From contig NZ_CP029191.1 in the NCBI RefSeq assembly GCF_008642335.1, forward strand, positions 2,170,001 through 2,234,000: a stretch of 64,000 nt of DNA, in the 5' to 3' direction. Every line of letters begins with the position of its first letter. The stretch's first letter is position 1. Below, piece by piece: positions 1 to 64,000 of this stretch. The DNA is from Streptomyces venezuelae (GTDB lineage Bacteria; Actinomycetota; Actinomycetes; Streptomycetales; Streptomycetaceae). The notes beneath the pieces are model-generated. The model was not told the origin of the DNA. It searched no databases and was given only the letters and a program-made list of their open reading frames with translations. Made by a program: the position numbers and the translations under genes.

Positions 1-1579
1 CCAGGCAGTCGAGCAGGGTGTCGCAGAGAGCCGTGACGCCGAGGGGCGCTCCGGCCGCGACCGTGCGCAGGTGCTCCATGGATTCGGCGAGGTCGGTGCC
101 GCGGGTCTCGATGAGTCCGTCGGTGACCATGAGGAGCCGGTCGGTGGGGCGCAGGACCGTCTCCGTGGGCGGCGGCCGGTCCAGGCCGAGGCCGAGCAGG
201 GGGCCCTTCGCCGTGAGGTAGCCGGCGGTGCCGTCGTCGGTGACGACGAGGGGCGGGATGTGCCCGGCGTTGGCGACGCGGGTGCGGCCGGTGGCGGGGT
301 CGACGAGGGCCAGGCAGAGGGTGGCGGTGACCTCGGGGTGGTAGCGCTGCAGCATGCTGTCGAGGCGCCCGGCGAGCGTGCGCGGGTCGGGGTCCTCGAT
401 GCAGTAGGCGCGCAGCGCGTGCCGGATCTCGACCATGACGGTGGCGGCGTCCAGGGAGTGGCCGACGACGTCGCCGATGCCGGTGAGGAGTCCCTGCGAG
501 GTGGTGAGCGAGGCGTAGAAGTCGCCGCCGATCTCGGTGTCGCGGGAGGCGGGTTCGTAGCGGACGACGACTTCGGTGCCGGGGGTCTGCGGGACGTGCG
601 CCGGCAGGAAGCTGCGCTGGAGGGTGAGGGCGATGTGGCGTTCCATCTCGTACATCAGCAGTCGTTCGGCGGCGACGGCGGTGGCGTGGGCGAGGCGCCC
701 CACGAACCGTCCGGTGCCGGGGGCGGATCCTCGGTCGTACAGGGGTGTGGCGAGGCAGACGGGCGCGGACCCGTCGCGGGCGCGGGCGAGGGTGAGGCGG
801 GCCCCGACGGGGCGTCCCGTGCCGTCGGACGCCTCGGCGGCGTGGAAGAATCCGGCGGGCCACACGGGTGCGGGCACGACGGTCTCGCGGACGCCGACCT
901 GTCCGGCCATGCCGCGCTGGATCAGGCGGACCACGGTGTCGTGCGCGCCCTCGTCGGGCAGTGAGGCGGCGGTCCTGCGCCGGGACAGACTGCGGTGGAG
1001 TTCGCCGTCGTCGGCGATGACGAAGGCCGCCGCGGGTCCGTCGGTGAGGCGGGCCGTGCCGGCCGCGGCGGCCACGGCGAGTTCGCGGGGGCAGCGGGCG
1101 GACTGCACGTCGAGGATCGTCTCGGCGAGCCGGGTGAGGTGTCCTGCCTGCGCCTCGGCGTCGCTGCGGTGGCGCGCCCCGCGGGCCGCGGCCCGCACGA
1201 CGGCCTGGATCTCCTCCGGTTCGGCGGGCACCGTCAGATAGGCCTCGCCGCCCGCGTCGAGACCCAGGCACCGGTCGGCCGGGGCTATCCGGGCGGCCGA
1301 GAAGTGCACGACGGGCAGGGCGGCGAACGGTGGTGTCTCCTTCAGCCTGCGGCACAGTTCGAAGCCGCTCATGTCGGGCAGGCCGACGTCGACGAGCGCC
1401 ACGTCCGGCAGCTCGCCGGCGCGTCGGCGCACGTCGAGCTCGATGAGGGCCTCGCCCGCGCTGGCGGCGAGGACGACGCGGTGGCCGTCCCTGCGCAGGA
1501 CCGCACCGAGTGCGTATCGGCTGGCGGCGACGTCGTCCACCACCAGGATCGTGCTGCCTGCCTTGGCGTTCACGCTCAC
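1..1579 (-). CDS. Receiver-domain SpoIIE/PP2C-type protein phosphatase (C-terminus cut by window edge)
   Basis: The protein starts at GTG 1579, with an AAAGGGG Shine-Dalgarno about 8 nt upstream. Seen: an N-terminal response-regulator receiver domain (ILVVDDVAASRYAL near residue 10; phospho-acceptor Asp in ALVDVGLPDMSGFE near residue 60), a middle region of about 150 residues that could be a GAF-like sensor, then a SpoIIE/PP2C phosphatase domain (LQRSFLPAHVPQ, EIGGDFY, GDVVGHSLDAA, NAGHIPPLV). The metal-binding Asp residues of GGDFY and GDVVGH are present. Family knowledge: such proteins dephosphorylate anti-anti-sigma factors in sigma-factor partner-switching. No anti-sigma or antagonist gene lies in the visible part; the downstream neighbour is outside the window. 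About 526 residues are visible and the end is missing. Confidence 0.88.
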   Translation of the reverse strand, partial: MSVNAKAGSTILVVDDVAASRYALGAVLRRDGHRVVLAASAGEALIELDVRRRAGELPDVALVDVGLPDMSGFELCRRLKETPPFAALPVVHFSAARIAPADRCLGLDAGGEAYLTVPAEPEEIQAVVRAAARGARHRSDAEAQAGHLTRLAETILDVQSARCPRELAVAAAAGTARLTDGPAAAFVIADDGELHRSLSRRRTAASLPDEGAHDTVVRLIQRGMAGQVGVRETVVPAPVWPAGFFHAAEASDGTGRPVGARLTLARARDGSAPVCLATPLYDRGSAPGTGRFVGRLAHATAVAAERLLMYEMERHIALTLQRSFLPAHVPQTPGTEVVVRYEPASRDTEIGGDFYASLTTSQGLLTGIGDVVGHSLDAATVMVEIRHALRAYCIEDPDPRTLAGRLDSMLQRYHPEVTATLCLALVDPATGRTRVANAGHIPPLVVTDDGTAGYLTAKGPLLGLGLDRPPPTETVLRPTDRLLMVTDGLIETRGTDLAESMEHLRTVAAGAPLGVTALCDTLLDCL

Positions 1580-1839
1580 ACGGGGCCCCTTTGGGGCTGG
1601 TGGGGCAGACCCCCCGCGGGCCTGCCCGACCAAGTTATCGTCCCGCGGCGCGTGACGGGAGATGACGGCCCTCCTCCGACCGGGATCGGTGAAGATCCAG
1701 GAACTTTCCTCGTCGGCAAGGACCTTGGCGATAGAATCTCCGGCCCGCCCCCTGGCGCCGCCGCGCCCTCGTGACCTTCGTGTTCCGCCGGGCGTTCTCA
1801 CCGGAGAAGCCGACCTCCGCACCCGTCCTGAGGGACTCC
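1580..1839. promoter_or_regulatory. Divergent intergenic region between phosphatase and GH13 gene
   Basis: 260 bp between two divergent genes. It contains the odd-centred palindrome CAAGG-A-CCTTG (around 1718-1728) directly before a TAGAAT hexamer near 1733 that could be a -10 box for the GH13 gene. The palindrome is a reasonable candidate operator for the LacI regulator encoded just downstream, but I found no second copy near that regulator, so this is only a suggestion. Confidence 0.3.
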
Positions 1840-3489
1840 ATGACCCAGAACGTCACCTCCGCGCCCGCCACCGAGTCCTCGCCCGCCGGGGAGTGGTGGC
1901 GCGACGCCGTCATCTACCAGGTCTATCCGCGCAGCTTCGCCGACGGGAACGGCGACGGCATGGGCGATCTGCCGGGCATCACGGCCCGTCTGCCCTACCT
2001 GCGCGACCTGGGCGTGGACGCCGTGTGGCTCTCCCCCTTCTACGCGTCGCCGCAGGCCGACGCCGGGTACGACGTGGCGGACTACCGCGCCGTCGACCCG
2101 ATGTTCGGCACGCTCACCGACGCCGACGGGCTGATCGGCGAGGCGCACGCGCTCGGCCTGCGCGTCATCGTCGACATCGTGCCCAACCACTGCTCCGACC
2201 GGCACGAGTGGTTCGTGCGGGCCCTGCGCGAGGGCCCGGGCTCCGCGGCCCGCGCCCGCTTCCTGTTCCGCCCCGGCCGGGGCGCGGACGGCGAACTCCC
2301 GCCGAACGACTGGGAGTCCGTGTTCGGCGGCCCGGCGTGGACACGCGTCGAGGACGGGGAGTGGTACCTCCACCTGTTCGCGCCGGAGCAGCCCGACTTC
2401 GACTGGGAGCACCCGGACGTCCACGACGAGTTCCGGTCCGTCCTGCGGTTCTGGCTCGACCTGGGCGTCGACGGGTTCCGCATCGACGTCGCGCACGGTC
2501 TGGTCAAGGCGGCGGGCCTGCCGGACATCGGACACGCGGAGCAGGTCAAGCTGCTCGGCAAGCAGGCCGTGCCGTACTTCGACCAGGACGGTGTGCACGA
2601 GATCTACCGCGACTGGCGGAACATCCTCGACGAGTACGGGCGGGACGGCGGGGCGCGGCGGATCGCCGTCGCCGAGGCGTGGACGCCGACGGTCGAGCGC
2701 AGCGCCCGCTATCTGCGCCGTGACGAGCTGCACCAGGCGTTCAACTTCGAGTATCTGACGACGGGCTGGGACGCGGACGCGCTGCGCGGCGTCATCGACC
2801 GGTCGCTGGCCGCGATGAACGCCGTGGACGCGCCCGCCACATGGGTGCTCTCCAACCACGACGTCGTACGCCACGCGACGCGCTTCGCGGACGGCGACGA
2901 GGCGCGGGGGCTGCGCCGGGCGCGGGCGGCGACGCTGCTGATGCTGGCGCTGCCGGGCTCGGCCTACCTGTACCAGGGCGAGGAGCTGGGTCTTCCGGAG
3001 GTGACGGAGCTGCCGGACGAGGTGCGGCAGGACCCGGCGTTCTTCCGCGGGTCGGGGCAGGACGGCACGCGGGACGGCTGCCGGGTGCCGCTGCCGTGGT
3101 CCGGGGAGCGGGCGCCGTTCGGCTTCGGGCCGCGGGACGGCGGGCCGAGCTGGCTGCCGCAGCCGGAGGCCTGGAAGGACCTGTCGGTGGCCGCGCAGTC
3201 GGGCGATCCTGCGTCGACGCTGGAGTTCTACCGGCGGGCGCTCGCCGTGCGCCGCGCACATCCGGCGCTCGGCGCGGGCCGCGACATCACGTGGCTGCCG
3301 GCGCCGGACGGCGTGCTCGCGTTCCGCCGCACCACTTCCGCCGGTTCGTTCGTGTGCACGGTAAACCTCGCGGCGTCGCCGGTCGCGCTGCCGACGCCCG
3401 GCACGCCGCTCCTGGCCAGCGCGGAGATCGCGCCGGGCGCGGGGCGGACGGTGCTTCCGGCGGATTCGGCGGTCTGGTGGGCAGCCTGA
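1840..3489 (+). CDS. GH13 alpha-glucosidase (oligo-1,6-glucosidase type)
   Basis: Hydrolyses alpha-glucosidic bonds of malto- or isomalto-oligosaccharides, probably in the cytoplasm since there is no signal peptide. 549 aa, usual length for the family. Seen: opening WWRDAVIYQVYPRSFADGNG, region I IVDIVPNHCSD, region II GFRIDVAHG (nucleophile Asp), region III IAVAEAW (acid/base Glu), region IV VLSNHDVVRH (stabilising Asp), and GTRDGCRVPLPW. ATG 1840 was chosen because GAGGG lies 5 nt upstream and the family motif starts soon after; an in-frame GTG at 1771 has no ribosome site. The LacI-type gene starts 25 bp downstream, so the enzyme is probably sugar-induced through it. Exact substrate cannot be read from sequence. 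Confidence 0.92.
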   Translation: MTQNVTSAPATESSPAGEWWRDAVIYQVYPRSFADGNGDGMGDLPGITARLPYLRDLGVDAVWLSPFYASPQADAGYDVADYRAVDPMFGTLTDADGLIGEAHALGLRVIVDIVPNHCSDRHEWFVRALREGPGSAARARFLFRPGRGADGELPPNDWESVFGGPAWTRVEDGEWYLHLFAPEQPDFDWEHPDVHDEFRSVLRFWLDLGVDGFRIDVAHGLVKAAGLPDIGHAEQVKLLGKQAVPYFDQDGVHEIYRDWRNILDEYGRDGGARRIAVAEAWTPTVERSARYLRRDELHQAFNFEYLTTGWDADALRGVIDRSLAAMNAVDAPATWVLSNHDVVRHATRFADGDEARGLRRARAATLLMLALPGSAYLYQGEELGLPEVTELPDEVRQDPAFFRGSGQDGTRDGCRVPLPWSGERAPFGFGPRDGGPSWLPQPEAWKDLSVAAQSGDPASTLEFYRRALAVRRAHPALGAGRDITWLPAPDGVLAFRRTTSAGSFVCTVNLAASPVALPTPGTPLLASAEIAPGAGRTVLPADSAVWWAA

Positions 3490-3514
3490 GACGCGACCGG
3501 TACAGTCCAATCCT

Positions 3515-4540
3515 GTGACCGCACGGCTAGCCGACATCGCAGCCCAGGCGGGGGTCAGCGAAGCGACAGTCAGCCGCGTGCTCAACGGCAAGCCGGGCGT
3601 CGCCGCGGGCACCCGTCAGTCCGTGCTCGCCGCACTCGACGTGCTCGGCTACGAACGCCCGGTGCGGCTGCGCCGCCGCAGCGAGGGCCTGGTCGGGCTG
3701 ATCACGCCGGAGCTGGAGAACCCGATATTCCCCGCGCTCGCGCAGGTCGTCGGGCAGGCCCTGACCCGGCAGGGGTATACGCCGGTGCTCGCCACGCAGA
3801 CCCCCGGCGGTTCCACGGAGGACGAGCTCACCGAGATGCTGGTGGACCGCGGGGTAGCGGGGATCATCTTCGTCTCGGGGCTGCACGCGGACACCTCCGC
3901 CGACATGCACCGCTACGAACAGCTGCGGGCACAGGGCGTGCCCTTCGTCCTGGTGGACGGCCACTCGCCGCACGTGCGGGCGCCGTCCATCTCGCCGGAC
4001 GACCGCGCGGCGATGCGTCTCGCGGTGACCCATCTGGTCTCCTTGGGTCATACACGCATCGGTCTGGCCCTCGGCCCGAAGCGGTTCGTGCCCGTCCAGC
4101 GGAAGATAGAGGGCTTCGTCCGTACGATGCGGGAGCAGCTGGACCTCTCCCCCGGCGCCGTCGAGTCGGAACTGATCCAGCACTCCCTGTACACCCTGGA
4201 GGGCGGTCAGGCCGCGGCCTCGGCGCTCCTGGACCGCGGCTGCACCGCCGTGGCATGTGCCAGCGACATGATGGCGCTGGGTGCGATACGGGAGGCGCGC
4301 CGACGCGGCCTGGAGGTGCCGGACGACGTCTCGGTGGTCGGTTTCGACGACTCCCCGCTGATCGCGTTCACCGATCCGCCGCTGACCACCGTGCGCAAGC
4401 CGGTGCCCGCCATGGGCCAGGCCGCGGTGCGCACGCTCCTGGAGGAGATCGGCGGCACCCCGGCGCCGCCCGGTGAATTCGTCTTCATGCCCGAACTGGT
4501 CGTTCGCGGTTCAACCGCCTCGGGTCCCGGGCGCCCCTAG
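3515..4540 (+). CDS. LacI-family transcriptional regulator
   Basis: 341 aa, GTG start. The N-terminal helix-turn-helix TARLADIAAQAGVSEATVSR and hinge are followed by a periplasmic-binding-protein-like effector domain (GLITPELENPIF, VDGHSPHVRAPS, CASDMMALGAIREA, SVVGFDDSP). It follows the GH13 gene by 25 bp and probably represses it until an oligosaccharide binds. The start lies 8 nt after a TACAGT hexamer (3501-3506), which would give a leaderless transcript from its own promoter; no Shine-Dalgarno is evident. A 12-bp palindrome GGCCCTAGGGCC just beyond the stop may be part of a terminator. Confidence 0.9.
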   Translation: MTARLADIAAQAGVSEATVSRVLNGKPGVAAGTRQSVLAALDVLGYERPVRLRRRSEGLVGLITPELENPIFPALAQVVGQALTRQGYTPVLATQTPGGSTEDELTEMLVDRGVAGIIFVSGLHADTSADMHRYEQLRAQGVPFVLVDGHSPHVRAPSISPDDRAAMRLAVTHLVSLGHTRIGLALGPKRFVPVQRKIEGFVRTMREQLDLSPGAVESELIQHSLYTLEGGQAAASALLDRGCTAVACASDMMALGAIREARRRGLEVPDDVSVVGFDDSPLIAFTDPPLTTVRKPVPAMGQAAVRTLLEEIGGTPAPPGEFVFMPELVVRGSTASGPGRP

Positions 4541-4672
4541 GGCGACACAGGCCCTAGGGCCCCTGGGGTCACTTCAGGGTCACATCCTCCTTCCTGCGGC
4601 GTAGAGAATGCGGTCCGAACCCGACCAAGGGATGATCGGTCGAAGGGTGGGGATCTGGCAGACTCTGTCCCT

Positions 4673-5536
4673 ATGGGTGAGACGACCGTGACGACACTCG
4701 AGGGCCGTGAAACGCCCGCCTCATCACCCATCGCGGACGAGAAGAACGGCCGCAATGGGCGGAACGCGCTGCGTCGTTTCCGTCGCCTCCGAACGCCCCG
4801 CCGGCCGCGTCTCTGGTTCGAGATCCTCCTCATCGGGCTCAGTTACTGGACGTATTCACTGATCCGCAACGCGGTGCCGGAGCAGAAGTCGCAGGCGCTG
4901 CGCAACGCGGACTGGATCTGGCGCGTCGAGCACGATCTGGGGATAGCGGTCGAGCGGAGCGTCAATCACGCCGTCGACTCGGTGACATGGCTCATCGTCG
5001 GCATGAACTACTACTACGCGACCCTGCATTTCGTCGTCACGCTCGGTGTGCTCGTCTGGCTTTTCCGCAAGCACCCGGGGCGGTACGCGGCGACGCGCCT
5101 CGTCCTCTTCGCGACGACGGCGGTCGCCCTGATCGGCTACTACTTCTACCCGCTGGCCCCGCCGCGCCTGATGAACGGCACCGACTTCATCGACACCGTG
5201 GTCGTCCACCACACGTGGGGCTCGATGGCCTCCGGCGACCTCAAGAACATGTCGAACCAGTACGCGGCGATGCCGTCGATGCACATCGGCTGGTCCCTGT
5301 GGTGCGGGCTCACGATCTTCGCCCTGGCGTCGGTGCCGTGGGCCAAGGTGCTCGGCCTGCTCTACCCCGTGGCGACGCTCGTCGTGATCGTGGCGACGGC
5401 CAACCACTTCTGGCTCGACGCGGTCGGCGGCATGATCTGCCTGGCCTTCGGCTTCGCGGTCGCGCGGCTCTGGTACGGCTCGATGCCGTACGCCCTGCCG
5501 CGCGACGTGGCCGCGCCGGACCGCCTGCCTACTTGA
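4673..5536 (+). CDS. PAP2-superfamily membrane phosphatase (AUR1/PAP2_3-like)
   Basis: 287 aa integral membrane protein with about six hydrophobic segments, first near residue 45. Seen: YPLAPPRLM near residue 160, the phosphatase motif AAMPSMHIGWS (catalytic His) near 200, and NHFWLDAVGG (second His plus Asp) near 245. These match the PAP2_3 group (inositol phosphorylceramide synthase-like and diacylglycerol-pyrophosphate-type phosphatases), so a role in lipid phosphate or head-group transfer is likely; substrate unknown. The N-terminal 45 residues are basic and cytoplasmic. No ribosome site is visible; a CAGACT hexamer lies 8 nt before ATG, compatible with leaderless expression. The gene ends convergently, overlapping the next gene by 8 bp. 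Confidence 0.82.
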   Translation: MGETTVTTLEGRETPASSPIADEKNGRNGRNALRRFRRLRTPRRPRLWFEILLIGLSYWTYSLIRNAVPEQKSQALRNADWIWRVEHDLGIAVERSVNHAVDSVTWLIVGMNYYYATLHFVVTLGVLVWLFRKHPGRYAATRLVLFATTAVALIGYYFYPLAPPRLMNGTDFIDTVVVHHTWGSMASGDLKNMSNQYAAMPSMHIGWSLWCGLTIFALASVPWAKVLGLLYPVATLVVIVATANHFWLDAVGGMICLAFGFAVARLWYGSMPYALPRDVAAPDRLPT

Positions 5537-6728
5537 ACGACTCGTCCCCGTCCCAGTTGACGTGGACGACCTCCGGGGCGAGGCCGTGGATGACGGCGCG
5601 GCCGACGTCCCTCTTGAAGCGCTCGATCAGGTCCTCGATGCCGCCGTGCGGGTACCTGGCGTCCAGCGCGCCGAGGAGGGTCTCGCTCGGTACGTCGACG
5701 GCGCGGGCGAGGATCTGGGTGTTCTCGGGGCGGTTGTTCCAGCCTCCGGCGTTGTTCCGGCCCACGTGGATCGACTCCTGGGCCGTGAGGCTGGACGCAC
5801 CCGCCTCGTGGATCAGGTTCTGACCGGCCAGCGGGCGCGCCGTCAGGTGGAAGAGGGAGCCCCTGATCGACGCCGTGGACGCACCGGTCTTGCGGTCCCT
5901 GACCTCGCCGCCGGAGGTCAGCATCACATTGAGGTGGACGGCGAGACGGGCGGTGGTGCCGCCCGCGGTGACGGTCACCTCCACGGGCCGGGAGATGAGG
6001 TTGTTGCCGCCGTTGTTCCGGCACTCCGACCCGAACTGGAACCCGGCGAGCGTACGGTCCGAGCCGACGATGATGTCCAGGAGCTGGTTCCAGTCCACGC
6101 GGGGAGCCGCGGTCTGGGCGGCCGGGGCGCGCTGCACCGAGGCCCCGGCGTGGCCCGCGTGGTCGTGGTCGTGCGCGGCCGCCTCCGCGTGGGCCTCGGG
6201 CGCCGGGCCCGAGAGGACCCGGTGGGCGTTGGCCTCGGCCTCGCGCTCGAACCGGTCGGACGGGTCGGAGACCTTGAGGCCCGAGCCGTTGTCGGTGCCC
6301 GCGACCGGCCCCTGCCGCTGCTGGATGACGTGCGTCAGCTCGTGCGCGAGCGTGTGCCGGTCGGCGCCTCCGTCGCCGATGACGACGTGGTTGCCGGAGG
6401 TGTAGGCGCGGGCGCCGACCTCGGCGGCGGAGGCCTTCGCGGCGCTGTCGTCGTGGACGCGGACGTCGGAGAAGTCCGCGCCGAGCCGGGCCTCCATGTC
6501 CGTGCGGGTTCCCGTGTCGAGGGGGCGCCCGCCGCCGCGGAGCACGTCATGGACGGAGGACCGCTGCACCGCGCGGACGACGGCCGCGTTGCCCGCGCTG
6601 CGCTGCAGGGCCCGGATGTCCTGCGCGGTCATGCTGCCCTCCGCGCTCGACGGCGACGCGGCGCCACGGGCCGGTACGCGTCCGGCGCGCTCCCCGTCGG
6701 CGGGTCGGGCGGTTTCACGGGCACGCAT
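5529..6728 (-). CDS. DUF4157 (eCIS-core metallopeptidase-like) protein with unknown C-terminal domain
   Basis: 399 aa. ATG 6728 is preceded by GGAGG at a 6-nt distance; a longer reading upstream has no such site. The N-terminus carries the usual lead-in IRALQRSAGNAAVVRAVQR, then a DUF4157 domain with FSDVRVHDD and zinc-peptidase motif HELTH at residues 129-133. A His/Ala-rich linker (EAAAHDHDHAGHAG) separates it from a C-terminal domain of about 190 residues that I do not recognise. Family knowledge: DUF4157 is found in proteins linked to extracellular contractile injection systems and in many orphan actinobacterial proteins. No sheath, tube or baseplate gene is in the window. No signal peptide. 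Confidence 0.78.
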   Translation of the reverse strand: MRARETARPADGERAGRVPARGAASPSSAEGSMTAQDIRALQRSAGNAAVVRAVQRSSVHDVLRGGGRPLDTGTRTDMEARLGADFSDVRVHDDSAAKASAAEVGARAYTSGNHVVIGDGGADRHTLAHELTHVIQQRQGPVAGTDNGSGLKVSDPSDRFEREAEANAHRVLSGPAPEAHAEAAAHDHDHAGHAGASVQRAPAAQTAAPRVDWNQLLDIIVGSDRTLAGFQFGSECRNNGGNNLISRPVEVTVTAGGTTARLAVHLNVMLTSGGEVRDRKTGASTASIRGSLFHLTARPLAGQNLIHEAGASSLTAQESIHVGRNNAGGWNNRPENTQILARAVDVPSETLLGALDARYPHGGIEDLIERFKRDVGRAVIHGLAPEVVHVNWDGDESFK

Positions 6729-6773
6729 GGGGCCTCCAGGCAGACGGACTCGAACTCTTCCTGAATACGCCAT

Positions 6774-6952
6774 GGAGGGGACTTCGGGCCAGGTGCGCGG
6801 GGGCAGTGTTGGGCGGCTGATGGGGCAGCGCAGGGGGCGCCGGGTGTGCGCTCACGGGCGACCCGGGGTGCGGACACGCACGCGGTCAGTCCTATATTCA
6901 TACAAACATTTCACGCGTGGCCCTGCCGCGCTGGACACGGGGTGGGACCGCA
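6774..6952. promoter_or_regulatory. Divergent promoter region with AT-rich core
   Basis: Between the DUF4157 and deacetylase genes. An AT-rich stretch around 6891-6912, including TATATT at 6893-6898, stands out from the GC-rich surroundings and can be read as a -10 element on either strand. No palindromic operator seen. Confidence 0.3.
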
Positions 6953-8287
6953 GTGAGCGAACGCGACGGCACCGGACCCGCCCGGGCCGGGTCCCGTACT
7001 GCCCGCAAGGCACGTACCAAGGCGCGGCGGCGCAAGCAGTTGGCCGTGATCGCGGCTGTGATCGGGCTGGGCGGCGTGGCCACCACGGGGGTCATCGCCC
7101 TGGGCGACTCCTCCGGGGACGGGGGCGGCTCCGGGCGCACCGCGTCCGCTTCCTCGGGCAGTGCGGCGCAGAAGGCGCGAGCGGCCAAGCGGGCGAAGAA
7201 GGGGGAGGAGAAGTGGGACGGCAAGGTGCGGGTCCTGGGGGACGGCTCCACCTCGTACGCCGGCCCGCAGCCGGGGCAGCTCAAGCCCAAGAAGCTCAAG
7301 CCCGGTGAGAAACCGCCGCAGTTCGTGGTCTTCTCCTGGGACGGCGCGCTGGAGGGCGACGACCGCCGCTTCTCCCACTTCCGCCAAGTGGCGCGGGAGA
7401 GCAAGGCTCACATGACGTTCTTCCTCACCGGGATCTACCTCCTGCCGGAGAGCAAGAAGTCGCTCTACCGTCCGCCGCAGCACAACGAGGGGGCGGCCGC
7501 CATCTCGTATCCGACCGTCCCGCACATCCAGACCACGCTGGAGCAGCTGCGCGGTGCCTGGAAGGACGGGCACGAGATCGGTTCGCACTTCAACGGGCAC
7601 TTCTGCGGCCCCAAGGGCGGCGGCGACTGGAGTGTCGCGGAGTGGAAGAGCGAGATCGAGCAGACGTACGCGTTCATGAAGGAGTGGAAGACCAACACCG
7701 GGTTCACCGAGGAGAGCCCACTGCCCTTCGACCCGGACCGGGAAGTGGTCGGCGGCCGTGCGCCCTGCCTGGAGGGGCAGAAGAACCTCCTGGCCGCGGC
7801 CGAGCCGTTCGGCTGGCGCTACGACGCGAGTTCGTCGGGCGACTTCCAGATCTGGCCGTCCAAGGCCGGGGGCCTGTGGAATTTCCCGCTGCAGCTCCTG
7901 CCCCTGGAGGGCAAGGAGGTGCAGGTCCTCTCCATGGACTTCAACTTCCTCTATCACCAGTCCGGTGACAGCACCCAGGGCGACCCGGCGAAATTCCCGG
8001 CATGGGAGGCGCAAGTCTCCAGTTCGTACATGAACGGGTTCAACCGCGTCTACAACGGCAGCCGGGCGCCGATGTTCATCGGCAACCACTTCGAGGACTG
8101 GAACGGCGGCATCTACATGAACGCCGTCGAGGACGTGATGCGCAAGGTGTGTCCGCGCAAGGAGGTGCGCTGCGTGTCGTTCCGCGAGTTGGCCGACTGG
8201 CTCGATGTCCAGGACCCGAAGGTCCTGGACCGGCTGCGCCTGCTCGACCCGGCGCAGGCACCGAAGTGGAAGGCGCTCATCAGGTAG
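6953..8287 (+). CDS. Membrane-anchored or secreted polysaccharide-deacetylase-like (NodB fold) protein
   Basis: 444 aa. GTG 6953 chosen because a GGTGGGA ribosome site sits just upstream. A basic N-terminus (about 30 residues) and one hydrophobic segment (LAVIAAVIGLGGVATTGVIA) give an uncleaved signal or anchor, followed by a Ser/Lys-rich linker. The catalytic part shows motif 1 FSWDGA (metal Asp) and motif 2 GHEIGSHFNGH, with the H-x3-H zinc pair. It likely removes acetyl groups from a cell-wall or capsular sugar outside the membrane; it is longer than a minimal NodB domain because of insertions between motifs. It ends facing the PBP gene across a shared hairpin. Confidence 0.78.
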   Translation: MSERDGTGPARAGSRTARKARTKARRRKQLAVIAAVIGLGGVATTGVIALGDSSGDGGGSGRTASASSGSAAQKARAAKRAKKGEEKWDGKVRVLGDGSTSYAGPQPGQLKPKKLKPGEKPPQFVVFSWDGALEGDDRRFSHFRQVARESKAHMTFFLTGIYLLPESKKSLYRPPQHNEGAAAISYPTVPHIQTTLEQLRGAWKDGHEIGSHFNGHFCGPKGGGDWSVAEWKSEIEQTYAFMKEWKTNTGFTEESPLPFDPDREVVGGRAPCLEGQKNLLAAAEPFGWRYDASSSGDFQIWPSKAGGLWNFPLQLLPLEGKEVQVLSMDFNFLYHQSGDSTQGDPAKFPAWEAQVSSSYMNGFNRVYNGSRAPMFIGNHFEDWNGGIYMNAVEDVMRKVCPRKEVRCVSFRELADWLDVQDPKVLDRLRLLDPAQAPKWKALIR

Positions 8288-8292
8288 CGGGA

Positions 8293-8308
8293 CGGGCGGG
8301 GACGCCCG
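8293..8308. terminator. Bidirectional hairpin between convergent genes
   Basis: CGGGCG-GGGA-CGCCCG forms a 6-bp stem with a 4-nt loop in the 30-bp gap between the deacetylase and PBP stop codons. No U-tract, as usual for high-GC actinobacteria. Confidence 0.45.
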
Positions 8309-8317
8309 GCTCAGGCC

Positions 8318-10423
8318 CTAGGTGAGCGCCTTGACGTAGCGGGTCCACAGGTCCACCGCCCGCCGGCTGGCGGGTGTGGTGGGGGCGTCGCCGCCAAGGC
8401 CCTTGAGCGACAGGGGCACCAGGTCCTTGAGCGACATGCGGTAGACGACCACGGCCGTGGTCTCGTCGCGGGTACCTCCCACGAACCAGCCCGCCGTGTT
8501 CGCGGTGGTCGTCCCGGTCTTGCCCACGGCGCCGAGGTGTGCCGCGCCCGCCGCCTTCGCCGACCCGTCGGTCATGGTGGCCCGCAGGGCGTCCGTGACC
8601 GCCCGGGCGGTCTTCTCCGACATCGCCCGCGCTGGTCGCGGTACGGCGAGCGGCACGGCGTCCCCGGCCCGGGTCACCGAGCTGACCGAGTAGGGGTCGG
8701 TGTGCATGCCGTGGGCGGCGAAGGTCTGGTAGGCGCCGGCCATCCGGATGGCGCTGGGCGTCGAGTTCTCCCCGAGCGCGAACACAGGGATACGTTCTCC
8801 CAGGCTGGAGGGGAGCAGCCCCGCCCGCAGGGCGTACTTCTCCACCCGGTCCAGGCCGACGTCGAGGCCGAGTTGGAGCAAGGGTGTGTTCACGGAGTCG
8901 GCGACGGCCCGGCGCAAGGTCACCTCGCCCCAGTCGCGGCCGCCTTCGTTGCGGCCCTTGACCACCTTGCCGCTGCGGTCCCAGTAGGGCCCTTCCGGCG
9001 TCTTCACGGCGATCTTGTCGTCGCCGTCGTAGACGCTGGCCGGGGAGACGGGGGTGCGGCCCCCCTCCCGGGTGCGCTTGACACCGTCCTCGAGCGCGGC
9101 GGCGTAGACGAAGGGGGTGAACGTCGAACCGGCCGGAATCGTGGTCGCGTTGGACTGGTTGAAGCCCTGTTTCAGGAAGTCGCGGCCGCCGTACACGGCG
9201 AGCAGCCGGCCGTCCGGAGCCACGCTCGCCGCGCCGATCTTGGCGTGCTGGTCGGTGTCGGGCCGCCGCTCGGCGTCGAAGTCCTTCTCGGCCCGGTGGA
9301 CGGCGGCGGTCAGGGCCTTGGTGCGTTTGCGGTCGAAGGTCGTGCGGATCTGGTAGCCGCCCAAATCATAGTCTGCGGCGGTGATGTGCCCGGCTTTGAT
9401 CGCGTGCCGCTTGGCCAGCTCCACCAGGTAGCCGGTCCGTGCGCCGGGAATGTCGCCGGAGCCCGACTTCGTGGGTTCGGGGAACTTCTTGTAGGTGGCC
9501 CGCTCGGCCTGGCTGAGGTGGCCGGTCGCCACCATGCGGTCCAGGATCCAGTTCCAGCGGTCGACGGCCCGCTCGCGGTTCTCCTTGCCGAGGGCCGGGT
9601 CGTAGAGTCCGGCGCCTTTGAGGAGAGAGGCCAGGAAGGCGCCTTCGCTGGGGTTGAGGCGCGAGACGTCCTTGCCGTAGTAGGCGTGCGAGGCGCGCTG
9701 GATGCCGTAGGTGCCCCGCCCGAACCAGCTCGTGTTCAGGTAGGCCTGGAAGATCTTGTCCTTGCTCGTGTGGTTGTCCAGCTTCACGGCGAGCAGGGCT
9801 TCGGTGAACTTCCGGGACAGGGTGCGGTCCTGGCTGAGGTAGACGTTCTTCACGTACTGCTGGGTGATGGTCGAGCCGCCCTGGGTCTCTCCCCCGGTGA
9901 TCGCGGCGGTCGCCGCACGCAGGACACCGCTCGGTGAGACACCGGCATCGGAGTAGAAGCTCGCGTTCTCGGCCGCGAGGACGGCGCCCCGGACCTTCGG
10001 CGGCACCCTCTTCAGCGGTATCTCCTGCCTGATGACCCAGCCGGTGCGCGCCATGACGCTGCCGTCGGACCAGTAGTACACGTTGTCCTGTTGTGTGGCG
10101 AAGGAGTTGAGGTCGTCCGGTATGTCTGTGGTGGCGTACGCGATCGTGACGAAGCCGGTCAAGCCGAGCGCAAAGTACAGGAAAGCGCCCAGCCACTGGC
10201 GCCACGAAGGCAGCCACCGGCGCCAACCGCTGCGGCCCGGCCGGGGGTAGGCCGGACGCAGCCGGCGCAGTTGTCCGCGCGCCACGGCGAGGGCGCCGGG
10301 TATGCCACCCGTCGTGGTCCGCTGCCTGGACTTCCTGCGTCGGCCGGTCGCCGCGCGGCGTCCCCCCGGTGCCGCCCGCCGTCTCCCGCCGCCCTGGCCT
10401 GCGGCCATCTTGCGCCCACCCAC
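8318..10423 (-). CDS. Class A penicillin-binding protein (transglycosylase/transpeptidase)
   Basis: 701 aa, GTG 10423 with GAGGAGG 8 nt upstream. A very basic N-terminus of about 75 residues precedes one membrane anchor (FLYFALGLTGFVTIAYA). The GT51 transglycosylase follows with AAENASFYSDAG (catalytic Glu) and GGSTITQQYVKN. The transpeptidase part has SVN and VGKTGTT motifs, but the active-site motif reads S433-T-F-T436 (AGSTFTPFVYAAA) where SxxK is expected, so the general-base lysine is missing. Glycan polymerisation should be intact; cross-linking activity is doubtful. Acts outside the cytoplasmic membrane in peptidoglycan synthesis. No PASTA repeats. Confidence 0.9.
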   Translation of the reverse strand: MGGRKMAAGQGGGRRRAAPGGRRAATGRRRKSRQRTTTGGIPGALAVARGQLRRLRPAYPRPGRSGWRRWLPSWRQWLGAFLYFALGLTGFVTIAYATTDIPDDLNSFATQQDNVYYWSDGSVMARTGWVIRQEIPLKRVPPKVRGAVLAAENASFYSDAGVSPSGVLRAATAAITGGETQGGSTITQQYVKNVYLSQDRTLSRKFTEALLAVKLDNHTSKDKIFQAYLNTSWFGRGTYGIQRASHAYYGKDVSRLNPSEGAFLASLLKGAGLYDPALGKENRERAVDRWNWILDRMVATGHLSQAERATYKKFPEPTKSGSGDIPGARTGYLVELAKRHAIKAGHITAADYDLGGYQIRTTFDRKRTKALTAAVHRAEKDFDAERRPDTDQHAKIGAASVAPDGRLLAVYGGRDFLKQGFNQSNATTIPAGSTFTPFVYAAALEDGVKRTREGGRTPVSPASVYDGDDKIAVKTPEGPYWDRSGKVVKGRNEGGRDWGEVTLRRAVADSVNTPLLQLGLDVGLDRVEKYALRAGLLPSSLGERIPVFALGENSTPSAIRMAGAYQTFAAHGMHTDPYSVSSVTRAGDAVPLAVPRPARAMSEKTARAVTDALRATMTDGSAKAAGAAHLGAVGKTGTTTANTAGWFVGGTRDETTAVVVYRMSLKDLVPLSLKGLGGDAPTTPASRRAVDLWTRYVKALT

Positions 10424-10625
10424 CCCGTATGCCTCCTCTGTTGCGCTCTGGCGCTCACATTAGAGGCAGTTGGAGGCGTACGGCCGGGCCCGTGGGCCCT
10501 GGCTGCCTGGTCCGGGAGCTTCCGGGTTCCGCAAAAGAGGGGGGCAACGGCTCGGGAAGGGCCCGCACTTGTGTCAAGATTCCGTGCCCCTGTCGGGGAG
10601 ATACGGCAACGGAAGAGGAAACGCA

Positions 10626-11783
10626 GTGATATCCATAGCGATACCCAAGAGATACAGATCCGCCGCCATCGCCGGTGTGACCGCGGCCGTGACGTCCGGC
10701 TGCCTGCTCGCGCCCACCGCGCACGCGGACGCCGGTGCCGTGCCCCGCAAGGCCGACCAGCGGACGCTCGCCACCTTCGCCCGCATCGCCGACGATGTCC
10801 TCTCCCGGCGCACCCAGGCCCTGGTGGAGGACCGCGCGGGGCGCGGCGGCCAGGACACCGGAGCGGTGACGCCGCGCATGTCCGGTCGGCTGCGGACGGA
10901 CGAGGACGCCGCGCTGCGGTCGCTGCGCGCCCGCAAGTCGCGCCTCGCCCAGCTCGGCGAGGCCTACACGAAGGCGGACACCCGCGTCGTCGTGGACAGC
11001 GCCACGCTCACCGGCAGCACGGCGACCGTCCAGGTCACCGCGTCGTCGACGCTCACGTACAAGAAGGTGAGCGCGGGCGGGCCGCGCACCACCGCGTTCT
11101 CGACGCGGCAGGAGCTGAAGCTCGCGAACACGAAGGACGGGGGCTGGCAGCTGACCGCGATCACCTCGCGCAACAAGGGTCCTGTCGCGGTCGACGAACC
11201 CTCGGCGGCCCGGACGAACACCGTCGACGACGACGGCAACCAGTACCCGGACGGCACCCCGGCCTCCACCAAGTACCCCACCACGCCGATGCCCTCGGGC
11301 AAGACGACCGGTGCCTACGACTACTCCGCCATGGCGCAGTACGCGGAGAAGTACTGGCGCAGCTACAACCCGGCCTACCGCAAGTTCAACGGCGCCGGCG
11401 GCGACTGCACCAACTTCGTCAGCCAGGCGCTGAAGGCGGGCGGCTGGAAGCCCGTCCCCGGCTCCGCCTACGACTACCGGAACTGGTGGTACGAGAGCGC
11501 GGGCCAGAGCACCTCCTGGGTCGGGGTGAACGAATGGGCATGGTTCACGCTGTCCAACCGGCGGGCCCCGAACCTGGCGAGCGCCTACCAGTTGGACGTC
11601 GGCGACGTCCTGCAGGTGGACTTCGACAAGAACGGGTCCAAGGACCACACCATGCTGGTGACGTACCGCAACAGGCAGGGCATGCCGTACCTGACCTACC
11701 ACTCCACCGACACCTACCGCAGGTCGCTCGCGAGCCTGATCGCGTCCTACCCCGACGCGCGCTACTTCGCGTACCGCACCTGA
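10626..11783 (+). CDS. Secreted amidase-domain (Amidase_6-like) protein
   Basis: 385 aa, GTG 10626 preceded by GAGG 8 nt upstream. A Sec signal (KRYRSAAIAGVTAAVTSG... ending near AHADAG) targets it outside. A helical and beta region of about 190 residues is followed by a putative cysteine-amidase domain: YDYSAMAQYAEKYW, then GGDCTNFVSQALKAGGW (candidate catalytic Cys) and a later DHTMLVTYR His. This matches the Amidase_6 family often seen in secreted actinobacterial proteins; cell-wall peptide or glutamine amide cleavage is plausible but unproven. It has its own promoter region (10424-10625) divergent from the PBP gene. Confidence 0.75.
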   Translation: MISIAIPKRYRSAAIAGVTAAVTSGCLLAPTAHADAGAVPRKADQRTLATFARIADDVLSRRTQALVEDRAGRGGQDTGAVTPRMSGRLRTDEDAALRSLRARKSRLAQLGEAYTKADTRVVVDSATLTGSTATVQVTASSTLTYKKVSAGGPRTTAFSTRQELKLANTKDGGWQLTAITSRNKGPVAVDEPSAARTNTVDDDGNQYPDGTPASTKYPTTPMPSGKTTGAYDYSAMAQYAEKYWRSYNPAYRKFNGAGGDCTNFVSQALKAGGWKPVPGSAYDYRNWWYESAGQSTSWVGVNEWAWFTLSNRRAPNLASAYQLDVGDVLQVDFDKNGSKDHTMLVTYRNRQGMPYLTYHSTDTYRRSLASLIASYPDARYFAYRT

Positions 11784-11796
11784 CGGCGACAGGCTC

Positions 11797-14790
11797 TCAG
11801 GCCCCGTAGAACCGTTCCTCCACCACGGCCCGGGCCCTGCGCGTGATGCGCCGGTAGTCGTCCAGCATCTCGCCGACGTGGCCCGGGTCGTACCCCAGAT
11901 ACCGGGCGACGGCCGCCAGTTCGCGGCCGTCGGAGGGGAACGTGTCGCCGGCCCGGCCGCGCACCAGCATGACCGCGTTGCGGACGCGGGCCGCGAGGAC
12001 CCACGCCTCGTCGAGGGTCGCCGCGTCCTGCGCCGGGATCAGCTCCGCGGCGCAGGCCGCGGCCAGGGCCTCACGGGTCCGGGTCGTGCGCAGTCCCGGT
12101 TCGGCCCAGCCGTGCTCCAGCTGGAGGAGCTGGACGGTCCACTCGACGTCGGAGAGGCCGCCGCGGCCCAGCTTCGCGTTGAGGGTGGGGTCGGCGCCGC
12201 GCGGCATGCGCTCCGCCTCCATGCGGGCCTTGAGGCGGCGGATCTCGCGGATCGCGTCCTCGCCGATACCCTCCGCCGGGTAGCGCAGCGGGTCGACGAG
12301 TTCGATGAAGGCGCGCCCGAGGTCCGCGTCGCCCGCGACCGGTTCGGCCCGCAGCAGCGCCTGGGACTCCCATACGAGGGACCAGCGGCGATAGTACGCC
12401 TCGTACGACCGAAGGGTGCGCACCAGCGGGCCGCTGCGGCCCTCCGGGCGCAGGTCGGCGTCGATGAGCAGCGGCGGGTCCGCGGAGGGCAGTTGCAGGA
12501 GCCTGCGCATCTCGGCGACGACCTTCGCCGCCGCCTTCGACGCTTCCTGTTCGTCGGCGCCCTCGCGCGGCTCGTGCACGAAGAGGACGTCGGCGTCCGA
12601 GCCGTAGCTCAGCTCGTGGCCGCCGAAGCGGCCCATGCCGATGACGGCGAAGCGGGTGGGGAGCGTGTCGCCCCAGCCTTCGCGGACGACGGCGCGCAGC
12701 GTGCCCGCGATGGTGGCTGCCGTCAGGTCCGACACGGCGTCGCCCACACGGTCCACGAGCGTGCCGGGGTCGGCCTCGGCGGGGCTGTCCTCCGTGCCGT
12801 ACGAGCCGATGAGGTCGCCTGCGGCGGTGCGGAACATCTCGCGGCGCCGCACCCCGCGCGCCACGGTCACGGCCTGCTCGGCGCCGTCCGCGCGGCGCAC
12901 CGCGGCCAGTATCTCCTGCTCCAGGTGGGCGCGGCCGCGCGGTTCCAGGCCGCCGGAGTCGCCGAGGATGGCGACGGCCTCGGGGGCGCGCAGCAGCAGG
13001 TCGGGGGCGAGGCGTCCGGCGGAAAGGACGCGGGCGAGGTTCTCCGCGGCGGCGCCCTCGTCCCGCAGCAGCCGCAGGTACCAGGGGGTCTTGCCGAGCG
13101 CGTCGGACACCTTGCGGAAGCCGAGGAGCCCCGCGTCGGGGTCGGCGGAGTCGGCGAACCAGCCGAGGAGTACCGGCAGCAGGGTGCGCTGGATGGCCGC
13201 CTTGCGGGTGACGCCGGAGGCCAGCGCCTCCAGGTGCCTGAGCGCCGCGCTGGGATCCGCGTAGCCGAGCGCCACGAGGCGTTCGCGGGCCGCCTCCAGG
13301 CTCAGCCGCGCCTCGCCGGGGGCGAGTTGCGCGACGGCGTCGAGCAGCGGGCGGTAGAAGAGCTTCTCGTGGAGCCTGCGCACCACGGAGGTGTGCCGTT
13401 TCCAGGCGCGGCCGAGCTCGGTGATCGGCTCGGTGCGCATGCCGAGGGAGCGGCCGATGCGCCGCAGGTCCGCGTCGTCCTCGGGCACGAGGTGGGTGCG
13501 GCGCAGTTTGTAGAGCTGAATGCGGTGTTCGAGGGAGCGCAGGAAGCGGTACGCGTCGTCGAGCTGAGCGGCGTCCACGCGCCCCACGTAGCCGCCCGCA
13601 CCGAGCGCCTGGAGCGCGACGAGCGTCGAGCCGCTGCGCAGCGACCGGTCGCTGCGGCCGTGCACCAGCTGGAGCATCTGCACGGCGAACTCGACGTCGC
13701 GCAGTCCGCCGGGGCCGAGCTTCAGCTCCCGGTCGACCTCGCCCGCCGGGATGTTCTCGACGACCCTGCGCCGCATCTTCTGCACGTCGGGCACGAAGTT
13801 CTCGCGCTCGGCGGCCTGCCAGACGAGCGGGGCGAGCGCGTCGACGTACTCCTCGCCGAGCGCGAGGTCGCCCGCGACCGGGCGGGCCTTGAGCAGCGCC
13901 TGGAACTCCCAGGTCTTGGCCCAGCGCTGGTAGTACGCGAGGTGGCTGGAGAGCGTGCGGACCAGGGGGCCGTTCCTGCCCTCGGGGCGGAGGTTCGCGT
14001 CGACGGGCCAGATGGTGCCCTCGACGTTCGTGTCGGAGCAGATCCGCATCATGTGCGAGGCGAGGCGGGTCGCGGCCCGGATCGCCTTGTCCTCGTCGGT
14101 GCCCTCGGTGGCCTCGCCGACGAAGATGACGTCGACGTCGGACACGTAGTTCAGTTCGTGGCCGCCGCACTTGCCCATCGCGATCACCGCGAGCCTGCAC
14201 TGCGCGGCATCGCCGGGCGCCGCGGCGCGGGCCTGGGCGAGCGCGGCCCGCAGCGTCGCCGTCGCGAGGTCCGCGAGCTCGGCCGCCGCCTCGGCGACGT
14301 CGGTCGTGCCGCACACGTCGCGGGCCGCGATGGAGAGCAGGCAGCGGCGGTAGGCGACGCGCAGCGACTCGGGGTCGGCGGCGTCGGCGAGGCCCCGCTC
14401 GAACTCCGCCACGCCGGGGTGCAGGTCCGCCGATTCGTAGGTGACGAGGGCGCGCCAGTCCAGGGGGTGCCTCGCGAGGTGGTCGGCGAGGGCCTCGGAG
14501 GCGCCGAGCACGCCGAGGAGCCGGTCGCGCAGGGGCTTGGCGGTGACGAGGGTGTCGAGCAGCTCGCGCCGCCCGAGGTCGTCGTCCTGCGCCTCCACGA
14601 GCCGGACCAGGCCGAGAAGGGCCAGGTCGGGGTCGGCGGTGGCGCCGAGCGCGTCCAGGAGCAGCGGGTCGTCGCGCACGGCGCTCAGCGCGGGGTCGTC
14701 GAGGAGCCGTTCCGCGGCGGACGGGTCGGTGAAGCCGTGCCGCAGCAGCCGTGTGAACGTACTGCTTCGTCGCCCTTGCGGCACCGTCAT
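11797..14790 (-). CDS. glnE: Bifunctional glutamine-synthetase adenylyltransferase/deadenylylase
   Basis: 997 aa. ATG 14790 chosen for GGAGG 5 nt upstream; a longer frame exists but starts in the neighbouring promoter. It contains two nucleotidyltransferase domains in tandem: GGHELNYVSDVDVIFV (N-terminal, adenylyl-removing half) and GGHELSYGSDADVLFV (C-terminal, adenylylating half), each followed by DANLRPEGRNGP or DADLRPEGRSGP. It modifies a tyrosine of GlnA-type glutamine synthetase in response to nitrogen state. It belongs to a minus-strand nitrogen block together with glnA2 at 18399-19760. Only 13 bp separate its stop from that of the amidase gene. Confidence 0.96.
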   Translation of the reverse strand: MTVPQGRRSSTFTRLLRHGFTDPSAAERLLDDPALSAVRDDPLLLDALGATADPDLALLGLVRLVEAQDDDLGRRELLDTLVTAKPLRDRLLGVLGASEALADHLARHPLDWRALVTYESADLHPGVAEFERGLADAADPESLRVAYRRCLLSIAARDVCGTTDVAEAAAELADLATATLRAALAQARAAAPGDAAQCRLAVIAMGKCGGHELNYVSDVDVIFVGEATEGTDEDKAIRAATRLASHMMRICSDTNVEGTIWPVDANLRPEGRNGPLVRTLSSHLAYYQRWAKTWEFQALLKARPVAGDLALGEEYVDALAPLVWQAAERENFVPDVQKMRRRVVENIPAGEVDRELKLGPGGLRDVEFAVQMLQLVHGRSDRSLRSGSTLVALQALGAGGYVGRVDAAQLDDAYRFLRSLEHRIQLYKLRRTHLVPEDDADLRRIGRSLGMRTEPITELGRAWKRHTSVVRRLHEKLFYRPLLDAVAQLAPGEARLSLEAARERLVALGYADPSAALRHLEALASGVTRKAAIQRTLLPVLLGWFADSADPDAGLLGFRKVSDALGKTPWYLRLLRDEGAAAENLARVLSAGRLAPDLLLRAPEAVAILGDSGGLEPRGRAHLEQEILAAVRRADGAEQAVTVARGVRRREMFRTAAGDLIGSYGTEDSPAEADPGTLVDRVGDAVSDLTAATIAGTLRAVVREGWGDTLPTRFAVIGMGRFGGHELSYGSDADVLFVHEPREGADEQEASKAAAKVVAEMRRLLQLPSADPPLLIDADLRPEGRSGPLVRTLRSYEAYYRRWSLVWESQALLRAEPVAGDADLGRAFIELVDPLRYPAEGIGEDAIREIRRLKARMEAERMPRGADPTLNAKLGRGGLSDVEWTVQLLQLEHGWAEPGLRTTRTREALAAACAAELIPAQDAATLDEAWVLAARVRNAVMLVRGRAGDTFPSDGRELAAVARYLGYDPGHVGEMLDDYRRITRRARAVVEERFYGA

Positions 14791-14918
14791 GCGAGCCTCC
14801 GTTCGATCACTCCTCGGCCCGAGCCTAAGGCCTCCCCGGCGAACCGGCGCCCGGCCACCCCGCGACACCCTGCGCGCGGCCGCTGACAGGCTCTCAACTC
14901 CCTGGTGTACTGCGGCGC

Positions 14919-15356
14919 ATGGAATACACACTCGAAGTGATCCCGCTGCCCGTCAGTGACATCGACCGGGCGAAGGAGTTCTACAGCGACAAGCTGGGCT
15001 TCCACGTCGACATCGACACGGAGGTCATGCCGGGCATGCGCATCGTCCAGCTGACCCCGCCGGGGTCCGGCTGTTCCATCGCCCTTGCGGGCGACGCGCT
15101 CTGGGAGTCGATGGCGGGTCCGAGGCCGCCCGTCGGCTCCTACCAGGGCCTGCAGCTGTGCGTCGCCGACGCGAAGGCCGCGCACGCCGAGCTGGTCGCG
15201 CGCGGGCTCGACGTCTCCGAGCCGGTGCAGCACGCGCCGCAGGACGGCGGCACGTTCATGTACTTCTCGGACCCGGACGGCAACGGCTGGGCGATCCAGG
15301 AGTACCGGGTGCGGGCGACGACGCCGCTGCGCGAGGCGATCACCCCGCAGGACTGA
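14919..15356 (+). CDS. VOC-family (glyoxalase/bleomycin-resistance fold) protein
   Basis: 145 aa single-domain VOC protein: YTLEVIPLPVSDIDRAKEFY at the start, and SDPDGNGWAIQEYRV near the end with the Glu metal ligand. Such proteins are metal-dependent isomerases, dioxygenases or drug binders; nothing here fixes the substrate. It is divergent from glnE (128-bp gap) and its last 17 bp overlap the convergent next gene. Confidence 0.82.
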   Translation: MEYTLEVIPLPVSDIDRAKEFYSDKLGFHVDIDTEVMPGMRIVQLTPPGSGCSIALAGDALWESMAGPRPPVGSYQGLQLCVADAKAAHAELVARGLDVSEPVQHAPQDGGTFMYFSDPDGNGWAIQEYRVRATTPLREAITPQD

Positions 15357-15798
15357 CGGCCAGGACCTGCGGCGCGATGTTCTTGATCATGGTGTTGGTC
15401 CAGCGCATCTGCCGCAGCGTCCGCGGATGACACTCCGATGCGAGGGCGAGCAGCGCCTCGTCGCGGGTGGCCTGCGCGGCCTGGGCGAGCATCTCCCAGT
15501 GCAGGGAGTTCTCGACGGCGGCGAGGTGGAGGGCGCTCAGGTCGCGCAGGAGGAGCAGGCCGGGGTTGTCCTCGTCGGGGGCGAGTCCCGGCGCGCGCGT
15601 GTCCTCACCGGCCTGCTCCTGCCCTGCCCCGGCCTCCGCCAGGCGCCGGGCGTGCTCCTGGGACCAGTGGGCCAGGTCCGTGGCGACGTGGCGGACCTCG
15701 TGGTCGGCGCGGTGCCGGTCGGCCGCGGCGAGCAGTTCGGCGGCCAGTCGGCACTCGCCTCCGCGGAGGGTGCGCAGGGTGAGGTCGATGCCGTTCAT
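15340..15798 (-). CDS. Small helical protein coupled to molybdopterin oxidoreductase
   Basis: 152 aa, no domain I can name. It is mostly alpha-helical, rich in Ala, Leu, His and Glu (DRHRADHEVRHVATDLAHW), with no signal peptide or membrane segment. ATG 15798 overlaps the TGA of the oxidoreductase gene (15795-15797), so the two are translationally coupled. I infer a dedicated partner, possibly a maturation chaperone or small subunit for the molybdoenzyme, similar in size and helical character to molybdoenzyme chaperones, but sequence similarity was not tested. Confidence 0.7.
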   Translation of the reverse strand: MNGIDLTLRTLRGGECRLAAELLAAADRHRADHEVRHVATDLAHWSQEHARRLAEAGAGQEQAGEDTRAPGLAPDEDNPGLLLLRDLSALHLAAVENSLHWEMLAQAAQATRDEALLALASECHPRTLRQMRWTNTMIKNIAPQVLAVSPAG

Positions 15799-18251
15799 TC
15801 GGTGTCCTCGGTGACGTGGGCGGAAGGGCCGCCCGCCGTGTCCGGTACGGAGCCGTGGCGGGTCGGGGCGGACGCGGTGGTCGTGGGCGCGGGGGCGATC
15901 TCGCCGTGGGCGCGCTCGACGAGGTGCAGCGCGGCCGCGGCCGTCTTGAACAGGGGTTGTTTGGAGACGGGGTCCCAGTCGGTCACGGTCGTCTCGTTCG
16001 CGGCACGGCCGGGGACCTCGCCGTCCGGGCCGCTGCCCGCCTTGGTGTCCCAGTAGCCGTAGTGGAAGGGGACGAAGAGCAGCCCCGTGCGGATGCCGGT
16101 CACCCGCAGCCGCCCCCGCAGGGATCCGCGGGGTGTGCTGACCTCGACCAGGTCGCCCTCGTCGAGGCCGAGGGCGCCCGCGTCGGCGGCGGACACCTCC
16201 ACCCAGACGTCGGGGGCGGCATCGTTGAGCTGGGGTGCGCGGCCCGTCTTGGTGCGGGTGTGGAAGTGGTAGAGGGTGCGGCCGGTGGTGAGCTGGAACG
16301 GGTACCGGTCGTCGGGCTCTTCGTGGGGCGGCAGGTAGGCGGCCGCCTTGATCATGGCCTTGCCTTCGGGGTTGGATGCGCGGTACTCGTCGGCGTCGGT
16401 CGCGGCCCCCGTCCGAAGGTCCTTGCCGTACGTCTCGCAGTCGTCGGGCCGCGCCCAGCTGATGCCGTCGGTGTAGAGGCGGTCCGTGCCGTCCGGGGCG
16501 CCGTCGTCGCACGGCCACTGGATGCCGCTGCCGCCGCGCAGCTTCGCGTAGGTGAGGCCGGTGTAGTCGCAGGGCCGCCCGGCGCTGCACCGCTTCCACG
16601 CCTCGAACGCGGATTCCGGGTCGTGCCAGGTGACGAGGGGTCCGCCGGCTTTGTCGCGGAAGTCCATGCGGGCGGCGTAGTCGAGGAAGATGGCGAGGTC
16701 GGGGCGGGCCTCGCCCGGGGGCTCGACGGCCTTGTCGGCCAGGTGGACGGTGCGGTCGGCGTTGGTGAAGGTACCGGTCTTCTCGCCCCAGGTCGCGGCG
16801 GGCAGGACGACATCGGCGAGCTGCGCGGTCTCGGTGAGGAACAGGTCCTGCGCGACGACGAAGAGGCGGTCCTGCCCGAGGATCGCGCGGACACGGGCGA
16901 GCTCCGGCAGGGAGACGGCGGGGTTGGTACCGCTGATCCAGAGCATGCGGATCGAGCCCTGCTCGGCGTAGCGGAACATCTGCAGGGCGTGGGTGGGCGG
17001 CGCGAAGTGCGGGATGGTCTCCGGTTCCACGTTCCAGACCCGTGCCAGGTCGGCGACGTGGTCGTCGTTCTGCCAGTTGCGGAATCCGGGCAGGTCACCG
17101 TTGGCGCCGCACTCGCGGGTGTTCTGGGCGGTGGGCTGCCCGTTCATCTGCAGGACGCCCGCGCCGGGCCGCCCGAGCATGCCGCGGATCAGGTGCAGGT
17201 TGTTGATCTGCACGGCGGCGGCGGTGGCCTGGTGGGACTGGTAGACGCCCTGGAGGACGGTGGACAGGAGCCGGTCGGCGGTGCCGAGGAGCTCGGCGGC
17301 CTCCTCGATGCGGGCGGCGGGCACGTCGCAGATCCCGGCGGCCCACGCGGGCGTGCACTCCGCCACCTCGGACGCCAGCTCGTCGAAGCCGACGGTGTGC
17401 GCCGCGAGGTAGTCGTGGTCGACGCGGTCGGTGCGGATGATCTCGTGCAGGAGCGCGTTGAGCAGGGCTACGTTGGTGCCGCCGCGCGGCGCCAGATGTA
17501 CGGCGGCCTCGCGGGCGACGCGCGTGGGGCGCGGGTCGACGCAGAGCAGCCGGGGCGGATCGCCGCCCGCCAGCCGGTCCAGGATTCGCATCCACTGCAC
17601 GGGCTGGGTCTCGGCGATGTTGTGCCCGAAGAGCGCGATCGTGTCGGCGTGGTCGACGTCGTCGTAGCTGCCGGGCTGTCCGTCACAGCCGAAGGACTCC
17701 TTCAGCGCCTCGGCGGCGGTGGCCGTGCACAGCCGGGTGTTGCCGTCCAGGTGGTTGGTGCCGATGCCGGCGCGGGCCAGGACGGCGAGGGTGTAGTACT
17801 CCTCCAGGTACAGCTGCCCGCTGGTGTAGAAGCCGAGCGAGCCGGGACCGCTCTCGGCGAGCAGTTCCCGCGACCGGTCCGCGATCCGCTCCATGGCGGT
17901 GTCCCAGGAGCACTCCACAAGACGTCCGTCCCGGCGGATCAACGGCCGGGTCAGCCGGTCGGACGACGCGTTCGCCTGCCACCCGAACAGGTCCTTGGGG
18001 CCGAGCCGCCCCCGGTTGACCCGGTCGACCGCCCGGCCGCGCACCCCCGCGATACGCCCGTCGACGACGGCGATGTCCATGGCGTCGCCGTCGGAGTGCA
18101 GGATCGAGGCGGCCTGTACCCAGTCCGTCACGGAGTCGGCGTCGATGCCGTCCGCGAGGAACGTGTCGACCCGGGAAGGCCAGGGCTCGTGCCGGTCGTA
18201 CGGGGTACGGCTGCCCCACGGCCGTGCGATCCGGTCCACCGAAGCGTCCAC
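15795..18251 (-). CDS. Molybdopterin oxidoreductase (nitrate-reductase-like), Fe-S ligands absent
   Basis: 818 aa. GTG 18251 was chosen because AGGAGG lies 5 nt upstream. It is a DMSO-reductase-superfamily protein: GWQANASSDRLTRPL, GSLGFYTSGQLYLEEYY, NTRLCTATAAEALKES, HNIAETQPVQWMRI, TNPAVSLPELARV and a C-terminal dinucleotide-binding domain (FQLTTGRTLYHFHT). The CxxCxxxC cluster motif expected near the N-terminus is replaced by S49-x2-H52-x3-D56 in ASILHSDGDAMDIAV, so no 4Fe-4S cluster of the usual type can bind there. The candidate Mo ligand is the Cys in NTRLC. No Tat signal, so cytoplasmic. It lies between glnE and glnA2; nitrogen oxyanion reduction is possible, but the substrate is unknown. 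Confidence 0.85.
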   Translation of the reverse strand: MDASVDRIARPWGSRTPYDRHEPWPSRVDTFLADGIDADSVTDWVQAASILHSDGDAMDIAVVDGRIAGVRGRAVDRVNRGRLGPKDLFGWQANASSDRLTRPLIRRDGRLVECSWDTAMERIADRSRELLAESGPGSLGFYTSGQLYLEEYYTLAVLARAGIGTNHLDGNTRLCTATAAEALKESFGCDGQPGSYDDVDHADTIALFGHNIAETQPVQWMRILDRLAGGDPPRLLCVDPRPTRVAREAAVHLAPRGGTNVALLNALLHEIIRTDRVDHDYLAAHTVGFDELASEVAECTPAWAAGICDVPAARIEEAAELLGTADRLLSTVLQGVYQSHQATAAAVQINNLHLIRGMLGRPGAGVLQMNGQPTAQNTRECGANGDLPGFRNWQNDDHVADLARVWNVEPETIPHFAPPTHALQMFRYAEQGSIRMLWISGTNPAVSLPELARVRAILGQDRLFVVAQDLFLTETAQLADVVLPAATWGEKTGTFTNADRTVHLADKAVEPPGEARPDLAIFLDYAARMDFRDKAGGPLVTWHDPESAFEAWKRCSAGRPCDYTGLTYAKLRGGSGIQWPCDDGAPDGTDRLYTDGISWARPDDCETYGKDLRTGAATDADEYRASNPEGKAMIKAAAYLPPHEEPDDRYPFQLTTGRTLYHFHTRTKTGRAPQLNDAAPDVWVEVSAADAGALGLDEGDLVEVSTPRGSLRGRLRVTGIRTGLLFVPFHYGYWDTKAGSGPDGEVPGRAANETTVTDWDPVSKQPLFKTAAAALHLVERAHGEIAPAPTTTASAPTRHGSVPDTAGGPSAHVTEDTE

Positions 18252-18277
18252 GCCTGCCTCCTGCTCGGCCCACGGCA

Positions 18278-18313
18278 CCGTGCCGTGCCACGCGATCACG
18301 CGGCACGGCACGG
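18278..18313 (-). terminator. Perfect 12-bp stem downstream of glnA2
   Basis: CCGTGCCGTGCC (18278-18289) and GGCACGGCACGG (18302-18313) pair perfectly around a 12-nt loop. A second small stem CCCGG/CCGGG lies at 18317-18333. They sit between the glnA2 stop and the ribosome site of the oxidoreductase gene, so they may terminate glnA2 transcripts or attenuate read-through. Confidence 0.6.
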
Positions 18314-18398
18314 GTACCCGGCTTGTGCCCGGGCATATCGAGGGCGGAGGGACGCGCGGGACGACTTCACCCGGGTGCCGGGCGCGTCGCGCTGCGCT

Positions 18399-19760
18399 CT
18401 ACAGCACCGGCAGGTTCTTGCGGAGCTCGAAGGCGGTGACCTCGGAGCGGTACTCCTCCCACTCCTGCTTCTTGTTGCGCAGGAAGAAGTCGTAGACGTG
18501 CTCGCCAAGGGTCTCGGCGACCAGTTCGGACTTCTCCATGAGCGCGATGGCCTCGCCCAGGTTCTGCGGGAGCGGCTCGATGCCCAGCGCGCGGCGCTCG
18601 GCGTCGCGGAGCGCCCACACGTCGTCGTCGGCGCCCGGCGGGAGTTCGTACCCCTCCTCGATGCCCTTGAGTCCGGCGGCGAGCAGTACCGCGTACGTCA
18701 GGTAGGGGTTGGCGCCCGAGTCGATCGAGCGGACCTCGACGCGCGCGGAGCCCGTCTTGCCGGGCTTGTACATCGGGACGCGGATCAGCGCGGAGCGGTT
18801 GTTGTGGCCCCAGCAGATGTACGAGGGTGCCTCGCCGCCCGCGCCCGCGGTGCGCTCGGAGCCGCCCCAGATGCGCTTGTACGAGTTCACCCACTGGTTG
18901 GTGACCGCGGAGATCTCCGCGGCGTGCCGCAGCAGGCCCGCGATGAAGGAGCGGCCGACCTTCGAGAGCTGGTACTCGGCGCCGGACTCGTAGAACGCGT
19001 TGCGGTCCCCCTCGAAGAGGGAGAGGTGCGTGTGCATGCCGGAGCCGGGGTGCTCGGAGAACGGTTTCGGCATGAAGGTGGCTTGCACCCCCTGTTCCAG
19101 CGCGACCTGCTTCATGACCAGGCGGAACGTCATGATGTTGTCGGCCGTGGAGAGCGCGTCGGCGTAGCGGAGGTCGATCTCCTGCTGGCCGGGGGCGCCC
19201 TCGTGGTGGCTGAACTCCACCGAGATGCCCATGGATTCGAGCATCGTGATGGCCTGGCGGCGGAAGTCCATGCCCACGTTCTGCGGGGTGTGGTCGAAGT
19301 AGCCGGAGTTGTCGGCGGGGGTGGGCCGCGAGCCGTCCAGCGGCTTGTCCTTCAGCAGGAAGAACTCGATCTCGGGGTGCGTGTAGAAGGTGAAGCCCAG
19401 GTCGGACGTCTTGGCGAGGGCGCGCTTGAGCACGTAGCGCGGGTCCGCGAAGGACGGGGAACCGTCGGGCATCAGGATGTCGCAGAACATGCGGGCCGTG
19501 CCGGGGGCCTCCGCGCGCCAGGGCAGCACCTGGAAGGTCGACGGGTCCGGCTTGGCGATCATGTCCGACTCGTACACCCGGGCGAAGCCCTCGATGGCCG
19601 AGCCGTCGAAGCCGATGCCCTCGTCGAAGGCCTGCTCCAGTTCGGCCGGGGCGACGGCCACCGACTTGAGGAAGCCGAGGACGTCCGTGAACCACAGGCG
19701 CACGAACCGGATGTCGCGCTCCTCCAACGTACGGAGCACGAATTCCTGCTGCTTGTTCAT
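18399..19760 (-). CDS. glnA2: Glutamine synthetase-like protein GlnA2 (gamma-glutamylpolyamine synthetase type)
   Basis: 453 aa. It starts MNKQQEFVLRTLEERDIRFV and keeps the GS catalytic signatures: GFDGSAIEGFARV, EIEFFLLKD, GSGMHTHLS, and GHNNRSALIRVP. I recognise the form as streptomycete GlnA2 rather than the primary GlnA or GlnII. Published work on Streptomyces assigns GlnA2 to gamma-glutamylation of polyamines rather than ammonium assimilation; this is carried over from family knowledge. The adenylylated-Tyr loop (NLYDLPP in GlnA) is not present, so glnE probably does not act on it. GGAAGCGGAAG precedes ATG 19760. It is cytoplasmic. Confidence 0.9.
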   Translation of the reverse strand: MNKQQEFVLRTLEERDIRFVRLWFTDVLGFLKSVAVAPAELEQAFDEGIGFDGSAIEGFARVYESDMIAKPDPSTFQVLPWRAEAPGTARMFCDILMPDGSPSFADPRYVLKRALAKTSDLGFTFYTHPEIEFFLLKDKPLDGSRPTPADNSGYFDHTPQNVGMDFRRQAITMLESMGISVEFSHHEGAPGQQEIDLRYADALSTADNIMTFRLVMKQVALEQGVQATFMPKPFSEHPGSGMHTHLSLFEGDRNAFYESGAEYQLSKVGRSFIAGLLRHAAEISAVTNQWVNSYKRIWGGSERTAGAGGEAPSYICWGHNNRSALIRVPMYKPGKTGSARVEVRSIDSGANPYLTYAVLLAAGLKGIEEGYELPPGADDDVWALRDAERRALGIEPLPQNLGEAIALMEKSELVAETLGEHVYDFFLRNKKQEWEEYRSEVTAFELRKNLPVL

Positions 19761-19845
19761 CTTCCGCTTCCACCCATCCTTGCTGGTCAGACCACCTGCA
19801 TTCGCGCCCCGGGACACACCGGGCACACGAGCATCCCACTCCTTG

Positions 19846-19861
19846 GTTTCGTGTGCGTTGC
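19846..19861 (-). promoter_or_regulatory. GlnR-box-like site upstream of glnA2
   Basis: On the minus strand this reads GCAAC-n6-GAAAC, which matches the GlnR half-site gTnAc-n6-GaAAc at all but one defined position. It lies about 85 bp upstream of glnA2. A single unpaired box is weak evidence, and I do not recall glnA2 being among established GlnR targets. Confidence 0.3.
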
Positions 19862-19917
19862 GGGCCCCGTGCCGCGGCGTTCGAGCCGTTGTTCTTGCCG
19901 CTCTGTGCCCATAGTGC

Positions 19918-20312
19918 CTGCTGGACCCGCCGTCCGTAACGGCGGCGGGTCCCGACCCGTCGTCGGGCCGACCCCGCCGCTATCTCTTCACCGCCCACCC
20001 CGAGCTGCTCAGGGACCTCTTCAACCGCGGCAACCAGGCCGCGGGCACGCAGCGGCAGGCGCTTGCCGGCTCCATCGCCGCGTTCGCCACGCACCTGGTG
20101 GAGCACCCCGACGAGCGGCCCGACGTGATGCTGAACCGCATCGCCCACAAGCACGCGTCGCTCGGGGTGGCCCCCGACCAGTACGAGACGGTGCACCACC
20201 ACCTCTCCGCCGCCATCGTCGAGGTGCTCGGCGACGCGGTCACCCCCGAGGTCGCCGCCGCGTGGGACGACGTCTACTGGCTCATGGCCGACGCCCTCAT
20301 CGCGATCCAGGC
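19918..20312 (+). pseudogene. Flavohaemoglobin remnant (globin domain only, 5' end degraded)
   Basis: In one frame from 19978 the DNA encodes a clear flavohaemoprotein globin core: LFTAHPELLRDLFNRGNQA, then NRIAHKHASLGVAPDQY (proximal haem His) and AAWDDVYWLMADALIAIQA. No start codon exists upstream in this frame before the TAG at 19912. The preceding 60 bp look like a frameshifted, shortened version of the normal N-terminus (LDPPSVTAA resembles the usual beginning), and about 20 codons including the distal-pocket Tyr region appear lost. After residue IQA the sequence runs into unrelated repeat DNA, so the FAD- and NAD-binding domains (about 250 aa) are missing. The intact protein would detoxify nitric oxide. 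Confidence 0.75.
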
Positions 20313-20352
20313 AAACTGCTCCGTCGCGGCGGTCGGAGGACGGAGCCGGGAG

Positions 20353-20432
20353 GAGGCTCTGTGGTGTGGAGGCTCTCTGGTGTGGATGCTCTGTGGTGAG
20401 GATGCTCTGCGGTGAGGATGCTCTGCGGTACG
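20353..20432. repeat. 16-bp tandem repeat, five copies
   Basis: Units of the type GATGCTCTGCGGTGAG at 20353, 20369, 20385, 20401 and 20417, each 16 bp, drifting from GAGGCTCTGTGGTGTG to GATGCTCTGCGGTACG. The array lies between the globin remnant and the DUF3105 gene, ending 83 bp before its start codon. Confidence 0.85.
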
Positions 20433-20515
20433 GCCTGTAGTACGGCCCTTTCTCCGATTACGATCAGCGGACTCGTTCGTCGTCCCGTCCGTCCCTTTCC
20501 GCAGAAGGACACACC

Positions 20516-21181
20516 ATGGGTTCCGCCAAGAACACGAGCAACGCTTCCCGCAAGGCCCGGATAGAGGAGATGCGCCGGGCCGAGCGCGCACGCGACCGCC
20601 GGGGCCGGGCCCTGACGATCACGGTCAGCGCGGTCGTCGTCGCGGCGCTCGGCGTGGGCGGCTACTTCCTCGTCTCCAAGGCCTCCGACGACTCCGACTC
20701 CGACTCGAAGAACAGTGCGCAGGACTGGCCGAAGTACAAGGTCTCGGCGGACGGCGAGAAGGTCTGGGGCAAGCTCGGCCGTACGCACGTCACGAAGACC
20801 GTGGACTATCCGATGACGCCGCCCGTGGGCGGGGACCACAATCAGGTCTGGATGAACTGCAACGGCGACGTCTACAAGAAGGAGATCCCGGAGATGAACG
20901 CCGTGCACTCCCTGGAGCACGGTGCCGTCTGGGTCACGTACAACGACAAGGCGAAGCCGGCGGACCTGAAGAAGCTGGAAGCGAAGGTGAAGGCCACGCC
21001 GTACTCGCTGATGAGTCCGGTGAAGGACCAGAAGGACCCCGTCATGCTGACCGCGTGGGCGCACCAGCGGACGGTGACGGGGGCGGACGACCCGAAGGTC
21101 AAGGAGTTCTTCTCCACGTACGTGCAGGGCAAGCAGACGCCGGAGCCGGGGGCGGCGTGCACGAGTGGGCTCGCGCAGTGA
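20516..21181 (+). CDS. DUF3105 membrane-anchored protein
   Basis: 221 aa. A charged N-terminus with a short predicted coiled region (RKARIEEMRRAERARDRRG) precedes one membrane segment (ALTITVSAVVVAALGVGGYFL, about 33-53), placing the rest outside. The extracellular domain has the DUF3105 signatures YPMTPPVGGDHN and NAVHSLEHGAVWVTYN. Function is unknown; the conserved His/Cys positions (MNC, VHSLEHG) suggest metal binding, which is inference. It is followed after 94 bp by a DUF305 gene, a pairing common in actinobacteria. Confidence 0.85.
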   Translation: MGSAKNTSNASRKARIEEMRRAERARDRRGRALTITVSAVVVAALGVGGYFLVSKASDDSDSDSKNSAQDWPKYKVSADGEKVWGKLGRTHVTKTVDYPMTPPVGGDHNQVWMNCNGDVYKKEIPEMNAVHSLEHGAVWVTYNDKAKPADLKKLEAKVKATPYSLMSPVKDQKDPVMLTAWAHQRTVTGADDPKVKEFFSTYVQGKQTPEPGAACTSGLAQ

Positions 21182-21207
21182 GTGGAGCGGGGTCGGTGGC
21201 GGGATCG

Positions 21208-21275
21208 GTGAGGTGGGGATCGGCGTGAGGCGGGGATCGGCGTGAGGTGGGGATCGGCGTGAGGCGGGGATCGGC
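21208..21275. repeat. 17-bp tandem repeat, four copies, running into the DUF305 start codon
   Basis: Units GTGAGG(T/C)GGGGATCGGC start at 21208, 21225, 21242 and 21259. Immediately after the fourth copy comes ATGAGGCGG, the start of the DUF305 gene, which is itself the beginning of a fifth unit with G changed to A. Each unit therefore carries a GGGG ribosome-site-like run and a GTG or ATG in the same spacing. Confidence 0.85.
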
Positions 21276-21896
21276 ATGAGGCGGCGTACCAACTGGATCG
21301 TCGGCGGGGTCGTGGCGGCGGTCGTCGCCGGGGGCGGGATCACCGCGGCGGTGGCCGCGACGGACTCCGACTCGGGTGGCTCGCCCGCGACTTCGTCCGC
21401 CGACGCGGGGTTCGCCCGCGACATGGCGGTCCACCACCAGCAGGCGGTGGAGATGTCGTACATCGTGCGGGACCGGACCAAGGACGAGGACGTACGGCGC
21501 CTCGCGTACGACATCGCCCAGACGCAGGCCAACCAGCGCGGGATGCTGCTCGGGTGGCTGGACCTGTGGGAGCTGCCGAAGGTGCCGGAGGGGGCGCCGA
21601 TGGAGTGGATGGGCATGGGTGACATGCCGCCGGGCGAGGACGGTGCGCTGATGCCGGGGATGGCTACGGGGGCGGAGCTGAAGCGGTTGGGCGCGCTCGG
21701 CGGCAAGAAGGCGGAGATTTTTTACCTGCAGCTGATGATCCGGCATCACCGGGGTGGGGTGCATATGGCGCAGGGGTGCGTGGAGCGGTGCGAGGTGTCC
21801 GCGGAGCGGAGGCTGGCGCGGGGGATGGTGGAGTCGCAGGAGTCGGAGATCGAGCTGATGTCTTCCATGCTCAAGTCGCGCGGCGCGAAACCGTAG
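21276..21896 (+). CDS. DUF305-family secreted or anchored protein
   Basis: 206 aa. A signal-anchor (RTNWIVGGVVAAVVAGGG) is followed by the ferritin-like four-helix DUF305 domain with paired His/Met motifs: FARDMAVHHQQAVEMS near residue 50 and MIRHHRGGVHMAQ near 155. Such motifs point to metal (often copper) handling at the cell surface; that is family-based inference. The start is embedded in the last unit of a 17-bp tandem repeat. Alternative GTG starts in earlier repeat units would be in a different frame every copy (17 is not a multiple of 3), so ATG 21276 is preferred. Confidence 0.82.
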   Translation: MRRRTNWIVGGVVAAVVAGGGITAAVAATDSDSGGSPATSSADAGFARDMAVHHQQAVEMSYIVRDRTKDEDVRRLAYDIAQTQANQRGMLLGWLDLWELPKVPEGAPMEWMGMGDMPPGEDGALMPGMATGAELKRLGALGGKKAEIFYLQLMIRHHRGGVHMAQGCVERCEVSAERRLARGMVESQESEIELMSSMLKSRGAKP

Positions 21897-22301
21897 CTGG
21901 CGGGGCGCGTTGGGCGGGTTCGCCTTTGGCCCGTCTGTGGGTGCGGGGCCGCGGGGGTATGTGCGTACTCGCCATCCCTGCGCCCCGCCAGACGCTCCTG
22001 TTCGCCCCGGTCGGCTCGGTGCTCCGTGCGCACATACCCCCACGTCCCCTCCCGTCTCGCGAGCGCCTGCGGCCCGGTGGGGCCGAAGCGCCCGCCTTGA
22101 CTCCACCGGCCGGCCACGTCCCACTCAAGTGGGCACAGCTCCCCCACCCACCCACCCGTCCCTACTCCCGCTGAACGTCGCGGGGTGAACGGGCGGGTGG
22201 GTGGGTGCGATCCGCCGCGGAGCGGCGGGGGTGGGGCTCCTGGCCGGGCAGGGCGGTGCGGGGCGACCACCCGCCCCGCTGGTCCGGGCCCAGGGGCCAG
22301 G
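21897..22301. other. 405-bp gap dense in inverted repeats
   Basis: No coding sequence is supported. From left to right it holds: CTGGCGGGGCGC (21897-21908), GGGGGTATGTGCG (21953-21965), the complement of the first (21980-21991), the complement of the second (22029-22041), then CACCCACCCACCCG (22145-22158) paired with 22194-22207, and a CCGCCGC hairpin (22212-22228) that belongs to the dispersed element. The first two pairs interlock rather than nest. Confidence 0.7.
22153..22228 (-). repeat. Dispersed C-run/hairpin element, copy 1 (reverse orientation)
   Basis: Read on the minus strand: hairpin CCGCCGC-TCC-GCGGCGG, then ATC, four C-runs separated by single bases, GTTCACCCCGCGACGTTCAG and GGGAGTAGGGAC. 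It matches the copies at 35813, 47354 and 47426. The plus strand carries GGGTGGGTGGGTG, a strong G-quadruplex-type run. Confidence 0.75.
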
Positions 22302-23345
22302 TCACGCCAGGCGGCGTAGGTCCGACCGAAGAAGGCGGCCGCGCAGAGGGCGGCTCGTGACGTAGCGCTCGACCTCGCCCACCGCGTACTCCCCGAGCCT
22401 CCGCACCTCACTCCCCTGCGCCCCCGCGATGTGCGGGGTCACCAGCACGTTCGGCAGGGAAAGGAGCGCGTGCTCCGGAGGGAGCGGCTCCGGATCCGTG
22501 ACGTCGAGGAACGCGTCGAGGCGTCCCGCCCCGCACTCCCGCACCAGCGCCTCCGTGTCGACCAACGAACCCCGAGCCGTGTTGATGACGACCCCGCCGT
22601 CGGGGATCAGTTTCAGCATGTCGCCGCTCAGGAGCCCCTCCGTCTCGGGGAGTTGCGGCGCGTGGACGGTGACGATGCTGCTGCGGGCGCAGAGCTCCGC
22701 CAACTCCACCAGTTCCACGCCGAGAGCCACCGCCTCCGCAGGAGCCACGTACGGGTCCGTGAGGAGAACGCGGCAGCCCGTGTCCGAGGACCGCAGCGCC
22801 GCGATCACCCGGCGCCCGATCCGCGACGCGCCGACGACGCCGATCGTGCGCGCGTCCGCGCCGGTGCGGTCGGTGAAGGACGGCCACCCGGAGGTGTAGG
22901 CGGCCGCCGCCGGCAGCGCACCCTTCGCCGCGAACGTGATCGCCGCGAGGGTGAACGCCACCACGGGGTCCGCGTTCGCGTCCGCTGCCGACGAGACCAC
23001 GACGCCCCGGTCCCAGACCGCGTCGGTGACCATCGGCTTGACGGAGCCCGCCGCGTGGACGACCGCCCGCAGCCGGGGCGCGGAGGCAAGGATCTCCCCG
23101 GTCAGGGGTGGGCACTCCCAGCCGGTGACCAGGATCTCCGTGTCCGAAAGGACCGCCCGCGCCTCCGGTGTCGTCAGCGGCCCGGACAGCAGCAGCGGTG
23201 ACAACGCCACGCTGCGGGCGAGCCGTTCGCGGAGGTCCGGTGCGAACACGCGGTCCGCGACCTCGACGCCCATGGCCAGGGCCGCGAACGGCGGCCCGTC
23301 CCCGCCCCGCTCCCGTCGATCCGCCCGCTCTGCCTGATCTGCCAC
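22302..23345 (-). CDS. D-2-hydroxyacid dehydrogenase family protein
   Basis: 347 aa. GTG 23345 was chosen because GAGGGA lies 9 nt upstream. A Rossmann domain is seen (IGVVGASRIGRRVIAAL) followed by TDPY, the catalytic Arg region NTARGSLVDTEALVRE, the Glu in DVTDPEPLPPEHALLSLPN and the His in VTPHIAGAQGSE. It reduces a 2-keto acid with NADH or oxidises the hydroxyacid in the cytoplasm. It is divergent from the sugar ABC operon and shares with it a region containing a perfect GTAACCGGTTAC palindrome, so both are probably controlled by the LacI protein at 27135-28190. Confidence 0.86.
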   Translation of the reverse strand: MADQAERADRRERGGDGPPFAALAMGVEVADRVFAPDLRERLARSVALSPLLLSGPLTTPEARAVLSDTEILVTGWECPPLTGEILASAPRLRAVVHAAGSVKPMVTDAVWDRGVVVSSAADANADPVVAFTLAAITFAAKGALPAAAAYTSGWPSFTDRTGADARTIGVVGASRIGRRVIAALRSSDTGCRVLLTDPYVAPAEAVALGVELVELAELCARSSIVTVHAPQLPETEGLLSGDMLKLIPDGGVVINTARGSLVDTEALVRECGAGRLDAFLDVTDPEPLPPEHALLSLPNVLVTPHIAGAQGSEVRRLGEYAVGEVERYVTSRPLRGRLLRSDLRRLA

Positions 23346-23363
23346 GCGTGACCGTCCCTCGTA

Positions 23364-23375
23364 GTAACCGGTTAC
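23364..23375. promoter_or_regulatory. LacI-type operator palindrome
   Basis: GTAACCGGTTAC is a perfect 12-bp palindrome with the central CG typical of LacI-family operators. It lies 19 bp upstream of the hydroxyacid dehydrogenase start and 129 bp upstream of the ABC operon start. Confidence 0.65.
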
Positions 23376-23440
23376 CAACCAGCGCCTGGAGGCTAGGACC
23401 AATCCGGGAGAGTGGTCAAGAGAGCACGAGGCGAGGGGGG

Positions 23441-23469
23441 TTGACCGGGCGAAGTAACCGCTTTAGATT
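23441..23469 (+). promoter_or_regulatory. Promoter of sugar ABC operon with embedded operator-like site
   Basis: TTGACC (23441-23446) and TAGATT (23464-23469) are spaced by 17 bp, close to the vegetative consensus. The spacer and -10 contain GTAACCGCTTTA (23454-23465), which matches the upstream operator GTAACCGGTTAC at 9 of 12 positions, so a repressor bound there would block polymerase. Confidence 0.65.
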
Positions 23470-23503
23470 CCGGGCACCTTATTCCGACGACGGAGGGGTT
23501 GCC

Positions 23504-24499
23504 GTGCCGACGGTGACGAAGGAACGGGCGGAAACCGAGGCGGTGAAGCCGCCCGGCAGCAGTAAGAGTGGGTCAAGTGGTGCGAAATCGGGGCGCGGTG
23601 AGCTGTGGAAACGGTTTCAGCGCACGCGTGTCCTGGTGCTGCTCATGGTGCCGGGCCTCGTGTACTTCCTGGTCTTCCACTACGGCGCCTTCGTCGCCAA
23701 CGCGGTGGCCTTCAAGGAGTACGTCCCCTTCGACGGACTGTGGGCCAGCCCGTGGGTGGGCACGGAGAACTTCTCGCGGATGTTCGGCGACCCGGACTTC
23801 TGGCACGCGACGTGGAACACCCTCTTCATCGCCGTGCTGCAGCTCGTCTTCTTCTTCCCGGCGCCGCTCGGCCTCGCGCTGCTCCTGCACAGCCTGACGT
23901 CCGATCTGCTGCGTCGTTTCACGCAGTCCGTGATCTATCTGCCGCACTTCCTCTCGTGGGTCGTCGTGGTCGCGCTCTTCCAGCAAGTGCTCAGTGACAC
24001 CGGGCTGTTGAACACCTTCCTGAGCGACTCGGGGCTGCACACCGTCGACATCATCGGCAACCCGGACGCGTACAAGCCGCTCGTCGTCATCGAGGTGATC
24101 TGGAAGGACGCCGGCTGGGGGACGATCATCTTCCTCGCCGCGCTGATGCAGGTCGACGAGCAGTTGTACGAGGCCTCGGCAATCGACGGGGCCGGCCCCT
24201 GGCGGCGGTTCTGGCACGTCACGCTGCCCAGCATCCGGCCCATCGTCATCCTGCTGTTGATCATGCGGCTGGGCGACATCCTCTCCGTCGGCTTCGAACA
24301 GATGCTGTTGCAGCGGCAGTCGGTGGGCCCCGAGGTCGGTGAGGTGCTCGACACCTTCGTCTTCTGGCAGGGCATCGTCGGGGGCGACACCGGCTATGCG
24401 GCGGCTGCGGGTCTGTTCAAGGGCGTCGTCGGTGCGGTGCTCGTCTTCACCGCCAACCGGATCGCCCATCGGCTCGGCGAGCAGGGGGTCTACAAGTGA
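23504..24499 (+). CDS. Carbohydrate ABC transporter permease (LplB/YtcP-like)
   Basis: 331 aa. GTG 23504 follows GGAGGGG. A long polar N-terminus of about 45 residues precedes six membrane segments (first VLVLLMVPGLVYFLVFHY). The cytoplasmic EAA loop is clear: QLYEASAIDGAGPWRRFWHVTLPSIRP. It forms a heterodimeric channel with the next permease; their genes overlap by 4 bp (GTGA). No ATPase gene is in the operon, as usual in Streptomyces where a shared MsiK-type ATPase serves many sugar importers. Confidence 0.88.
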   Translation: MPTVTKERAETEAVKPPGSSKSGSSGAKSGRGELWKRFQRTRVLVLLMVPGLVYFLVFHYGAFVANAVAFKEYVPFDGLWASPWVGTENFSRMFGDPDFWHATWNTLFIAVLQLVFFFPAPLGLALLLHSLTSDLLRRFTQSVIYLPHFLSWVVVVALFQQVLSDTGLLNTFLSDSGLHTVDIIGNPDAYKPLVVIEVIWKDAGWGTIIFLAALMQVDEQLYEASAIDGAGPWRRFWHVTLPSIRPIVILLLIMRLGDILSVGFEQMLLQRQSVGPEVGEVLDTFVFWQGIVGGDTGYAAAAGLFKGVVGAVLVFTANRIAHRLGEQGVYK

Positions 24500-25392
24500 G
24501 TACCGGTCACGTCACCAGGCCCGCCTGGATGGAGAAGCCGCGGGTCGCGACCAAGGTCGCCAAGGGCGTCGCGGTGGGCGTCGTTCTCGCGCTCGTGCTC
24601 ATTCCGTTCCTCGTCATCGTCTCGACCTCCCTCGCCTCCAACCGCGAGGTCGTGGAGAACGGCGGCTGGGTGCTGTGGCCGAGCGATCCGAGCCTGCGCG
24701 CCTACCGGACGATCCTCGACGGCGGCATCGTCACCAAGGCGCTCGGCGTCAGCGTCGGCCTCACCGTCGTCGGCACGCTCTTCTCGCTCGCGTGCACCAC
24801 CTTCCTCGCGTACGCGCTGGCCCGCCCCGGTGTCTTCGGCGGCAAGCCCGTGCTGCTGCTCATCCTGTTCACGTTTCTCTTCCCACCCGGCATGATTCCC
24901 GCGTTCCTGCTGGTCAAGGGCATGGGAATGATGGATACGTACGCCGCGCTCGTCGCGCCCGTGCTCATCAACGTCTTCAATCTGATCGTGCTGCGCGGCT
25001 TCTTCCAGGGGATTCCCGAGGAGCTGTACGAGGCGGCCAGGCTCGACGGCGCCGGGGACTGGCAGATCCTGTGGCGGATCGTGCTCCCGCTCTCCAAGGC
25101 GGCGCTCGCCGTGGTCTCCCTCTTCTACGCCGTGAGCTACTGGAACGCCTGGTTCCACGCCTCCATCTACATGGAGTCCGGCCACTGGCCGCTGTCGCAG
25201 GTGCTGCGCACATACGTCATCGGCGGCTCACAGATCGCCGACACCGGCCTGAGCGAGGCCGGCATGGTCTCCGCCCCGCAGACGACGCAGATGGCCGTCC
25301 TGGTGATCGCCACCGTGCCGATCCTGCTCGTCTACCCCTTCCTGCAGAAGTACTTCACCAAGGGCGTGCTCACCGGCGCCATCAAGAGCTGA
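24496..25392 (+). CDS. Carbohydrate ABC transporter permease (second subunit)
   Basis: 298 aa, GTG start overlapping the previous stop. Six membrane segments, the first at VAVGVVLALVLIPFLVIVST. EAA motif ELYEAARLDGAGDWQILWRIVLPLSK. It pairs with the upstream permease for import of an oligosaccharide delivered by the lipoprotein encoded next. The LplB/LplC/LplA-type trio is often linked to plant- or microbe-derived oligosaccharides, but no glycosidase lies here to name the sugar. Confidence 0.88.
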   Translation: MSTGHVTRPAWMEKPRVATKVAKGVAVGVVLALVLIPFLVIVSTSLASNREVVENGGWVLWPSDPSLRAYRTILDGGIVTKALGVSVGLTVVGTLFSLACTTFLAYALARPGVFGGKPVLLLILFTFLFPPGMIPAFLLVKGMGMMDTYAALVAPVLINVFNLIVLRGFFQGIPEELYEAARLDGAGDWQILWRIVLPLSKAALAVVSLFYAVSYWNAWFHASIYMESGHWPLSQVLRTYVIGGSQIADTGLSEAGMVSAPQTTQMAVLVIATVPILLVYPFLQKYFTKGVLTGAIKS

Positions 25393-25426
25393 TACCTCAC
25401 CTCGTCGTACAGAAGGGCTCCTTCAC

Positions 25427-27079
25427 GTGTCCGGTTCCTCGATGTCGCGCCGTACCCTGCTCCGTTCCATGGCCGTCGGCGGCGCCGCCCTGGCCGCCCC
25501 CGCCGTCCTCACCGCCTGCTCCACCGATTCGAGCGGCGGCGGCAACGTCTCCAACGCCGGGAAGAAGGCGGCGCCCTGGCCGACGTACGCCCCGGCGAAG
25601 GGCCCCACGCCCGACCTCGCGCCGACCGCCGAGGGCGTGCAGCCCGGGTACACCAAGTACCCGGAGAAGCTGGTCCGTGCGACGGCCGAGAAGCCGGGCA
25701 CCGGCAAGCAGAAGATCAAGGTCATGACGATCACGTACGGCACCCCGCCGAAGCCGGTCGGCCGCAACGAGTACTGGCAGGCCGTCAACGAGGCGCTGGG
25801 CGTCGAGGTCGAGTTCACCGTCGTGCCCGACGCGGACTTCCGCGCCAAGATGTCCACGCTCATGTCGGGCGACGACCTGCCCGACATGATCAACTTCGGT
25901 GGCGGGTACGTACTGCCGCGCGAGTCGCAGTTCGTGAAGGCGCGGTGCGCCGACCTGAGCGAGTACCTGTCCGGTGACGCCGTCAAGGACTATCCGAACC
26001 TCGCGAACATCCCCACGTACGCCTGGGAGGGCATGGGGCGCATCGCCGGGCGCATCTACGGGCTGCCGATCGAGCGGGCCAAGGTGCAGGGCGCGATGTT
26101 CATCAACCGGGAGGCGTTCGACGAGGCGGGGTACCGGCCGGGGATGTCCGCGCCCGACTTCCACGCGATGGCCGAGGAGGCCTCGCAGGGCAAGAAGTTC
26201 GCCCTCGGCGCCTCCACGGTGGGGTTCTACGGGTACCTGTACCACGCCATGTGGCACGGCGCGCCCAACCAGTGGCAGATCAAGGGCGGCAAGGCCACCG
26301 ACATGTACGGGACCGACGCGTTCAAGGCGGCGCTGGAGTACATGGCGAAGCTGCGCGAGGCGGGCGCGTACAACCCGGACGCCACGTCGATCTCCCAGGT
26401 CGACCTGAAGACCCAGTTCTACAACGGGACCGTCCGCTCGATGACGGACGGCTGGGGCGCCGTCATCTCCAACGCGCAGGGCATCAAGGACGAGTTCACC
26501 CTCGATGTGGCCGAGCCCTACGCGGTCGACGGTGTGACACCCGTCTACCAGCAGAACCGCGGCTGTTTCGGCTACACCGTCGTCAAGAAGGCCTCCAAGG
26601 AGCGCGTCGAGCTGATGCTCCGCGTACTGAACTGGCTCGCCTCGCCGTTCGGCACGAAGGAGTACGAGCTGATGCACTACGGAGTGGAGGGCACCCACTT
26701 CAAGTACAACAAGGACGGCGATCCGGTCGCCACGGAGACCGGCCTCATCGACTCCAAGACCAACCTGCCCTTCCCGTACCTGATGGACGCCCCGCAGCCG
26801 CTGTACTTCCCCGGCTTCCCCGACCTCACGACTCGGCTGCACGCCTGGGAGAAGAAGGTCGTCCCGCTCCTCGTGCCCGACGACCACTGGGGGCTGATGT
26901 CGGAGACGTTCAACCGGCAGGGCGCCACGATGCAGCAGATCATCGAGGACGGCGTGACGGCCGTCGTCTCCGGCCGCAAGAAGCTCTCCGACTGGGACGG
27001 CATCCACCGGAAGTGGCAGTCGCAGGGCGGCAAGCGGGCCGCGGAGGAGTTCCTGAAGGAGTACGAGGCCGCGCACTGA
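25427..27079 (+). CDS. Solute-binding lipoprotein of sugar ABC transporter (LplA-like)
   Basis: 550 aa, GTG 25427. The N-terminus combines a twin-arginine motif (SRRTLLRSMAVGG) with a lipobox (AVLTAC), giving a Tat-exported lipoprotein. The mature part is a long extracellular binding protein (family 1/LplA group): KIKVMTITYGTPPKP, MSGDDLPDMINFGGGY, and GRIYGLPIERAKVQGAMFIN. At about 550 aa it is of the long type found with LplB/LplC permeases. The third gene of the operon, 34 bp after the permease. Confidence 0.88.
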   Translation: MSGSSMSRRTLLRSMAVGGAALAAPAVLTACSTDSSGGGNVSNAGKKAAPWPTYAPAKGPTPDLAPTAEGVQPGYTKYPEKLVRATAEKPGTGKQKIKVMTITYGTPPKPVGRNEYWQAVNEALGVEVEFTVVPDADFRAKMSTLMSGDDLPDMINFGGGYVLPRESQFVKARCADLSEYLSGDAVKDYPNLANIPTYAWEGMGRIAGRIYGLPIERAKVQGAMFINREAFDEAGYRPGMSAPDFHAMAEEASQGKKFALGASTVGFYGYLYHAMWHGAPNQWQIKGGKATDMYGTDAFKAALEYMAKLREAGAYNPDATSISQVDLKTQFYNGTVRSMTDGWGAVISNAQGIKDEFTLDVAEPYAVDGVTPVYQQNRGCFGYTVVKKASKERVELMLRVLNWLASPFGTKEYELMHYGVEGTHFKYNKDGDPVATETGLIDSKTNLPFPYLMDAPQPLYFPGFPDLTTRLHAWEKKVVPLLVPDDHWGLMSETFNRQGATMQQIIEDGVTAVVSGRKKLSDWDGIHRKWQSQGGKRAAEEFLKEYEAAH

Positions 27080-27134
27080 CCCACGAGTACGGGGACGGGA
27101 TACGGTCGGCCGATGGGCAGGAGAGGGAGACACA

Positions 27135-28190
27135 GTGGGTGAGCGGGTCACCATCCGCGAGGTGGCCGCGCGCGCGGGCGTCTCGGTAGCGACCGTCTCG
27201 CGGGTCCTCGCGGGCAACTACCCGACGTCCACGGCGTCGCGCGCCAAGGTGCTGCGGGCGGTCAAGGATCTGGACTACGTCGCCAACGCGCACGCGCGCG
27301 CGTTGGCGGGCGCGGGACGCAAGACGATCGCGGTCCTCATGTTCGACGTGGTGGGCGCGTTCTACGCGCAGGTCGCGCAGGGCGTCGAGATGGAGGCCGC
27401 CCAGCACGGCAGGCTCACCCTGGTCGCGTCCACGGGCAGCGATCCGGCGCGTGAGCTGGCCCTGGTCCAGATGATGCGCGAGCAGGCCGCGGAAGCGGTG
27501 ATGCTGGTGGGCGGTGTCGTGCAGGACGACGAGTACCGGCAGCGGATGGCGCGCTACGCCGAGGCGCTCGCGGCGGCGGGTTCCCGCCTCGTGCTGTGCG
27601 GGCGCCCCGCGCCGACGCCGGACGTGCCCGCGCTGGTCGTGGAGTACGACAACGAGGCGGGCGCCCACGCGGTGACCAGCCACCTGCTCGGCGCCGGGCA
27701 CCGGCGGATCGCCCTGCTCGGCTACGAGCCGGGCAACACGACCGGCGAGGACCGTCTCGCCGGGTTCCTCCGGGCGCTGGACGACCACGGGGTGCCGCGC
27801 GGCGACGCGGTCCTGCACGGGACGGGCTTCGGGCAGAACCACGGCTACGAAGCGATGCGCGACCTCCTCCAAAAGGCTGACGGCAGGCCGGACTTCACGG
27901 CTGTCTTCGCGGGCGACGACCGGGCGGCGGCCGCGGCGATCATCGCGCTGCGGGAGTACGGGCTGCGGGTCCCCGAGGACATGTCGGTGGTCGGCTACAA
28001 CGATGACCCGGTGGCGGGCGACATCACGCCCGGCCTGACGACGGTCCACATCCCCGCCGAGGAGATGGGCCGTACGGCGGTACGCCGCGCTCTGTCGGGC
28101 TCGGCGCGGGCGGGCCAGGAGCGCCATGTCCTGGGCACGCACATCGTCATCCGGGACAGTGTGCGGCGGGTCCGGGGGGACGGGGGCTAG
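27135..28190 (+). CDS. LacI-family regulator of the sugar ABC operon
   Basis: 351 aa, GTG 27135 after GAGAGGGAG. HTH ERVTIREVAARAGVSVATVSR, hinge YVANAHARALAGAG, and effector domain (IAVLMFDVVGAFY, FAGDDRAAAAAIIALREYG, SVVGYNDDPVAGD). It follows the binding-protein gene by 55 bp and very likely binds the GTAACCGGTTAC site upstream of the operon. Its 3' end overlaps the convergent hydrolase gene by 44 bp. Confidence 0.9.
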   Translation: MGERVTIREVAARAGVSVATVSRVLAGNYPTSTASRAKVLRAVKDLDYVANAHARALAGAGRKTIAVLMFDVVGAFYAQVAQGVEMEAAQHGRLTLVASTGSDPARELALVQMMREQAAEAVMLVGGVVQDDEYRQRMARYAEALAAAGSRLVLCGRPAPTPDVPALVVEYDNEAGAHAVTSHLLGAGHRRIALLGYEPGNTTGEDRLAGFLRALDDHGVPRGDAVLHGTGFGQNHGYEAMRDLLQKADGRPDFTAVFAGDDRAAAAAIIALREYGLRVPEDMSVVGYNDDPVAGDITPGLTTVHIPAEEMGRTAVRRALSGSARAGQERHVLGTHIVIRDSVRRVRGDGG

Positions 28191-29004
28191 CTCCTGCCGC
28201 AAGCACCGCGCGCGCGACCTCCCCGGGGCGGTCGCGCATCACCAGGTGGCCGGACGGGGCCGCCACGCCGAAGGCCGCGTCGAGGGCGTGGGCGAGTCGT
28301 CGCTGGCGGTCGAGCCAGCGGTGCGGGCCGCTGCCCGGGTGCGCGGCGAGTACGGTCACGGGGACGCCCCGCGGGAGAGGCAGGCGGCGTCGGAGCGCGG
28401 CGAGTTCGCGGGCCGCGTCGCCGTACGTCACGTACTCCATGAGCGCCGCCCGCCACACCCTGCTGCCTCCGTAGAGCCATGCCCACGGCGTCGGCGCCGT
28501 CAGGCGGCGCAGGGTCGGTCCCACCGCCCGCGGCAGTCCCGTCGCGCACAGCAGCGCGCCGCACGCGCGCGTGGCCGCCACCCGCACGCCGCGCGGCAGC
28601 AGTGTGCGCGGCCGTTCCTCCACGCTGGAGTCGACGAGCACGAGCCCCTCCGTGCGCTGCGGGTACAGCCGTGCGAACGCCTCCGCGTGGAATCCGGCGA
28701 GCGAGTGACCGACCACCGTCACCCGCGCCGTGCCGAGCCCCACCGCGTCCAGGACCCGCAGGATCCGCTCCGCCTCGCCCCGCACGGTGGGCGCCACGCG
28801 CGCGTGGCCGCTGAGTCCGAGGCCAGGCCGGTCGAACCGGACCACGGTCCGGTGTGGGGCGAGCAGCGCCGCCACCGGGTCCCAGTCGAACCAGCCGAGC
28901 CCGAGCCCGGCGCCGAGCACGCACACCGGTCCGGTGCCCGTCACCTCGACGTGGTGCGGCACGCCCTCGACTCGTACGAACCCGCCCTGTACGAACGTCG
29001 TCAC
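28147..29004 (-). CDS. Alpha/beta hydrolase
   Basis: 285 aa, GTG 29004 overlapping the stop of the DUF998 gene (GTGA). Alpha/beta-hydrolase fold: FDRPGLGLSGHA, nucleophile elbow VVGHSLAGFHAEAF (Ser), and the late His in APSGHLVMRDRP. Ester or amide hydrolase of unknown substrate; no signal peptide. Last gene of a three-gene overlapping operon with a permease and a DUF998 membrane protein. The tail overlaps the LacI gene by 44 bp. Confidence 0.83.
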   Translation of the reverse strand: MTTFVQGGFVRVEGVPHHVEVTGTGPVCVLGAGLGLGWFDWDPVAALLAPHRTVVRFDRPGLGLSGHARVAPTVRGEAERILRVLDAVGLGTARVTVVGHSLAGFHAEAFARLYPQRTEGLVLVDSSVEERPRTLLPRGVRVAATRACGALLCATGLPRAVGPTLRRLTAPTPWAWLYGGSRVWRAALMEYVTYGDAARELAALRRRLPLPRGVPVTVLAAHPGSGPHRWLDRQRRLAHALDAAFGVAAPSGHLVMRDRPGEVARAVLAAGASPRPPGPAAHCPG

Positions 29005-29726
29005 TCCCGCCGCGCCTCCGCCGCCGCATCCCACGCGAGGACGACGAGCCACACCGCGATGAACAGCACCTGCAGCCGCTGCCCCATCCCGAGGCCCCAC
29101 GTCCCGTGCCCGGCCTCGAACGCGGCGATGGACGCCAGGGTCCAGCCGGTGGCGGCCAGTTCGAGGACGACGAGGAACGGTCCCGTGCGCGCGAGCACGG
29201 GCCAGGACGCGGCACGGCGGCGGGCGGCGACGGTGAGGAGCACCATGCCGACCAGCGCCCCGGTGACGGCGAGGCTGCTGCTGACCGCGTGCGCGGAGTG
29301 CGTCCAGGGCACCTCGCCCGCCCGCACCCGCGCGGCGCAGCCGGGGTCGGCGGTCGCCGCGCAGCTCAGCGGCAGTCGTGAGTCGGCGACGGTGGCCGCG
29401 CCGAACAGCGCGAGTCCCGCCCAGCCGACCGCGGAGAGCCACGTCCGAGGCGTCGGTCGGACCGTGAGCGCCCACACCGCGCCCGCGAGGACGAGGAGCC
29501 CCGCGAAGAGGTCCACGGTGCGGAAGAACGTCCCGTACGGCTGGTCCTCGGCGGCGAGTTCGCTGACGTACGCCGTGCGGGGCGAGAGCCCGGTCGGCAG
29601 GAACACCTCGACCGACCAGGTGCTGTACGCGAGGGCGCCGGCCAGCAGGAGACCCGCGAGGACGAGGGGGGCGGCTGCCGTCGTGGGGGACGACATCGAC
29701 GGGTGGTACACGCTATTTCGGCTCAT
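29001..29726 (-). CDS. DUF998 integral membrane protein
   Basis: 241 aa with about six membrane segments (for example PLVLAGLLLAGALAYSTWSV and LFAGLLVLAGAVWALTV). The extracellular loop carries SRLPLSCAATADPGCAARV with two Cys that may form a disulfide. DUF998 proteins have no established activity. ATG 29726 overlaps the permease gene by 14 bp and has AAGGG upstream; a second ATG at 29696 lacks one. Confidence 0.8.
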   Translation of the reverse strand: MSRNSVYHPSMSSPTTAAAPLVLAGLLLAGALAYSTWSVEVFLPTGLSPRTAYVSELAAEDQPYGTFFRTVDLFAGLLVLAGAVWALTVRPTPRTWLSAVGWAGLALFGAATVADSRLPLSCAATADPGCAARVRAGEVPWTHSAHAVSSSLAVTGALVGMVLLTVAARRRAASWPVLARTGPFLVVLELAATGWTLASIAAFEAGHGTWGLGMGQRLQVLFIAVWLVVLAWDAAAEARRE

Positions 29727-31188
29727 GTGTTGCCCTTGTCGCCCTGTGGTCGGGGTGGATCCAGCCGGGTTTGCGGTACTTGAGGAAGGCGGCGGGTGCC
29801 AGGACGCCGAGCGCGAGCAGGCCGCCGCCGACGATCAGGAGGTAGCGCCACAGCGGGCCCTTGCCGAACTGGTCGGGCGGTACGAACCCGATGACGAGCG
29901 CGGCGAGCGAGGCGACGAATCCGACGGCCGCGACGACCTTCACGGCGGGGACCACGAAGCCGCGCGGCACCTCCGGCTGCGACGCCCGCAGCCGTACGAC
30001 GGCCACGAACATCAGCAGGTACGCGATGAGGTAGATCTGCACGGTGATGACGGAGAACATCCAGTACGCGCTGGAGACGTCGTCACTGAAGGCGTACAGG
30101 ACGCCGATCAGCGTGGTGACGACGCCCTGCGCGACCATGATGTTGCGCGGGACGCCCGCCTTGTTGAACTTCTGCAGGACCGGCGGCAGATAGCCCTCCT
30201 GCCGGGCGAGGGTGACCAGCCCCTTCGCGGGGCCGGCGAGCCAGGTGAGCATGCCGCCGAGCGCGGCCATGACGAGCATGATCCCGACGACCTTCGTCAG
30301 CCAGCCGACGTGGAAGTGGTCGAAGAACGCCTGGAAGGCCTGCATCAGGCCGGCGGTGAGGCTGAGCTGCTCCGACGGCATGACCCAGCTGATGGCCAGG
30401 GCCGGAAGGATGAAGATCAGCAGGACGAGGCCGGTGGCGAGGAAGATCGAGCGCGGGTACTCGGCGCGGGGGTGGCGCAGCGACGACACGTGGACGCCGT
30501 TCATCTCCATGCCCGCGTAGGAGAGGAAGTTGTTGACGATGAGGACCAGGCTGGCGAGGCCGGTCCACGGGGGCAGCCAGTGGTCGGGGCTCATGGGCGC
30601 GGCGGACGCGTTGCCCTCCCCCAGGAAGACGAGGCCGAGAACAACGAGGACGACACCGGGGACGAGGGTGCCGATGATCAGCCCCAGGGAGGAGAGCCCG
30701 GCGACCGTCTTGGTGCCCCGACAGGTCACCCAGACGCCTGTCCAGTAGATGACGACGATGACGATCGCTACGTAGGGGCCGTTTTCGGCGAGGCTCGGAT
30801 GGATGACGTACGCGAACGTCGAGGCCACGTAGGCGAGCAGGCTCGGGTAGTACGCGATGGTCATGGCGAACTGGCACCACACGGCGACGAACCCCAGCGG
30901 CCTGCCCAGCGCCTCGCTCACCCACCGGTAGATGCCGCCCGACCACCCGGAGGCGAGCTCGGCGCCGACGAGGGCGGTGGGGAGCAGGAAGACGACGGCG
31001 GGCAGGAGGTAGAGGAAGACGGCGGCCAGTCCGTAGATGGCCATCGCCGGCGAGGGACGCAGACTGGCGACGGACGCGGTGGTCATCAGGGCGAGCGTCA
31101 CCCAGGAGATGAACTGCCGCGGAATGGCGGGGTCCGGTTCCGGCAGGCTTCCCGCACGGGTTTGCCGCGGTTCGTCCGTGTTCGTCAT
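29713..31188 (-). CDS. APC-family amino acid permease
   Basis: 491 aa, about 12 membrane segments. Seen: LPTALVGAELASGWSGGIYRWVSEALG (consensus segment of APC transporters), NNFLSYAGMEMNGVHVSSL, and GMLTWLAGPAKGLVTLARQEGYLPP. The overall form resembles the glutamate:GABA antiporter/YjeM subgroup; substrate unknown. First gene of the overlapping operon with DUF998 and hydrolase genes. ATG 31188 precedes the conserved core by about 25 residues. Confidence 0.87.
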   Translation of the reverse strand: MTNTDEPRQTRAGSLPEPDPAIPRQFISWVTLALMTTASVASLRPSPAMAIYGLAAVFLYLLPAVVFLLPTALVGAELASGWSGGIYRWVSEALGRPLGFVAVWCQFAMTIAYYPSLLAYVASTFAYVIHPSLAENGPYVAIVIVVIYWTGVWVTCRGTKTVAGLSSLGLIIGTLVPGVVLVVLGLVFLGEGNASAAPMSPDHWLPPWTGLASLVLIVNNFLSYAGMEMNGVHVSSLRHPRAEYPRSIFLATGLVLLIFILPALAISWVMPSEQLSLTAGLMQAFQAFFDHFHVGWLTKVVGIMLVMAALGGMLTWLAGPAKGLVTLARQEGYLPPVLQKFNKAGVPRNIMVAQGVVTTLIGVLYAFSDDVSSAYWMFSVITVQIYLIAYLLMFVAVVRLRASQPEVPRGFVVPAVKVVAAVGFVASLAALVIGFVPPDQFGKGPLWRYLLIVGGGLLALGVLAPAAFLKYRKPGWIHPDHRATRATHEPK

Positions 31189-31258
31189 GCGCTCATGATC
31201 GTCGGAGCGGCGGGGGCGCGCATGTCGCCGCATACCCGGCGGGGGTAAGGTCTGGCGC

Positions 31259-32125
31259 ATGGCGAGGACGAGTCCGAGGGGCGGCGAGGGGCACGGGCGG
31301 CTGCTGCTGCTCGCGGCGCTGCTGCTCGGGATCGTGACGATGCATACGTTGGGGCATCCCTCGGGCGGTCACGGGGGTGGGCCCGAACCGGCCGCGATGC
31401 GGCACGCCGACGCCGGCACACCGGCCCAGCGCACGCTGGGCATGCTGCACCACGGGGCGGACGCGGCACCGCGGGAACGCGACGCGACCGCCGGCAGGCA
31501 GGCGACCACGCCGCACAACCGCGACGCGAGCACCCGCCCACAGGCCGCAGCCGTGCCGCGCGAACGCGGTACCGCCGCCAACCGGTCGGCCGCCGCACGC
31601 CGGGACGGCGTCGTGCCGCCCGAACACGATGCGGCCATCCGGCCGTCGGCCGCCATGCCGCGTGAACGCGGCACCACCGCCCGCCAGGCGTTGGCCCCAG
31701 CAGTGGACGGACGCGGGACCGCTGCCCACGAGTCGGCGGCCGCCGCGTCTCGGTCCGGCGTCGCCCGGGACCGCCGCGAGGTCGCCGCCCGTCAGGCGGG
31801 GGCGGCCGCCCCGCGCCCCGGCGCCGCCGCACACCAGCCTGTCCCCGGGCACGAGCGGGATGCCGCGCCCGCGTCCGGGCGGGTTGCCGATGCTCCGTCC
31901 GGATCGGGCAGCGGCATGGGCATGGGCACGGGCATGGATCCGCTGTCCGTGTGCCTTGCGGTGCTGGGCGCGTTCACGCTTCTCGTGCTCGTGCGGGCCG
32001 GGCTGCTGCGGCCGGGTGGGGTCGTCGACCGTTCGCGCGCGCCGGGACGGCTCCTGTACACGCTGCGGCCCAACCCGCCGCCGCCTCGCATACTCCTCTC
32101 CCGCCTGTCGGTGCTGCGCATTTAG
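31259..32125 (+). CDS. Membrane protein with MHTLGHP motif and expanded Ala/Arg repeat region (DUF6153-like)
   Basis: 288 aa. The ends are conserved-looking: N-terminal segment LLLLAALLLGIVTMHTLGHP and C-terminal segment DPLSVCLAVLGAFTLLVLVRAGLL followed by LRPNPPPPRILLSRLSVLRI. I recall this two-helix form as the DUF6153 family in Streptomyces, not tested. Between them lies about 130 residues of low-complexity Ala/Arg/Pro/His sequence with recurring PRERG(T)A, RDAxxxxQA and AAxRR units, which looks like internal expansion. A Met/Gly-rich run (GSGMGMGTGMD) adjoins the second helix. It precedes a multicopper oxidase gene by 135 bp, so a copper-related role is plausible. Confidence 0.65.
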   Translation: MARTSPRGGEGHGRLLLLAALLLGIVTMHTLGHPSGGHGGGPEPAAMRHADAGTPAQRTLGMLHHGADAAPRERDATAGRQATTPHNRDASTRPQAAAVPRERGTAANRSAAARRDGVVPPEHDAAIRPSAAMPRERGTTARQALAPAVDGRGTAAHESAAAASRSGVARDRREVAARQAGAAAPRPGAAAHQPVPGHERDAAPASGRVADAPSGSGSGMGMGTGMDPLSVCLAVLGAFTLLVLVRAGLLRPGGVVDRSRAPGRLLYTLRPNPPPPRILLSRLSVLRI

Positions 32126-32260
32126 GCCTGCGCACCGGCTGCTTCGTGCTGCCCGTCGAACGCGTGGGGTCCCGATGGGAGCCCGCGGGTGGCGAGCGGC
32201 GCGCCAGAAGCAGCAGACGCGTCCAGCCGCACGCACCACACGACGAGGTGTCACTCAGTC

Positions 32261-33898
32261 ATGCGTAATGAATCAACTCCGCGCGTCCCCTCCCGGCGCG
32301 CCGTGCTCGGCGCCGCCGCCGCGGTCGCGGGGACGGGAATCCTGACGGCCTGTTCCGACGCGTCCCCGGAAGGCGTCGACCGTGAGAACGGGGCCTCCGG
32401 TCCCGCCGGATACGTGGACCCCGCGGGCGACGAGGTCGCGGCCGCCGAGAAGAAGCGCGGCCGGGGCGGTCGCACCCGTGAGGTCAAGCTGACGGCCACG
32501 CGGACCGGGCTCGACCTGGGCGGCCCCACGGTCCGGACGTGGGCGTACGGGGACGCGCTCCCCGGCAAGGAGGTCCGCGTCACCGCGGGCGACACCCTCG
32601 CCCTCACTCTCGCCAACCACCTCCCCCAGGCCACGTCCCTGCACTGGCACGGCATCGCCCTGCGCAACGACATGGACGGCGTCCCCGGCCTCACCCAGCA
32701 GGACATCAGGCCCGGAGCGGACTTCACCTACCGCTTCGCGGTGCCGCACCCCGGGACGTACTGGTTCCACCCCCACTCCGGAACCCAGCAGGACAGGGGC
32801 CTGTACGCACCGCTGATCGTGGAGGACCCGAAGGAGCCGTTGCAGTACGACAAGGAGTGGGTCGTCGTCCTCGACGACTGGGTCGACGGGGTGGACGGAT
32901 CCACCCCGGACGGCGTGCTCGCGGAACTGGGCAAGGGCATGGCGGACCACGACATGGGCGGCGGGTCCGGGGGCGACGGCGGCGGCCACGGCGGACACGA
33001 CATGTCGAACATGGGGAACATGTCCCACGCCTCCCTCCGGTCGGACGGCTCACCGGCCCCCGGCCCCTCCCGCATGATGATGGGCGCCAAGAGCGACCTG
33101 CTGGGCGGCGACGCGGGTGACGTCGCCTACCCGTACTACCTGGTCAACGGGCGTACGGCCAAGGCGCCTTCGCAGTTCCGAGCCCGTCCCGGCGACCGCA
33201 TCCGCCTGCGCGTCATCAACGCCGGCGGCGACACCGCGTTCCGCGTCGCGCTCGGCGGCCACGAGATGACGGTGACGCACACCGACGGGTTCCCCGTGCG
33301 GCACGCGAAGACGGACGCGCTGCTCCTCGGCATGGGCGAGCGGTACGACGTACTGGTCACCGCCAAGGACGGCGTCTTCCCGCTGACCGCGCTGGCCGAG
33401 GGCAAGAAGGAGGCGGCGCTCGCGGTGCTGCGGACGGGCGGCGGGGCCCCGCCGACGGCGTCGACCCGCCCCGACGAGCTGAAGGGCCGCCTCCTGACGG
33501 CGGACAAGCTGCGCGCACACGGCTCCGTGGCGCTGCCCTCCCGCAGGCCGGACCGGACGATCAGGCTCCGGCTGACGGGCGGCATGGCCGAGTACGACTG
33601 GGCCTTCGACAAGAAGCCCTACACCCCCGGACAGCGTCACCCCGTCCGCGCGGGCGAGCGGGTCCGCCTGACGTTCGCCAACGCGACGTCGATGTGGCAC
33701 CCCGTCCACCTCCACGGCCACACCTTCGCCCTGCCGGGCGCACCCGGCGGCGCCCGCAAGGACACGGCGATCGTCCTGCCGAACGGCACGCTGTCGGTGG
33801 ACTTCGAGGCGGACAACCCGGGCCTGTGGATGATCCACTGCCACAACGTCTACCACGCGGAGGCGGGAATGATGACGGTGCTCGGTTACCGCGCCTGA
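32261..33898 (+). CDS. Multicopper oxidase, Tat lipoprotein
   Basis: 545 aa. ATG 32261 follows GAGGTG. Twin-arginine signal SRRAVLGAAAAVAGTG with lipobox ILTAC. Copper ligands of all four motifs are visible: LHWHGIAL, YWFHPHSGTQ, HPVHLHGHTFAL and WMIHCHNVYHAEAGMM (T1 Cys flanked by His, axial Met). A His/Met/Gly-rich loop near residues 225-270 (GGHGGHDMSNMGNMSHAS) resembles copper-binding inserts of CueO/CopA-type oxidases. It likely oxidises Cu(I) or metal and phenolic substrates at the outer membrane face. Confidence 0.93.
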   Translation: MRNESTPRVPSRRAVLGAAAAVAGTGILTACSDASPEGVDRENGASGPAGYVDPAGDEVAAAEKKRGRGGRTREVKLTATRTGLDLGGPTVRTWAYGDALPGKEVRVTAGDTLALTLANHLPQATSLHWHGIALRNDMDGVPGLTQQDIRPGADFTYRFAVPHPGTYWFHPHSGTQQDRGLYAPLIVEDPKEPLQYDKEWVVVLDDWVDGVDGSTPDGVLAELGKGMADHDMGGGSGGDGGGHGGHDMSNMGNMSHASLRSDGSPAPGPSRMMMGAKSDLLGGDAGDVAYPYYLVNGRTAKAPSQFRARPGDRIRLRVINAGGDTAFRVALGGHEMTVTHTDGFPVRHAKTDALLLGMGERYDVLVTAKDGVFPLTALAEGKKEAALAVLRTGGGAPPTASTRPDELKGRLLTADKLRAHGSVALPSRRPDRTIRLRLTGGMAEYDWAFDKKPYTPGQRHPVRAGERVRLTFANATSMWHPVHLHGHTFALPGAPGGARKDTAIVLPNGTLSVDFEADNPGLWMIHCHNVYHAEAGMMTVLGYRA

Positions 33899-33910
33899 CG
33901 GGCAGCTCGG

Positions 33911-33932
33911 CCCCTCTCCTTCGGGAGAGGGG
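33911..33932 (+). terminator. Hairpin after multicopper oxidase gene
   Basis: CCCCTCTCC-TTCG-GGAGAGGGG is a perfect 9-bp stem with a stable UUCG tetraloop, 12 bp after the stop codon. Confidence 0.75.
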
Positions 33933-33975
33933 TTCTCCTCCAGGCGAGGGGTTCTCCTCCAGGGGAGGGGTTCTG
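33927..33975. repeat. 19-bp tandem repeat, 2.6 copies
   Basis: GAGGGGTTCTCCTCCAGGC at 33927, a near-identical copy at 33946 and a partial copy from 33965. The first unit overlaps the right arm of the terminator hairpin. Confidence 0.7.
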
Positions 33976-34032
33976 CCGCCGCCACCCCCGCCCGACAGGC
34001 AATCGCGTCGTTTTGACGATTACACTGGGTTT

Positions 34033-35793
34033 GTGCCTCAACTACGCCTCGCTCTGAATCAGATCGACTCGACCGTCGGCGATCTCGCCGGGAACGCCGA
34101 GGCGGTCGTCCGTTGGACCCGGCACTCCGCCGAGCAGGGGGCGCATCTCGTCGCGTTTCCCGAGATGGTGCTGACCGGGTATCCCGTGGAGGACCTCGCC
34201 CTGCGTTCGTCCTTCGTCCAGGCCTCGCGGGACGCGCTGCGCGCGCTCGCCGTGCGGCTGAGGGACGAGGGGTTCGGGGAGCTGCCGGTCGTCGTCGGCT
34301 ATCTCGACCGCACCGAGGAGGCCAAGCCCAAGTTCGGCCAGCCCGCGGGAGCCCCGCGCAACGCGGGCGCCGTGCTGTACCGCGGCGAGGCCGTCCTGAC
34401 CTACTCCAAGCACCACCTCCCCAACTACGGCGTCTTCGACGAGTTCCGCTACTTCGTGCCGGGCGAGACGCTGCCCGTCGTACGCGTGCACGGCGTCGAC
34501 GTCGCGCTCGCCATCTGCGAGGACCTCTGGCAGGACGGCGGCCGGGTGCCCGCGACCCGCAGCGCCGGGGCGGGACTGCTGCTCTCCATCAACGCCTCCC
34601 CGTACGAGCAGAACAAGGACGACCAGCGGCTGGAGCTCGTGCGCAAGCGCGCGCAGGAGGCCGGCTGCACCACCGCCTACCTCGCGATGATCGGCGGCCA
34701 GGACGAGCTGGTCTTCGACGGCGACTCGATCGTCGTCGACAAGGACGGCGAGGTCATCGCGCGGGCCCCGCAGTTCGCCGAGGGCTGCATCGTGCTCGAC
34801 CTTGAGCTGCCGGCAGCCGCGCCCGTGCCGCCGTCCGGCGTCGTCGACGACGGGCTGCGCATCGAGCACGTGACGCTGTCGGAGGAGCCGGTTCCCGCGT
34901 ACGACGGCGAGCTGACCGGCGGGTACGCCGAGCGGCTCGACGACGACGAGGAGGTGTACTCGGCGCTGGTCGTGGGCCTGCGCGCGTACGCCGCGAAGAA
35001 CGGTTTCAGCAGCGTCCTCATCGGGCTCTCCGGCGGCATCGACTCCGCGCTCACCGCCGCCATCGCCTGCGACGCGCTCGGCGCGCAGAACGTGTACGGC
35101 GTCGCCATGCCGTCCCGCTACTCCTCGGAGCACTCCATCGGCGACGCGGAGGAGCTGGCGCGGCGCACCGGGCTCAACTTCCGGACCGTACCGATCGCGC
35201 CCATGTTCGACGCGTACATGGGCTCCCTCGGGCTCACCGGGCTCGCCGAGGAGAACCTCCAGTCGCGGCTGCGCGGCACGATGCTGATGGCGCTCTCCAA
35301 CCAGGAGGGCCACATCGTGCTCGCGCCGGGCAACAAGTCCGAGTTGGCGGTCGGGTACTCGACGCTCTACGGAGACTCCGTCGGCGCGTACGGCCCCATC
35401 AAGGACGTCTACAAGACGGCGATCTTCCGGCTCGCCAAGTGGCGCAACCGCGCGGCCGAGGAGCGCGGGCAGACGCCGCCGATCCCCGAGAACTCCATCA
35501 GCAAGCCGCCGAGCGCCGAGCTGCGCCCGGACCAGGTCGACACGGACTCGCTCCCGGACTACCCGGTCCTCGACGCGATCCTCGAGCTCTACGTCGACCG
35601 GGACCAGGGCGCCGACACGATCGTGGCCGCGGGCTACGACCGTGAGCTCGTCACGAAGACGCTGCGGATGGTGGACACGGCGGAGTACAAGCGGCGGCAG
35701 TACCCGCCGGGGACGAAGATCTCGGCGAAGGGGTTCGGCAAGGACCGGCGGCTGCCGATCACCAATCGGTGGCGCGAGTCCGCCTCCGGCTGA
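34033..35793 (+). CDS. nadE: Glutamine-dependent NAD+ synthetase
   Basis: 586 aa, the two-domain type. The N-terminal nitrilase-like glutaminase domain has the catalytic triad region: VAFPEMVLTGYP (Glu), YSKHHLPNYGVFDE (Lys) and ALAICEDLW (Cys). The C-terminal synthetase domain carries the PP-loop LIGLSGGIDSAL near residue 336 and GNKSELAVGYSTLYGD. It converts nicotinate adenine dinucleotide to NAD+ with ammonia from glutamine, in the cytoplasm. GTG 34033 follows TACACT (34021-34026) by 6 nt with no ribosome site, so a leaderless message is likely. Confidence 0.96.
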   Translation: MPQLRLALNQIDSTVGDLAGNAEAVVRWTRHSAEQGAHLVAFPEMVLTGYPVEDLALRSSFVQASRDALRALAVRLRDEGFGELPVVVGYLDRTEEAKPKFGQPAGAPRNAGAVLYRGEAVLTYSKHHLPNYGVFDEFRYFVPGETLPVVRVHGVDVALAICEDLWQDGGRVPATRSAGAGLLLSINASPYEQNKDDQRLELVRKRAQEAGCTTAYLAMIGGQDELVFDGDSIVVDKDGEVIARAPQFAEGCIVLDLELPAAAPVPPSGVVDDGLRIEHVTLSEEPVPAYDGELTGGYAERLDDDEEVYSALVVGLRAYAAKNGFSSVLIGLSGGIDSALTAAIACDALGAQNVYGVAMPSRYSSEHSIGDAEELARRTGLNFRTVPIAPMFDAYMGSLGLTGLAEENLQSRLRGTMLMALSNQEGHIVLAPGNKSELAVGYSTLYGDSVGAYGPIKDVYKTAIFRLAKWRNRAAEERGQTPPIPENSISKPPSAELRPDQVDTDSLPDYPVLDAILELYVDRDQGADTIVAAGYDRELVTKTLRMVDTAEYKRRQYPPGTKISAKGFGKDRRLPITNRWRESASG

Positions 35794-35812
35794 GGGGGCG
35801 GGGTGTACTGAG

Positions 35813-35885
35813 CCGCCGCTGCGCGGCGGATTCCTCCCACCCGCCCACCCGTTTGCCCCGCACCTGATGGGGCTGTAGGGGCACG
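35813..35885 (+). repeat. Dispersed C-run/hairpin element, copy 2
   Basis: Hairpin CCGCCGC-TGC-GCGGCGG, then ATTCCTCCCACCCGCCCACC, CGTTTGCCCCGCACC, and a degenerate end with GGGGCTGTAGGGGC. It lies 19 bp after the nadE stop, in the gap before the convergent MFS gene, where it may serve as a terminator. Confidence 0.7.
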
Positions 35886-35947
35886 GGGGGGGTGGGAGGG
35901 GCGGTCAGTTGTAGGGGGATCGCCCGCGGGTGGGTGGCCCTCGGCCC

Positions 35948-37165
35948 TTAGTGGTGGGCCGGCTCGCGTTGGTCCGGGGACGACGAGGCCACCACACGCT
36001 CCGGCCCCGGCACCGGACCCCGTCGCAGGTCCACCGCGTACGCCAGGCCCGCGACCCCGAGGCCCAGGACCGCCAGGAGGGCGCCGGTCACCGCCGGAGA
36101 CGTCGTGCCGAAGCCCGCCGCCAGCGCCAGGCCGCCGATCCACGCGCCGCCCGCGTTGGCGAGGTTGAACGCGCCCTGGTTGGCGGAGGAGGCCAGGGAC
36201 GGTGCGGCCGCCGCCTTCTCCATGACCATGAGCTGCAGCGGCGAGCCCGTCGTGAACGCCGCCATGCCGAGCAGCGCGACGCCGACCGCCGCGCTCCACG
36301 CGGCGGTCATGAGCAGCGGGAAGAAGCCCAGGACCACGGCGAGCGAGATGAGCCCGCCGAAGAGCGTGCCGCGCAGGGAGACGTCCGCCAGGCGGCCGCC
36401 CAGGAGGTTGCCCGCGGTCGCGCCCACGCCGAACAGGGCGAGGAGGAGGGTGACGCTGGACTCGGCGTAGCCGGCCGTGTCGGTCAGCATCGGCGTGATG
36501 TAGCTGTACGCGGAGAACAGCGCGCCGAAGCCCGCGACGGTCGTGCCGAGCGCCAGCCAGACCGGGACGCTGCGCAGCGCCCGGAGCTCGCCGCGCAGTC
36601 CCGCCGCGTCGCCGTGGCCGTGGTCGGCGGGGACCAGGAGGGCGAGCGCGGCGATGGCCGCGAGCCCGATGGCGCTCACCGCGAGGAACGTGGCGCGCCA
36701 GCCCAGCTGCTGCCCCATGGCGGTGGCGACCGGCACGCCCACGATGTTGGCGACGGTCAGGCCGAGGAACATCAGGGAGACCGAGCGGGCCTTGCGCTCG
36801 GGGGCGACGAGTCCGGTGGCGACGACCGCGCCGACGCCGAAGAACGCGCCGTGCGGCAGTCCGCTGAGGAAGCGCGCGGCCATGAGCAGGTGGTAGTCGG
36901 GGGCGGCCGCCGACAGCGCGTTGCCGACGACGAACAGGACCATGAGGCCGATCAGGACGCGGCGGCGCGGGAGCTTCGCGGTGACGGCGGCGAGCAGCGG
37001 GGCTCCGATGACGACGCCGAGCGCGTACGCGGAGACGAGGTGTCCTGCGACGGGGATGGATATGTCCAGGTCGTCGGCGACGTTGGGCAGCAGGCCCATC
37101 ATCACGAACTCGGTCGTGCCGATGCCGAAGGCACCCACGGCGAGGGCGAGCAGGGCCAGGGGCAT
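35948..37165 (-). CDS. MFS exporter, DHA1 (AraJ/CmlR-like)
   Basis: 405 aa with 12 membrane segments. Signature opening PLALLALAVGAFGIGTTEFV, motif A-like region AKLPRRRVLIGLM, and GLPHGAFFGVGAVVATG. This subgroup includes arabinose and chloramphenicol efflux proteins; the real substrate is unknown. ATG 37165 is preceded by GGAAGG. Upstream lies a G-run block and a small inverted repeat. Confidence 0.88.
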   Translation of the reverse strand: MPLALLALAVGAFGIGTTEFVMMGLLPNVADDLDISIPVAGHLVSAYALGVVIGAPLLAAVTAKLPRRRVLIGLMVLFVVGNALSAAAPDYHLLMAARFLSGLPHGAFFGVGAVVATGLVAPERKARSVSLMFLGLTVANIVGVPVATAMGQQLGWRATFLAVSAIGLAAIAALALLVPADHGHGDAAGLRGELRALRSVPVWLALGTTVAGFGALFSAYSYITPMLTDTAGYAESSVTLLLALFGVGATAGNLLGGRLADVSLRGTLFGGLISLAVVLGFFPLLMTAAWSAAVGVALLGMAAFTTGSPLQLMVMEKAAAAPSLASSANQGAFNLANAGGAWIGGLALAAGFGTTSPAVTGALLAVLGLGVAGLAYAVDLRRGPVPGPERVVASSSPDQREPAHH

Positions 37166-37188
37166 GAAGAGGTACCTTCCACGGATGC

Positions 37189-37230
37189 GGGGGCAGTGGG
37201 GGGGATGGGGGGAATGGGGGGAATGGGGGG
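37189..37230 (+). repeat. G-run block (quadruplex-forming motif)
   Basis: Five runs of 5-7 G separated by 2-4 nt on the plus strand, in the 5' untranslated or promoter region of the minus-strand MFS gene (24-65 bp upstream of its start). Confidence 0.7.
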
Positions 37231-37237
37231 TGCGGGT

Positions 37238-37254
37238 TTACGGAGAACCCGTAA
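37238..37254. promoter_or_regulatory. Inverted repeat TTACGG-n5-CCGTAA
   Basis: 17-bp palindromic site about 80 bp upstream of the MFS gene, next to an AT-richer stretch. Form and position suit an operator; no regulator gene sits beside it. Confidence 0.4.
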
Positions 37255-37326
37255 GTTTACTTGCGGAACAAAGCCGCGCCCGCCACGTATTCCGTCCCCA
37301 CGTGCTCCGCCCCGTGCCCTACCGCG

Positions 37327-38355
37327 TCACGAGGAGAGGTCGACCCGCGCCGCGATCGGCAGGTGGTCGCTGCCCGTCTCCGGCAGCGTCCAGGAGGAGA
37401 CCGGCTCGACGTCCTTGACCATGATCTGGTCGATGCGCGCCATCGGGAACGACGCGGGCCAGCTGAAGCCGAAGCCGTCGCCCGCCGCGCCCTGCGTGGA
37501 CCGCAGCTGCGAGGTGACCGCGTTGAGCGCGCGGTCGTTCATCGTGCCGTTGAGGTCGCCGAGCAGGATGACCTTGCCGATCTTCTCGTCGGCGATGGCC
37601 TCGCCGAGGGCGTCGGCGCTGTTGTCGCGCTGGTTGGCGGTGAAGCCCGCGTCGAGCTTCACGCGCACCGACGGCAGGTGCGCGACGTGGACGGCGACCT
37701 CGCCCTTCGGCGTCGTCACGGTCGTGCGCATCGCGCGGACCCAGCCCAACTTGATGTCGACGGGCCGGGTGTCGGACAGCGGGTACTTGCTCCAGAGGCC
37801 GACGGTGCCCTTGACCGCGTGGTACTTGTACGTGTCGGCGAGCGCCTTCTCGTACACGGGCACGGCGGACGGGGTGAGCTCCTCCAGGGCGAGCACGTCC
37901 GCGCCGGAGGCGGCGACGTCCTTGGCGGTGCCCGTGGGGTCGGGGTTGTCCGCGTTCACGTTGTGCGTGGCGACGGTGAGGTCACCGCCGGTGCCCGACT
38001 TGCCCGTGATCAGGCCGCCGAACGAGTCGACCCAGATGATCACCGGGAGCAGCAGCGCGATCAGCGCGGTTGCGGACTTGCGGACCACCGCGACGACCAG
38101 CAGCACCGGGATGAAGAGGCCGAGCCAGGGCAGGAACGTCTCCGTCAGGGAGCCGAGGTTGCCCACGTTGTTGGGGATCTGCGCGTGGAACAGCATCACC
38201 AGCGCGAGGAAGACGGCGAGACCGGCCGTGACCAGGCCGCGCCGCCAGATGCCGGGGTCGCCCCGCCAGCCGTCGAGCAGGCGTCGGAAGCGGGCCCCCG
38301 GACGCTCGGGGCCCGAGCCGCCGCTGCCCGTCTCCGTCTTGTACGCCTGCGCCAT
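37327..38355 (-). CDS. Membrane-bound endonuclease/exonuclease/phosphatase-fold protein
   Basis: 342 aa. Three hydrophobic segments in residues 40-115 (LVTAGLAVFLALVMLFHA, FLPWLGLFIPVLLVVAVV, ATALIALLLPVIIWVDS) anchor an external EEP domain with the expected catalytic residues: ATHNVNAD (Asn), LALEELTP (Glu), LLGDLNGTMND (Asp/Asn), ARIDQIMV and GSDHLPI (Asp-His). Phosphodiester or phospholipid hydrolysis outside the cell is likely; substrate unknown. ATG 38355. Confidence 0.85.
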   Translation of the reverse strand: MAQAYKTETGSGGSGPERPGARFRRLLDGWRGDPGIWRRGLVTAGLAVFLALVMLFHAQIPNNVGNLGSLTETFLPWLGLFIPVLLVVAVVRKSATALIALLLPVIIWVDSFGGLITGKSGTGGDLTVATHNVNADNPDPTGTAKDVAASGADVLALEELTPSAVPVYEKALADTYKYHAVKGTVGLWSKYPLSDTRPVDIKLGWVRAMRTTVTTPKGEVAVHVAHLPSVRVKLDAGFTANQRDNSADALGEAIADEKIGKVILLGDLNGTMNDRALNAVTSQLRSTQGAAGDGFGFSWPASFPMARIDQIMVKDVEPVSSWTLPETGSDHLPIAARVDLSS

Positions 38356-38493
38356 GCTCTCGTCGCCTCACTGCTGCCGTGCACACCGTCTGTCCCGCCC
38401 AGGAAACCCTAGGCGATGATCCGGTGTCGTCCCTGCCGTCCACGACGGCCGTACAGGCACCAGGACGAACAGCGCGGCGCGAGGGGTTCCTGA

Positions 38494-38517
38494 ACAGCGG
38501 CGGAGAGCTGCCGCTGT
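38494..38517 (-). terminator. Hairpin downstream of TetR gene
   Basis: ACAGCGGC and GCCGCTGT form an 8-bp stem with an 8-nt loop, 37 bp after the TetR stop codon. Confidence 0.45.
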
Positions 38518-38553
38518 GACGAAATGCGCATAACCGTGGTGCACAGCGGGCTC

Positions 38554-39240
38554 TCAGCGTGGCGGGGGCCGCAGCCCCTCGAGGACCGCGTCGACGATCT
38601 GTTCGGCGAGGTGGTCGTCGAGCGGCGCGCCCGGCCGCAGGATCGTGCGCAGCAGCATGGGCCCGACGAAGAGGTCGTTGGCCATCTCCAGGTCGATGTC
38701 CGCGCGCAGTTCGCCGTCCTCGACGCCCCGCCGCAGCACGTCGAGGATGATGCGGCGGCGGGGCGCGACGACCGTCTCCTGGTATGCCTCGGCGAGCTTG
38801 GGCAGGGTCTTCATCTGGGCGAAGACGTTGTGCAGCAGGGCCGAGGAGCGCATGGTCAGGCCGCGGCGGCGCAGGCTCTCCAGGACGCAGACGAGGTCGT
38901 CGCGCATCGAGGTGCCGGGCCGTTCCAGGTCGGGCTCCTCGAAGGCGCGCAGGACGTCGACGAAGAGGGCTTCCTTGCCGTCCCAGCGCCGGTAGATGGT
39001 GGCCTTGCCGACGCCGGCGGTGCGGGCGATCCGCTCGATGGAGAGTTCGGTGAGGGAGACGCCGTCCTCCAGGAGCCGTACGACTCCTTCGATGATCGCC
39101 TGCTCGACGGCCTCGCTCCGGGGCCTCCCCCGGCCGCTCCTGGGAAGGGGCGTCACACCCAGGAGGTCACCGCCCTCCGCGACGCCGGTGCTGTCCGCGA
39201 CGTCGCCGCCGTTCGTCACTCTCGCGCGCTTGTGGACCAC
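38554..39240 (-). CDS. TetR-family regulator of the adjacent MFS pump
   Basis: 228 aa. GTG 39240 was chosen for GGGAGGGA about 6 nt upstream. After a flexible N-terminus of about 40 residues (GRGRPRSEA), the HTH SIERIARTAGVGKATIYRRW is followed by KEALFVDVL and a ligand-binding helical domain (TetR_C type). It is 58 bp downstream of the MFS pump gene on the same strand, and a perfect palindrome upstream of that pump is its probable operator, giving feedback control of drug efflux. Confidence 0.88.
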   Translation of the reverse strand: MVHKRARVTNGGDVADSTGVAEGGDLLGVTPLPRSGRGRPRSEAVEQAIIEGVVRLLEDGVSLTELSIERIARTAGVGKATIYRRWDGKEALFVDVLRAFEEPDLERPGTSMRDDLVCVLESLRRRGLTMRSSALLHNVFAQMKTLPKLAEAYQETVVAPRRRIILDVLRRGVEDGELRADIDLEMANDLFVGPMLLRTILRPGAPLDDHLAEQIVDAVLEGLRPPPR

Positions 39241-39298
39241 GTCGTCCCTCCCTCTCTGCCCGCCGGGCGGCCGGGCCGGCCGCCCGGCCGATTCTCCC

Positions 39299-40897
39299 TC
39301 AGCGCCTGTCGGCACCCACCGGCTCGCCCGTCTCCTCGACCGGGCCCGCCTGCGGCGGCGTACGTCCCGGCAGGAAGAGGAAGACGACCAGCGCGCCGAG
39401 CACGGCGACGCCCGCTCCGCAGAGCGCGGTGACGTGCATGGCGTGCAGGAAGGAGTCGTTGGCCGCGGAGACCAGGGGCTCGCCCTTGGGGCCGAGCTTC
39501 GCGGCGACGCCGAGGGTCGCCTCGATGGACTCGCCCGCGGTGTGCCGCACCCCTTCGGGCAGCAGGGTCAGCTCGTCCTCGACTCCGTTGCGGTACGCCG
39601 TGGACAGCACGGAGCCGAGGACGGCGATGCCGAGGGCGCCGCCGACCTGCCGGAACGTGTTGCTGAGCGCGGACGCGGAGCCGGCCTTCTCGCGCGGCAG
39701 GGCCTGCATGATGACGACGCTGGTGGGCGTCATGATGTGCGCCATGCCGGTGCCCATCAGGAAGAAGACGACTTCCAGGAGCCAGATCGGCGTGTCGGCG
39801 TCGAGGAGGGTGAAGGCCGCGAGGGTCGCCGTCAGGAGGAGCAGTCCGCCCGTGCACACGGCCCGTACGCCGAAGCGGTCGACGACGAGACGGGCGCGCG
39901 GCGCGAAGATCAGCTGTGCCACGGCGAGCGGCAGCATCAGCAGACCGGTCTGCAGCGGCGAGTAGCCCCGCACGCTCTGGGTGTAGAAGACCGAGAAGAA
40001 GGTGACGCCCATCAGTGCGAAGAAGACGAGCGCGATGGCGCAGATCGCCGCGGAGAACACCCGGTTCTTGAAGTACGTGATGTCGATGGACGGGTGGTCG
40101 CTGCGCTTCTCGTACAGCACGAAGGCGACGAGCACGGCGAGGCCGGCGACGACGGTGCCGAGGACGGCCGGGTCGGTGAAGTCGGCGAGCTGGCCGCCCT
40201 TGATGATGCCGTAGACGAGGAGCACCAGACCGACGACGGAGAGAGCGACGCCGAAGAGGTCGATGCGGCCGGGCGCGGGGTCGCGGGAGTCGGGCACCAG
40301 CCAGACCATCAGCGCCAGGGCGATGATCACGATCGGTACGTTGATGAGGAAGACCGAGCCCCACCAGAAGTGGTCGAGGAGCACGCCGCCGGTGATGGGT
40401 CCGATGGCGATGGCGAGGCCGACGCCGCCCGCCCAGATGCCGATGGCCTTGGGCTGTTCGTCGCGTTCGAAGACGTTCATGAGGACGGCGAGGGTCGCCG
40501 GCATCACGAAGGCCGCGCCGAGGCCCATGACGGCCCGGAAGGCGATGAGCTGGAGCGGCGAGCCGGACATGGCGGCGAGCGCCGAGCCGATGCCGAAGAC
40601 GACGAGGCCGCCGAGCAGGACCTTCTTGCGGCCGAGCCGGTCGCCGAGCAGACCCGCCGTGAAGAGGAGGCCGGCGAAGACGAGCGTGTAGGCGTTGATC
40701 GCCCACTCCAGCTCGCTCTGGGTGGCGCCGAGGCCGGTCGGTTCGGGGGTCGAGATCGTCTTGATGGCGACGTTCAGGATCGAGTTGTCGAGAACGACGA
40801 TGAGCAGGCTGAGCATCAGCACCCCGAGGATCGCCCACCGGCGCCGGTGGACGGCTTCCGGTATGCGGGGCGGGGCGGGCATGGCAGGGGAGGACAT
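39299..40897 (-). CDS. MFS multidrug exporter, DHA2 (14-TM, EmrB/QacA type)
   Basis: 532 aa. ATG 40897 follows GGTGGGC. About 14 membrane segments; signatures [15 protein letters not shown] (motif D1), [13 protein letters not shown] (motif A) and [19 protein letters not shown] (motif C of exporters). A long periplasmic loop near the C-terminus precedes the last segment. It exports drugs or toxic metabolites by proton antiport. It is co-transcribed with the TetR gene and headed by a TetR-type palindrome. Confidence 0.92.
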
Positions 40898-40921
40898 GCC
40901 CACCAGCGTAGAACCATTTCG

Positions 40922-40940
40922 ATACGAGACCGTCTCGTAT
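40922..40940. promoter_or_regulatory. TetR-type operator palindrome upstream of MFS pump
   Basis: ATACGAGAC-C-GTCTCGTAT is a perfect 9+9 palindrome, flanked by ATTTC (40916-40920) and GAAAT (40943-40947). It lies 25-43 bp upstream of the pump start, where it would overlap the promoter. It is also about 160 bp upstream of the divergent panB. Confidence 0.8.
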
Positions 40941-41098
40941 TGGAAATCCTGGGGAATCCTTGCCGAACGGTAGAGCCGCGCTTTACCCGACGGCGTCACA
41001 CAGCACCGCACTAGCCGCGGAGCGGTACGTGGTGTCACCATGAGGGGGATCCGGGGACGCCGTCAGGGCGCCTCGAGATGACAGAAGGAGCCGTTGCG

Positions 41099-41980
41099 AT
41101 GACGCAGCTTTCGGCTGCCCAGATGAGCGCCGACGCCCCGCGGAACCCCGACAGCAGCAAGGCGCTGTACGGCGGCAAGGGCACCCGGCGCATCACTGTG
41201 CGCGACATCACCGCCGCCAAGGAGCGCGGCGAGAAGTGGCCCATGCTGACCGCCTACGACGCGATGACCGCGTCCGTCTTCGACGAGGCGGGCATCCCCG
41301 TCATGCTCGTCGGCGACTCGGCGGGCAACTGCCACCTCGGGTACGAGACGACCGTGCCCGTCACCCTCGACGAGATGACCATGCTGTCCGCCGCGGTCGT
41401 ACGGGGCACGAACCGCGCCCTGATCGTCGGCGACCTGCCGTTCGGCTCGTACCAGGAGGGCCCCGTCCAGGCGCTCCGGTCGGCGACCCGGCTCGTCAAG
41501 GAGGCGGGCGTCGGCGCGGTCAAGCTGGAGGGCGGCGAACGCTCCCTGGCCCAGACCGAGTTGCTGGTGCAGTCCGGCATCCCCGTCATGTCCCACCTCG
41601 GCCTGACACCGCAGTCCGTGAACACCATGGGGTACCGCGTGCAGGGCCGCGGCGACGAGGCCGCCCACCGGCTCCTCAACGACGCCAAGGCCGCGCAGGA
41701 CGCCGGCGCGTTCGCGGTCGTCCTGGAGCTGGTCCCCGCGGAGCTCGCGGCCGAGGTCACCCGCTCCCTGCACATCCCGACCGTCGGGATCGGGGCGGGC
41801 TCCGACTGCGACGCCCAAGTCCTCGTCTGGACGGACATGATGGGCCTGACCGGCGGAAAGATGCCGCGCTTCGTGAAGAAGTACGCGGAGCTGCGCGGCG
41901 CCATGGCCGGCGCGGCGAAGGCGTTCGCCGAGGACGTCGTCGGCGGCGCGTTCCCGGCACCCGAACACGCGGTCCACTGA
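41099..41980 (+). CDS. panB: 3-methyl-2-oxobutanoate hydroxymethyltransferase
   Basis: 293 aa. ATG 41099 has AGAAGGAG 8 nt upstream. It transfers a one-carbon unit from 5,10-methylene-THF to alpha-ketoisovalerate, giving ketopantoate for pantothenate and CoA. Seen: MLTAYDAMTASVFDEAGI, VGDSAGNCHLGYETT (metal Asp), GVGAVKLEGGE, MSHLGLTPQSV and TVGIGAGSDCDAQVLVW. Single gene followed by a strong terminator. Confidence 0.96.
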   Translation: MTQLSAAQMSADAPRNPDSSKALYGGKGTRRITVRDITAAKERGEKWPMLTAYDAMTASVFDEAGIPVMLVGDSAGNCHLGYETTVPVTLDEMTMLSAAVVRGTNRALIVGDLPFGSYQEGPVQALRSATRLVKEAGVGAVKLEGGERSLAQTELLVQSGIPVMSHLGLTPQSVNTMGYRVQGRGDEAAHRLLNDAKAAQDAGAFAVVLELVPAELAAEVTRSLHIPTVGIGAGSDCDAQVLVWTDMMGLTGGKMPRFVKKYAELRGAMAGAAKAFAEDVVGGAFPAPEHAVH

Positions 41981-42007
41981 TGACCGCCTGAGTCCACCGC
42001 GGCACCA

Positions 42008-42045
42008 CGGCAGCCCGCCGAACTTCCCCCGTCGGCGGGCTGCCG
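42008..42045 (+). terminator. Strong hairpin after panB
   Basis: CGGCAGCCCGCCGA and TCGGCGGGCTGCCG pair perfectly (14 bp) around a 10-nt loop and are followed by CTTTCCT. Confidence 0.85.
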
Positions 42046-42123
42046 CTTTCCTGTCCGCGGGGCGTCGGGCGTCTGTCGGTCGGCTGTCGGCGGTTTGTCG
42101 GTGGCCTCTGACACCTTGGGGGC

Positions 42124-43146
42124 ATGAAGCGAATCGACATGAACCCCGGCGGCGCAGGGAGCGCGGTCACCGTAAGGGGACTGGTCAAGCACTACGGCGA
42201 GACCAAAGCACTGGACGGCGTGGACCTCGACGTGCGCGAGGGCACCGTCCTCGGCGTCCTCGGGCCCAACGGCGCCGGCAAGACCACCCTCGTGCGCTGC
42301 CTCTCCACCCTCATCACCCCGGACGCGGGCTCCGCGCTGGTCGCCGGGTACGACGTGATGCGTCAGCCCCGCCAGCTCCGCCGCGTCATCGGTCTCACCG
42401 GGCAGTACGCGGCGGTGGACGAGAAGCTGTCGGGACGCGAGAACCTCTACATGATCGGGCGGCTGCTCGACCTGTCCCGCAAGGAGGCCAGGTCCCGCGC
42501 CGACGGCCTCCTTGAGCGGTTCTCGCTCACCGAGGCGGCCAAGCGCCCCGCGAGCACGTACTCCGGCGGTATGCGCCGCCGCCTCGACCTCGCCGCGTCG
42601 ATGATCGGCAGCCCGTCCGTCCTCTACCTGGACGAGCCGACGACCGGCCTCGACCCCCGCACCCGCAACGAGGTGTGGGGCGAGGTCAAGCGGATGGTCG
42701 GCGACGGCGTGACCGTGCTGCTCACCACCCAGTACATGGAGGAGGCCGAGCAGCTGGCCTCCGAGCTGACGGTCATCGACCGCGGCAAGGTCATCGCCAA
42801 CGGCGGCATCGACGAGCTGAAGGCGAAGGTCGGCGGCCGCACCCTGCGCGTCCGCCCGGCCGACCCGCTGGAGCTCGGCCCGCTCGCGAGCGCCCTCGAC
42901 GACCTGGGCCTGACCGGCCTCGCCACCACCACGGTGGACGCCGAGTCCGGCACGGTCCTCGTCCCGATCCTCAGCGACGAGCAGCTGACCGCCGTCGTCG
43001 GCGCGGTCACCGCGCGCGGCATCACCATCGGCTCGATAGCCACCGAACTGCCCAGCCTGGACGAGGTGTTCCTGTCCATCACCGGCCAGAAGGCCAGTGC
43101 ACCGCAGGACGCACGCCCCACGGAACTCGAGGAGGTCGCCGTATGA
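42124..43146 (+). CDS. DrrA-type ABC exporter ATPase
   Basis: 340 aa. Walker A GPNGAGKTTL near residue 50, signature YSGGMRRRLDLA, Walker B SVLYLDEPTTGLDP and an H-loop region reading LLTTQYMEEAEQLA, with Gln in place of His as is usual in DrrA proteins. The C-terminal extension (DELKAKVGGRTLRV ... LDEVFLSITG) is the DrrA regulatory tail. Powers drug or metabolite export with the permease that overlaps it by 4 bp. Two ATGs (42124, 42139) are possible. An imperfect TGTC-n10-GACA site lies at 42096-42113 just upstream. Confidence 0.93.
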   Translation: MKRIDMNPGGAGSAVTVRGLVKHYGETKALDGVDLDVREGTVLGVLGPNGAGKTTLVRCLSTLITPDAGSALVAGYDVMRQPRQLRRVIGLTGQYAAVDEKLSGRENLYMIGRLLDLSRKEARSRADGLLERFSLTEAAKRPASTYSGGMRRRLDLAASMIGSPSVLYLDEPTTGLDPRTRNEVWGEVKRMVGDGVTVLLTTQYMEEAEQLASELTVIDRGKVIANGGIDELKAKVGGRTLRVRPADPLELGPLASALDDLGLTGLATTTVDAESGTVLVPILSDEQLTAVVGAVTARGITIGSIATELPSLDEVFLSITGQKASAPQDARPTELEEVAV

Positions 43147-43973
43147 GCGCCACCACACTCACGGCCGCCCCCCTCAAGAAGGACGAGGCGGACGCCCACA
43201 TCGGCCTGCGCGGCCACGTCCGGCACACCGGCGCGCTGGTCCGCCGCAATCTGCTGTGGATCCGGCAGGACCCGGAGTCGATGTTCGACGCGGTCCTGAT
43301 GCCGATCGTCTTCACGCTCCTGTTCGTGTACGTCTTCGGCGGCTCCATCGGGCAGGCGCTCGGCGGCGGTCAGGACCAGTACGTGCAGTACGTGGTGCCC
43401 GGCATGATGGCGATGATGAGCATGAACATCGCCATGGCCGTCGGCACCGGCTTCAACCAGGACTTCCAGAACGGCATCATGGACCGCTTCCGGACCCTGC
43501 CGATCGGCCAGGGCTCGGTGCTCTTCGCCAAGATCGTGGTGGAGCTGATGCGGCTGCTCATCGCGACGACGATCATGATGATCGTCGGTGTCCTGGTGGG
43601 CTTCGACATCACGAACTGGGGCGGCCTGTTCGCCGCGGTCGGCCTCTCCGCCCTCTTCGGCACGTCCATCATGTGGATCTTCCTGGTCCTCGGCGTCTCC
43701 ATGAAGAGCGCCCAGTCCGTGCAGGCGATGGGCTTCCTGGTCCTGATGCCGCTGCAGTTCGGCTCGTCGATCTTCGCGCCGACCCAGTCGATGCCGGGCT
43801 GGCTGCAGGGCTTCACCGACTACAACCCGCTGTCCGCCCTCGCGGACTCCGCGCGCGGCCTGATGGTCGGCGGGCCCGTGGCGCACGACCTGTGGGTGAC
43901 GGTGGGCTGGTCCGTGGGGCTCACGGTGGTCATGGCGCCGATCGCGATCCACAAGTTCCGCACGAAGAACTGA
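43143..43973 (+). CDS. DrrB-type ABC exporter permease (ABC-2 family)
   Basis: 276 aa, ATG overlapping the ATPase stop (ATGA). Six membrane segments, with MPIVFTLLFVYVFGGSIG, NGIMDRFRTLPIGQGSVLFAK (typical DrrB loop) and NPLSALADSARGLMVGGP near the C-terminus. It forms the channel of the exporter. Its stop codon is 1 bp from the stop of the convergent giant regulator. Confidence 0.92.
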   Translation: MSATTLTAAPLKKDEADAHIGLRGHVRHTGALVRRNLLWIRQDPESMFDAVLMPIVFTLLFVYVFGGSIGQALGGGQDQYVQYVVPGMMAMMSMNIAMAVGTGFNQDFQNGIMDRFRTLPIGQGSVLFAKIVVELMRLLIATTIMMIVGVLVGFDITNWGGLFAAVGLSALFGTSIMWIFLVLGVSMKSAQSVQAMGFLVLMPLQFGSSIFAPTQSMPGWLQGFTDYNPLSALADSARGLMVGGPVAHDLWVTVGWSVGLTVVMAPIAIHKFRTKN

Positions 43974-43974
43974 G

Positions 43975-46900
43975 TCACCCGGTGGCCCAGGCGGTGCACA
44001 GGGCGGCGGCCTCCTCCAAGGAGAGGCCGCCGCCCCGCGCGTACGCCGCCTCGTACGGGCCGTCCCCGAGCGCGGCCCTGCACCGCTCCTCCGCGCCCTC
44101 GCGGATCTCCCGCTCCATCGTGTTCGCGAAGTGCCCCTGCGGCAGTGCGCCGTCGGCGACCGCGAGGAGCCGCGCGGCGTCGTGCGCGCGGCTCCTGTCC
44201 CCGTCCCGGCCGTCGTCGCCGCCCGCCGCCAGCGCCATGGAGACGATCGCCAGATGGACGGCCACCATGTGCGGGGCGACGATCCGCGACAGCGGGTCGA
44301 GGGCCTTCGCGAAGGCCTCGCACGCCCCCGTCAGACTCTCGGCGTGCCGCCCGTCCAGCGCGTCGAGCCACGCCCTGATGCCGAGCACGGAACTGTCGAA
44401 GACCGCGTACCCGATCCCGCTGAACTCCAGGCGAAGCAGCCGCAGTTGCTCGCGCGCCTCGTCGTGGCGGCGGCTGCGGCCGAGCGCGAGGGCGAGGAAG
44501 AGCCGGGCGGCGGGGACGGCGTCGCCCGTACGGTGCCGGCCCGGGTTGTCGAGGACCTCCCGCAGCAGCGCCTCGCCCCGCTCGAAGAGGTCCCGCCGCT
44601 CCGTCGAGTCCGTGAGGATGGAGCCGAGCCTGGCCTTGAGCAGCGCCACCTGGTTCTGCGCGTCGAGCCGCGCGGCGTACTCGACGGCGGCTTCGTAGTC
44701 CTCCGCGGCCGCCGCGAACTCGCCGCGCCGCTCCCGCGATTCACCGCGCGCTGCAAGCGCCTCGGCGATGCCCCACACGTCGCCGATCCGCCGGAACAGG
44801 TGCAGTGCCTCGTCCGCGTCGCGCAGGGCGTCGCCCGCCCAGTCGCTGCGGTTGGCGAGGATGTTGGCCCGCGTCTGGAGGGCGGCGGCGAGCTCCCACT
44901 CGTACCCGAACGCACGGCAGGCGGAGACCGTCTCGTCGAGGGTGACCCGCAGCGTCTCCATGCCGCCGCCGAGCAGCACGGCGAAGAACCAGAGGTTGCC
45001 GGGCGTCCGGCAGGTCTGCGGGAGCCCTGGCCGGTACGCGCGCCGGACGCCCTCCAGCCGCGTCGCCGCCTCCGGCGACTGCCAGTCCACCAGGTCCATC
45101 TCCATGCAGGAGACGAGGAGCAGATGCACCCCGCGACGGGCCTCCGCCAGGACCTCGGGGCGCATCGGCGGAGGCGCCTCCGTGCACGACTCGTACAGCG
45201 GCGGCGCCGGGTCGACGGGCGGGGCGAACGGGTCGGGGCCGAGGGCGGCGACGTCACGGGACCAGTTGCGGGTCTCCAGGCGCAGGCCGCGGATCTGCCA
45301 GAACCAGCACAGGGACAGGACGAGGCAGAGCGCCTCCTGCTCGTCCCGTGCGGCGACCGCGTGGCGCAGGGCGGTGCGCAGGTTCTCGTACTCGGCCTCC
45401 AGACGCTCCACGGCGGCGAGCTGCCCGCGGCCCCGGAGCTCGGGGTCGGTGGTCCGCGCGACCTCGCGGTAGTGCACGAGGTGCGCCCGCTCGGCGGCGG
45501 CCCTGTCGCCCGACTCGTCGAGCCGCTCCCCCGCGTACTCCGCGACGGTTTCGAGGAGCCGGTAGCGCATGCCGCCGTCGGAGAGCGGCGAGGGGGCGGC
45601 GACGACGAGGGACTTGTCGACGAGCGAGCCGAGCAGGTCGGCGACGTCGTGCGCGCTTCCGGGGGCCGCGCACACCTCCTCCGCCGCCGTCAGGTCGCAG
45701 CCGCCCGCGAAGACCGAGAGGCGCCGCAGGACCGTACGTTCGGCCTCGTCGAGGAGGTCCCAGGACCAGTCGACGACGGCCCGCAGCGTCTGCTGGCGGG
45801 GCAGGACCGTGCGGGCGCCGCTGGTGAGCAGCCGGAAACGGTCGTCGAGGCGGTCGGCGATCTGGCGCGGGGTGAGCATCCGCAGGCGGGCGGCGGCCAG
45901 TTCGATGGCGAGCGGCAGGCCGTCGAGGCGGCGGCAGATCTCGGCGGCGGCCGCCGGGTCCGCCTCGACGGTGAAGCCGGGCCGGGCGGCGGCGCCGCGC
46001 TCGGCGAACAGGCGCAGCGCGACGGGTTCGGGCAGCGGCTCGACGGGCCGCAGCAACTCGCCCGGTACGCCGAGGGGTTCACGGCTCGTGGCGAGGACCG
46101 TCACGCCGGGGCAGCGGGCGAGGAGTTCGTCGGCGAGGTGGGCGGCGGCCTCGACGACGTGCTCGCAGTTGTCGAGGACGATCAGCATGCGGCGCGTGTC
46201 GCAGTGCTCGACGAGCCGGGCGACGGGGTCCTTGCCGTGCCGCTCCGTCATGGCCCGTATCTCCTCGGCGCCGGCGCCGCGCAGCACGGTCTCGCGGGCG
46301 CCGAGTGCGGTGAGGACGGCGGCGGGGACGTCGGCGGGGTCCTCGACCGGGGCGAGCTCGGCCAGCCACGCGCCGTCGGGGAAGCCGCCCGCGACGGCCT
46401 CGGCGACCTCCTGCGACAGCCGTGTCTTGCCGGCGCCGCCGGGTCCGAGGAGCGTGACGAGCCGCGCGCCGCCGAGGTCGCTACGGATCGCGTCGATGTC
46501 GGCCTCGCGCCCGACGAAGGAGGTGAGACGGGCCCGGAGATTGCCGGGGGCGCGGTCGCGGGAAGGGGCGGGGCCGGGGGCGGCGGCGGGTGGCTCTCGC
46601 AGCAACTCTTCGTGCAGGGCGCGGAGTTCGGGGCCCGGGTCGGCGCCGAGCCGGTCCGCCATGGCGCGTCGTACTTCTTCGTACGCCGAGAGCGCCTGGG
46701 CCGTGCGGCCCGTGTCGCGGAGGGCGCGCAGCCGCAGGGCCTGCAGCGGTTCGTCCAGGGGGTACGTGTCGCAGAGCTCGGCGAGCTCGGGCAGGACCCG
46801 CTCGCCGTCCCCCAGGGCGAGGGCCGCGGTCATCCTGGCGCGGCGGGCGTCGAGGCGGCGGGCCTGCCAGCGGGCGGTGTCCGCGGTGCGTTCGGGGAGG

Positions 46901-47313
46901 TCGGCGAGGGGTTCGCCGGTCCACAGGGCGAGCGCGTCGTCCAGGGCCGCGGCCGCCTTCGCCGCGTCGCCGTCCGCGAGGGCGCGGGTGCCGTCGGCGA
47001 CGAGTCGGTCGAAGCGGAAGACGTCGACGTCGTCGGGGTGGGCGCGGAGGCGGTAGCCGCCGTCCGCCGAGGCGACGGCGTCCGCGCCGAGCGCCCTGCG
47101 GAGCCGGGCCACGAGCGCCTGCAGCGCGCCGGTCGCGTCCGCGGGGGAGTCGTCGCCCGTCCATACGTCGGCGACGAGGGTGTGGGCGGGGACGAGGGTG
47201 CCGGGGCGGAGGGCGAGGGCGGTGAGGAGGGCGCGTAGGCGGGCGCCGCCGACGGGAACGGGGGTTCCGTCGGGGTGGGTGGCTCTGGTCGTCCCCAGCA
47301 CGCGGTATCTCAC
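43975..47313 (-). CDS. AfsR/SARP-like BTAD regulator with NB-ARC ATPase and TPR domains
   Basis: 1112 aa. GTG 47313 follows AGGGAG. Domain order: winged-helix DNA-binding (VRYRVLGTTRATH, GGARLRALLTALAL), bacterial transcriptional activation domain (FDRLVADGTRALADGDAAKA, residues about 95-240), STAND/NB-ARC ATPase (GPGGAGKTRLSQEVAEAV, P-loop; LIVLDNCEHV, Walker B; TSREPLGVPGE), winged-helix, then a long TPR-type helical C-terminus. Family members activate antibiotic or export genes after nucleotide-dependent oligomerisation. The convergent DrrAB genes are its closest partners, but no biosynthetic cluster is visible. Stop codons of regulator and permease are separated by 1 bp. Confidence 0.93.
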   Translation of the reverse strand: MRYRVLGTTRATHPDGTPVPVGGARLRALLTALALRPGTLVPAHTLVADVWTGDDSPADATGALQALVARLRRALGADAVASADGGYRLRAHPDDVDVFRFDRLVADGTRALADGDAAKAAAALDDALALWTGEPLADLPERTADTARWQARRLDARRARMTAALALGDGERVLPELAELCDTYPLDEPLQALRLRALRDTGRTAQALSAYEEVRRAMADRLGADPGPELRALHEELLREPPAAAPGPAPSRDRAPGNLRARLTSFVGREADIDAIRSDLGGARLVTLLGPGGAGKTRLSQEVAEAVAGGFPDGAWLAELAPVEDPADVPAAVLTALGARETVLRGAGAEEIRAMTERHGKDPVARLVEHCDTRRMLIVLDNCEHVVEAAAHLADELLARCPGVTVLATSREPLGVPGELLRPVEPLPEPVALRLFAERGAAARPGFTVEADPAAAAEICRRLDGLPLAIELAAARLRMLTPRQIADRLDDRFRLLTSGARTVLPRQQTLRAVVDWSWDLLDEAERTVLRRLSVFAGGCDLTAAEEVCAAPGSAHDVADLLGSLVDKSLVVAAPSPLSDGGMRYRLLETVAEYAGERLDESGDRAAAERAHLVHYREVARTTDPELRGRGQLAAVERLEAEYENLRTALRHAVAARDEQEALCLVLSLCWFWQIRGLRLETRNWSRDVAALGPDPFAPPVDPAPPLYESCTEAPPPMRPEVLAEARRGVHLLLVSCMEMDLVDWQSPEAATRLEGVRRAYRPGLPQTCRTPGNLWFFAVLLGGGMETLRVTLDETVSACRAFGYEWELAAALQTRANILANRSDWAGDALRDADEALHLFRRIGDVWGIAEALAARGESRERRGEFAAAAEDYEAAVEYAARLDAQNQVALLKARLGSILTDSTERRDLFERGEALLREVLDNPGRHRTGDAVPAARLFLALALGRSRRHDEAREQLRLLRLEFSGIGYAVFDSSVLGIRAWLDALDGRHAESLTGACEAFAKALDPLSRIVAPHMVAVHLAIVSMALAAGGDDGRDGDRSRAHDAARLLAVADGALPQGHFANTMEREIREGAEERCRAALGDGPYEAAYARGGGLSLEEAAALCTAWATG

Positions 47314-47353
47314 CGGGCCATTCTCCCTGACCCCCGGTGGGGGCGTTTCGAGC

Positions 47354-47425
47354 CCGCCGCTTCGCGGCGGATCACTCCCACCCACCCACCCGTTCACCCC
47401 GCACCGTCCAGCGCGCGTAGGGGCC
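47354..47425 (+). repeat. Dispersed C-run/hairpin element, copy 3
   Basis: CCGCCGC-TTC-GCGGCGG hairpin, ATCACTCCCACCCACCCACC, CGTTCACCCCGCACCGTCCA and a GTAGGGGC end. It is upstream of the giant regulator gene and directly followed by copy 4. Confidence 0.75.
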
Positions 47426-47497
47426 CCGCCCGCTTCGCGGCGGATCACTCCCACCCGCCCGCCCGTTTGCCCTGCGACGTCCAGTGGGAGTAGGAAC
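47426..47497 (+). repeat. Dispersed C-run/hairpin element, copy 4 (tandem with copy 3)
   Basis: Same structure at exactly 72 bp distance: CCGCCCGC-TTC-GCGGCGG, ATCACTCCCACCCGCCCGCC, CGTTTGCCCTGCGACGTCCA, then GTGGGAGTAGGAAC. The left arm has one extra C. Confidence 0.75.
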
Positions 47498-47503
47498 GTT
47501 CCC

Positions 47504-47986
47504 TCACTCCACCTCCAGCTCCACCAGCACCCCCGTCTCCTCCCTTCGCAGCCTCTCCCCCGCCGCCGCCCTGCCCACGTGCTCGAACCGCTTCGGGCAG
47601 CTGTCCACCGGGCGGAGGCTGCGCTTGCCCGGGACCAGGTGCTCCTCCCGGTACGCCTGGCCGACCACCTGGATGCCGCGGACCACGCCCCTCGTGCGCG
47701 GCCACTTGCCGCCGTGCTGTTCCACCGTCAGGAGGCCCCTCAGGTGCAGGCGCGGAGGCCAGTCCCCGGAGCCCGTCCACGGCACCGTCACGCCACCCGC
47801 GCACACCACCGGGCCGCCGCCCGCCGACTCCACCGGGCCCTCGATCTCGGTGAGTTCCGCCGCCCACTCGCGTTCGGGCGCCGTCGTGTCGACGAGCAGC
47901 TGCCACGTCACCTCGTCGCCCACCGCGAACGGGTCCCCGCAGCACTCCAGCTGCCAGTCCTGGTACATCACGTTCCATACGGTCAT
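47504..47986 (-). CDS. Small conserved protein (DUF6578-like)
   Basis: 160 aa. ATG 47986 gives TVWNVMYQDWQLECCGDPF, a beginning I recall from the DUF6578 group of Streptomyces proteins (not tested). It is a soluble, beta-rich protein without signal or membrane segment: AVGDEVTWQLLVDT, VRGIQVVGQAYREEH. Vicinal Cys residues near position 15 could bind metal. Function unknown. It is divergent from the site-2 protease gene (97-bp gap). Confidence 0.6.
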   Translation of the reverse strand: MTVWNVMYQDWQLECCGDPFAVGDEVTWQLLVDTTAPEREWAAELTEIEGPVESAGGGPVVCAGGVTVPWTGSGDWPPRLHLRGLLTVEQHGGKWPRTRGVVRGIQVVGQAYREEHLVPGKRSLRPVDSCPKRFEHVGRAAAGERLRREETGVLVELEVE

Positions 47987-48083
47987 GCGCCCAGCCTGCC
48001 CGGAACCCGGCGCGGCGTGCGAGACGTTTTCGGTACGGTCGGCACGCCCGGCCGACGCCGCCAGATCCCAGGAGCACCGCCCC

Positions 48084-48884
48084 ATGACCACCGCCCCCAT
48101 CCGCCGCACCGACCGGCGGATCAGCCCCGTCTTCCTGGGGATCGCCGCCGTCACGGCGGTCTCCGGCTGGGCCGCCTGGACCGGTTTCGCCGACAATCCC
48201 GGGCTCGCCGTCTTCCTCTTCGTGACGGCCGCCTGGATCGTCTCGCTCTGCCTGCACGAGTACGCGCACGCGCGCACCGCCCTGCACAGCGGTGACATCT
48301 CCATCGGCGCGAAGGGCTATCTGACCCTCAACCCGCTCAAGTACACGCACGCCCTGCTCAGCATCGTGCTGCCCGTACTGTTCGTGATCATGGGCGGCAT
48401 CGGCCTGCCCGGCGGCGCCGTCTTCATCGAGCGTGGCCGCATCCGGGGCCGCTGGCGGCACAGCCTCATCTCGGCGGCGGGCCCGCTGACGAACGTGCTG
48501 TTCGCCGTCGTCTGCACGGCGCCGTTCTGGCTGGACGCCCTGGACGGCGTCCCGGACACGTTCTGCTACGCGCTGGGGTTCCTGGCCCTGCTCCAGGTGA
48601 CCGCCGCGATCCTGAACTTCCTGCCCGTCCCCGGCCTGGACGGGTACGGCGTCATCGAACCGTGGCTGTCGCACAGGATCCGCCGCCAGGTGGAGCCGTT
48701 CGCGCCGTTCGGGCTGATCGCGGTCTTCGTCGTCCTTTGGATCCCGGAGGTCAACCGCGCCTTCTTCGACGCGATCGACGCGGTCCTGCGCTCCCTGGGC
48801 GTCACCGAGTGGGACACCTACTGGGGGCACGAGCTGTACCGCTTCTGGGAGGGGTCTCAGGAGATCCCTCCCAGGACGAGCTAG
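48084..48884 (+). CDS. Site-2-protease-family (M50) membrane metallopeptidase
   Basis: 266 aa, ATG 48084 with AGGAG upstream. Zinc motif SLCLHEYAHAR (HExxH) near residue 60 in the second membrane segment, NPLKYTHALLSIV, SAAGPLTNVLFAVV, and the third ligand in FLPVPGLDGYGVIEPW. Minimal S2P without PDZ domain; it would cut a membrane-embedded substrate such as an anti-sigma factor or signal-peptide remnant. It ends 4 bp from a convergent small gene. Confidence 0.9.
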   Translation: MTTAPIRRTDRRISPVFLGIAAVTAVSGWAAWTGFADNPGLAVFLFVTAAWIVSLCLHEYAHARTALHSGDISIGAKGYLTLNPLKYTHALLSIVLPVLFVIMGGIGLPGGAVFIERGRIRGRWRHSLISAAGPLTNVLFAVVCTAPFWLDALDGVPDTFCYALGFLALLQVTAAILNFLPVPGLDGYGVIEPWLSHRIRRQVEPFAPFGLIAVFVVLWIPEVNRAFFDAIDAVLRSLGVTEWDTYWGHELYRFWEGSQEIPPRTS

Positions 48885-48888
48885 GGCG

Positions 48889-49077
48889 TCACGCCTGCGT
48901 CCGCCGCGCGTCCCGCTCCGCCTTGGCCCGCCGCAGGTAGAACCAGGCCATGTTCGACGAGAGCCCGGCGAGCAGCACCCACACGATGCCGAGCCAGCTG
49001 CCCTGCACGAAGGAGATCACGGCCGCGGCGACGGCGAGGGCGCAGACGACGAGGGCGTACACGGCGAGGCGGGGCAT
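48889..49077 (-). CDS. 62-aa two-helix membrane protein
   Basis: ATG 49077 has AGGAG 9 nt upstream. Two hydrophobic segments: LAVYALVVCALAVAAAVISF and SWLGIVWVLLAGLSSNMAWFY, then a basic tail RRAKAERDARR. No named family. Codon usage is normal for the genome and the start signal is good, so it is probably a real gene. Confidence 0.7.
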   Translation of the reverse strand: MPRLAVYALVVCALAVAAAVISFVQGSWLGIVWVLLAGLSSNMAWFYLRRAKAERDARRTQA

Positions 49078-49197
49078 GGGGGTCGGCTCCTGTCGGGGGA
49101 AGCGTGCTGACGTACGCATCCAGTGTCCCCCATGGCCCGCCCCCGCCCCGCACCCGTCCCCGGACGCCGCAGGCCGTCGTCGCGGCTCCCTGTACGT

Positions 49198-49902
49198 CTA
49201 TACGTCCGTGACGCGCAGGCCCGCGTGCGCCTTGTAGCGCCGGTTCACGGAGATCAGGTTGGCGACGAGCGACTCGACCTGGTGGGCATTGCGGAGGCGG
49301 CCCGCGAAGACGCCGCGCATGCCGGGGATACGGGCGGCGAGCGCCTGGATCGTGTCGGTGTCGGCGCGGCTCTCGCCGAGGACCATCACGTCCGTGTCGA
49401 TCTCCTCGATCTCCGGGTCCTGGAGCAGCACGGCCGACAGGTGGTGGAAGGCGGCGGTGACGCGCGAGTCGGGGAGCAGCGCGGCGGCCTGCTCGGCGGC
49501 GCTGCCCTCCTCGGGCTTGAGGGCGTAGGCGCCCTTCTTGTCGAAGCCGAGCGGGTTCACGCAGTCGACGACGAGCTTGCCGCTCAGCTCCTCGCGGAGC
49601 CCTTCGAGGGTCTTGGCGTGGCCGTCCCACGGCACGGCGACGATCACGATGTCGCTGCGCCGCGCGCACTCCGCGTTGTCCGCGCCCTCGACGCCGTGCC
49701 CGAGCTCGTCGGCGGTGGCCCGCGCGCGTTCGGCGGCGCGGGAGCCGATGATCACCTTCTGGCCCGCGCGGGCGAGGCGGTAGGCGAGCCCCCGCCCCTG
49801 GTCGCCGGTGCCGCCGAGCACGCCGACGACGAGCCCGGACACGTCGGGCAGCTCCCAGGGGTCCTTGGCGGGGGCCTTCTGCACACTGTCGGTAGAGGTC
49901 AT
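49198..49902 (-). CDS. npdG: F420H2:NADP+ oxidoreductase
   Basis: 234 aa, ATG 49902. Rossmann dinucleotide fold VVGVLGGTGDQGRGLAYRLA, then IIGSRAAERARA (NADP phosphate pocket), DIVIVAVPWDGH, VVDCVNPLGFD and a C-terminal RLRNAHQVESLVANLISVN. It transfers hydride between NADPH and coenzyme F420 in the cytoplasm, linking central metabolism with F420-dependent enzymes. No F420 biosynthesis genes in the window. Confidence 0.93.
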   Translation of the reverse strand: MTSTDSVQKAPAKDPWELPDVSGLVVGVLGGTGDQGRGLAYRLARAGQKVIIGSRAAERARATADELGHGVEGADNAECARRSDIVIVAVPWDGHAKTLEGLREELSGKLVVDCVNPLGFDKKGAYALKPEEGSAAEQAAALLPDSRVTAAFHHLSAVLLQDPEIEEIDTDVMVLGESRADTDTIQALAARIPGMRGVFAGRLRNAHQVESLVANLISVNRRYKAHAGLRVTDV

Positions 49903-49926
49903 ACAGCGACCTTACTCAGCCGTACG

Positions 49927-51003
49927 TCACGTCACTTCCGCGACCGGTATCCGGCGGAACGTGATCGTCTCGTACGCGCTGAAGTCACCGGTCTCGTAGA
50001 GCAGTCCGACCGTCGTGGCGTCGAGGCGGGTGAGGTCGGAGTAGGCCGCGGGGAGGCCGTCGACCGTATGGGCGACCTGCCAGGTCGTGCCGCCGTCCGT
50101 GGAGCGGCGCACGGTCATGAGCGCGCGGAAGCCCGGGTCGGCGGGGCCCGAGAAGAGGAGCACGTCGGGGTCGCGCAGCTGGAGGACACTGCCCTCGACG
50201 ACGGGGCCGGTGAGGCCCGCCTGGGGGCGGAAGGGCCTGGCCAGGGTGCGGCCGCCGTCGTGGGAGTGGGCGTCGCCGCGGGTGCCGGGGGCCGGGGAGT
50301 CGTTGCGGGTGTTGAAGTAGACGCGGCCGTCGGGGAGTTCGGCGGCGGTGGTCTCGTTCACGTTGATGTAGCCGTTGGTGTTGTCGTCGATGTAGCCGAT
50401 GCGCCAGGTCGCGCCGGCGTCGTCGCTGAGCAGGCAGTGCCCGCCGTTGTACTTCCCCTCGGTGCCGTCGTCCGCGCCGGAGGGCGGCAGGGAGTGGTTG
50501 GCGGGGACGAGCACCCGGCCCGTGCTGAGCTGCACGGCGTGCCCGGGTGTCGTGGCGTACCACCGCCAGTTCGCTCTCTTGACCTGCCCGGTGATCTCGC
50601 GGGGCGCGCTCCAGGTGAGGCCGTCGTCGTCGCTGTGCTGCACCCAGACGCGGCGTCCGGCCGCGGCGGAGACCTTCCCGCGCCGGATGGCGTCCTCGGT
50701 GGCCGCGGCGGCGTTCCTGACCTGGACGAGGAGGACGCGCCCGGTGTCGAGGACGACGGGGGCGGGGTTGCCCGCGAGGTCGGCGCCGTTCTTGCCGACG
50801 ATCTGGAGCGGGCCCCAGGTGCGGCCGCCGTCGGCGGAGCGCTTGAGGACGATGTCGATGTTGCCGAAGTCCTCCTGGGAGCCGACGCGGCCCTCGCAGA
50901 AGGCAAGGACGGTACCGGCGGCGCTGGTGACGACGGCGGGGATGCGGAAGCTCGCGTATCCCTCGCGGCCCGCGCGGAAGGGAACAGATGTCTCAGCGGT
51001 CAT
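49927..51003 (-). CDS. Exo-alpha-sialidase-like protein (GH33 fold), no signal peptide
   Basis: 358 aa, ATG 51003 after GGGAAGGGCGGGGG. Six-bladed propeller signs: YASFRIPAVV (FRIP arginine), and Asp-box repeats SADGGRTWGP, SDDDGLTWSA, SDDAGATWRI, SHDGGRTLAR and STDGGTTWQV. A Glu/Tyr near SYETITFRR completes a plausible active site. Unlike secreted sialidases it has no signal peptide, so it may act inside the cell on imported sialosides or on another sugar. Confidence 0.83.
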   Translation of the reverse strand: MTAETSVPFRAGREGYASFRIPAVVTSAAGTVLAFCEGRVGSQEDFGNIDIVLKRSADGGRTWGPLQIVGKNGADLAGNPAPVVLDTGRVLLVQVRNAAAATEDAIRRGKVSAAAGRRVWVQHSDDDGLTWSAPREITGQVKRANWRWYATTPGHAVQLSTGRVLVPANHSLPPSGADDGTEGKYNGGHCLLSDDAGATWRIGYIDDNTNGYINVNETTAAELPDGRVYFNTRNDSPAPGTRGDAHSHDGGRTLARPFRPQAGLTGPVVEGSVLQLRDPDVLLFSGPADPGFRALMTVRRSTDGGTTWQVAHTVDGLPAAYSDLTRLDATTVGLLYETGDFSAYETITFRRIPVAEVT

Positions 51004-51082
51004 CCCCCGCCCTTCCCCCGCGCGGGGGAATTCCGCGTGAACGCCCGGTGACGAGTGGCCCGTTGCCGGAGGATGCCACGCC

Positions 51083-51685
51083 ATGGACGCCGTACGGGTC
51101 GCGCTGCTGCGCGAAGTGCTCGCCGGGACCGAGTGGCTCGGCGCCACCCGCCGCTTCGCGGGGACGCTGCGGACCTCCGTCGTGCCGCACGGCGGCGGGC
51201 TGCTGCTCGTGGGCACGGCGGCGTACGAGCCGTGGCACCTGGCCGCGCACCTCGTCGACGAGGCGGCCTGGTCGGGCACGCCGGAGCTGACCCCGACGCT
51301 CGTGCGGCACCGGGTCCTCGCCACGGACCCCGCGCACCTGTCGACGGGGCTCGGCCGCATCGAGGCGGCCCGGCGCGGCGAGACGCTGCTCGTCGTGGCG
51401 CCGGACGCGCCGGACACGGAACTGCTCACGCGGGTGCACGACGCGCGGCGGGCCGGCGCGACGGTGCTCGCGCTCGACTCCGGCGACCGGGACCTGGCCG
51501 CGCTCTCGCACGAGGTCCTCGCCGTGCCCGACACACCGGAGCTCGACCTCGACACGGTCCAGCACCTGGTGAGCGCGGCGGCCGGGGAGAACGCGCTGCC
51601 CGAGGCGCGGGGCCGCAGACGGCTGCGCGACCGGCTCTCCCGGCTCGCCGACCAGCTGACGTCGCCGCCGCCGACGCGCTGGTGA
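51083..51685 (+). CDS. Conserved protein of unknown function
   Basis: 200 aa, ATG 51083. No domain recognised. Alpha/beta pattern with alternating hydrophobic strands (GGGLLLVGTAAYEPWHLAAHL, ETLLVVAPDAPDTELL, ATVLALDSGDRDLAAL) suggests a Rossmann-like fold resembling sugar-isomerase (SIS) or toprim-like architecture, without visible catalytic motif. Divergent from the sialidase gene; 60 bp before the MFS gene, with which it may be co-transcribed. Confidence 0.7.
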   Translation: MDAVRVALLREVLAGTEWLGATRRFAGTLRTSVVPHGGGLLLVGTAAYEPWHLAAHLVDEAAWSGTPELTPTLVRHRVLATDPAHLSTGLGRIEAARRGETLLVVAPDAPDTELLTRVHDARRAGATVLALDSGDRDLAALSHEVLAVPDTPELDLDTVQHLVSAAAGENALPEARGRRRLRDRLSRLADQLTSPPPTRW

Positions 51686-51745
51686 GCCCGGAGCGGGCGG
51701 AATTCAGTTGCTCACCGCACCGGTCTGCGCAGAGCATGACTCTTC

Positions 51746-53032
51746 GTGCCTCTCTCCGCGATACTGCCCGATCTCTCCCCCTGGCGCTCCACCCGCGACT
51801 TCCGGTTGCTGTGGGTGCAGGGGCTCGTCACCACGTTCGGCAGTTTCATGGCCCTGGTCGCCCTGCCGCTCCAGATCAAGGAGCTGACGGACTCACCGGT
51901 CGCGGTCGGCGCGATGGGCGCGGTCGAGCTGGTGCCGCTGATCGTCTTCGGGCTGTACGGCGGGGCGCTCGCCGACGCCGTGGACCGGCGCAAGGTGATC
52001 CTCCTGACCGAGGCGGGCCTCGGCCTCCTCGCCGCCGTCCTCCTGGTGAACGCGCTGCTGCCCGAGCCGCTGCTGTGGCCGCTCTACGTCGTGGCGGCCG
52101 GCGTCTCCGCGCTCGCCGGGCTGCAGCGGCCCGCCCTGGACTCCCTGATGGCGCGGATCGTGCCGCACGACCAGCTGACGGCGGCCGCCGCGCTGAACTC
52201 GCTGCGGTGGAACGTGGGCGCCATCGCCGCGCCGTCCCTCGCGGGCATCGTCGTCGCGTACGCGGGCCACGCCTCGGCGTACGGGATCACGGCCGTCTGC
52301 TTCGTGCTGTCTGTCGCGCTGTGCACCCGCCTCTCCCCCGCGCCCGCCGCGCACGACGCGGAGAAGCCGTCGCTGAAGGGGCTCGCGGAGGGCGCGCGCT
52401 ACGCGTGGTCGCGTCCCGTGCTGCTCGGTACGTACGCGATCGACATGGCGGCGATGTTCTTCGCCTTCCCCAACACGATCTTCCCGTTCCTCGCGGACGA
52501 CCTGGACGCGGAGTGGGCGCTCGGTCTGATGTACGCGGCCGGCGCGGTCGGCTCCCTCGTGTTCAGCCTCACCAGCGGATGGACGTCGCGGGTGCGGCGG
52601 CACGGGCTGCTCGTCGTGTTCGGCGCGGCGGGCTGGGGGCTCGCGATCACCGCGGCGGGCTGGCTCTCCAACATCTGGCTGGTGCTCGTCTGCCTCGCGT
52701 TCGCGGGCGCCGGGGACATGGCGAGCGGGCTCGGGCGCTCCACGATCTGGAACCAGACCATCCCGGACGAGCTGCGCGGGCGGCTCGCCGGGATCGAGGT
52801 CCTGTCGTACAGCGTGGGTCCGCAGCTCGGTCAGGTCCGCGCGGGCACGGCGGCGGGCTGGACCGGCACGCGGCCCGCGATCTGGTCGGGCGGCCTCGCC
52901 TGTCTGGCCTCGGTCGGCATCCTCGCGGCGGTGCTGCCGAAGCTCGTCTCGTACGACGCGACGACGGACCCGGACGCGCGGCGCCGCAGGGAACGGGGCG
53001 ACACCGGGGTTACGGAGCCGGTGGCCCCGTAA
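51746..53032 (+). CDS. MFS exporter (EntS/enterobactin-efflux-like, MFS_3)
   Basis: 428 aa, GTG 51746. About 12 membrane segments; opening RSTRDFRLLWVQGLVTTFGSFM, GALADAVDRRKVILLTEAG and LQRPALDSLMARIVPHDQL are typical of EntS-type MFS_3 proteins, which often export siderophores or peptides. There is no siderophore cluster here, so the cargo is open. The stop codon is followed directly by a Streptomyces intergenic repeat. Confidence 0.87.
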   Translation: MPLSAILPDLSPWRSTRDFRLLWVQGLVTTFGSFMALVALPLQIKELTDSPVAVGAMGAVELVPLIVFGLYGGALADAVDRRKVILLTEAGLGLLAAVLLVNALLPEPLLWPLYVVAAGVSALAGLQRPALDSLMARIVPHDQLTAAAALNSLRWNVGAIAAPSLAGIVVAYAGHASAYGITAVCFVLSVALCTRLSPAPAAHDAEKPSLKGLAEGARYAWSRPVLLGTYAIDMAAMFFAFPNTIFPFLADDLDAEWALGLMYAAGAVGSLVFSLTSGWTSRVRRHGLLVVFGAAGWGLAITAAGWLSNIWLVLVCLAFAGAGDMASGLGRSTIWNQTIPDELRGRLAGIEVLSYSVGPQLGQVRAGTAAGWTGTRPAIWSGGLACLASVGILAAVLPKLVSYDATTDPDARRRRERGDTGVTEPVAP

Positions 53033-53098
53033 GGGGCGCGGGGAACTGCGCGACCAGCCACCCCCGGCCCGCGGAGGCCCACCAGCCCCAGAAACCCC
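53033..53098. repeat. Interspersed repeat of GGGGCGCGGGGAACTGCGCG type
   Basis: Starts right after the MFS stop codon with GGGGCGCGGGGAACTGCGCG and CGACCAGCC. I know this motif as a very common 3'-intergenic repeat of Streptomyces chromosomes. It fills the gap to the convergent small gene and may act as a terminator. Confidence 0.65.
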
Positions 53099-53332
53099 CT
53101 ACGTGTCGCCGTCCCCTCCGCGCCCGGCGCCGTCATGCCACTTGGGATCGTTCTCCCACTCCAGATTCCGCTCCTGAGCGGTCTGCATCGCGTGTTCCGC
53201 CTCCTTGCGGGACGCGTAGGGCCCCATCCGGTCCTTGCCGGGACAGTCGGGACCCTCCTCGACCGTCCCGTGCTCCAGGCAGTAGAACCACTCGCCCGGC
53301 TTGCCGACTGTCCGCTTCTTGAACAGCGCCAT
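53099..53332 (-). CDS. Conserved 77-aa soluble protein with CLEH/CPGK motif
   Basis: ATG 53332 has AAGGAG 6 nt upstream. [39 protein letters not shown], then a helix [19 protein letters not shown] and acidic tail. Cys at two positions plus His may bind zinc. I recall similar short proteins next to map in Streptomyces; function unknown. Confidence 0.78.
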
Positions 53333-53411
53333 GCCCCGCTCCTTCCGTCCCCGATCGGGTACCGCTCTCCGAGACCATGCTGCCCCACGACGGCTGGCTA
53401 GACTCGCTGGC

Positions 53412-54269
53412 ATGTCTGGCCAGTCACTGCTCGTCCCGGGGGAGCTCTCTCCCCACCGTTCCGTCCCCGGCAACATCCGGCGCCCGGAGTACGTGGGGAA
53501 ACCCGCGCCGACCCCGTACTCGGGACCCGAGGTGCAGACCCCCGAGACCATCGAGCTGATGCGTACCGCGGGGCGCATCGCCGCCCGCGCCATGGAAGAG
53601 GCCGCGAAGCACATCGCGCCGGGCGTGACCACCGATGAGCTGGACCGCGTCGCGCACGAGTACATGTGCGACCACGGGGCCTACCCCTCCACGCTCGGCT
53701 ACCGCGGCTTCCCGAAGTCGCTGTGCAGCTCGGTCAACGAGGTCATCTGCCACGGCATCCCGGACTCGACCGTCCTGAACGACGGCGACATCATCAACCT
53801 CGACGTGACGGCCTACATCGGCGGCGTGCACGGCGACAACAACGCCACGTACCTCGTGGGCGACGTCGACGACGAGTCGAGGCTGCTCGTCGAGCGGACC
53901 AAGGAGTCCCTCAACCGCGCCATCAAGGCCGTCAAGCCCGGCCGCCAGATCAACATCATCGGCCGGGTCATCGAGTCGTACGCCAAGCGCTTCGGGTACG
54001 GCGTGGTGCGCGACTTCACCGGCCACGGCATCAACACGTCCTTCCACTCCGGCCTGATCGTCCCGCACTACGACAGCCCGCACGCCACGACCGTCATCCA
54101 GCCCGGCATGACGTTCACGATCGAGCCGATGCTGACGCTCGGCACGTACGAGTACGACATGTGGGAGGACGGCTGGACCGTCGTCACCAAGGACAGGAAG
54201 CGCACCGCTCAGTTCGAGCACACGCTGGTGGTGACGGACACGGGGGCGGAAATCCTCACACTGCCCTGA
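53412..54269 (+). CDS. map: Methionine aminopeptidase, type I
   Basis: 285 aa. It has an N-terminal extension of about 35 residues typical of actinobacterial MapA-type ([19 protein letters not shown]), then the pita-bread domain: [20 protein letters not shown] (His), [19 protein letters not shown] (two Asp), [13 protein letters not shown] (His), FTIEPML (Glu) and QFEHTLVVT (Glu), the five metal ligands. Removes initiator Met from nascent proteins. ATG 53412 follows TAGACT (53399-53404) by 7 nt without ribosome site, suggesting a leaderless message. Confidence 0.96.
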
Positions 54270-54316
54270 GCCTTGCGGGCGGGTAGCGTTTTTACCGACA
54301 GGATGTCGGGAACCAG

Positions 54317-54345
54317 TTGACTTAGGTAAGCCTAACTTGCATGAT
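54317..54345 (+). promoter_or_regulatory. Iron-box-controlled promoter of haem oxygenase
   Basis: TTGACT (54317-54322) and CATGAT (54340-54345) are spaced 17 bp. Between them lies TTAGGTAAGCCTAA (54322-54335), which matches 14 of 19 positions of the DtxR/DmdR iron box as I remember it (TTAGGTTAGGCTAACCTAA). Repressor with Fe(II) would block the promoter. Confidence 0.7.
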
Positions 54346-54406
54346 CTGCAGAGGGCGCACCGGTTCCCGCCATTCCGTCAGTCCTCGGCTCCCCTGGAGG
54401 CACCGC

Positions 54407-55084
54407 ATGGTCACGCCGCACTCGCCGCTCACGCCCTTCTCGACGGTCATCCGTACCGCGTCCCACGAAGAGCACACCGAGGCGGAGACCTCGTCCTTCA
54501 TGAGCGACCTCCTCGGCGGCAGGCTCGGCGTCGACGCGTACACGCGGTACACGGAGCAGCTGTGGTTCGTCTACCGCGCCCTCGAGGACGGCGCCGAGGC
54601 GCTGCGCGAGGACCCCGTCGCGGGGCCCTTCATACGGCCCGAGCTGGCCCGCGTCGTCGAACTGGAGCGCGACCTCGCGCACCTGCGGGGCGCGGACTGG
54701 CGCACGGGCCTCGCCCCGCTGCCCGCCACGGAGGCGTACGCGGCCCGCGTCGCGGAGTGCGCCCGCACTTGGCCCGGCGGTTACGTCGCCCACCACTACA
54801 CGCGCTACCTGGGCGACCTCTCCGGCGGCCAGATCATCCGCGGCAGGGCCGAGCGCGCGTGGGGCTTCGACCGCAAGGGCGACGGCGTGCGGTTCTACGT
54901 CTTCGAGGGCATCTCCAACCCGGCCGCGTTCAAGCGGGGTTACCGCGAACTGCTCGACGGGATCGACGCGGTGGTCGCGGACGAGCTGGAGAGGAAGCGG
55001 ATGGTCGACGAGTGCAAGTTCGCTTTCGCTTTGAATACGGCGGTGTTCCGTGAGCTGGGGGACGAGTTTCCGCTGAGCGCCTGA
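54407..55084 (+). CDS. Biliverdin-producing haem oxygenase (HmuO-like)
   Basis: 225 aa, ATG 54407 with GGAGG upstream. Opens haem to biliverdin, CO and Fe(II). Proximal haem ligand is most likely His23 in HEEHTEAETSSFMSDLLGG, which aligns with HmuO; the distal-helix motif YLGDLSGGQIIRG (Gly-rich, residues about 146-158) is intact. Soluble and cytoplasmic. Preceded by an iron box, so expressed under iron starvation. Faces the haem-binding operon on the opposite strand. Confidence 0.95.
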   Translation: MVTPHSPLTPFSTVIRTASHEEHTEAETSSFMSDLLGGRLGVDAYTRYTEQLWFVYRALEDGAEALREDPVAGPFIRPELARVVELERDLAHLRGADWRTGLAPLPATEAYAARVAECARTWPGGYVAHHYTRYLGDLSGGQIIRGRAERAWGFDRKGDGVRFYVFEGISNPAAFKRGYRELLDGIDAVVADELERKRMVDECKFAFALNTAVFRELGDEFPLSA

Positions 55085-55097
55085 GCGGTGGGCGACT

Positions 55098-55150
55098 CGG
55101 GGGCTCTGCCCCCGGGCCCCTGCTCCTCAAACGCCGGAGGGGCTGAATTC
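55098..55150. repeat. Interspersed repeat with hairpin; overlaps 3' end of PhzF-like gene
   Basis: CGGGGGC-TCT-GCCCCCG hairpin (55098-55114), then GCTCCTCAAACGCCGGAGGG and GCTGAATT. I recognise it as another abundant Streptomyces intergenic repeat. It separates convergent genes and its right half encodes the last residues and stop of the PhzF-like protein. Confidence 0.75.
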
Positions 55151-55804
55151 CACGAGCCTTGCTCGTCCGCCCACCTCGATCACTTTCCCCGGGCCCGGTG
55201 CCGTCAGGAGTTGGGAGCCGCGGCCCTGCGTGATGTTGAGGGCGCGGCCCAGTTCGTGCGTGAGCAGGAGCGCCGCCGCGCCCGTCGCCTCGTCCTCGTC
55301 GATTCCGTCGTCCCGGCCGGGAAAGCCCCGTGCGCGCACCCGCCCCGCGGCCTCGTCCTGCCAGGCCCAGGCGTAGACCCACTCCCCCGGCGGCGGTACG
55401 TCGAGCGCGTCGACCTCGGCGGCCGTCCCGTACTGTCGCAGCGTCCTCGGTGGCGCCCACTCCGCGCGTGCCGTGATCCACGTGAACTCACCGTCCTGAC
55501 GCGCCGTCACCACCCCTGCCGACGTGACCAGTTCGGGCAGGTCGAGGAGCCACGCCGCGCCGACGCAGGGGTGGCCCGCGAAAGGCAGCCGGAGGGTGGG
55601 CGTGTAGATGTCGATGACGCCGCGTTCCGGGTCGTCGACGAAGACCGTCTCGCTGAAGCCGAACTTCCGCGCCAGCGCCTGGCGGTCCTCGCGGGCAGGG
55701 GTGCGGGCCCCGTCGCGCACGACACCGAGTTCGTTGCCGTGCCGACCGTCGGGCCCGCAGAAGACGCGTACTACGTCGAGTGGTTCAGTCACCCGGGCAT
55801 TCAA
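55127..55804 (-). CDS. PhzF-family epimerase/isomerase-like protein
   Basis: 225 aa, shorter than the usual 260-300. PhzF fold signs: DVVRVFCGPDGRHGNELGVV, KFGFSETVFV (catalytic Glu), LRLPFAGHPCVGAAWLL and AARVRARGFPGRDDGIDEDEATGA-type loop near the C-terminus. It lies 9 bp after the HtaA gene, so it belongs to that operon. ATG 55804 or GTG 55792 could start it; neither has a strong ribosome site. The C-terminal residues EFSPSGV come from the intergenic repeat. Substrate unknown. Confidence 0.82.
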   Translation of the reverse strand: MNARVTEPLDVVRVFCGPDGRHGNELGVVRDGARTPAREDRQALARKFGFSETVFVDDPERGVIDIYTPTLRLPFAGHPCVGAAWLLDLPELVTSAGVVTARQDGEFTWITARAEWAPPRTLRQYGTAAEVDALDVPPPGEWVYAWAWQDEAAGRVRARGFPGRDDGIDEDEATGAAALLLTHELGRALNITQGRGSQLLTAPGPGKVIEVGGRARLVEFSPSGV

Positions 55805-55813
55805 GCATCAGGG

Positions 55814-57334
55814 TCACACCGCTTCGGAACCCCGCCGCCGTCGCGCCGCGACCACCGCGCCCGCGCCCGCCGCCAGCGCCACGCCCGCCGCGCCGAGCAG
55901 CGCGGTGGAAGGGACGGAGGAGCCGGTGGCCGCGAGGGTGCCCGTGCCGCCGCCGACCGTGCCCCCGCCGCCGACCGAGCCGGAGCCCGTCGTGCCGGTG
56001 CCTGTCGTACCGGAACCTGTCGTGCCCGCGCCGCCCGTCTCTCCGTCGCCCGCCTTCGGGAGGGTCGCGCCCGCCTTGGCGGAGAGCGCGACCGTCACCG
56101 GGTCGAGCTTCTCGCCCGGCTGGTACGGGGAGCCCGTCGTGTCGTTGGCGAACTGCTTCGCGCCCGCCGCCGTGAGGGTCGCGGGCACCTTGGCGAGGTG
56201 CACGACGTCGTTCTTGGGCTTGTACGAGACGCCGGAGAGGTCGAGCGACGCGAACTTCACGTCGTTGTTCGTGCCCTTGGGCGTGGTGACGTCGGCGAGC
56301 AGCGTGCCCTTGGCGCCGTTCGCCCGCACCTTGAGGTCGCTGAACTTCATGTCGATGCCGTGCGCCTTGTACGTGAAGCGGACGCTGCCCTTGAAGGAGG
56401 CGTCGAGCTTCTTCCCTGCGGGATCCAGTTCCGCCGTGGCGTAAGGGAACTGGAAGCCGCTGGGAATCTTCTTCGCGCCGCCCGCGACGGCCGCCCCGCC
56501 GCCGGTGTCGATGTACTTGCGGAAGGACTCCTTCAGCCCCCAGGACAGCGAGCCGTCGACGACGCCCGCCGGGGTGGCGGGCTTGGTCGGCTTGGTGCGC
56601 TCTGGGCGCTCAGGGCGCTCGGAGGGCTTCGGGTGCTGGGGCGTCTCGGCGGGCTTCGACGGTTCGGCAGGCTTGGTGGGCTCGGTCGGCTTCTCGGGCA
56701 CGGGTGCGCCCGGCGTCACCGTGAGCGTGGCCGGGTCGAGCTTCTCGCCCTTCTCGTACATGCCGTTGAACGCCTTGGCGCCCTTCTCGGTGAGCGTCGT
56801 CGGTATGTCCTTGAAGACCATCGCGCCGCCTTCGCCCCCGCCGGGGCGGACCGCGCTCAGGTCGAGCTCAGCGAAGTCGATGTCGTTCTGCACGGCGCCG
56901 TTGAGGGTCACGTCGGCCCGGATCGCGCCGGTCTTCCCCTTGGTGCGGACCTTGATGTCCGCGATGCCGATGTCGAACTTGTGCAGCGTGGACGTGAAGC
57001 GGACGCTGCCCTTGAAGGCGGTGTCGGTGGCGTGGGTGCCGGTGTCGTACGTCCCCTTGCCGCCGGAGAACGTGAACACCCCGTTGCCCGCGGCCTGCGT
57101 GGCGCCGCCCTCGGCCTCGATCTTGCCGTGGGCCATGCCCACGACGTACTTGCGGAAGGACTCCTTCAGGCCCCACTGGAGCGTGCCGTCCTTCAGCTCC
57201 AGCTTCGGCGGGGCGGGCTTCTCGGCACCGTTTGCGTCGGCGGCCAGCGCGGGCAGCGTCAGGACGCTCGCGCCGAGGGCCACGGCGGTCGCGACGGCTG
57301 CCGCGAGGGTCAGGGGACGACGGGTGGCGGCCAT
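55814..57334 (-). CDS. Cell-wall-anchored haem-binding protein with two HtaA domains
   Basis: 506 aa, ATG 57334 after AGGAGA. Signal peptide ends near LPALAADA. Two HtaA domains, residues about 45-205 (DGTLQWGLKESFRKYVVG) and about 260-415 (DGSLSWGLKESFRKYIDTG), are separated by a Pro/Lys/Thr-rich linker with repeated KPTEPTKPAEPSKPAE units. The C-terminus has a Gly/Thr stalk, sortase-E-type motif LAATG, a membrane segment and RRRRG. It would bind haem at the wall and pass it to the HmuTUV importer. Confidence 0.93.
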   Translation of the reverse strand: MAATRRPLTLAAAVATAVALGASVLTLPALAADANGAEKPAPPKLELKDGTLQWGLKESFRKYVVGMAHGKIEAEGGATQAAGNGVFTFSGGKGTYDTGTHATDTAFKGSVRFTSTLHKFDIGIADIKVRTKGKTGAIRADVTLNGAVQNDIDFAELDLSAVRPGGGEGGAMVFKDIPTTLTEKGAKAFNGMYEKGEKLDPATLTVTPGAPVPEKPTEPTKPAEPSKPAETPQHPKPSERPERPERTKPTKPATPAGVVDGSLSWGLKESFRKYIDTGGGAAVAGGAKKIPSGFQFPYATAELDPAGKKLDASFKGSVRFTYKAHGIDMKFSDLKVRANGAKGTLLADVTTPKGTNNDVKFASLDLSGVSYKPKNDVVHLAKVPATLTAAGAKQFANDTTGSPYQPGEKLDPVTVALSAKAGATLPKAGDGETGGAGTTGSGTTGTGTTGSGSVGGGGTVGGGTGTLAATGSSVPSTALLGAAGVALAAGAGAVVAARRRRGSEAV

Positions 57335-57392
57335 GATCAGGCTTCTCCTAGAGAGAGGGGGAGTGGGAGTGCCGGGAGGGGCAGCTGAGGGG

Positions 57393-58793
57393 TCAGGAGT
57401 CGTCCGAAGGGGACGCCGACGTGTCGGTCGACGCCCGCCTCTTGCGCACGACCCCGAAGGTGACCGCCGCGGCGAGCAGCACCGCGACGCCCGCGCCGAC
57501 GCCGATGGGCACGGCGTTCGACGAGGAGCCGGCGGAGTCGGCGGTCTTCTCGGTCCTCGGCCGCGCCTGCTTCTCCGCGGCGGGTTCCGGCCGTGCGGAC
57601 GAGCCGAGGTCCGGCAGCGCGGGGAGCTTCGTCTCCGTGTCGAGGGCGACGGCGAGCGACACGGGGTCCATCGCGGAGCCCGCCTTGTACATGCCGCCGA
57701 AGGCCTTGGCGCCCTCGGCGGTGAGCTTCGACGGCACCTCGGCGAGGGCGACGAGGCCGTCCTCCGGCTTCAACTCCTCCTCCGTCGCCGGGAAGGTGAT
57801 GAGTGGGGCGTCCTTCAGGGTCGTGCCGCGGTGGCCCTCGCTGTCGACGTCCGCCGAGAGCGTGCCCCTGCCGTCCTTGACCTCGACGGTGATCCCGGCG
57901 AGCGTCAGGTCGAGGCCGTGGGCGCCGGTGAAGCGCACGGATCCGGCGAAGTCCGCGGCGAGGGTGTGCTTCTTCTCGTCGTACGTGCCCTCGCCCTTCG
58001 GGAAGCGGAAGAGCGCGCCGCCGTCCTGGGCGCCGGCGGACAGCTTCCACTCGCCCTTGGCGATGGGCCCGGTGACGTACTCGCGGAAGGTGCGGCGCAC
58101 GCCCCAGTCGACGGCGGCGTTCTCGATGCGCCCCGCTTCCGGCTCCTTCTCGGCCTTCTCCTTCTCCTCGTCCTTCGCCTTGCCGTCCGAAGGGGCCTTT
58201 GCCGGCGCGGACTTCGCGACGAGGTCCGTCGACAGGCTCACCGGGTCGAGTGCGGTGCCCGCCGGGTAGTACCCGGCGAACGCCTTGGCGCCCTGTGACG
58301 TGAGCGTCGCCGGGAGGTTGTCGAGCGCGATCGGTCCTGTGCCGCCCTTCATGCCGATGCCCGAGACGTCGAGCGCGGCGAGCGGCACCTGCGGGGTCGA
58401 GGTGACCTTGCCGGTGCCCTTCTCCTTGCTGACCATGTCGGCGTAGAGCGTGCCGGTGCCGCGGGAGACCTTCACGGTGGGGCGGCTGATCGTGAGGTCG
58501 AGCTGGTACGAGCCGTCCTTCTTGTGGCCGGTGAAGCGCACCCCGCCCGAGAACCCGGCGCTGAACGTCCCGCTGTCCGGGTCGTACGAGCCCTTGGCCG
58601 AGTGGAAGCGGAACTGGCTGCCGCCGACCGTGGCGGCGCCCCCTCGCAGGGTCGAACCGCCTTGGGCGATGGGGCCGGTGACGTAGCTCTGGAAGGAGGA
58701 CTTGATGCCCCAGTCGAGCCTGCCGCCCCGGACCGTGCGGTCGTCGGCGTGCGCGACGGCCGCCGGGAACAGGGCCGCGGCCTCCCGCGACAT
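57393..58793 (-). CDS. Second HtaA-type haem-binding protein, truncated signal peptide
   Basis: 466 aa if started at ATG 58793. Two HtaA domains: DDRTVRGGRLDWGIKSSFQ onward (about 17-170) and ENAAVDWGVRRTFREYVTG onward (about 215-375). It ends with a membrane segment VPIGVGAGVAVLLAAAVTFG and a basic tail, with no LAxTG motif. Only SREAAALFPAAVAHA remains of the signal peptide, with a 10-residue core; upstream DNA is antisense hmuT coding sequence rather than a promoter. The start has AAGGTGG nearby by chance. First gene of an operon with the next HtaA gene (58 bp) and the PhzF-like gene; expression and export are doubtful after the junction deletion. Confidence 0.82.
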   Translation of the reverse strand: MSREAAALFPAAVAHADDRTVRGGRLDWGIKSSFQSYVTGPIAQGGSTLRGGAATVGGSQFRFHSAKGSYDPDSGTFSAGFSGGVRFTGHKKDGSYQLDLTISRPTVKVSRGTGTLYADMVSKEKGTGKVTSTPQVPLAALDVSGIGMKGGTGPIALDNLPATLTSQGAKAFAGYYPAGTALDPVSLSTDLVAKSAPAKAPSDGKAKDEEKEKAEKEPEAGRIENAAVDWGVRRTFREYVTGPIAKGEWKLSAGAQDGGALFRFPKGEGTYDEKKHTLAADFAGSVRFTGAHGLDLTLAGITVEVKDGRGTLSADVDSEGHRGTTLKDAPLITFPATEEELKPEDGLVALAEVPSKLTAEGAKAFGGMYKAGSAMDPVSLAVALDTETKLPALPDLGSSARPEPAAEKQARPRTEKTADSAGSSSNAVPIGVGAGVAVLLAAAVTFGVVRKRRASTDTSASPSDDS

Positions 58794-59508
58794 CACCGCC
58801 ACCTTCGAGCAGGCGAAGAAGCTGCCCGTGGTGACGCGTGCGCACGACGTCTCGGCGGAGAGCGTGTTCTCGCTCGAACCGACCGTCGTCCTCGCCGACT
58901 CCACCACCGGACCCGCCGAGGCCGTCGACCAGATCCGCGACGCGGGCATCCCCCTCGTCGTGTTCGACCCGGCGAAGGGTCTCGACGACGTGAGTCCGCG
59001 CATCGAGGCGGTGGCGAAGGCCCTGGGCGTCGAGAAGGCGGGCGCCGAGCTGACCGCGCGCACCGAGCGGCGGATCGACGAGGTCCGCGAGGGCATTCCC
59101 GACGGGAACCGGGCGAAGAAGCCGCGGGTCGCCTTCCTCTATCTGCGCGGCACCGCCTCCGTGTATCTCCTCGGCGGCCGTGAGTCCGGGGCGAGTTCGC
59201 TCCTGGAGGCGGCGGGCGCGGTCGACGCGGGCAAGGAGTCCGGGCTGAGGAAGGACTTCACCGCGATCACCAGCGAGGCCCTCGCCAAGGCCGCGCCGGA
59301 CGCGATCCTCGTGATGACGAAGGGCCTGGACTCGGTGGGCGGCGTCGACGGGCTCCTGAAGGTGCCGGGCGTCGCAGAGACCCCCGCGGGCCTGGACCGC
59401 CGTGTCGTCTCCGTCGAGGACGGCGTCCTCCTCAACTACGGGCCACGCACCGACCAGGTCCTGAAGTCCCTGGTGAAGCAGCTGTACGCGGACGGCACCG
59501 CGTCATGA
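58786..59508 (+). pseudogene. hmuT: 5'-truncated haem ABC transporter binding protein
   Basis: 240 residues of a periplasmic haem-binding protein: RDITATFEQAKKLPVVTRAH, SLEPTVVLADSTTGPAEAV, VAFLYLRGTASVYLLGG, ILVMTKGLDSVGGVDGLLKV and LLNYGPRTDQVL. Family members are about 340-360 aa with a lipoprotein signal; here roughly the first 110 residues (signal, Cys anchor, first haem-contact region) are missing. Upstream codons read into the antisense of the HtaA gene without signal peptide or ribosome site. The downstream permease gene overlaps its stop by 4 bp and is intact. Confidence 0.82.
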
Positions 59509-60602
59509 GCCTCCTGACCCGGCCCGGACCCTGGAAGACCGCCCCGGCGGCGCCCGATGCATCCCCTCGGGCCCGCCGTCGCGCCGCCCTCCCCCTGACC
59601 GTCGGCCTCGTCGCCGCCCTCGTCGTCCTGTGCCTGCTCTCGGCCGGCATCGGCGCCTACGACATCCCGCTCGGCGACGTCCTCTCCTCCGTTCGGCACC
59701 GCATGGGGCTCGGCGGGTCCGCGCTCGACCGGGTCGGCGAGAGCGTGCTGTGGAACGTGCGGCTGCCGCGCGTCGTGCTCGCCCTCCTCGTCGGCGCCTC
59801 GCTGGGCTGCGCGGGCGCGCTGATGCAAGGTGTGTTCGGCAACCCGCTCGCCGAACCCGGCGTCATCGGGATCTCGTCGGGCGCCGCCGTCGGCGCCGTC
59901 GCCTCCATCGCGCTCGGCTTCTCCTTCTTCGGCAACTGGACCGTCACCGTCTGCGCGTTCGTCGCCGGGCTCGCGACCGTCCTGCTCGTGTACGCCATGT
60001 CGCGCGAGGGCGGCCGCACGGAAGTCGTCACACTGATCCTCACCGGCATCGCCGTGAACGCCTTCGCGGGCGCCCTCATCGGCCTGTGCGTCTTCTTCGC
60101 GGACAACGCGCAGATCAGCCAGATCACGTTCTGGCAGCTCGGCTCGCTGGCGCAGGCGACGTGGCCGAAGGTCCTCGCCGTGCTGCCGTGTGCGCTGCTC
60201 GGTCTCGCCGTCGCGCCGCTGTACTCCCGGAAGCTGGACCTCCTCGCGCTCGGCGAACGGCCCGCCAGGCACCTGGGCGTGGACGTGGAGCGGCTGCGGC
60301 TCGTCCTCGTCCTCGTGGTGGCGCTGCTGACCGCGGCGGCCGTGTCCGTCGCCGGGATCATCACCTTCGTCGGCCTCCTCGTCCCTCATCTGCTGAGGAT
60401 GGCCGCGGGCCCCGGGCACCGCTTCCTCGTGCCCGGGAGCGCGCTCGGCGGTGCGCTGGTCCTCGTCGCGGCCGATCTGGCCGCGCGCACGGTGGCCGCG
60501 CCCGCCGAGCTGCCGCTCGGGGTGCTGACCGCGCTCTTCGGCAGCCCGTTCTTCTTCTGGCTGCTGCGCAGGACCCGTCGCAGGCAAGGGGGTTGGGCAT
60601 GA
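59505..60602 (+). CDS. hmuU: Haem/iron ABC transporter permease (FecCD family)
   Basis: 365 aa, ATG overlapping hmuT stop (ATGA). About 10 membrane segments, RLPRVVLALLVGASLGCAGALMQ and GNPLAEPGVIGISSGAAVGA are FecCD signatures, and GIITFVGLLVPHLLRMAAGP near the C-terminus is the ATPase-coupling region. Forms the haem channel. Coupled to hmuV by a 4-bp overlap. Its own promoter is not visible; the operon promoter seems lost with the 5' part of hmuT. Confidence 0.92.
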   Translation: MSLLTRPGPWKTAPAAPDASPRARRRAALPLTVGLVAALVVLCLLSAGIGAYDIPLGDVLSSVRHRMGLGGSALDRVGESVLWNVRLPRVVLALLVGASLGCAGALMQGVFGNPLAEPGVIGISSGAAVGAVASIALGFSFFGNWTVTVCAFVAGLATVLLVYAMSREGGRTEVVTLILTGIAVNAFAGALIGLCVFFADNAQISQITFWQLGSLAQATWPKVLAVLPCALLGLAVAPLYSRKLDLLALGERPARHLGVDVERLRLVLVLVVALLTAAAVSVAGIITFVGLLVPHLLRMAAGPGHRFLVPGSALGGALVLVAADLAARTVAAPAELPLGVLTALFGSPFFFWLLRRTRRRQGGWA

Positions 60603-61516
60603 ACGGGCAGGTGGGCATGGTCGGGCAGGTGGGCATGATCGGGCAACTGGGCAGGAGGCTCTTCGCGGGCCGTGACCGGGAGCTGCCCGCGCGGGCCGCC
60701 CCGGGTGACGTCCTCGCCGAGGCCGAGGGGCTGAGGGTGCGGCTCGGCGGGCGCGAGGTGCTGGGCGGGGAGCCGGCCGGGGCTCGCGGCGGGGTGTCGC
60801 TCGCCGTCCGGGCGGGCGAGGTGCTCGCCCTCGTCGGGCCCAACGGTGCGGGAAAGTCGACCCTGTTGGCCGCGCTCGCCGCCGACCTGCCGCCCGCCGC
60901 AGGGGTCGTACGCGTCTGTGGCAGGCCCGCTGACGACTGGCCCGCCCCCGACCTCGCGCTGCGCAGGGCCGTGCTGCCGCAGTCCGCCGCGCTGTCCTTC
61001 CCCTTTCCCGTCGAGGACGTCGTCCGCATGGGCCGCGCGCCCTGGGCCGGGACCCGCGCCGCGGACGACGACGACCGGATCGTGCGCGAGGCGATGGCGG
61101 CGACCGAGGTGACGGAGTTCGCCGCGCGCCCCTTCTCCGCGCTCAGCGGCGGCGAGCGGGCGCGGGTCGCGCTGGCCCGCGTCCTCGCCCAGCGCGCCCC
61201 GCTGCTGCTACTCGACGAGCCGACCGCCGCCCTCGACCTGCGCCATCAGGAGCTGGTCCTGCGGATCTGCCGGGACCGGGCGGCGGCCGGCGACGCGGTC
61301 GTCGTGGTCCTGCACGACCTGGGGCTCGCGGCGGCGTACGCGGACCGGGTCGCGGTGCTGCGGGGCGGGACCGTCGCGGCGGAGGGCGCCCCCGGCGACG
61401 TATTCGGGGAAGCACTGCTCTCCGAGGTGTACCGGCAGCCCGTCGAGGTCTTCCCGCACCCGCGCACCGGCGCCCCCGTGGTGGCGCCGCTGCGGGGGCC
61501 GCACACCTCCGCTTGA
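60599..61516 (+). CDS. hmuV: Haem ABC transporter ATPase
   Basis: 305 aa, ATG 60599 overlapping the permease stop. Walker A GPNGAGKSTLLAALA near residue 81, Q-loop LPQSAALSFPF, signature FSALSGGERARVALARVL, Walker B LLLLDEPTAALDL, H-loop VVVLHDLGLA. The N-terminus starts with a DNA-level tandem repeat (GQVGMV/GQVGMI/GQLG) that gives three possible Met starts, each after a GGGCAGGTGGGC-type run. The ordinary ATPase begins near residue 38. Confidence 0.92.
   Translation: MNGQVGMVGQVGMIGQLGRRLFAGRDRELPARAAPGDVLAEAEGLRVRLGGREVLGGEPAGARGGVSLAVRAGEVLALVGPNGAGKSTLLAALAADLPPAAGVVRVCGRPADDWPAPDLALRRAVLPQSAALSFPFPVEDVVRMGRAPWAGTRAADDDDRIVREAMAATEVTEFAARPFSALSGGERARVALARVLAQRAPLLLLDEPTAALDLRHQELVLRICRDRAAAGDAVVVVLHDLGLAAAYADRVAVLRGGTVAAEGAPGDVFGEALLSEVYRQPVEVFPHPRTGAPVVAPLRGPHTSA
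60605..60655 (+). repeat. 18-bp tandem repeat in the hmuV N-terminus
   Basis: GGGCAGGTGGGCATGGTC at 60605 and a near-identical unit at 60623, then a partial unit from 60641. In frame, encoding GQVGMV, GQVGMI and GQLGRR. Confidence 0.85.
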
Positions 61517-61620
61517 CCGTTGCTTTGCCTGGTCATGGGCCATCCATCAGGCAGCTGTGATCGAGCCGTGAGCGGTCGTGGAACGTGAGAGCTGAATCAC
61601 GGAACGCGCGGGTATTACCG

Positions 61621-61639
61621 AGGTAAGGCTCAGTTAAGT
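61621..61639. promoter_or_regulatory. Iron-box-like site upstream of efeO
   Basis: On the minus strand TTAACTGAGCCTTACCT resembles the DmdR/DtxR iron box (12 of 19 positions, with AGCCTTACCT well conserved). A further GTTAGGT half-site follows at about 61638-61644. Located 65-80 bp upstream of the efeO start. Confidence 0.45.
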
Positions 61640-61702
61640 TAGGTCCGCCTCGCCCGCCTGTGGCGGGGCCGGCGCCCGCCGTGAACCGTCTTGGAGCCAC
61701 CT

Positions 61703-62878
61703 ATGCGACCCGTGCGACCCGCCCGTGTCCCCGTCGTCACCGCCGTCGTCGCCGCGGCCGCCCTGACCGCCGTCACCGGCTGCACGGAGAAGAGCGACGC
61801 CAAGGGCGGCGGGGCGAACAGCGTCAGCGTGACCGCGTCCGACGACAAGTGCGAGGTCTCCAAGAAGGAGCTCTCCGCCGGACACGTCGAGCTGGCCATC
61901 GAGAACAAGGGCTCCAAGGTCACCGAGGTCTACCTCCTCTTCCCCGACGACCGCATCGTCAGCGAGCGCGAGAACATCGGCCCCGGCACCAAGCAGAAGC
62001 TCACCGCCGAGGTGAAGGCGGGCTCGTACGAGATCGCCTGCAAGCCGGGCATGAAGGGCGACGGCATCCGCCAGAAGGTCACCGTCACCGGCGGCGGCAA
62101 GACCGCGAAGCGCGACCCGCGCCTGGACAAGGCCGTCGCCGAGTACCGCGCCTACGCGCAGGCACAGGCCGACCAGACGCTGCCCGCGACGAAGACCTTC
62201 ACGGACGCCGTGCGCAAGGGCGACCTGGACGCGGCGAAGAAGGCGTACGCCACCTCCCGCATCGGCTGGGAGCGCACCGAGCCCGTCGCCGAGTCCTTCG
62301 GCGACATCGACCCGAAGGTCGACGTGCGCGAGGACGGGCTCGAAGAGGGCCAGGACCTGGAGAAGGACTGGACGGGCTGGCACCGTCTGGAGCGCGCGCT
62401 GTGGAAGGACAAGAAGATCGGCAAGCGCGAGAAGGCGCTCGCCACGCAGCTCGACAAGGACCTCCTGGACTGGCAGAAGCGGGTCGGCAAGGCCGTCATC
62501 ACGCCGACCTCGATGGCCAACGGCGCCAAGGAGCTCCTCGACGAGGTCGCCACCGGCAAGGTCACCGGCGAGGAGGAGCGCTACTCGCACACCGACCTCG
62601 TCGACTTCAAGGCCAACGTCGAGGGCGCCCAGAAGTCGTACGAGCTCCTGAAGCCGGTCGCCGCCGAGAACGACCCGGCCCTCACCAAAGAGCTCGACAA
62701 GCAGTTCGCGGCTCTGGACAAGCTCCTGGAGAAGCACCGCGAGGGCGGCGCGGGGTCCTACGCGTTCACCTCGTACGACAAGGTCGGCAAGGCGGACCGC
62801 AAGGAGCTGCACGACGGCGTCAACGCGCTGGCCGAGCCGCTGTCCAAGCTCGCCGCCGCCGTCGCCAAGTCCAAGTAG
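61703..62878 (+). CDS. efeO: Iron uptake lipoprotein EfeO (cupredoxin plus M75 domain)
   Basis: 391 aa. ATG 61703 has GGAG 7 nt upstream. Lipoprotein signal VVAAAALTAVTGC. N-terminal cupredoxin-like domain (CEVSKKELSAGHVELAIENKG split by strands; ACKPGMKGDGI with Cys/Met), then the helical M75 peptidase-like domain with the conserved iron-site motif TGWHRLERALW (HxxE). Binds Fe(III)/Fe(II) or copper outside the membrane for the EfeUOB system. Followed after 16 bp by efeB. No efeU permease gene is visible; it may lie beyond the window. Confidence 0.94.
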   Translation: MRPVRPARVPVVTAVVAAAALTAVTGCTEKSDAKGGGANSVSVTASDDKCEVSKKELSAGHVELAIENKGSKVTEVYLLFPDDRIVSERENIGPGTKQKLTAEVKAGSYEIACKPGMKGDGIRQKVTVTGGGKTAKRDPRLDKAVAEYRAYAQAQADQTLPATKTFTDAVRKGDLDAAKKAYATSRIGWERTEPVAESFGDIDPKVDVREDGLEEGQDLEKDWTGWHRLERALWKDKKIGKREKALATQLDKDLLDWQKRVGKAVITPTSMANGAKELLDEVATGKVTGEEERYSHTDLVDFKANVEGAQKSYELLKPVAAENDPALTKELDKQFAALDKLLEKHREGGAGSYAFTSYDKVGKADRKELHDGVNALAEPLSKLAAAVAKSK

Positions 62879-62894
62879 CGGCAAGGGGGAACCG

Positions 62895-64000
62895 ATGGCT
62901 GAGTCCACCACCACGAGGCGTTCCGTGCTCGGCTGGGGCGGCGCCGGGCTGGCGCTCGGCGCGGCCGCGGCGGGCGGCGCCGTGGCGATGGCCCGCTCCG
63001 GCGACGACGTGGCGCCCGCCGCCGAGCCGGGGGCGGCCGTCGCCTTCCACGGCGCGCACCAGGCCGGCATCGCCACCGCCGTCCAGGACCGGCTGCACTT
63101 CGCGGCGTTCGACGTGAAGACGGCGGACCGGGAGGAGTTCGTGCAGCTCCTCAAGGACTGGACGCGGGCGGCGGCGCGGATGACCGCGGGCCACGCGGTC
63201 GGCGAGGGCGCGTACGGCGGGCTCGCCGAGGCGCCGCCGGACGACACCGGCGAGGCGCTCGGCCTCAGGCCGTCCCGGCTCACCCTGACGATCGGCTTCG
63301 GCCCGTCCCTGTTCGACAAGTTCGGGCTCGCCGACCGCCGCCCCGAGGCACTCGTCGACCTGCCGAAATTCCCCGGCGACAACCTCGACAAGGGCCGCAG
63401 CGGCGGCGACCTGTGCGTGCAGGCCTGCGCGGACGACCCGCAGGTCGCGGTGCACGCGATCCGCAACCTCGCCCGCATCGGCTTCGGCAAGGTGGCGGTG
63501 CGCTGGTCCCAGCTGGGCTTCGGCAAGACGTCGTCGACGACGCCGGACGCGCAGACGCCGCGCAACATGATGGGCTTCAAGGACGGCACGCGGAACATCT
63601 CCGGCACCGACGCCGCCGCGCTCGACCGGCACGTGTGGGTCGGCCCGAAGGACGGCACGGACTGGATGACGGGCGGCTCCTACCTGGTCGCCCGCCGCAT
63701 CCGCATGAACATCGAGACGTGGGACCGGACCTCGCTGCAGGAGCAGGAGGACGTCTTCGGCCGCGACAAGGGCGAGGGCGCGCCGGTCGGCAGGGCCAAG
63801 GAGCGGGACGAGCCGTTCCTCAAGGCGATGAAGCCGGACGCGCACGTCCGCCTCGCCCACCCCGACACCAATGGCGGGGCGACGATCCTGCGCCGCGGCT
63901 ACTCCTTCACGGACGGCACCGACGGCCTCGGCCGCCTGGACGCGGGCCTGTTCTTCCTCGCGTACCAGCGGGACGTCCGCAAGGGCTTCATCCCGGTGCA
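62895..64000 (+). CDS. efeB: Deferrochelatase/peroxidase EfeB (DyP-type), C-terminus cut by window edge
   Basis: At least 368 residues. ATG 62895 after AAGGGGGAA. Tat signal TTTRRSVLGWGGAGLALG. DyP-type haem peroxidase: MGFKDGTRN (GxxDG catalytic Asp), proximal His in VRLAHPDTN, distal Arg in ATILRRGYSFTDG and the end FFLAYQRDVRKGFIPVQ, so only the last 30-40 residues are outside. Works with EfeO in ferrous iron oxidation/uptake and is proposed to release iron from haem, which would suit this locus where haem import seems damaged. Confidence 0.95.
   Translation, partial: MAESTTTRRSVLGWGGAGLALGAAAAGGAVAMARSGDDVAPAAEPGAAVAFHGAHQAGIATAVQDRLHFAAFDVKTADREEFVQLLKDWTRAAARMTAGHAVGEGAYGGLAEAPPDDTGEALGLRPSRLTLTIGFGPSLFDKFGLADRRPEALVDLPKFPGDNLDKGRSGGDLCVQACADDPQVAVHAIRNLARIGFGKVAVRWSQLGFGKTSSTTPDAQTPRNMMGFKDGTRNISGTDAAALDRHVWVGPKDGTDWMTGGSYLVARRIRMNIETWDRTSLQEQEDVFGRDKGEGAPVGRAKERDEPFLKAMKPDAHVRLAHPDTNGGATILRRGYSFTDGTDGLGRLDAGLFFLAYQRDVRKGFIPV

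Follow-up and report, generated by a model that had tools for sequence, protein, structure and literature searches.

A probable recent deletion of the divergent htaA/hmuT control region in a Streptomyces haem-uptake locus

The window analyzed here, 64,000 nucleotides in length, spans positions 2170001-2234000 of a single 8,048,154-bp contig whose relatives are Streptomyces; this one-contig genome has a completeness of 100 and a contamination of 0.22. It contains a haem-uptake locus in the order haem oxygenase (+), a PhzF-like gene (−), two htaA genes (−), a remnant of hmuT, hmuU and hmuV (+), the EfeO gene (+), and a Dyp-type peroxidase gene (+) (Table 1). Four HtaA domains were detected in the genome, two in each htaA gene at the locus and none outside. 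The permease and ATPase genes are intact.

Table 1. Features of the haem-uptake locus, in window coordinates.
Feature	Position	Strand	State or match
Haem oxygenase gene	54341..55084	+	Retained; candidate start codon
Second htaA	55814..57334	−	Two HtaA domains; open, with its own start and a signal-like N-terminus
Truncated htaA	57393..58782	−	Two HtaA domains (PF04213); lacks the start and about 22 signal-region codons
Join	58782..58784		Last base of left flank, unmatched T (58783), first base of right flank
hmuT remnant	58784..59508	+	Peripla_BP_2 (profile positions 39-230 of 235); lacks 100 codons, including signal and lipobox
hmuU	59505..60602	+	FecCD-type permease, open; FecCD match
hmuV	60599..61516	+	ABC-transporter ATPase, open; read from 60599, candidate start codon; ABC_tran match
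EfeO gene	61691..62878	+	Retained
Dyp-type peroxidase gene (EfeB-like)	62895..63998	+	Open up to the window end

The truncated htaA and hmuT genes meet at 58782|58784. The left flank ends in ...GGGCCGCGGCC and the right flank starts with CCCGCGACATC, with the lone T between them. On the minus strand, the sequence at the join runs into the HtaA signal region (AAALFPAAVAHADDRTV), placing the cut within the htaA signal peptide. On the plus strand, the sequence past the join is the continuation of HmuT (RDITATFEQAKK), cut at about codon 101. Each truncated frame is also open across the antisense of the other gene (57393-59096 on the minus strand and 58702-59508 on the plus strand), and automatic annotation may therefore produce a 567-aa HtaA and a 268-aa HmuT, each with a false N-terminus.

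The comparison covered the loci of 80 relatives, the best of 213 that were confirmed. All 80 have both flanks in the same order and on the same strand, separated by 390-738 bp (median 540), versus 1 bp here. This gap measures 505 bp in the nearest relative, S. atriruber NRRL B-24165 (L007), whose DNA is 93% and 95% identical to the window on the two sides of the join, and 478 bp in Streptomyces sp. WAC 01529 (L004). A colinear comparison found the same break, with 3 bp versus 480 bp in one relative (G132) and 11 bp versus 474 bp in another (G286). Elsewhere in the window, these two relatives hold about 1.36 kb at 53030-53131 with an ORF for a 361-aa protein, secreted and lectin-like as judged by eye, which is wholly absent here. 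They also carry about 6.1 kb with four ORFs that is absent at 1706-1816, and they lack about 6.3 kb present here at 5516-11800.

Using L007 as the yardstick, the missing stretch comprises the htaA start with its first ~22 codons, a spacer containing TTAGGTAAGGCTAACCTAA, and hmuT codons 1-100 plus one base, including an LTGC lipobox. In the relatives, both genes start within the corresponding stretch, which also encodes the HmuT lipoprotein signal and contains an iron-box-like site. Such predicted sites, which differ from an iron-box consensus at no more than 4 of 19 positions, occur in the gaps of all 80 relatives and in 0/80 shuffled gaps. Across the whole window, the single site with at most 5 mismatches lies at 54322-54340, before the haem oxygenase gene (4 of 19 mismatches), and the scan found none near the join; a stricter iron-box pattern gave no match. 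An automatic rule detected the lipobox in 68 of the 80 relatives. Five of the 12 misses were read: L015, L018, L052, and L075 have LTGC and were missed because they failed the start-codon part of the rule, and L044 has a diverged ATDC. A preliminary description of this DNA had proposed that one event took the divergent junction and with it the N-terminal part of HmuT, including its lipoprotein signal, a portion of the HtaA signal, and the regulatory region that the two genes share, leaving the haem oxygenase, EfeO, EfeB-like peroxidase, permease, and ATPase genes. Relative to all 80 loci, the difference is indeed a single clean deletion, and the frames of the genes expected to be spared are still open. 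The loss from HmuT also stands, with its size corrected from about 110 residues to the 100 codons plus one base given by L007.

The junction was then sought across 392 genomes of the genus. A query spanning the join matched 170 of them at E ≤ 1e-30, and among the matches listed, none but the window's own spans the join, located at query positions 143/145. Most of the listed right-hand matches start at positions 145-150 and about seven at 125-140, while the three listed left-hand matches end at 133, 141, and 143. With the HmuT remnant as a protein query, 175 of the 392 genomes were matched at E ≤ 1e-60. Among the matches listed, HmuT open frames shorter than 340 aa are confined to the window's genome (273) and to G370, G174, and G191, where the matches all begin at most 250 bases from a contig start.

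The missing stretch was not found elsewhere in the genome, as the L004 stretch returned only the flank and weak matches from this one contig. The best unlinked match, one of 40 weak matches listed (G000:C1:5498220-5498376, E 2.5e-5), was rejected as a displaced copy because it covers the start of a different gene, with a lipoprotein-like N-terminus and a sortase-like appearance by eye. Full-length HmuT from L004 recovered the remnant at 79% identity, followed by partial matches of 29% (at 7715084) and 24% (at 6822777). No second close HmuT was thus found in the genome; the two partial matches may mark a distant haem-binding protein. The preliminary description had allowed that relatives might all share the short junction and keep another hmuT elsewhere, a situation found in none of the 80 and matched by no second HmuT above 29% identity here.

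The edges of the join offer some indication of how it may have arisen. In each of the 80 relatives, we compared the continuation of the left side with the window's right flank, and the sequence preceding the right side with the window's left flank. The shared sequence was 0 and 0 bp in 79 relatives and 1 and 0 bp in the remaining one. The microhomology deletion suggested earlier from a GGCCGCG/GCCGCGG similarity is therefore abandoned, as that similarity does not bridge the edges. Within 25 bp of the L007 edges, no direct repeat of at least 6 bp was found, and a 7-bp inverted repeat close to them was dismissed as a probable chance occurrence. The base following the left flank is A in 76 relatives, G in three, and C in one, and that preceding the right flank is G in all 80, compared with T in the window. 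Because relatives with no more than 95% DNA identity here stand in for the lost sequence of this strain, an old substitution could explain the T, and the edge could be misplaced by about one base.

These features fit an origin by end joining. A double-strand break within the divergent htaA/hmuT region would have been followed by end trimming that removed about 500 bp, after which blunt non-homologous end joining would have sealed the ends with a single additional T. Above the cut-off, the genome encodes two Ku, three LigD polymerase, and four ATP-ligase domains. According to PMC5869714, induced breaks in S. ambofaciens yield deletions of 191-23,591 bp. Microhomology of 1-6 nt was present in 50% of the scars and added nucleotides in 40%, some additions being a single non-templated base on blunt ends. 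The proposed event would resemble those central-chromosome scars in its size, in what may be an extra base on an apparently blunt join, and in the presence of Ku and LigD-type genes. In contrast to the induced scars, it would be a natural or culture event deduced from relatives and has no microhomology; as half of the S. ambofaciens scars show microhomology, its absence here is compatible but not typical.

Regarding function, the remnant of hmuT retains His (58843-58845), Tyr (59140-59142), and Arg (59146-59148), which align, by positions counted by hand, with His141, Tyr240, and Arg242, given as the haem ligands of Corynebacterium glutamicum HmuT in the abstract of PMC4926363. A complete exported, lipid-anchored HmuT is absent, given the 100 missing codons with signal and lipobox and no close second copy. 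With neither an export signal nor a lipid anchor, and with the beginning of the N-lobe missing, the remnant should not work as a surface binding protein. In the first htaA, the start and about 22 codons are gone. The second retains a start and a signal-like N-terminus of its own and has lost its presumed promoter; 58 bp separate its start from the end of the truncated gene, and both are probably in the same transcript. Judging from the relatives, the promoters of both operons should be gone, and with hmuU and hmuV downstream of a lost promoter and the second htaA so close to the first, both operons should be silent. A sigma-70 scan found no site; shuffled sequences are expected to give none either, so the scan says little about a promoter. 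The htaA-htaA and hmuTUV operons would accordingly have lost promoter and iron control, and htaA and hmuT also their starts and export signals. Haem would be neither captured nor imported via the locus, and the haem oxygenase, EfeO, and EfeB-like peroxidase would be kept. The strain probably cannot import haem through these two operons.

From the sequence comparisons, we consider it likely that a single recent deletion of about 500 bp stripped a standard Streptomyces haem-uptake locus of its entire divergent control region and of the 5′ ends of both genes; this may have happened in nature or in culture. It is unlikely, though not negligibly so, that the chromosome has the usual divergent region and that an assembly or consensus error dropped it. 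Such an error would account for a junction seen in 0/80 relatives, for the open state of all remaining frames, and for a hmuT remnant with no excess of nonsynonymous changes (12.5 synonymous and 8.5 nonsynonymous in the window lineage, 18 and 9 in that of relative G120; Fisher p 0.76 after rounding). Repeat collapse, however, would need an edge repeat able to collapse, which is lacking, and the unmatched base at the join and the completeness, contamination, and one-contig state of the genome also argue against an assembly error. From an 80-kb region of G286, 53 ORFs were kept by a composition filter, and 31 of these match the window over at least 85% of their length in one piece with no frame breaks, which speaks against an assembly that is faulty throughout but leaves room for a local fault. 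The filter kept at least one antisense ORF (o43), counted among the 31. The 22 unmatched ORFs include 14 outside the window span (o0-o5 and o45-o52) and five whole genes absent here (o7-o10 and o36); the others are o16, not conserved in G132 either, o20, and hmuT, the sole clear truncation among the 53. The apparent truncation of o20 was dismissed, as the ORF is overlong in the relative and the window has the matching start MSRRTLLRS.

Open frames and the lack of amino-acid-change excess in hmuT point to a young event, one that arose in culture, or an assembly error, and sustained purifying selection across everything that remains is as compatible with a very young event as with an assembly error. 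We regard an old deletion in the lineage, with the genes decaying slowly, as very improbable. In its favor, dN/dS between the window and G120 is 0.265 for the hmuT remnant and 0.582 for htaA, above the 0.18-0.21 and 0.39-0.44 of other pairs (hmuT: 0.181 and 0.207 for the window versus G132 and G286, 0.199-0.211 among the three relatives; htaA: 0.40-0.41 versus G132 and G286, 0.39-0.44 among the others), and the second htaA has 29.3 nonsynonymous and 14.7 synonymous changes in the window lineage versus 13 and 12 in G120. The lineage counts nevertheless show no significant difference between the window and G120 for hmuT, htaA (Fisher p 0.54 after rounding), or the second htaA (p 0.31 after rounding), and no remnant contains a stop or frameshift. 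With no significant signal, relaxed constraint was discarded as a clock. Equally hard to credit is a locus rewired to work, with htaA beginning at an ATG within the hmuT antisense and hmuUV fed by another binding protein, for which it would be selected, or transcribed from elsewhere. The join does set an in-frame ATG (58793, minus strand) with an upstream GAAGG before the htaA remnant, giving a possible new N-terminus, MSREAAALFPAAVAHADD; on this reading, GAAGG would be the ribosome site and MSREAAALFPAAVAHA a minimal signal peptide. The dN/dS of hmuU and hmuV (0.14-0.20) would also agree with continued use. On the other side, no iron-box-like site lies by the join, no second close HmuT was found, and no relative has the junction; with no promoter or iron box near 58793, a chance ATG with a very short signal-like stretch has little weight.

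A recent deletion of the divergent region, as favored here, would amount to an ordinary loss of function rather than to a novel type of system. PMC12161575 describes S. coelicolor SCO2267-SCO2277 as a co-expressed, uncharacterised group of hmuO, htaA, hmuTUV, and efeOBU homologues with three predicted DmdR1 sites. The present locus has matching families (haem oxygenase, two HtaA, HmuTUV, EfeO, and Dyp peroxidase) and keeps a predicted iron-box-like site before the haem oxygenase gene, but it lacks the divergent htaA/hmuT region along with the 5′ ends of both genes. It likewise shares HtaA domains with the Corynebacterium htaA-hmuTUV system, and the HmuT of an intact relative matches C. glutamicum HmuT (5az3) at E 2e-49; unlike that system, the HmuT remnant here could not be exported or anchored, and the locus is likely inactive. 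Among the titles and opening lines of abstracts searched, which included a report on rhizobial haem uptake (PMC10881299), no description of the loss of this locus in Streptomyces was found.

If real, the deletion would be a natural knock-out of both arms of Streptomyces haem uptake, made in one step and too young for decay. It would also serve as a natural case of a small end-joining deletion. In this context, the strain would offer a simple test of whether haem serves soil Streptomyces as an iron source.
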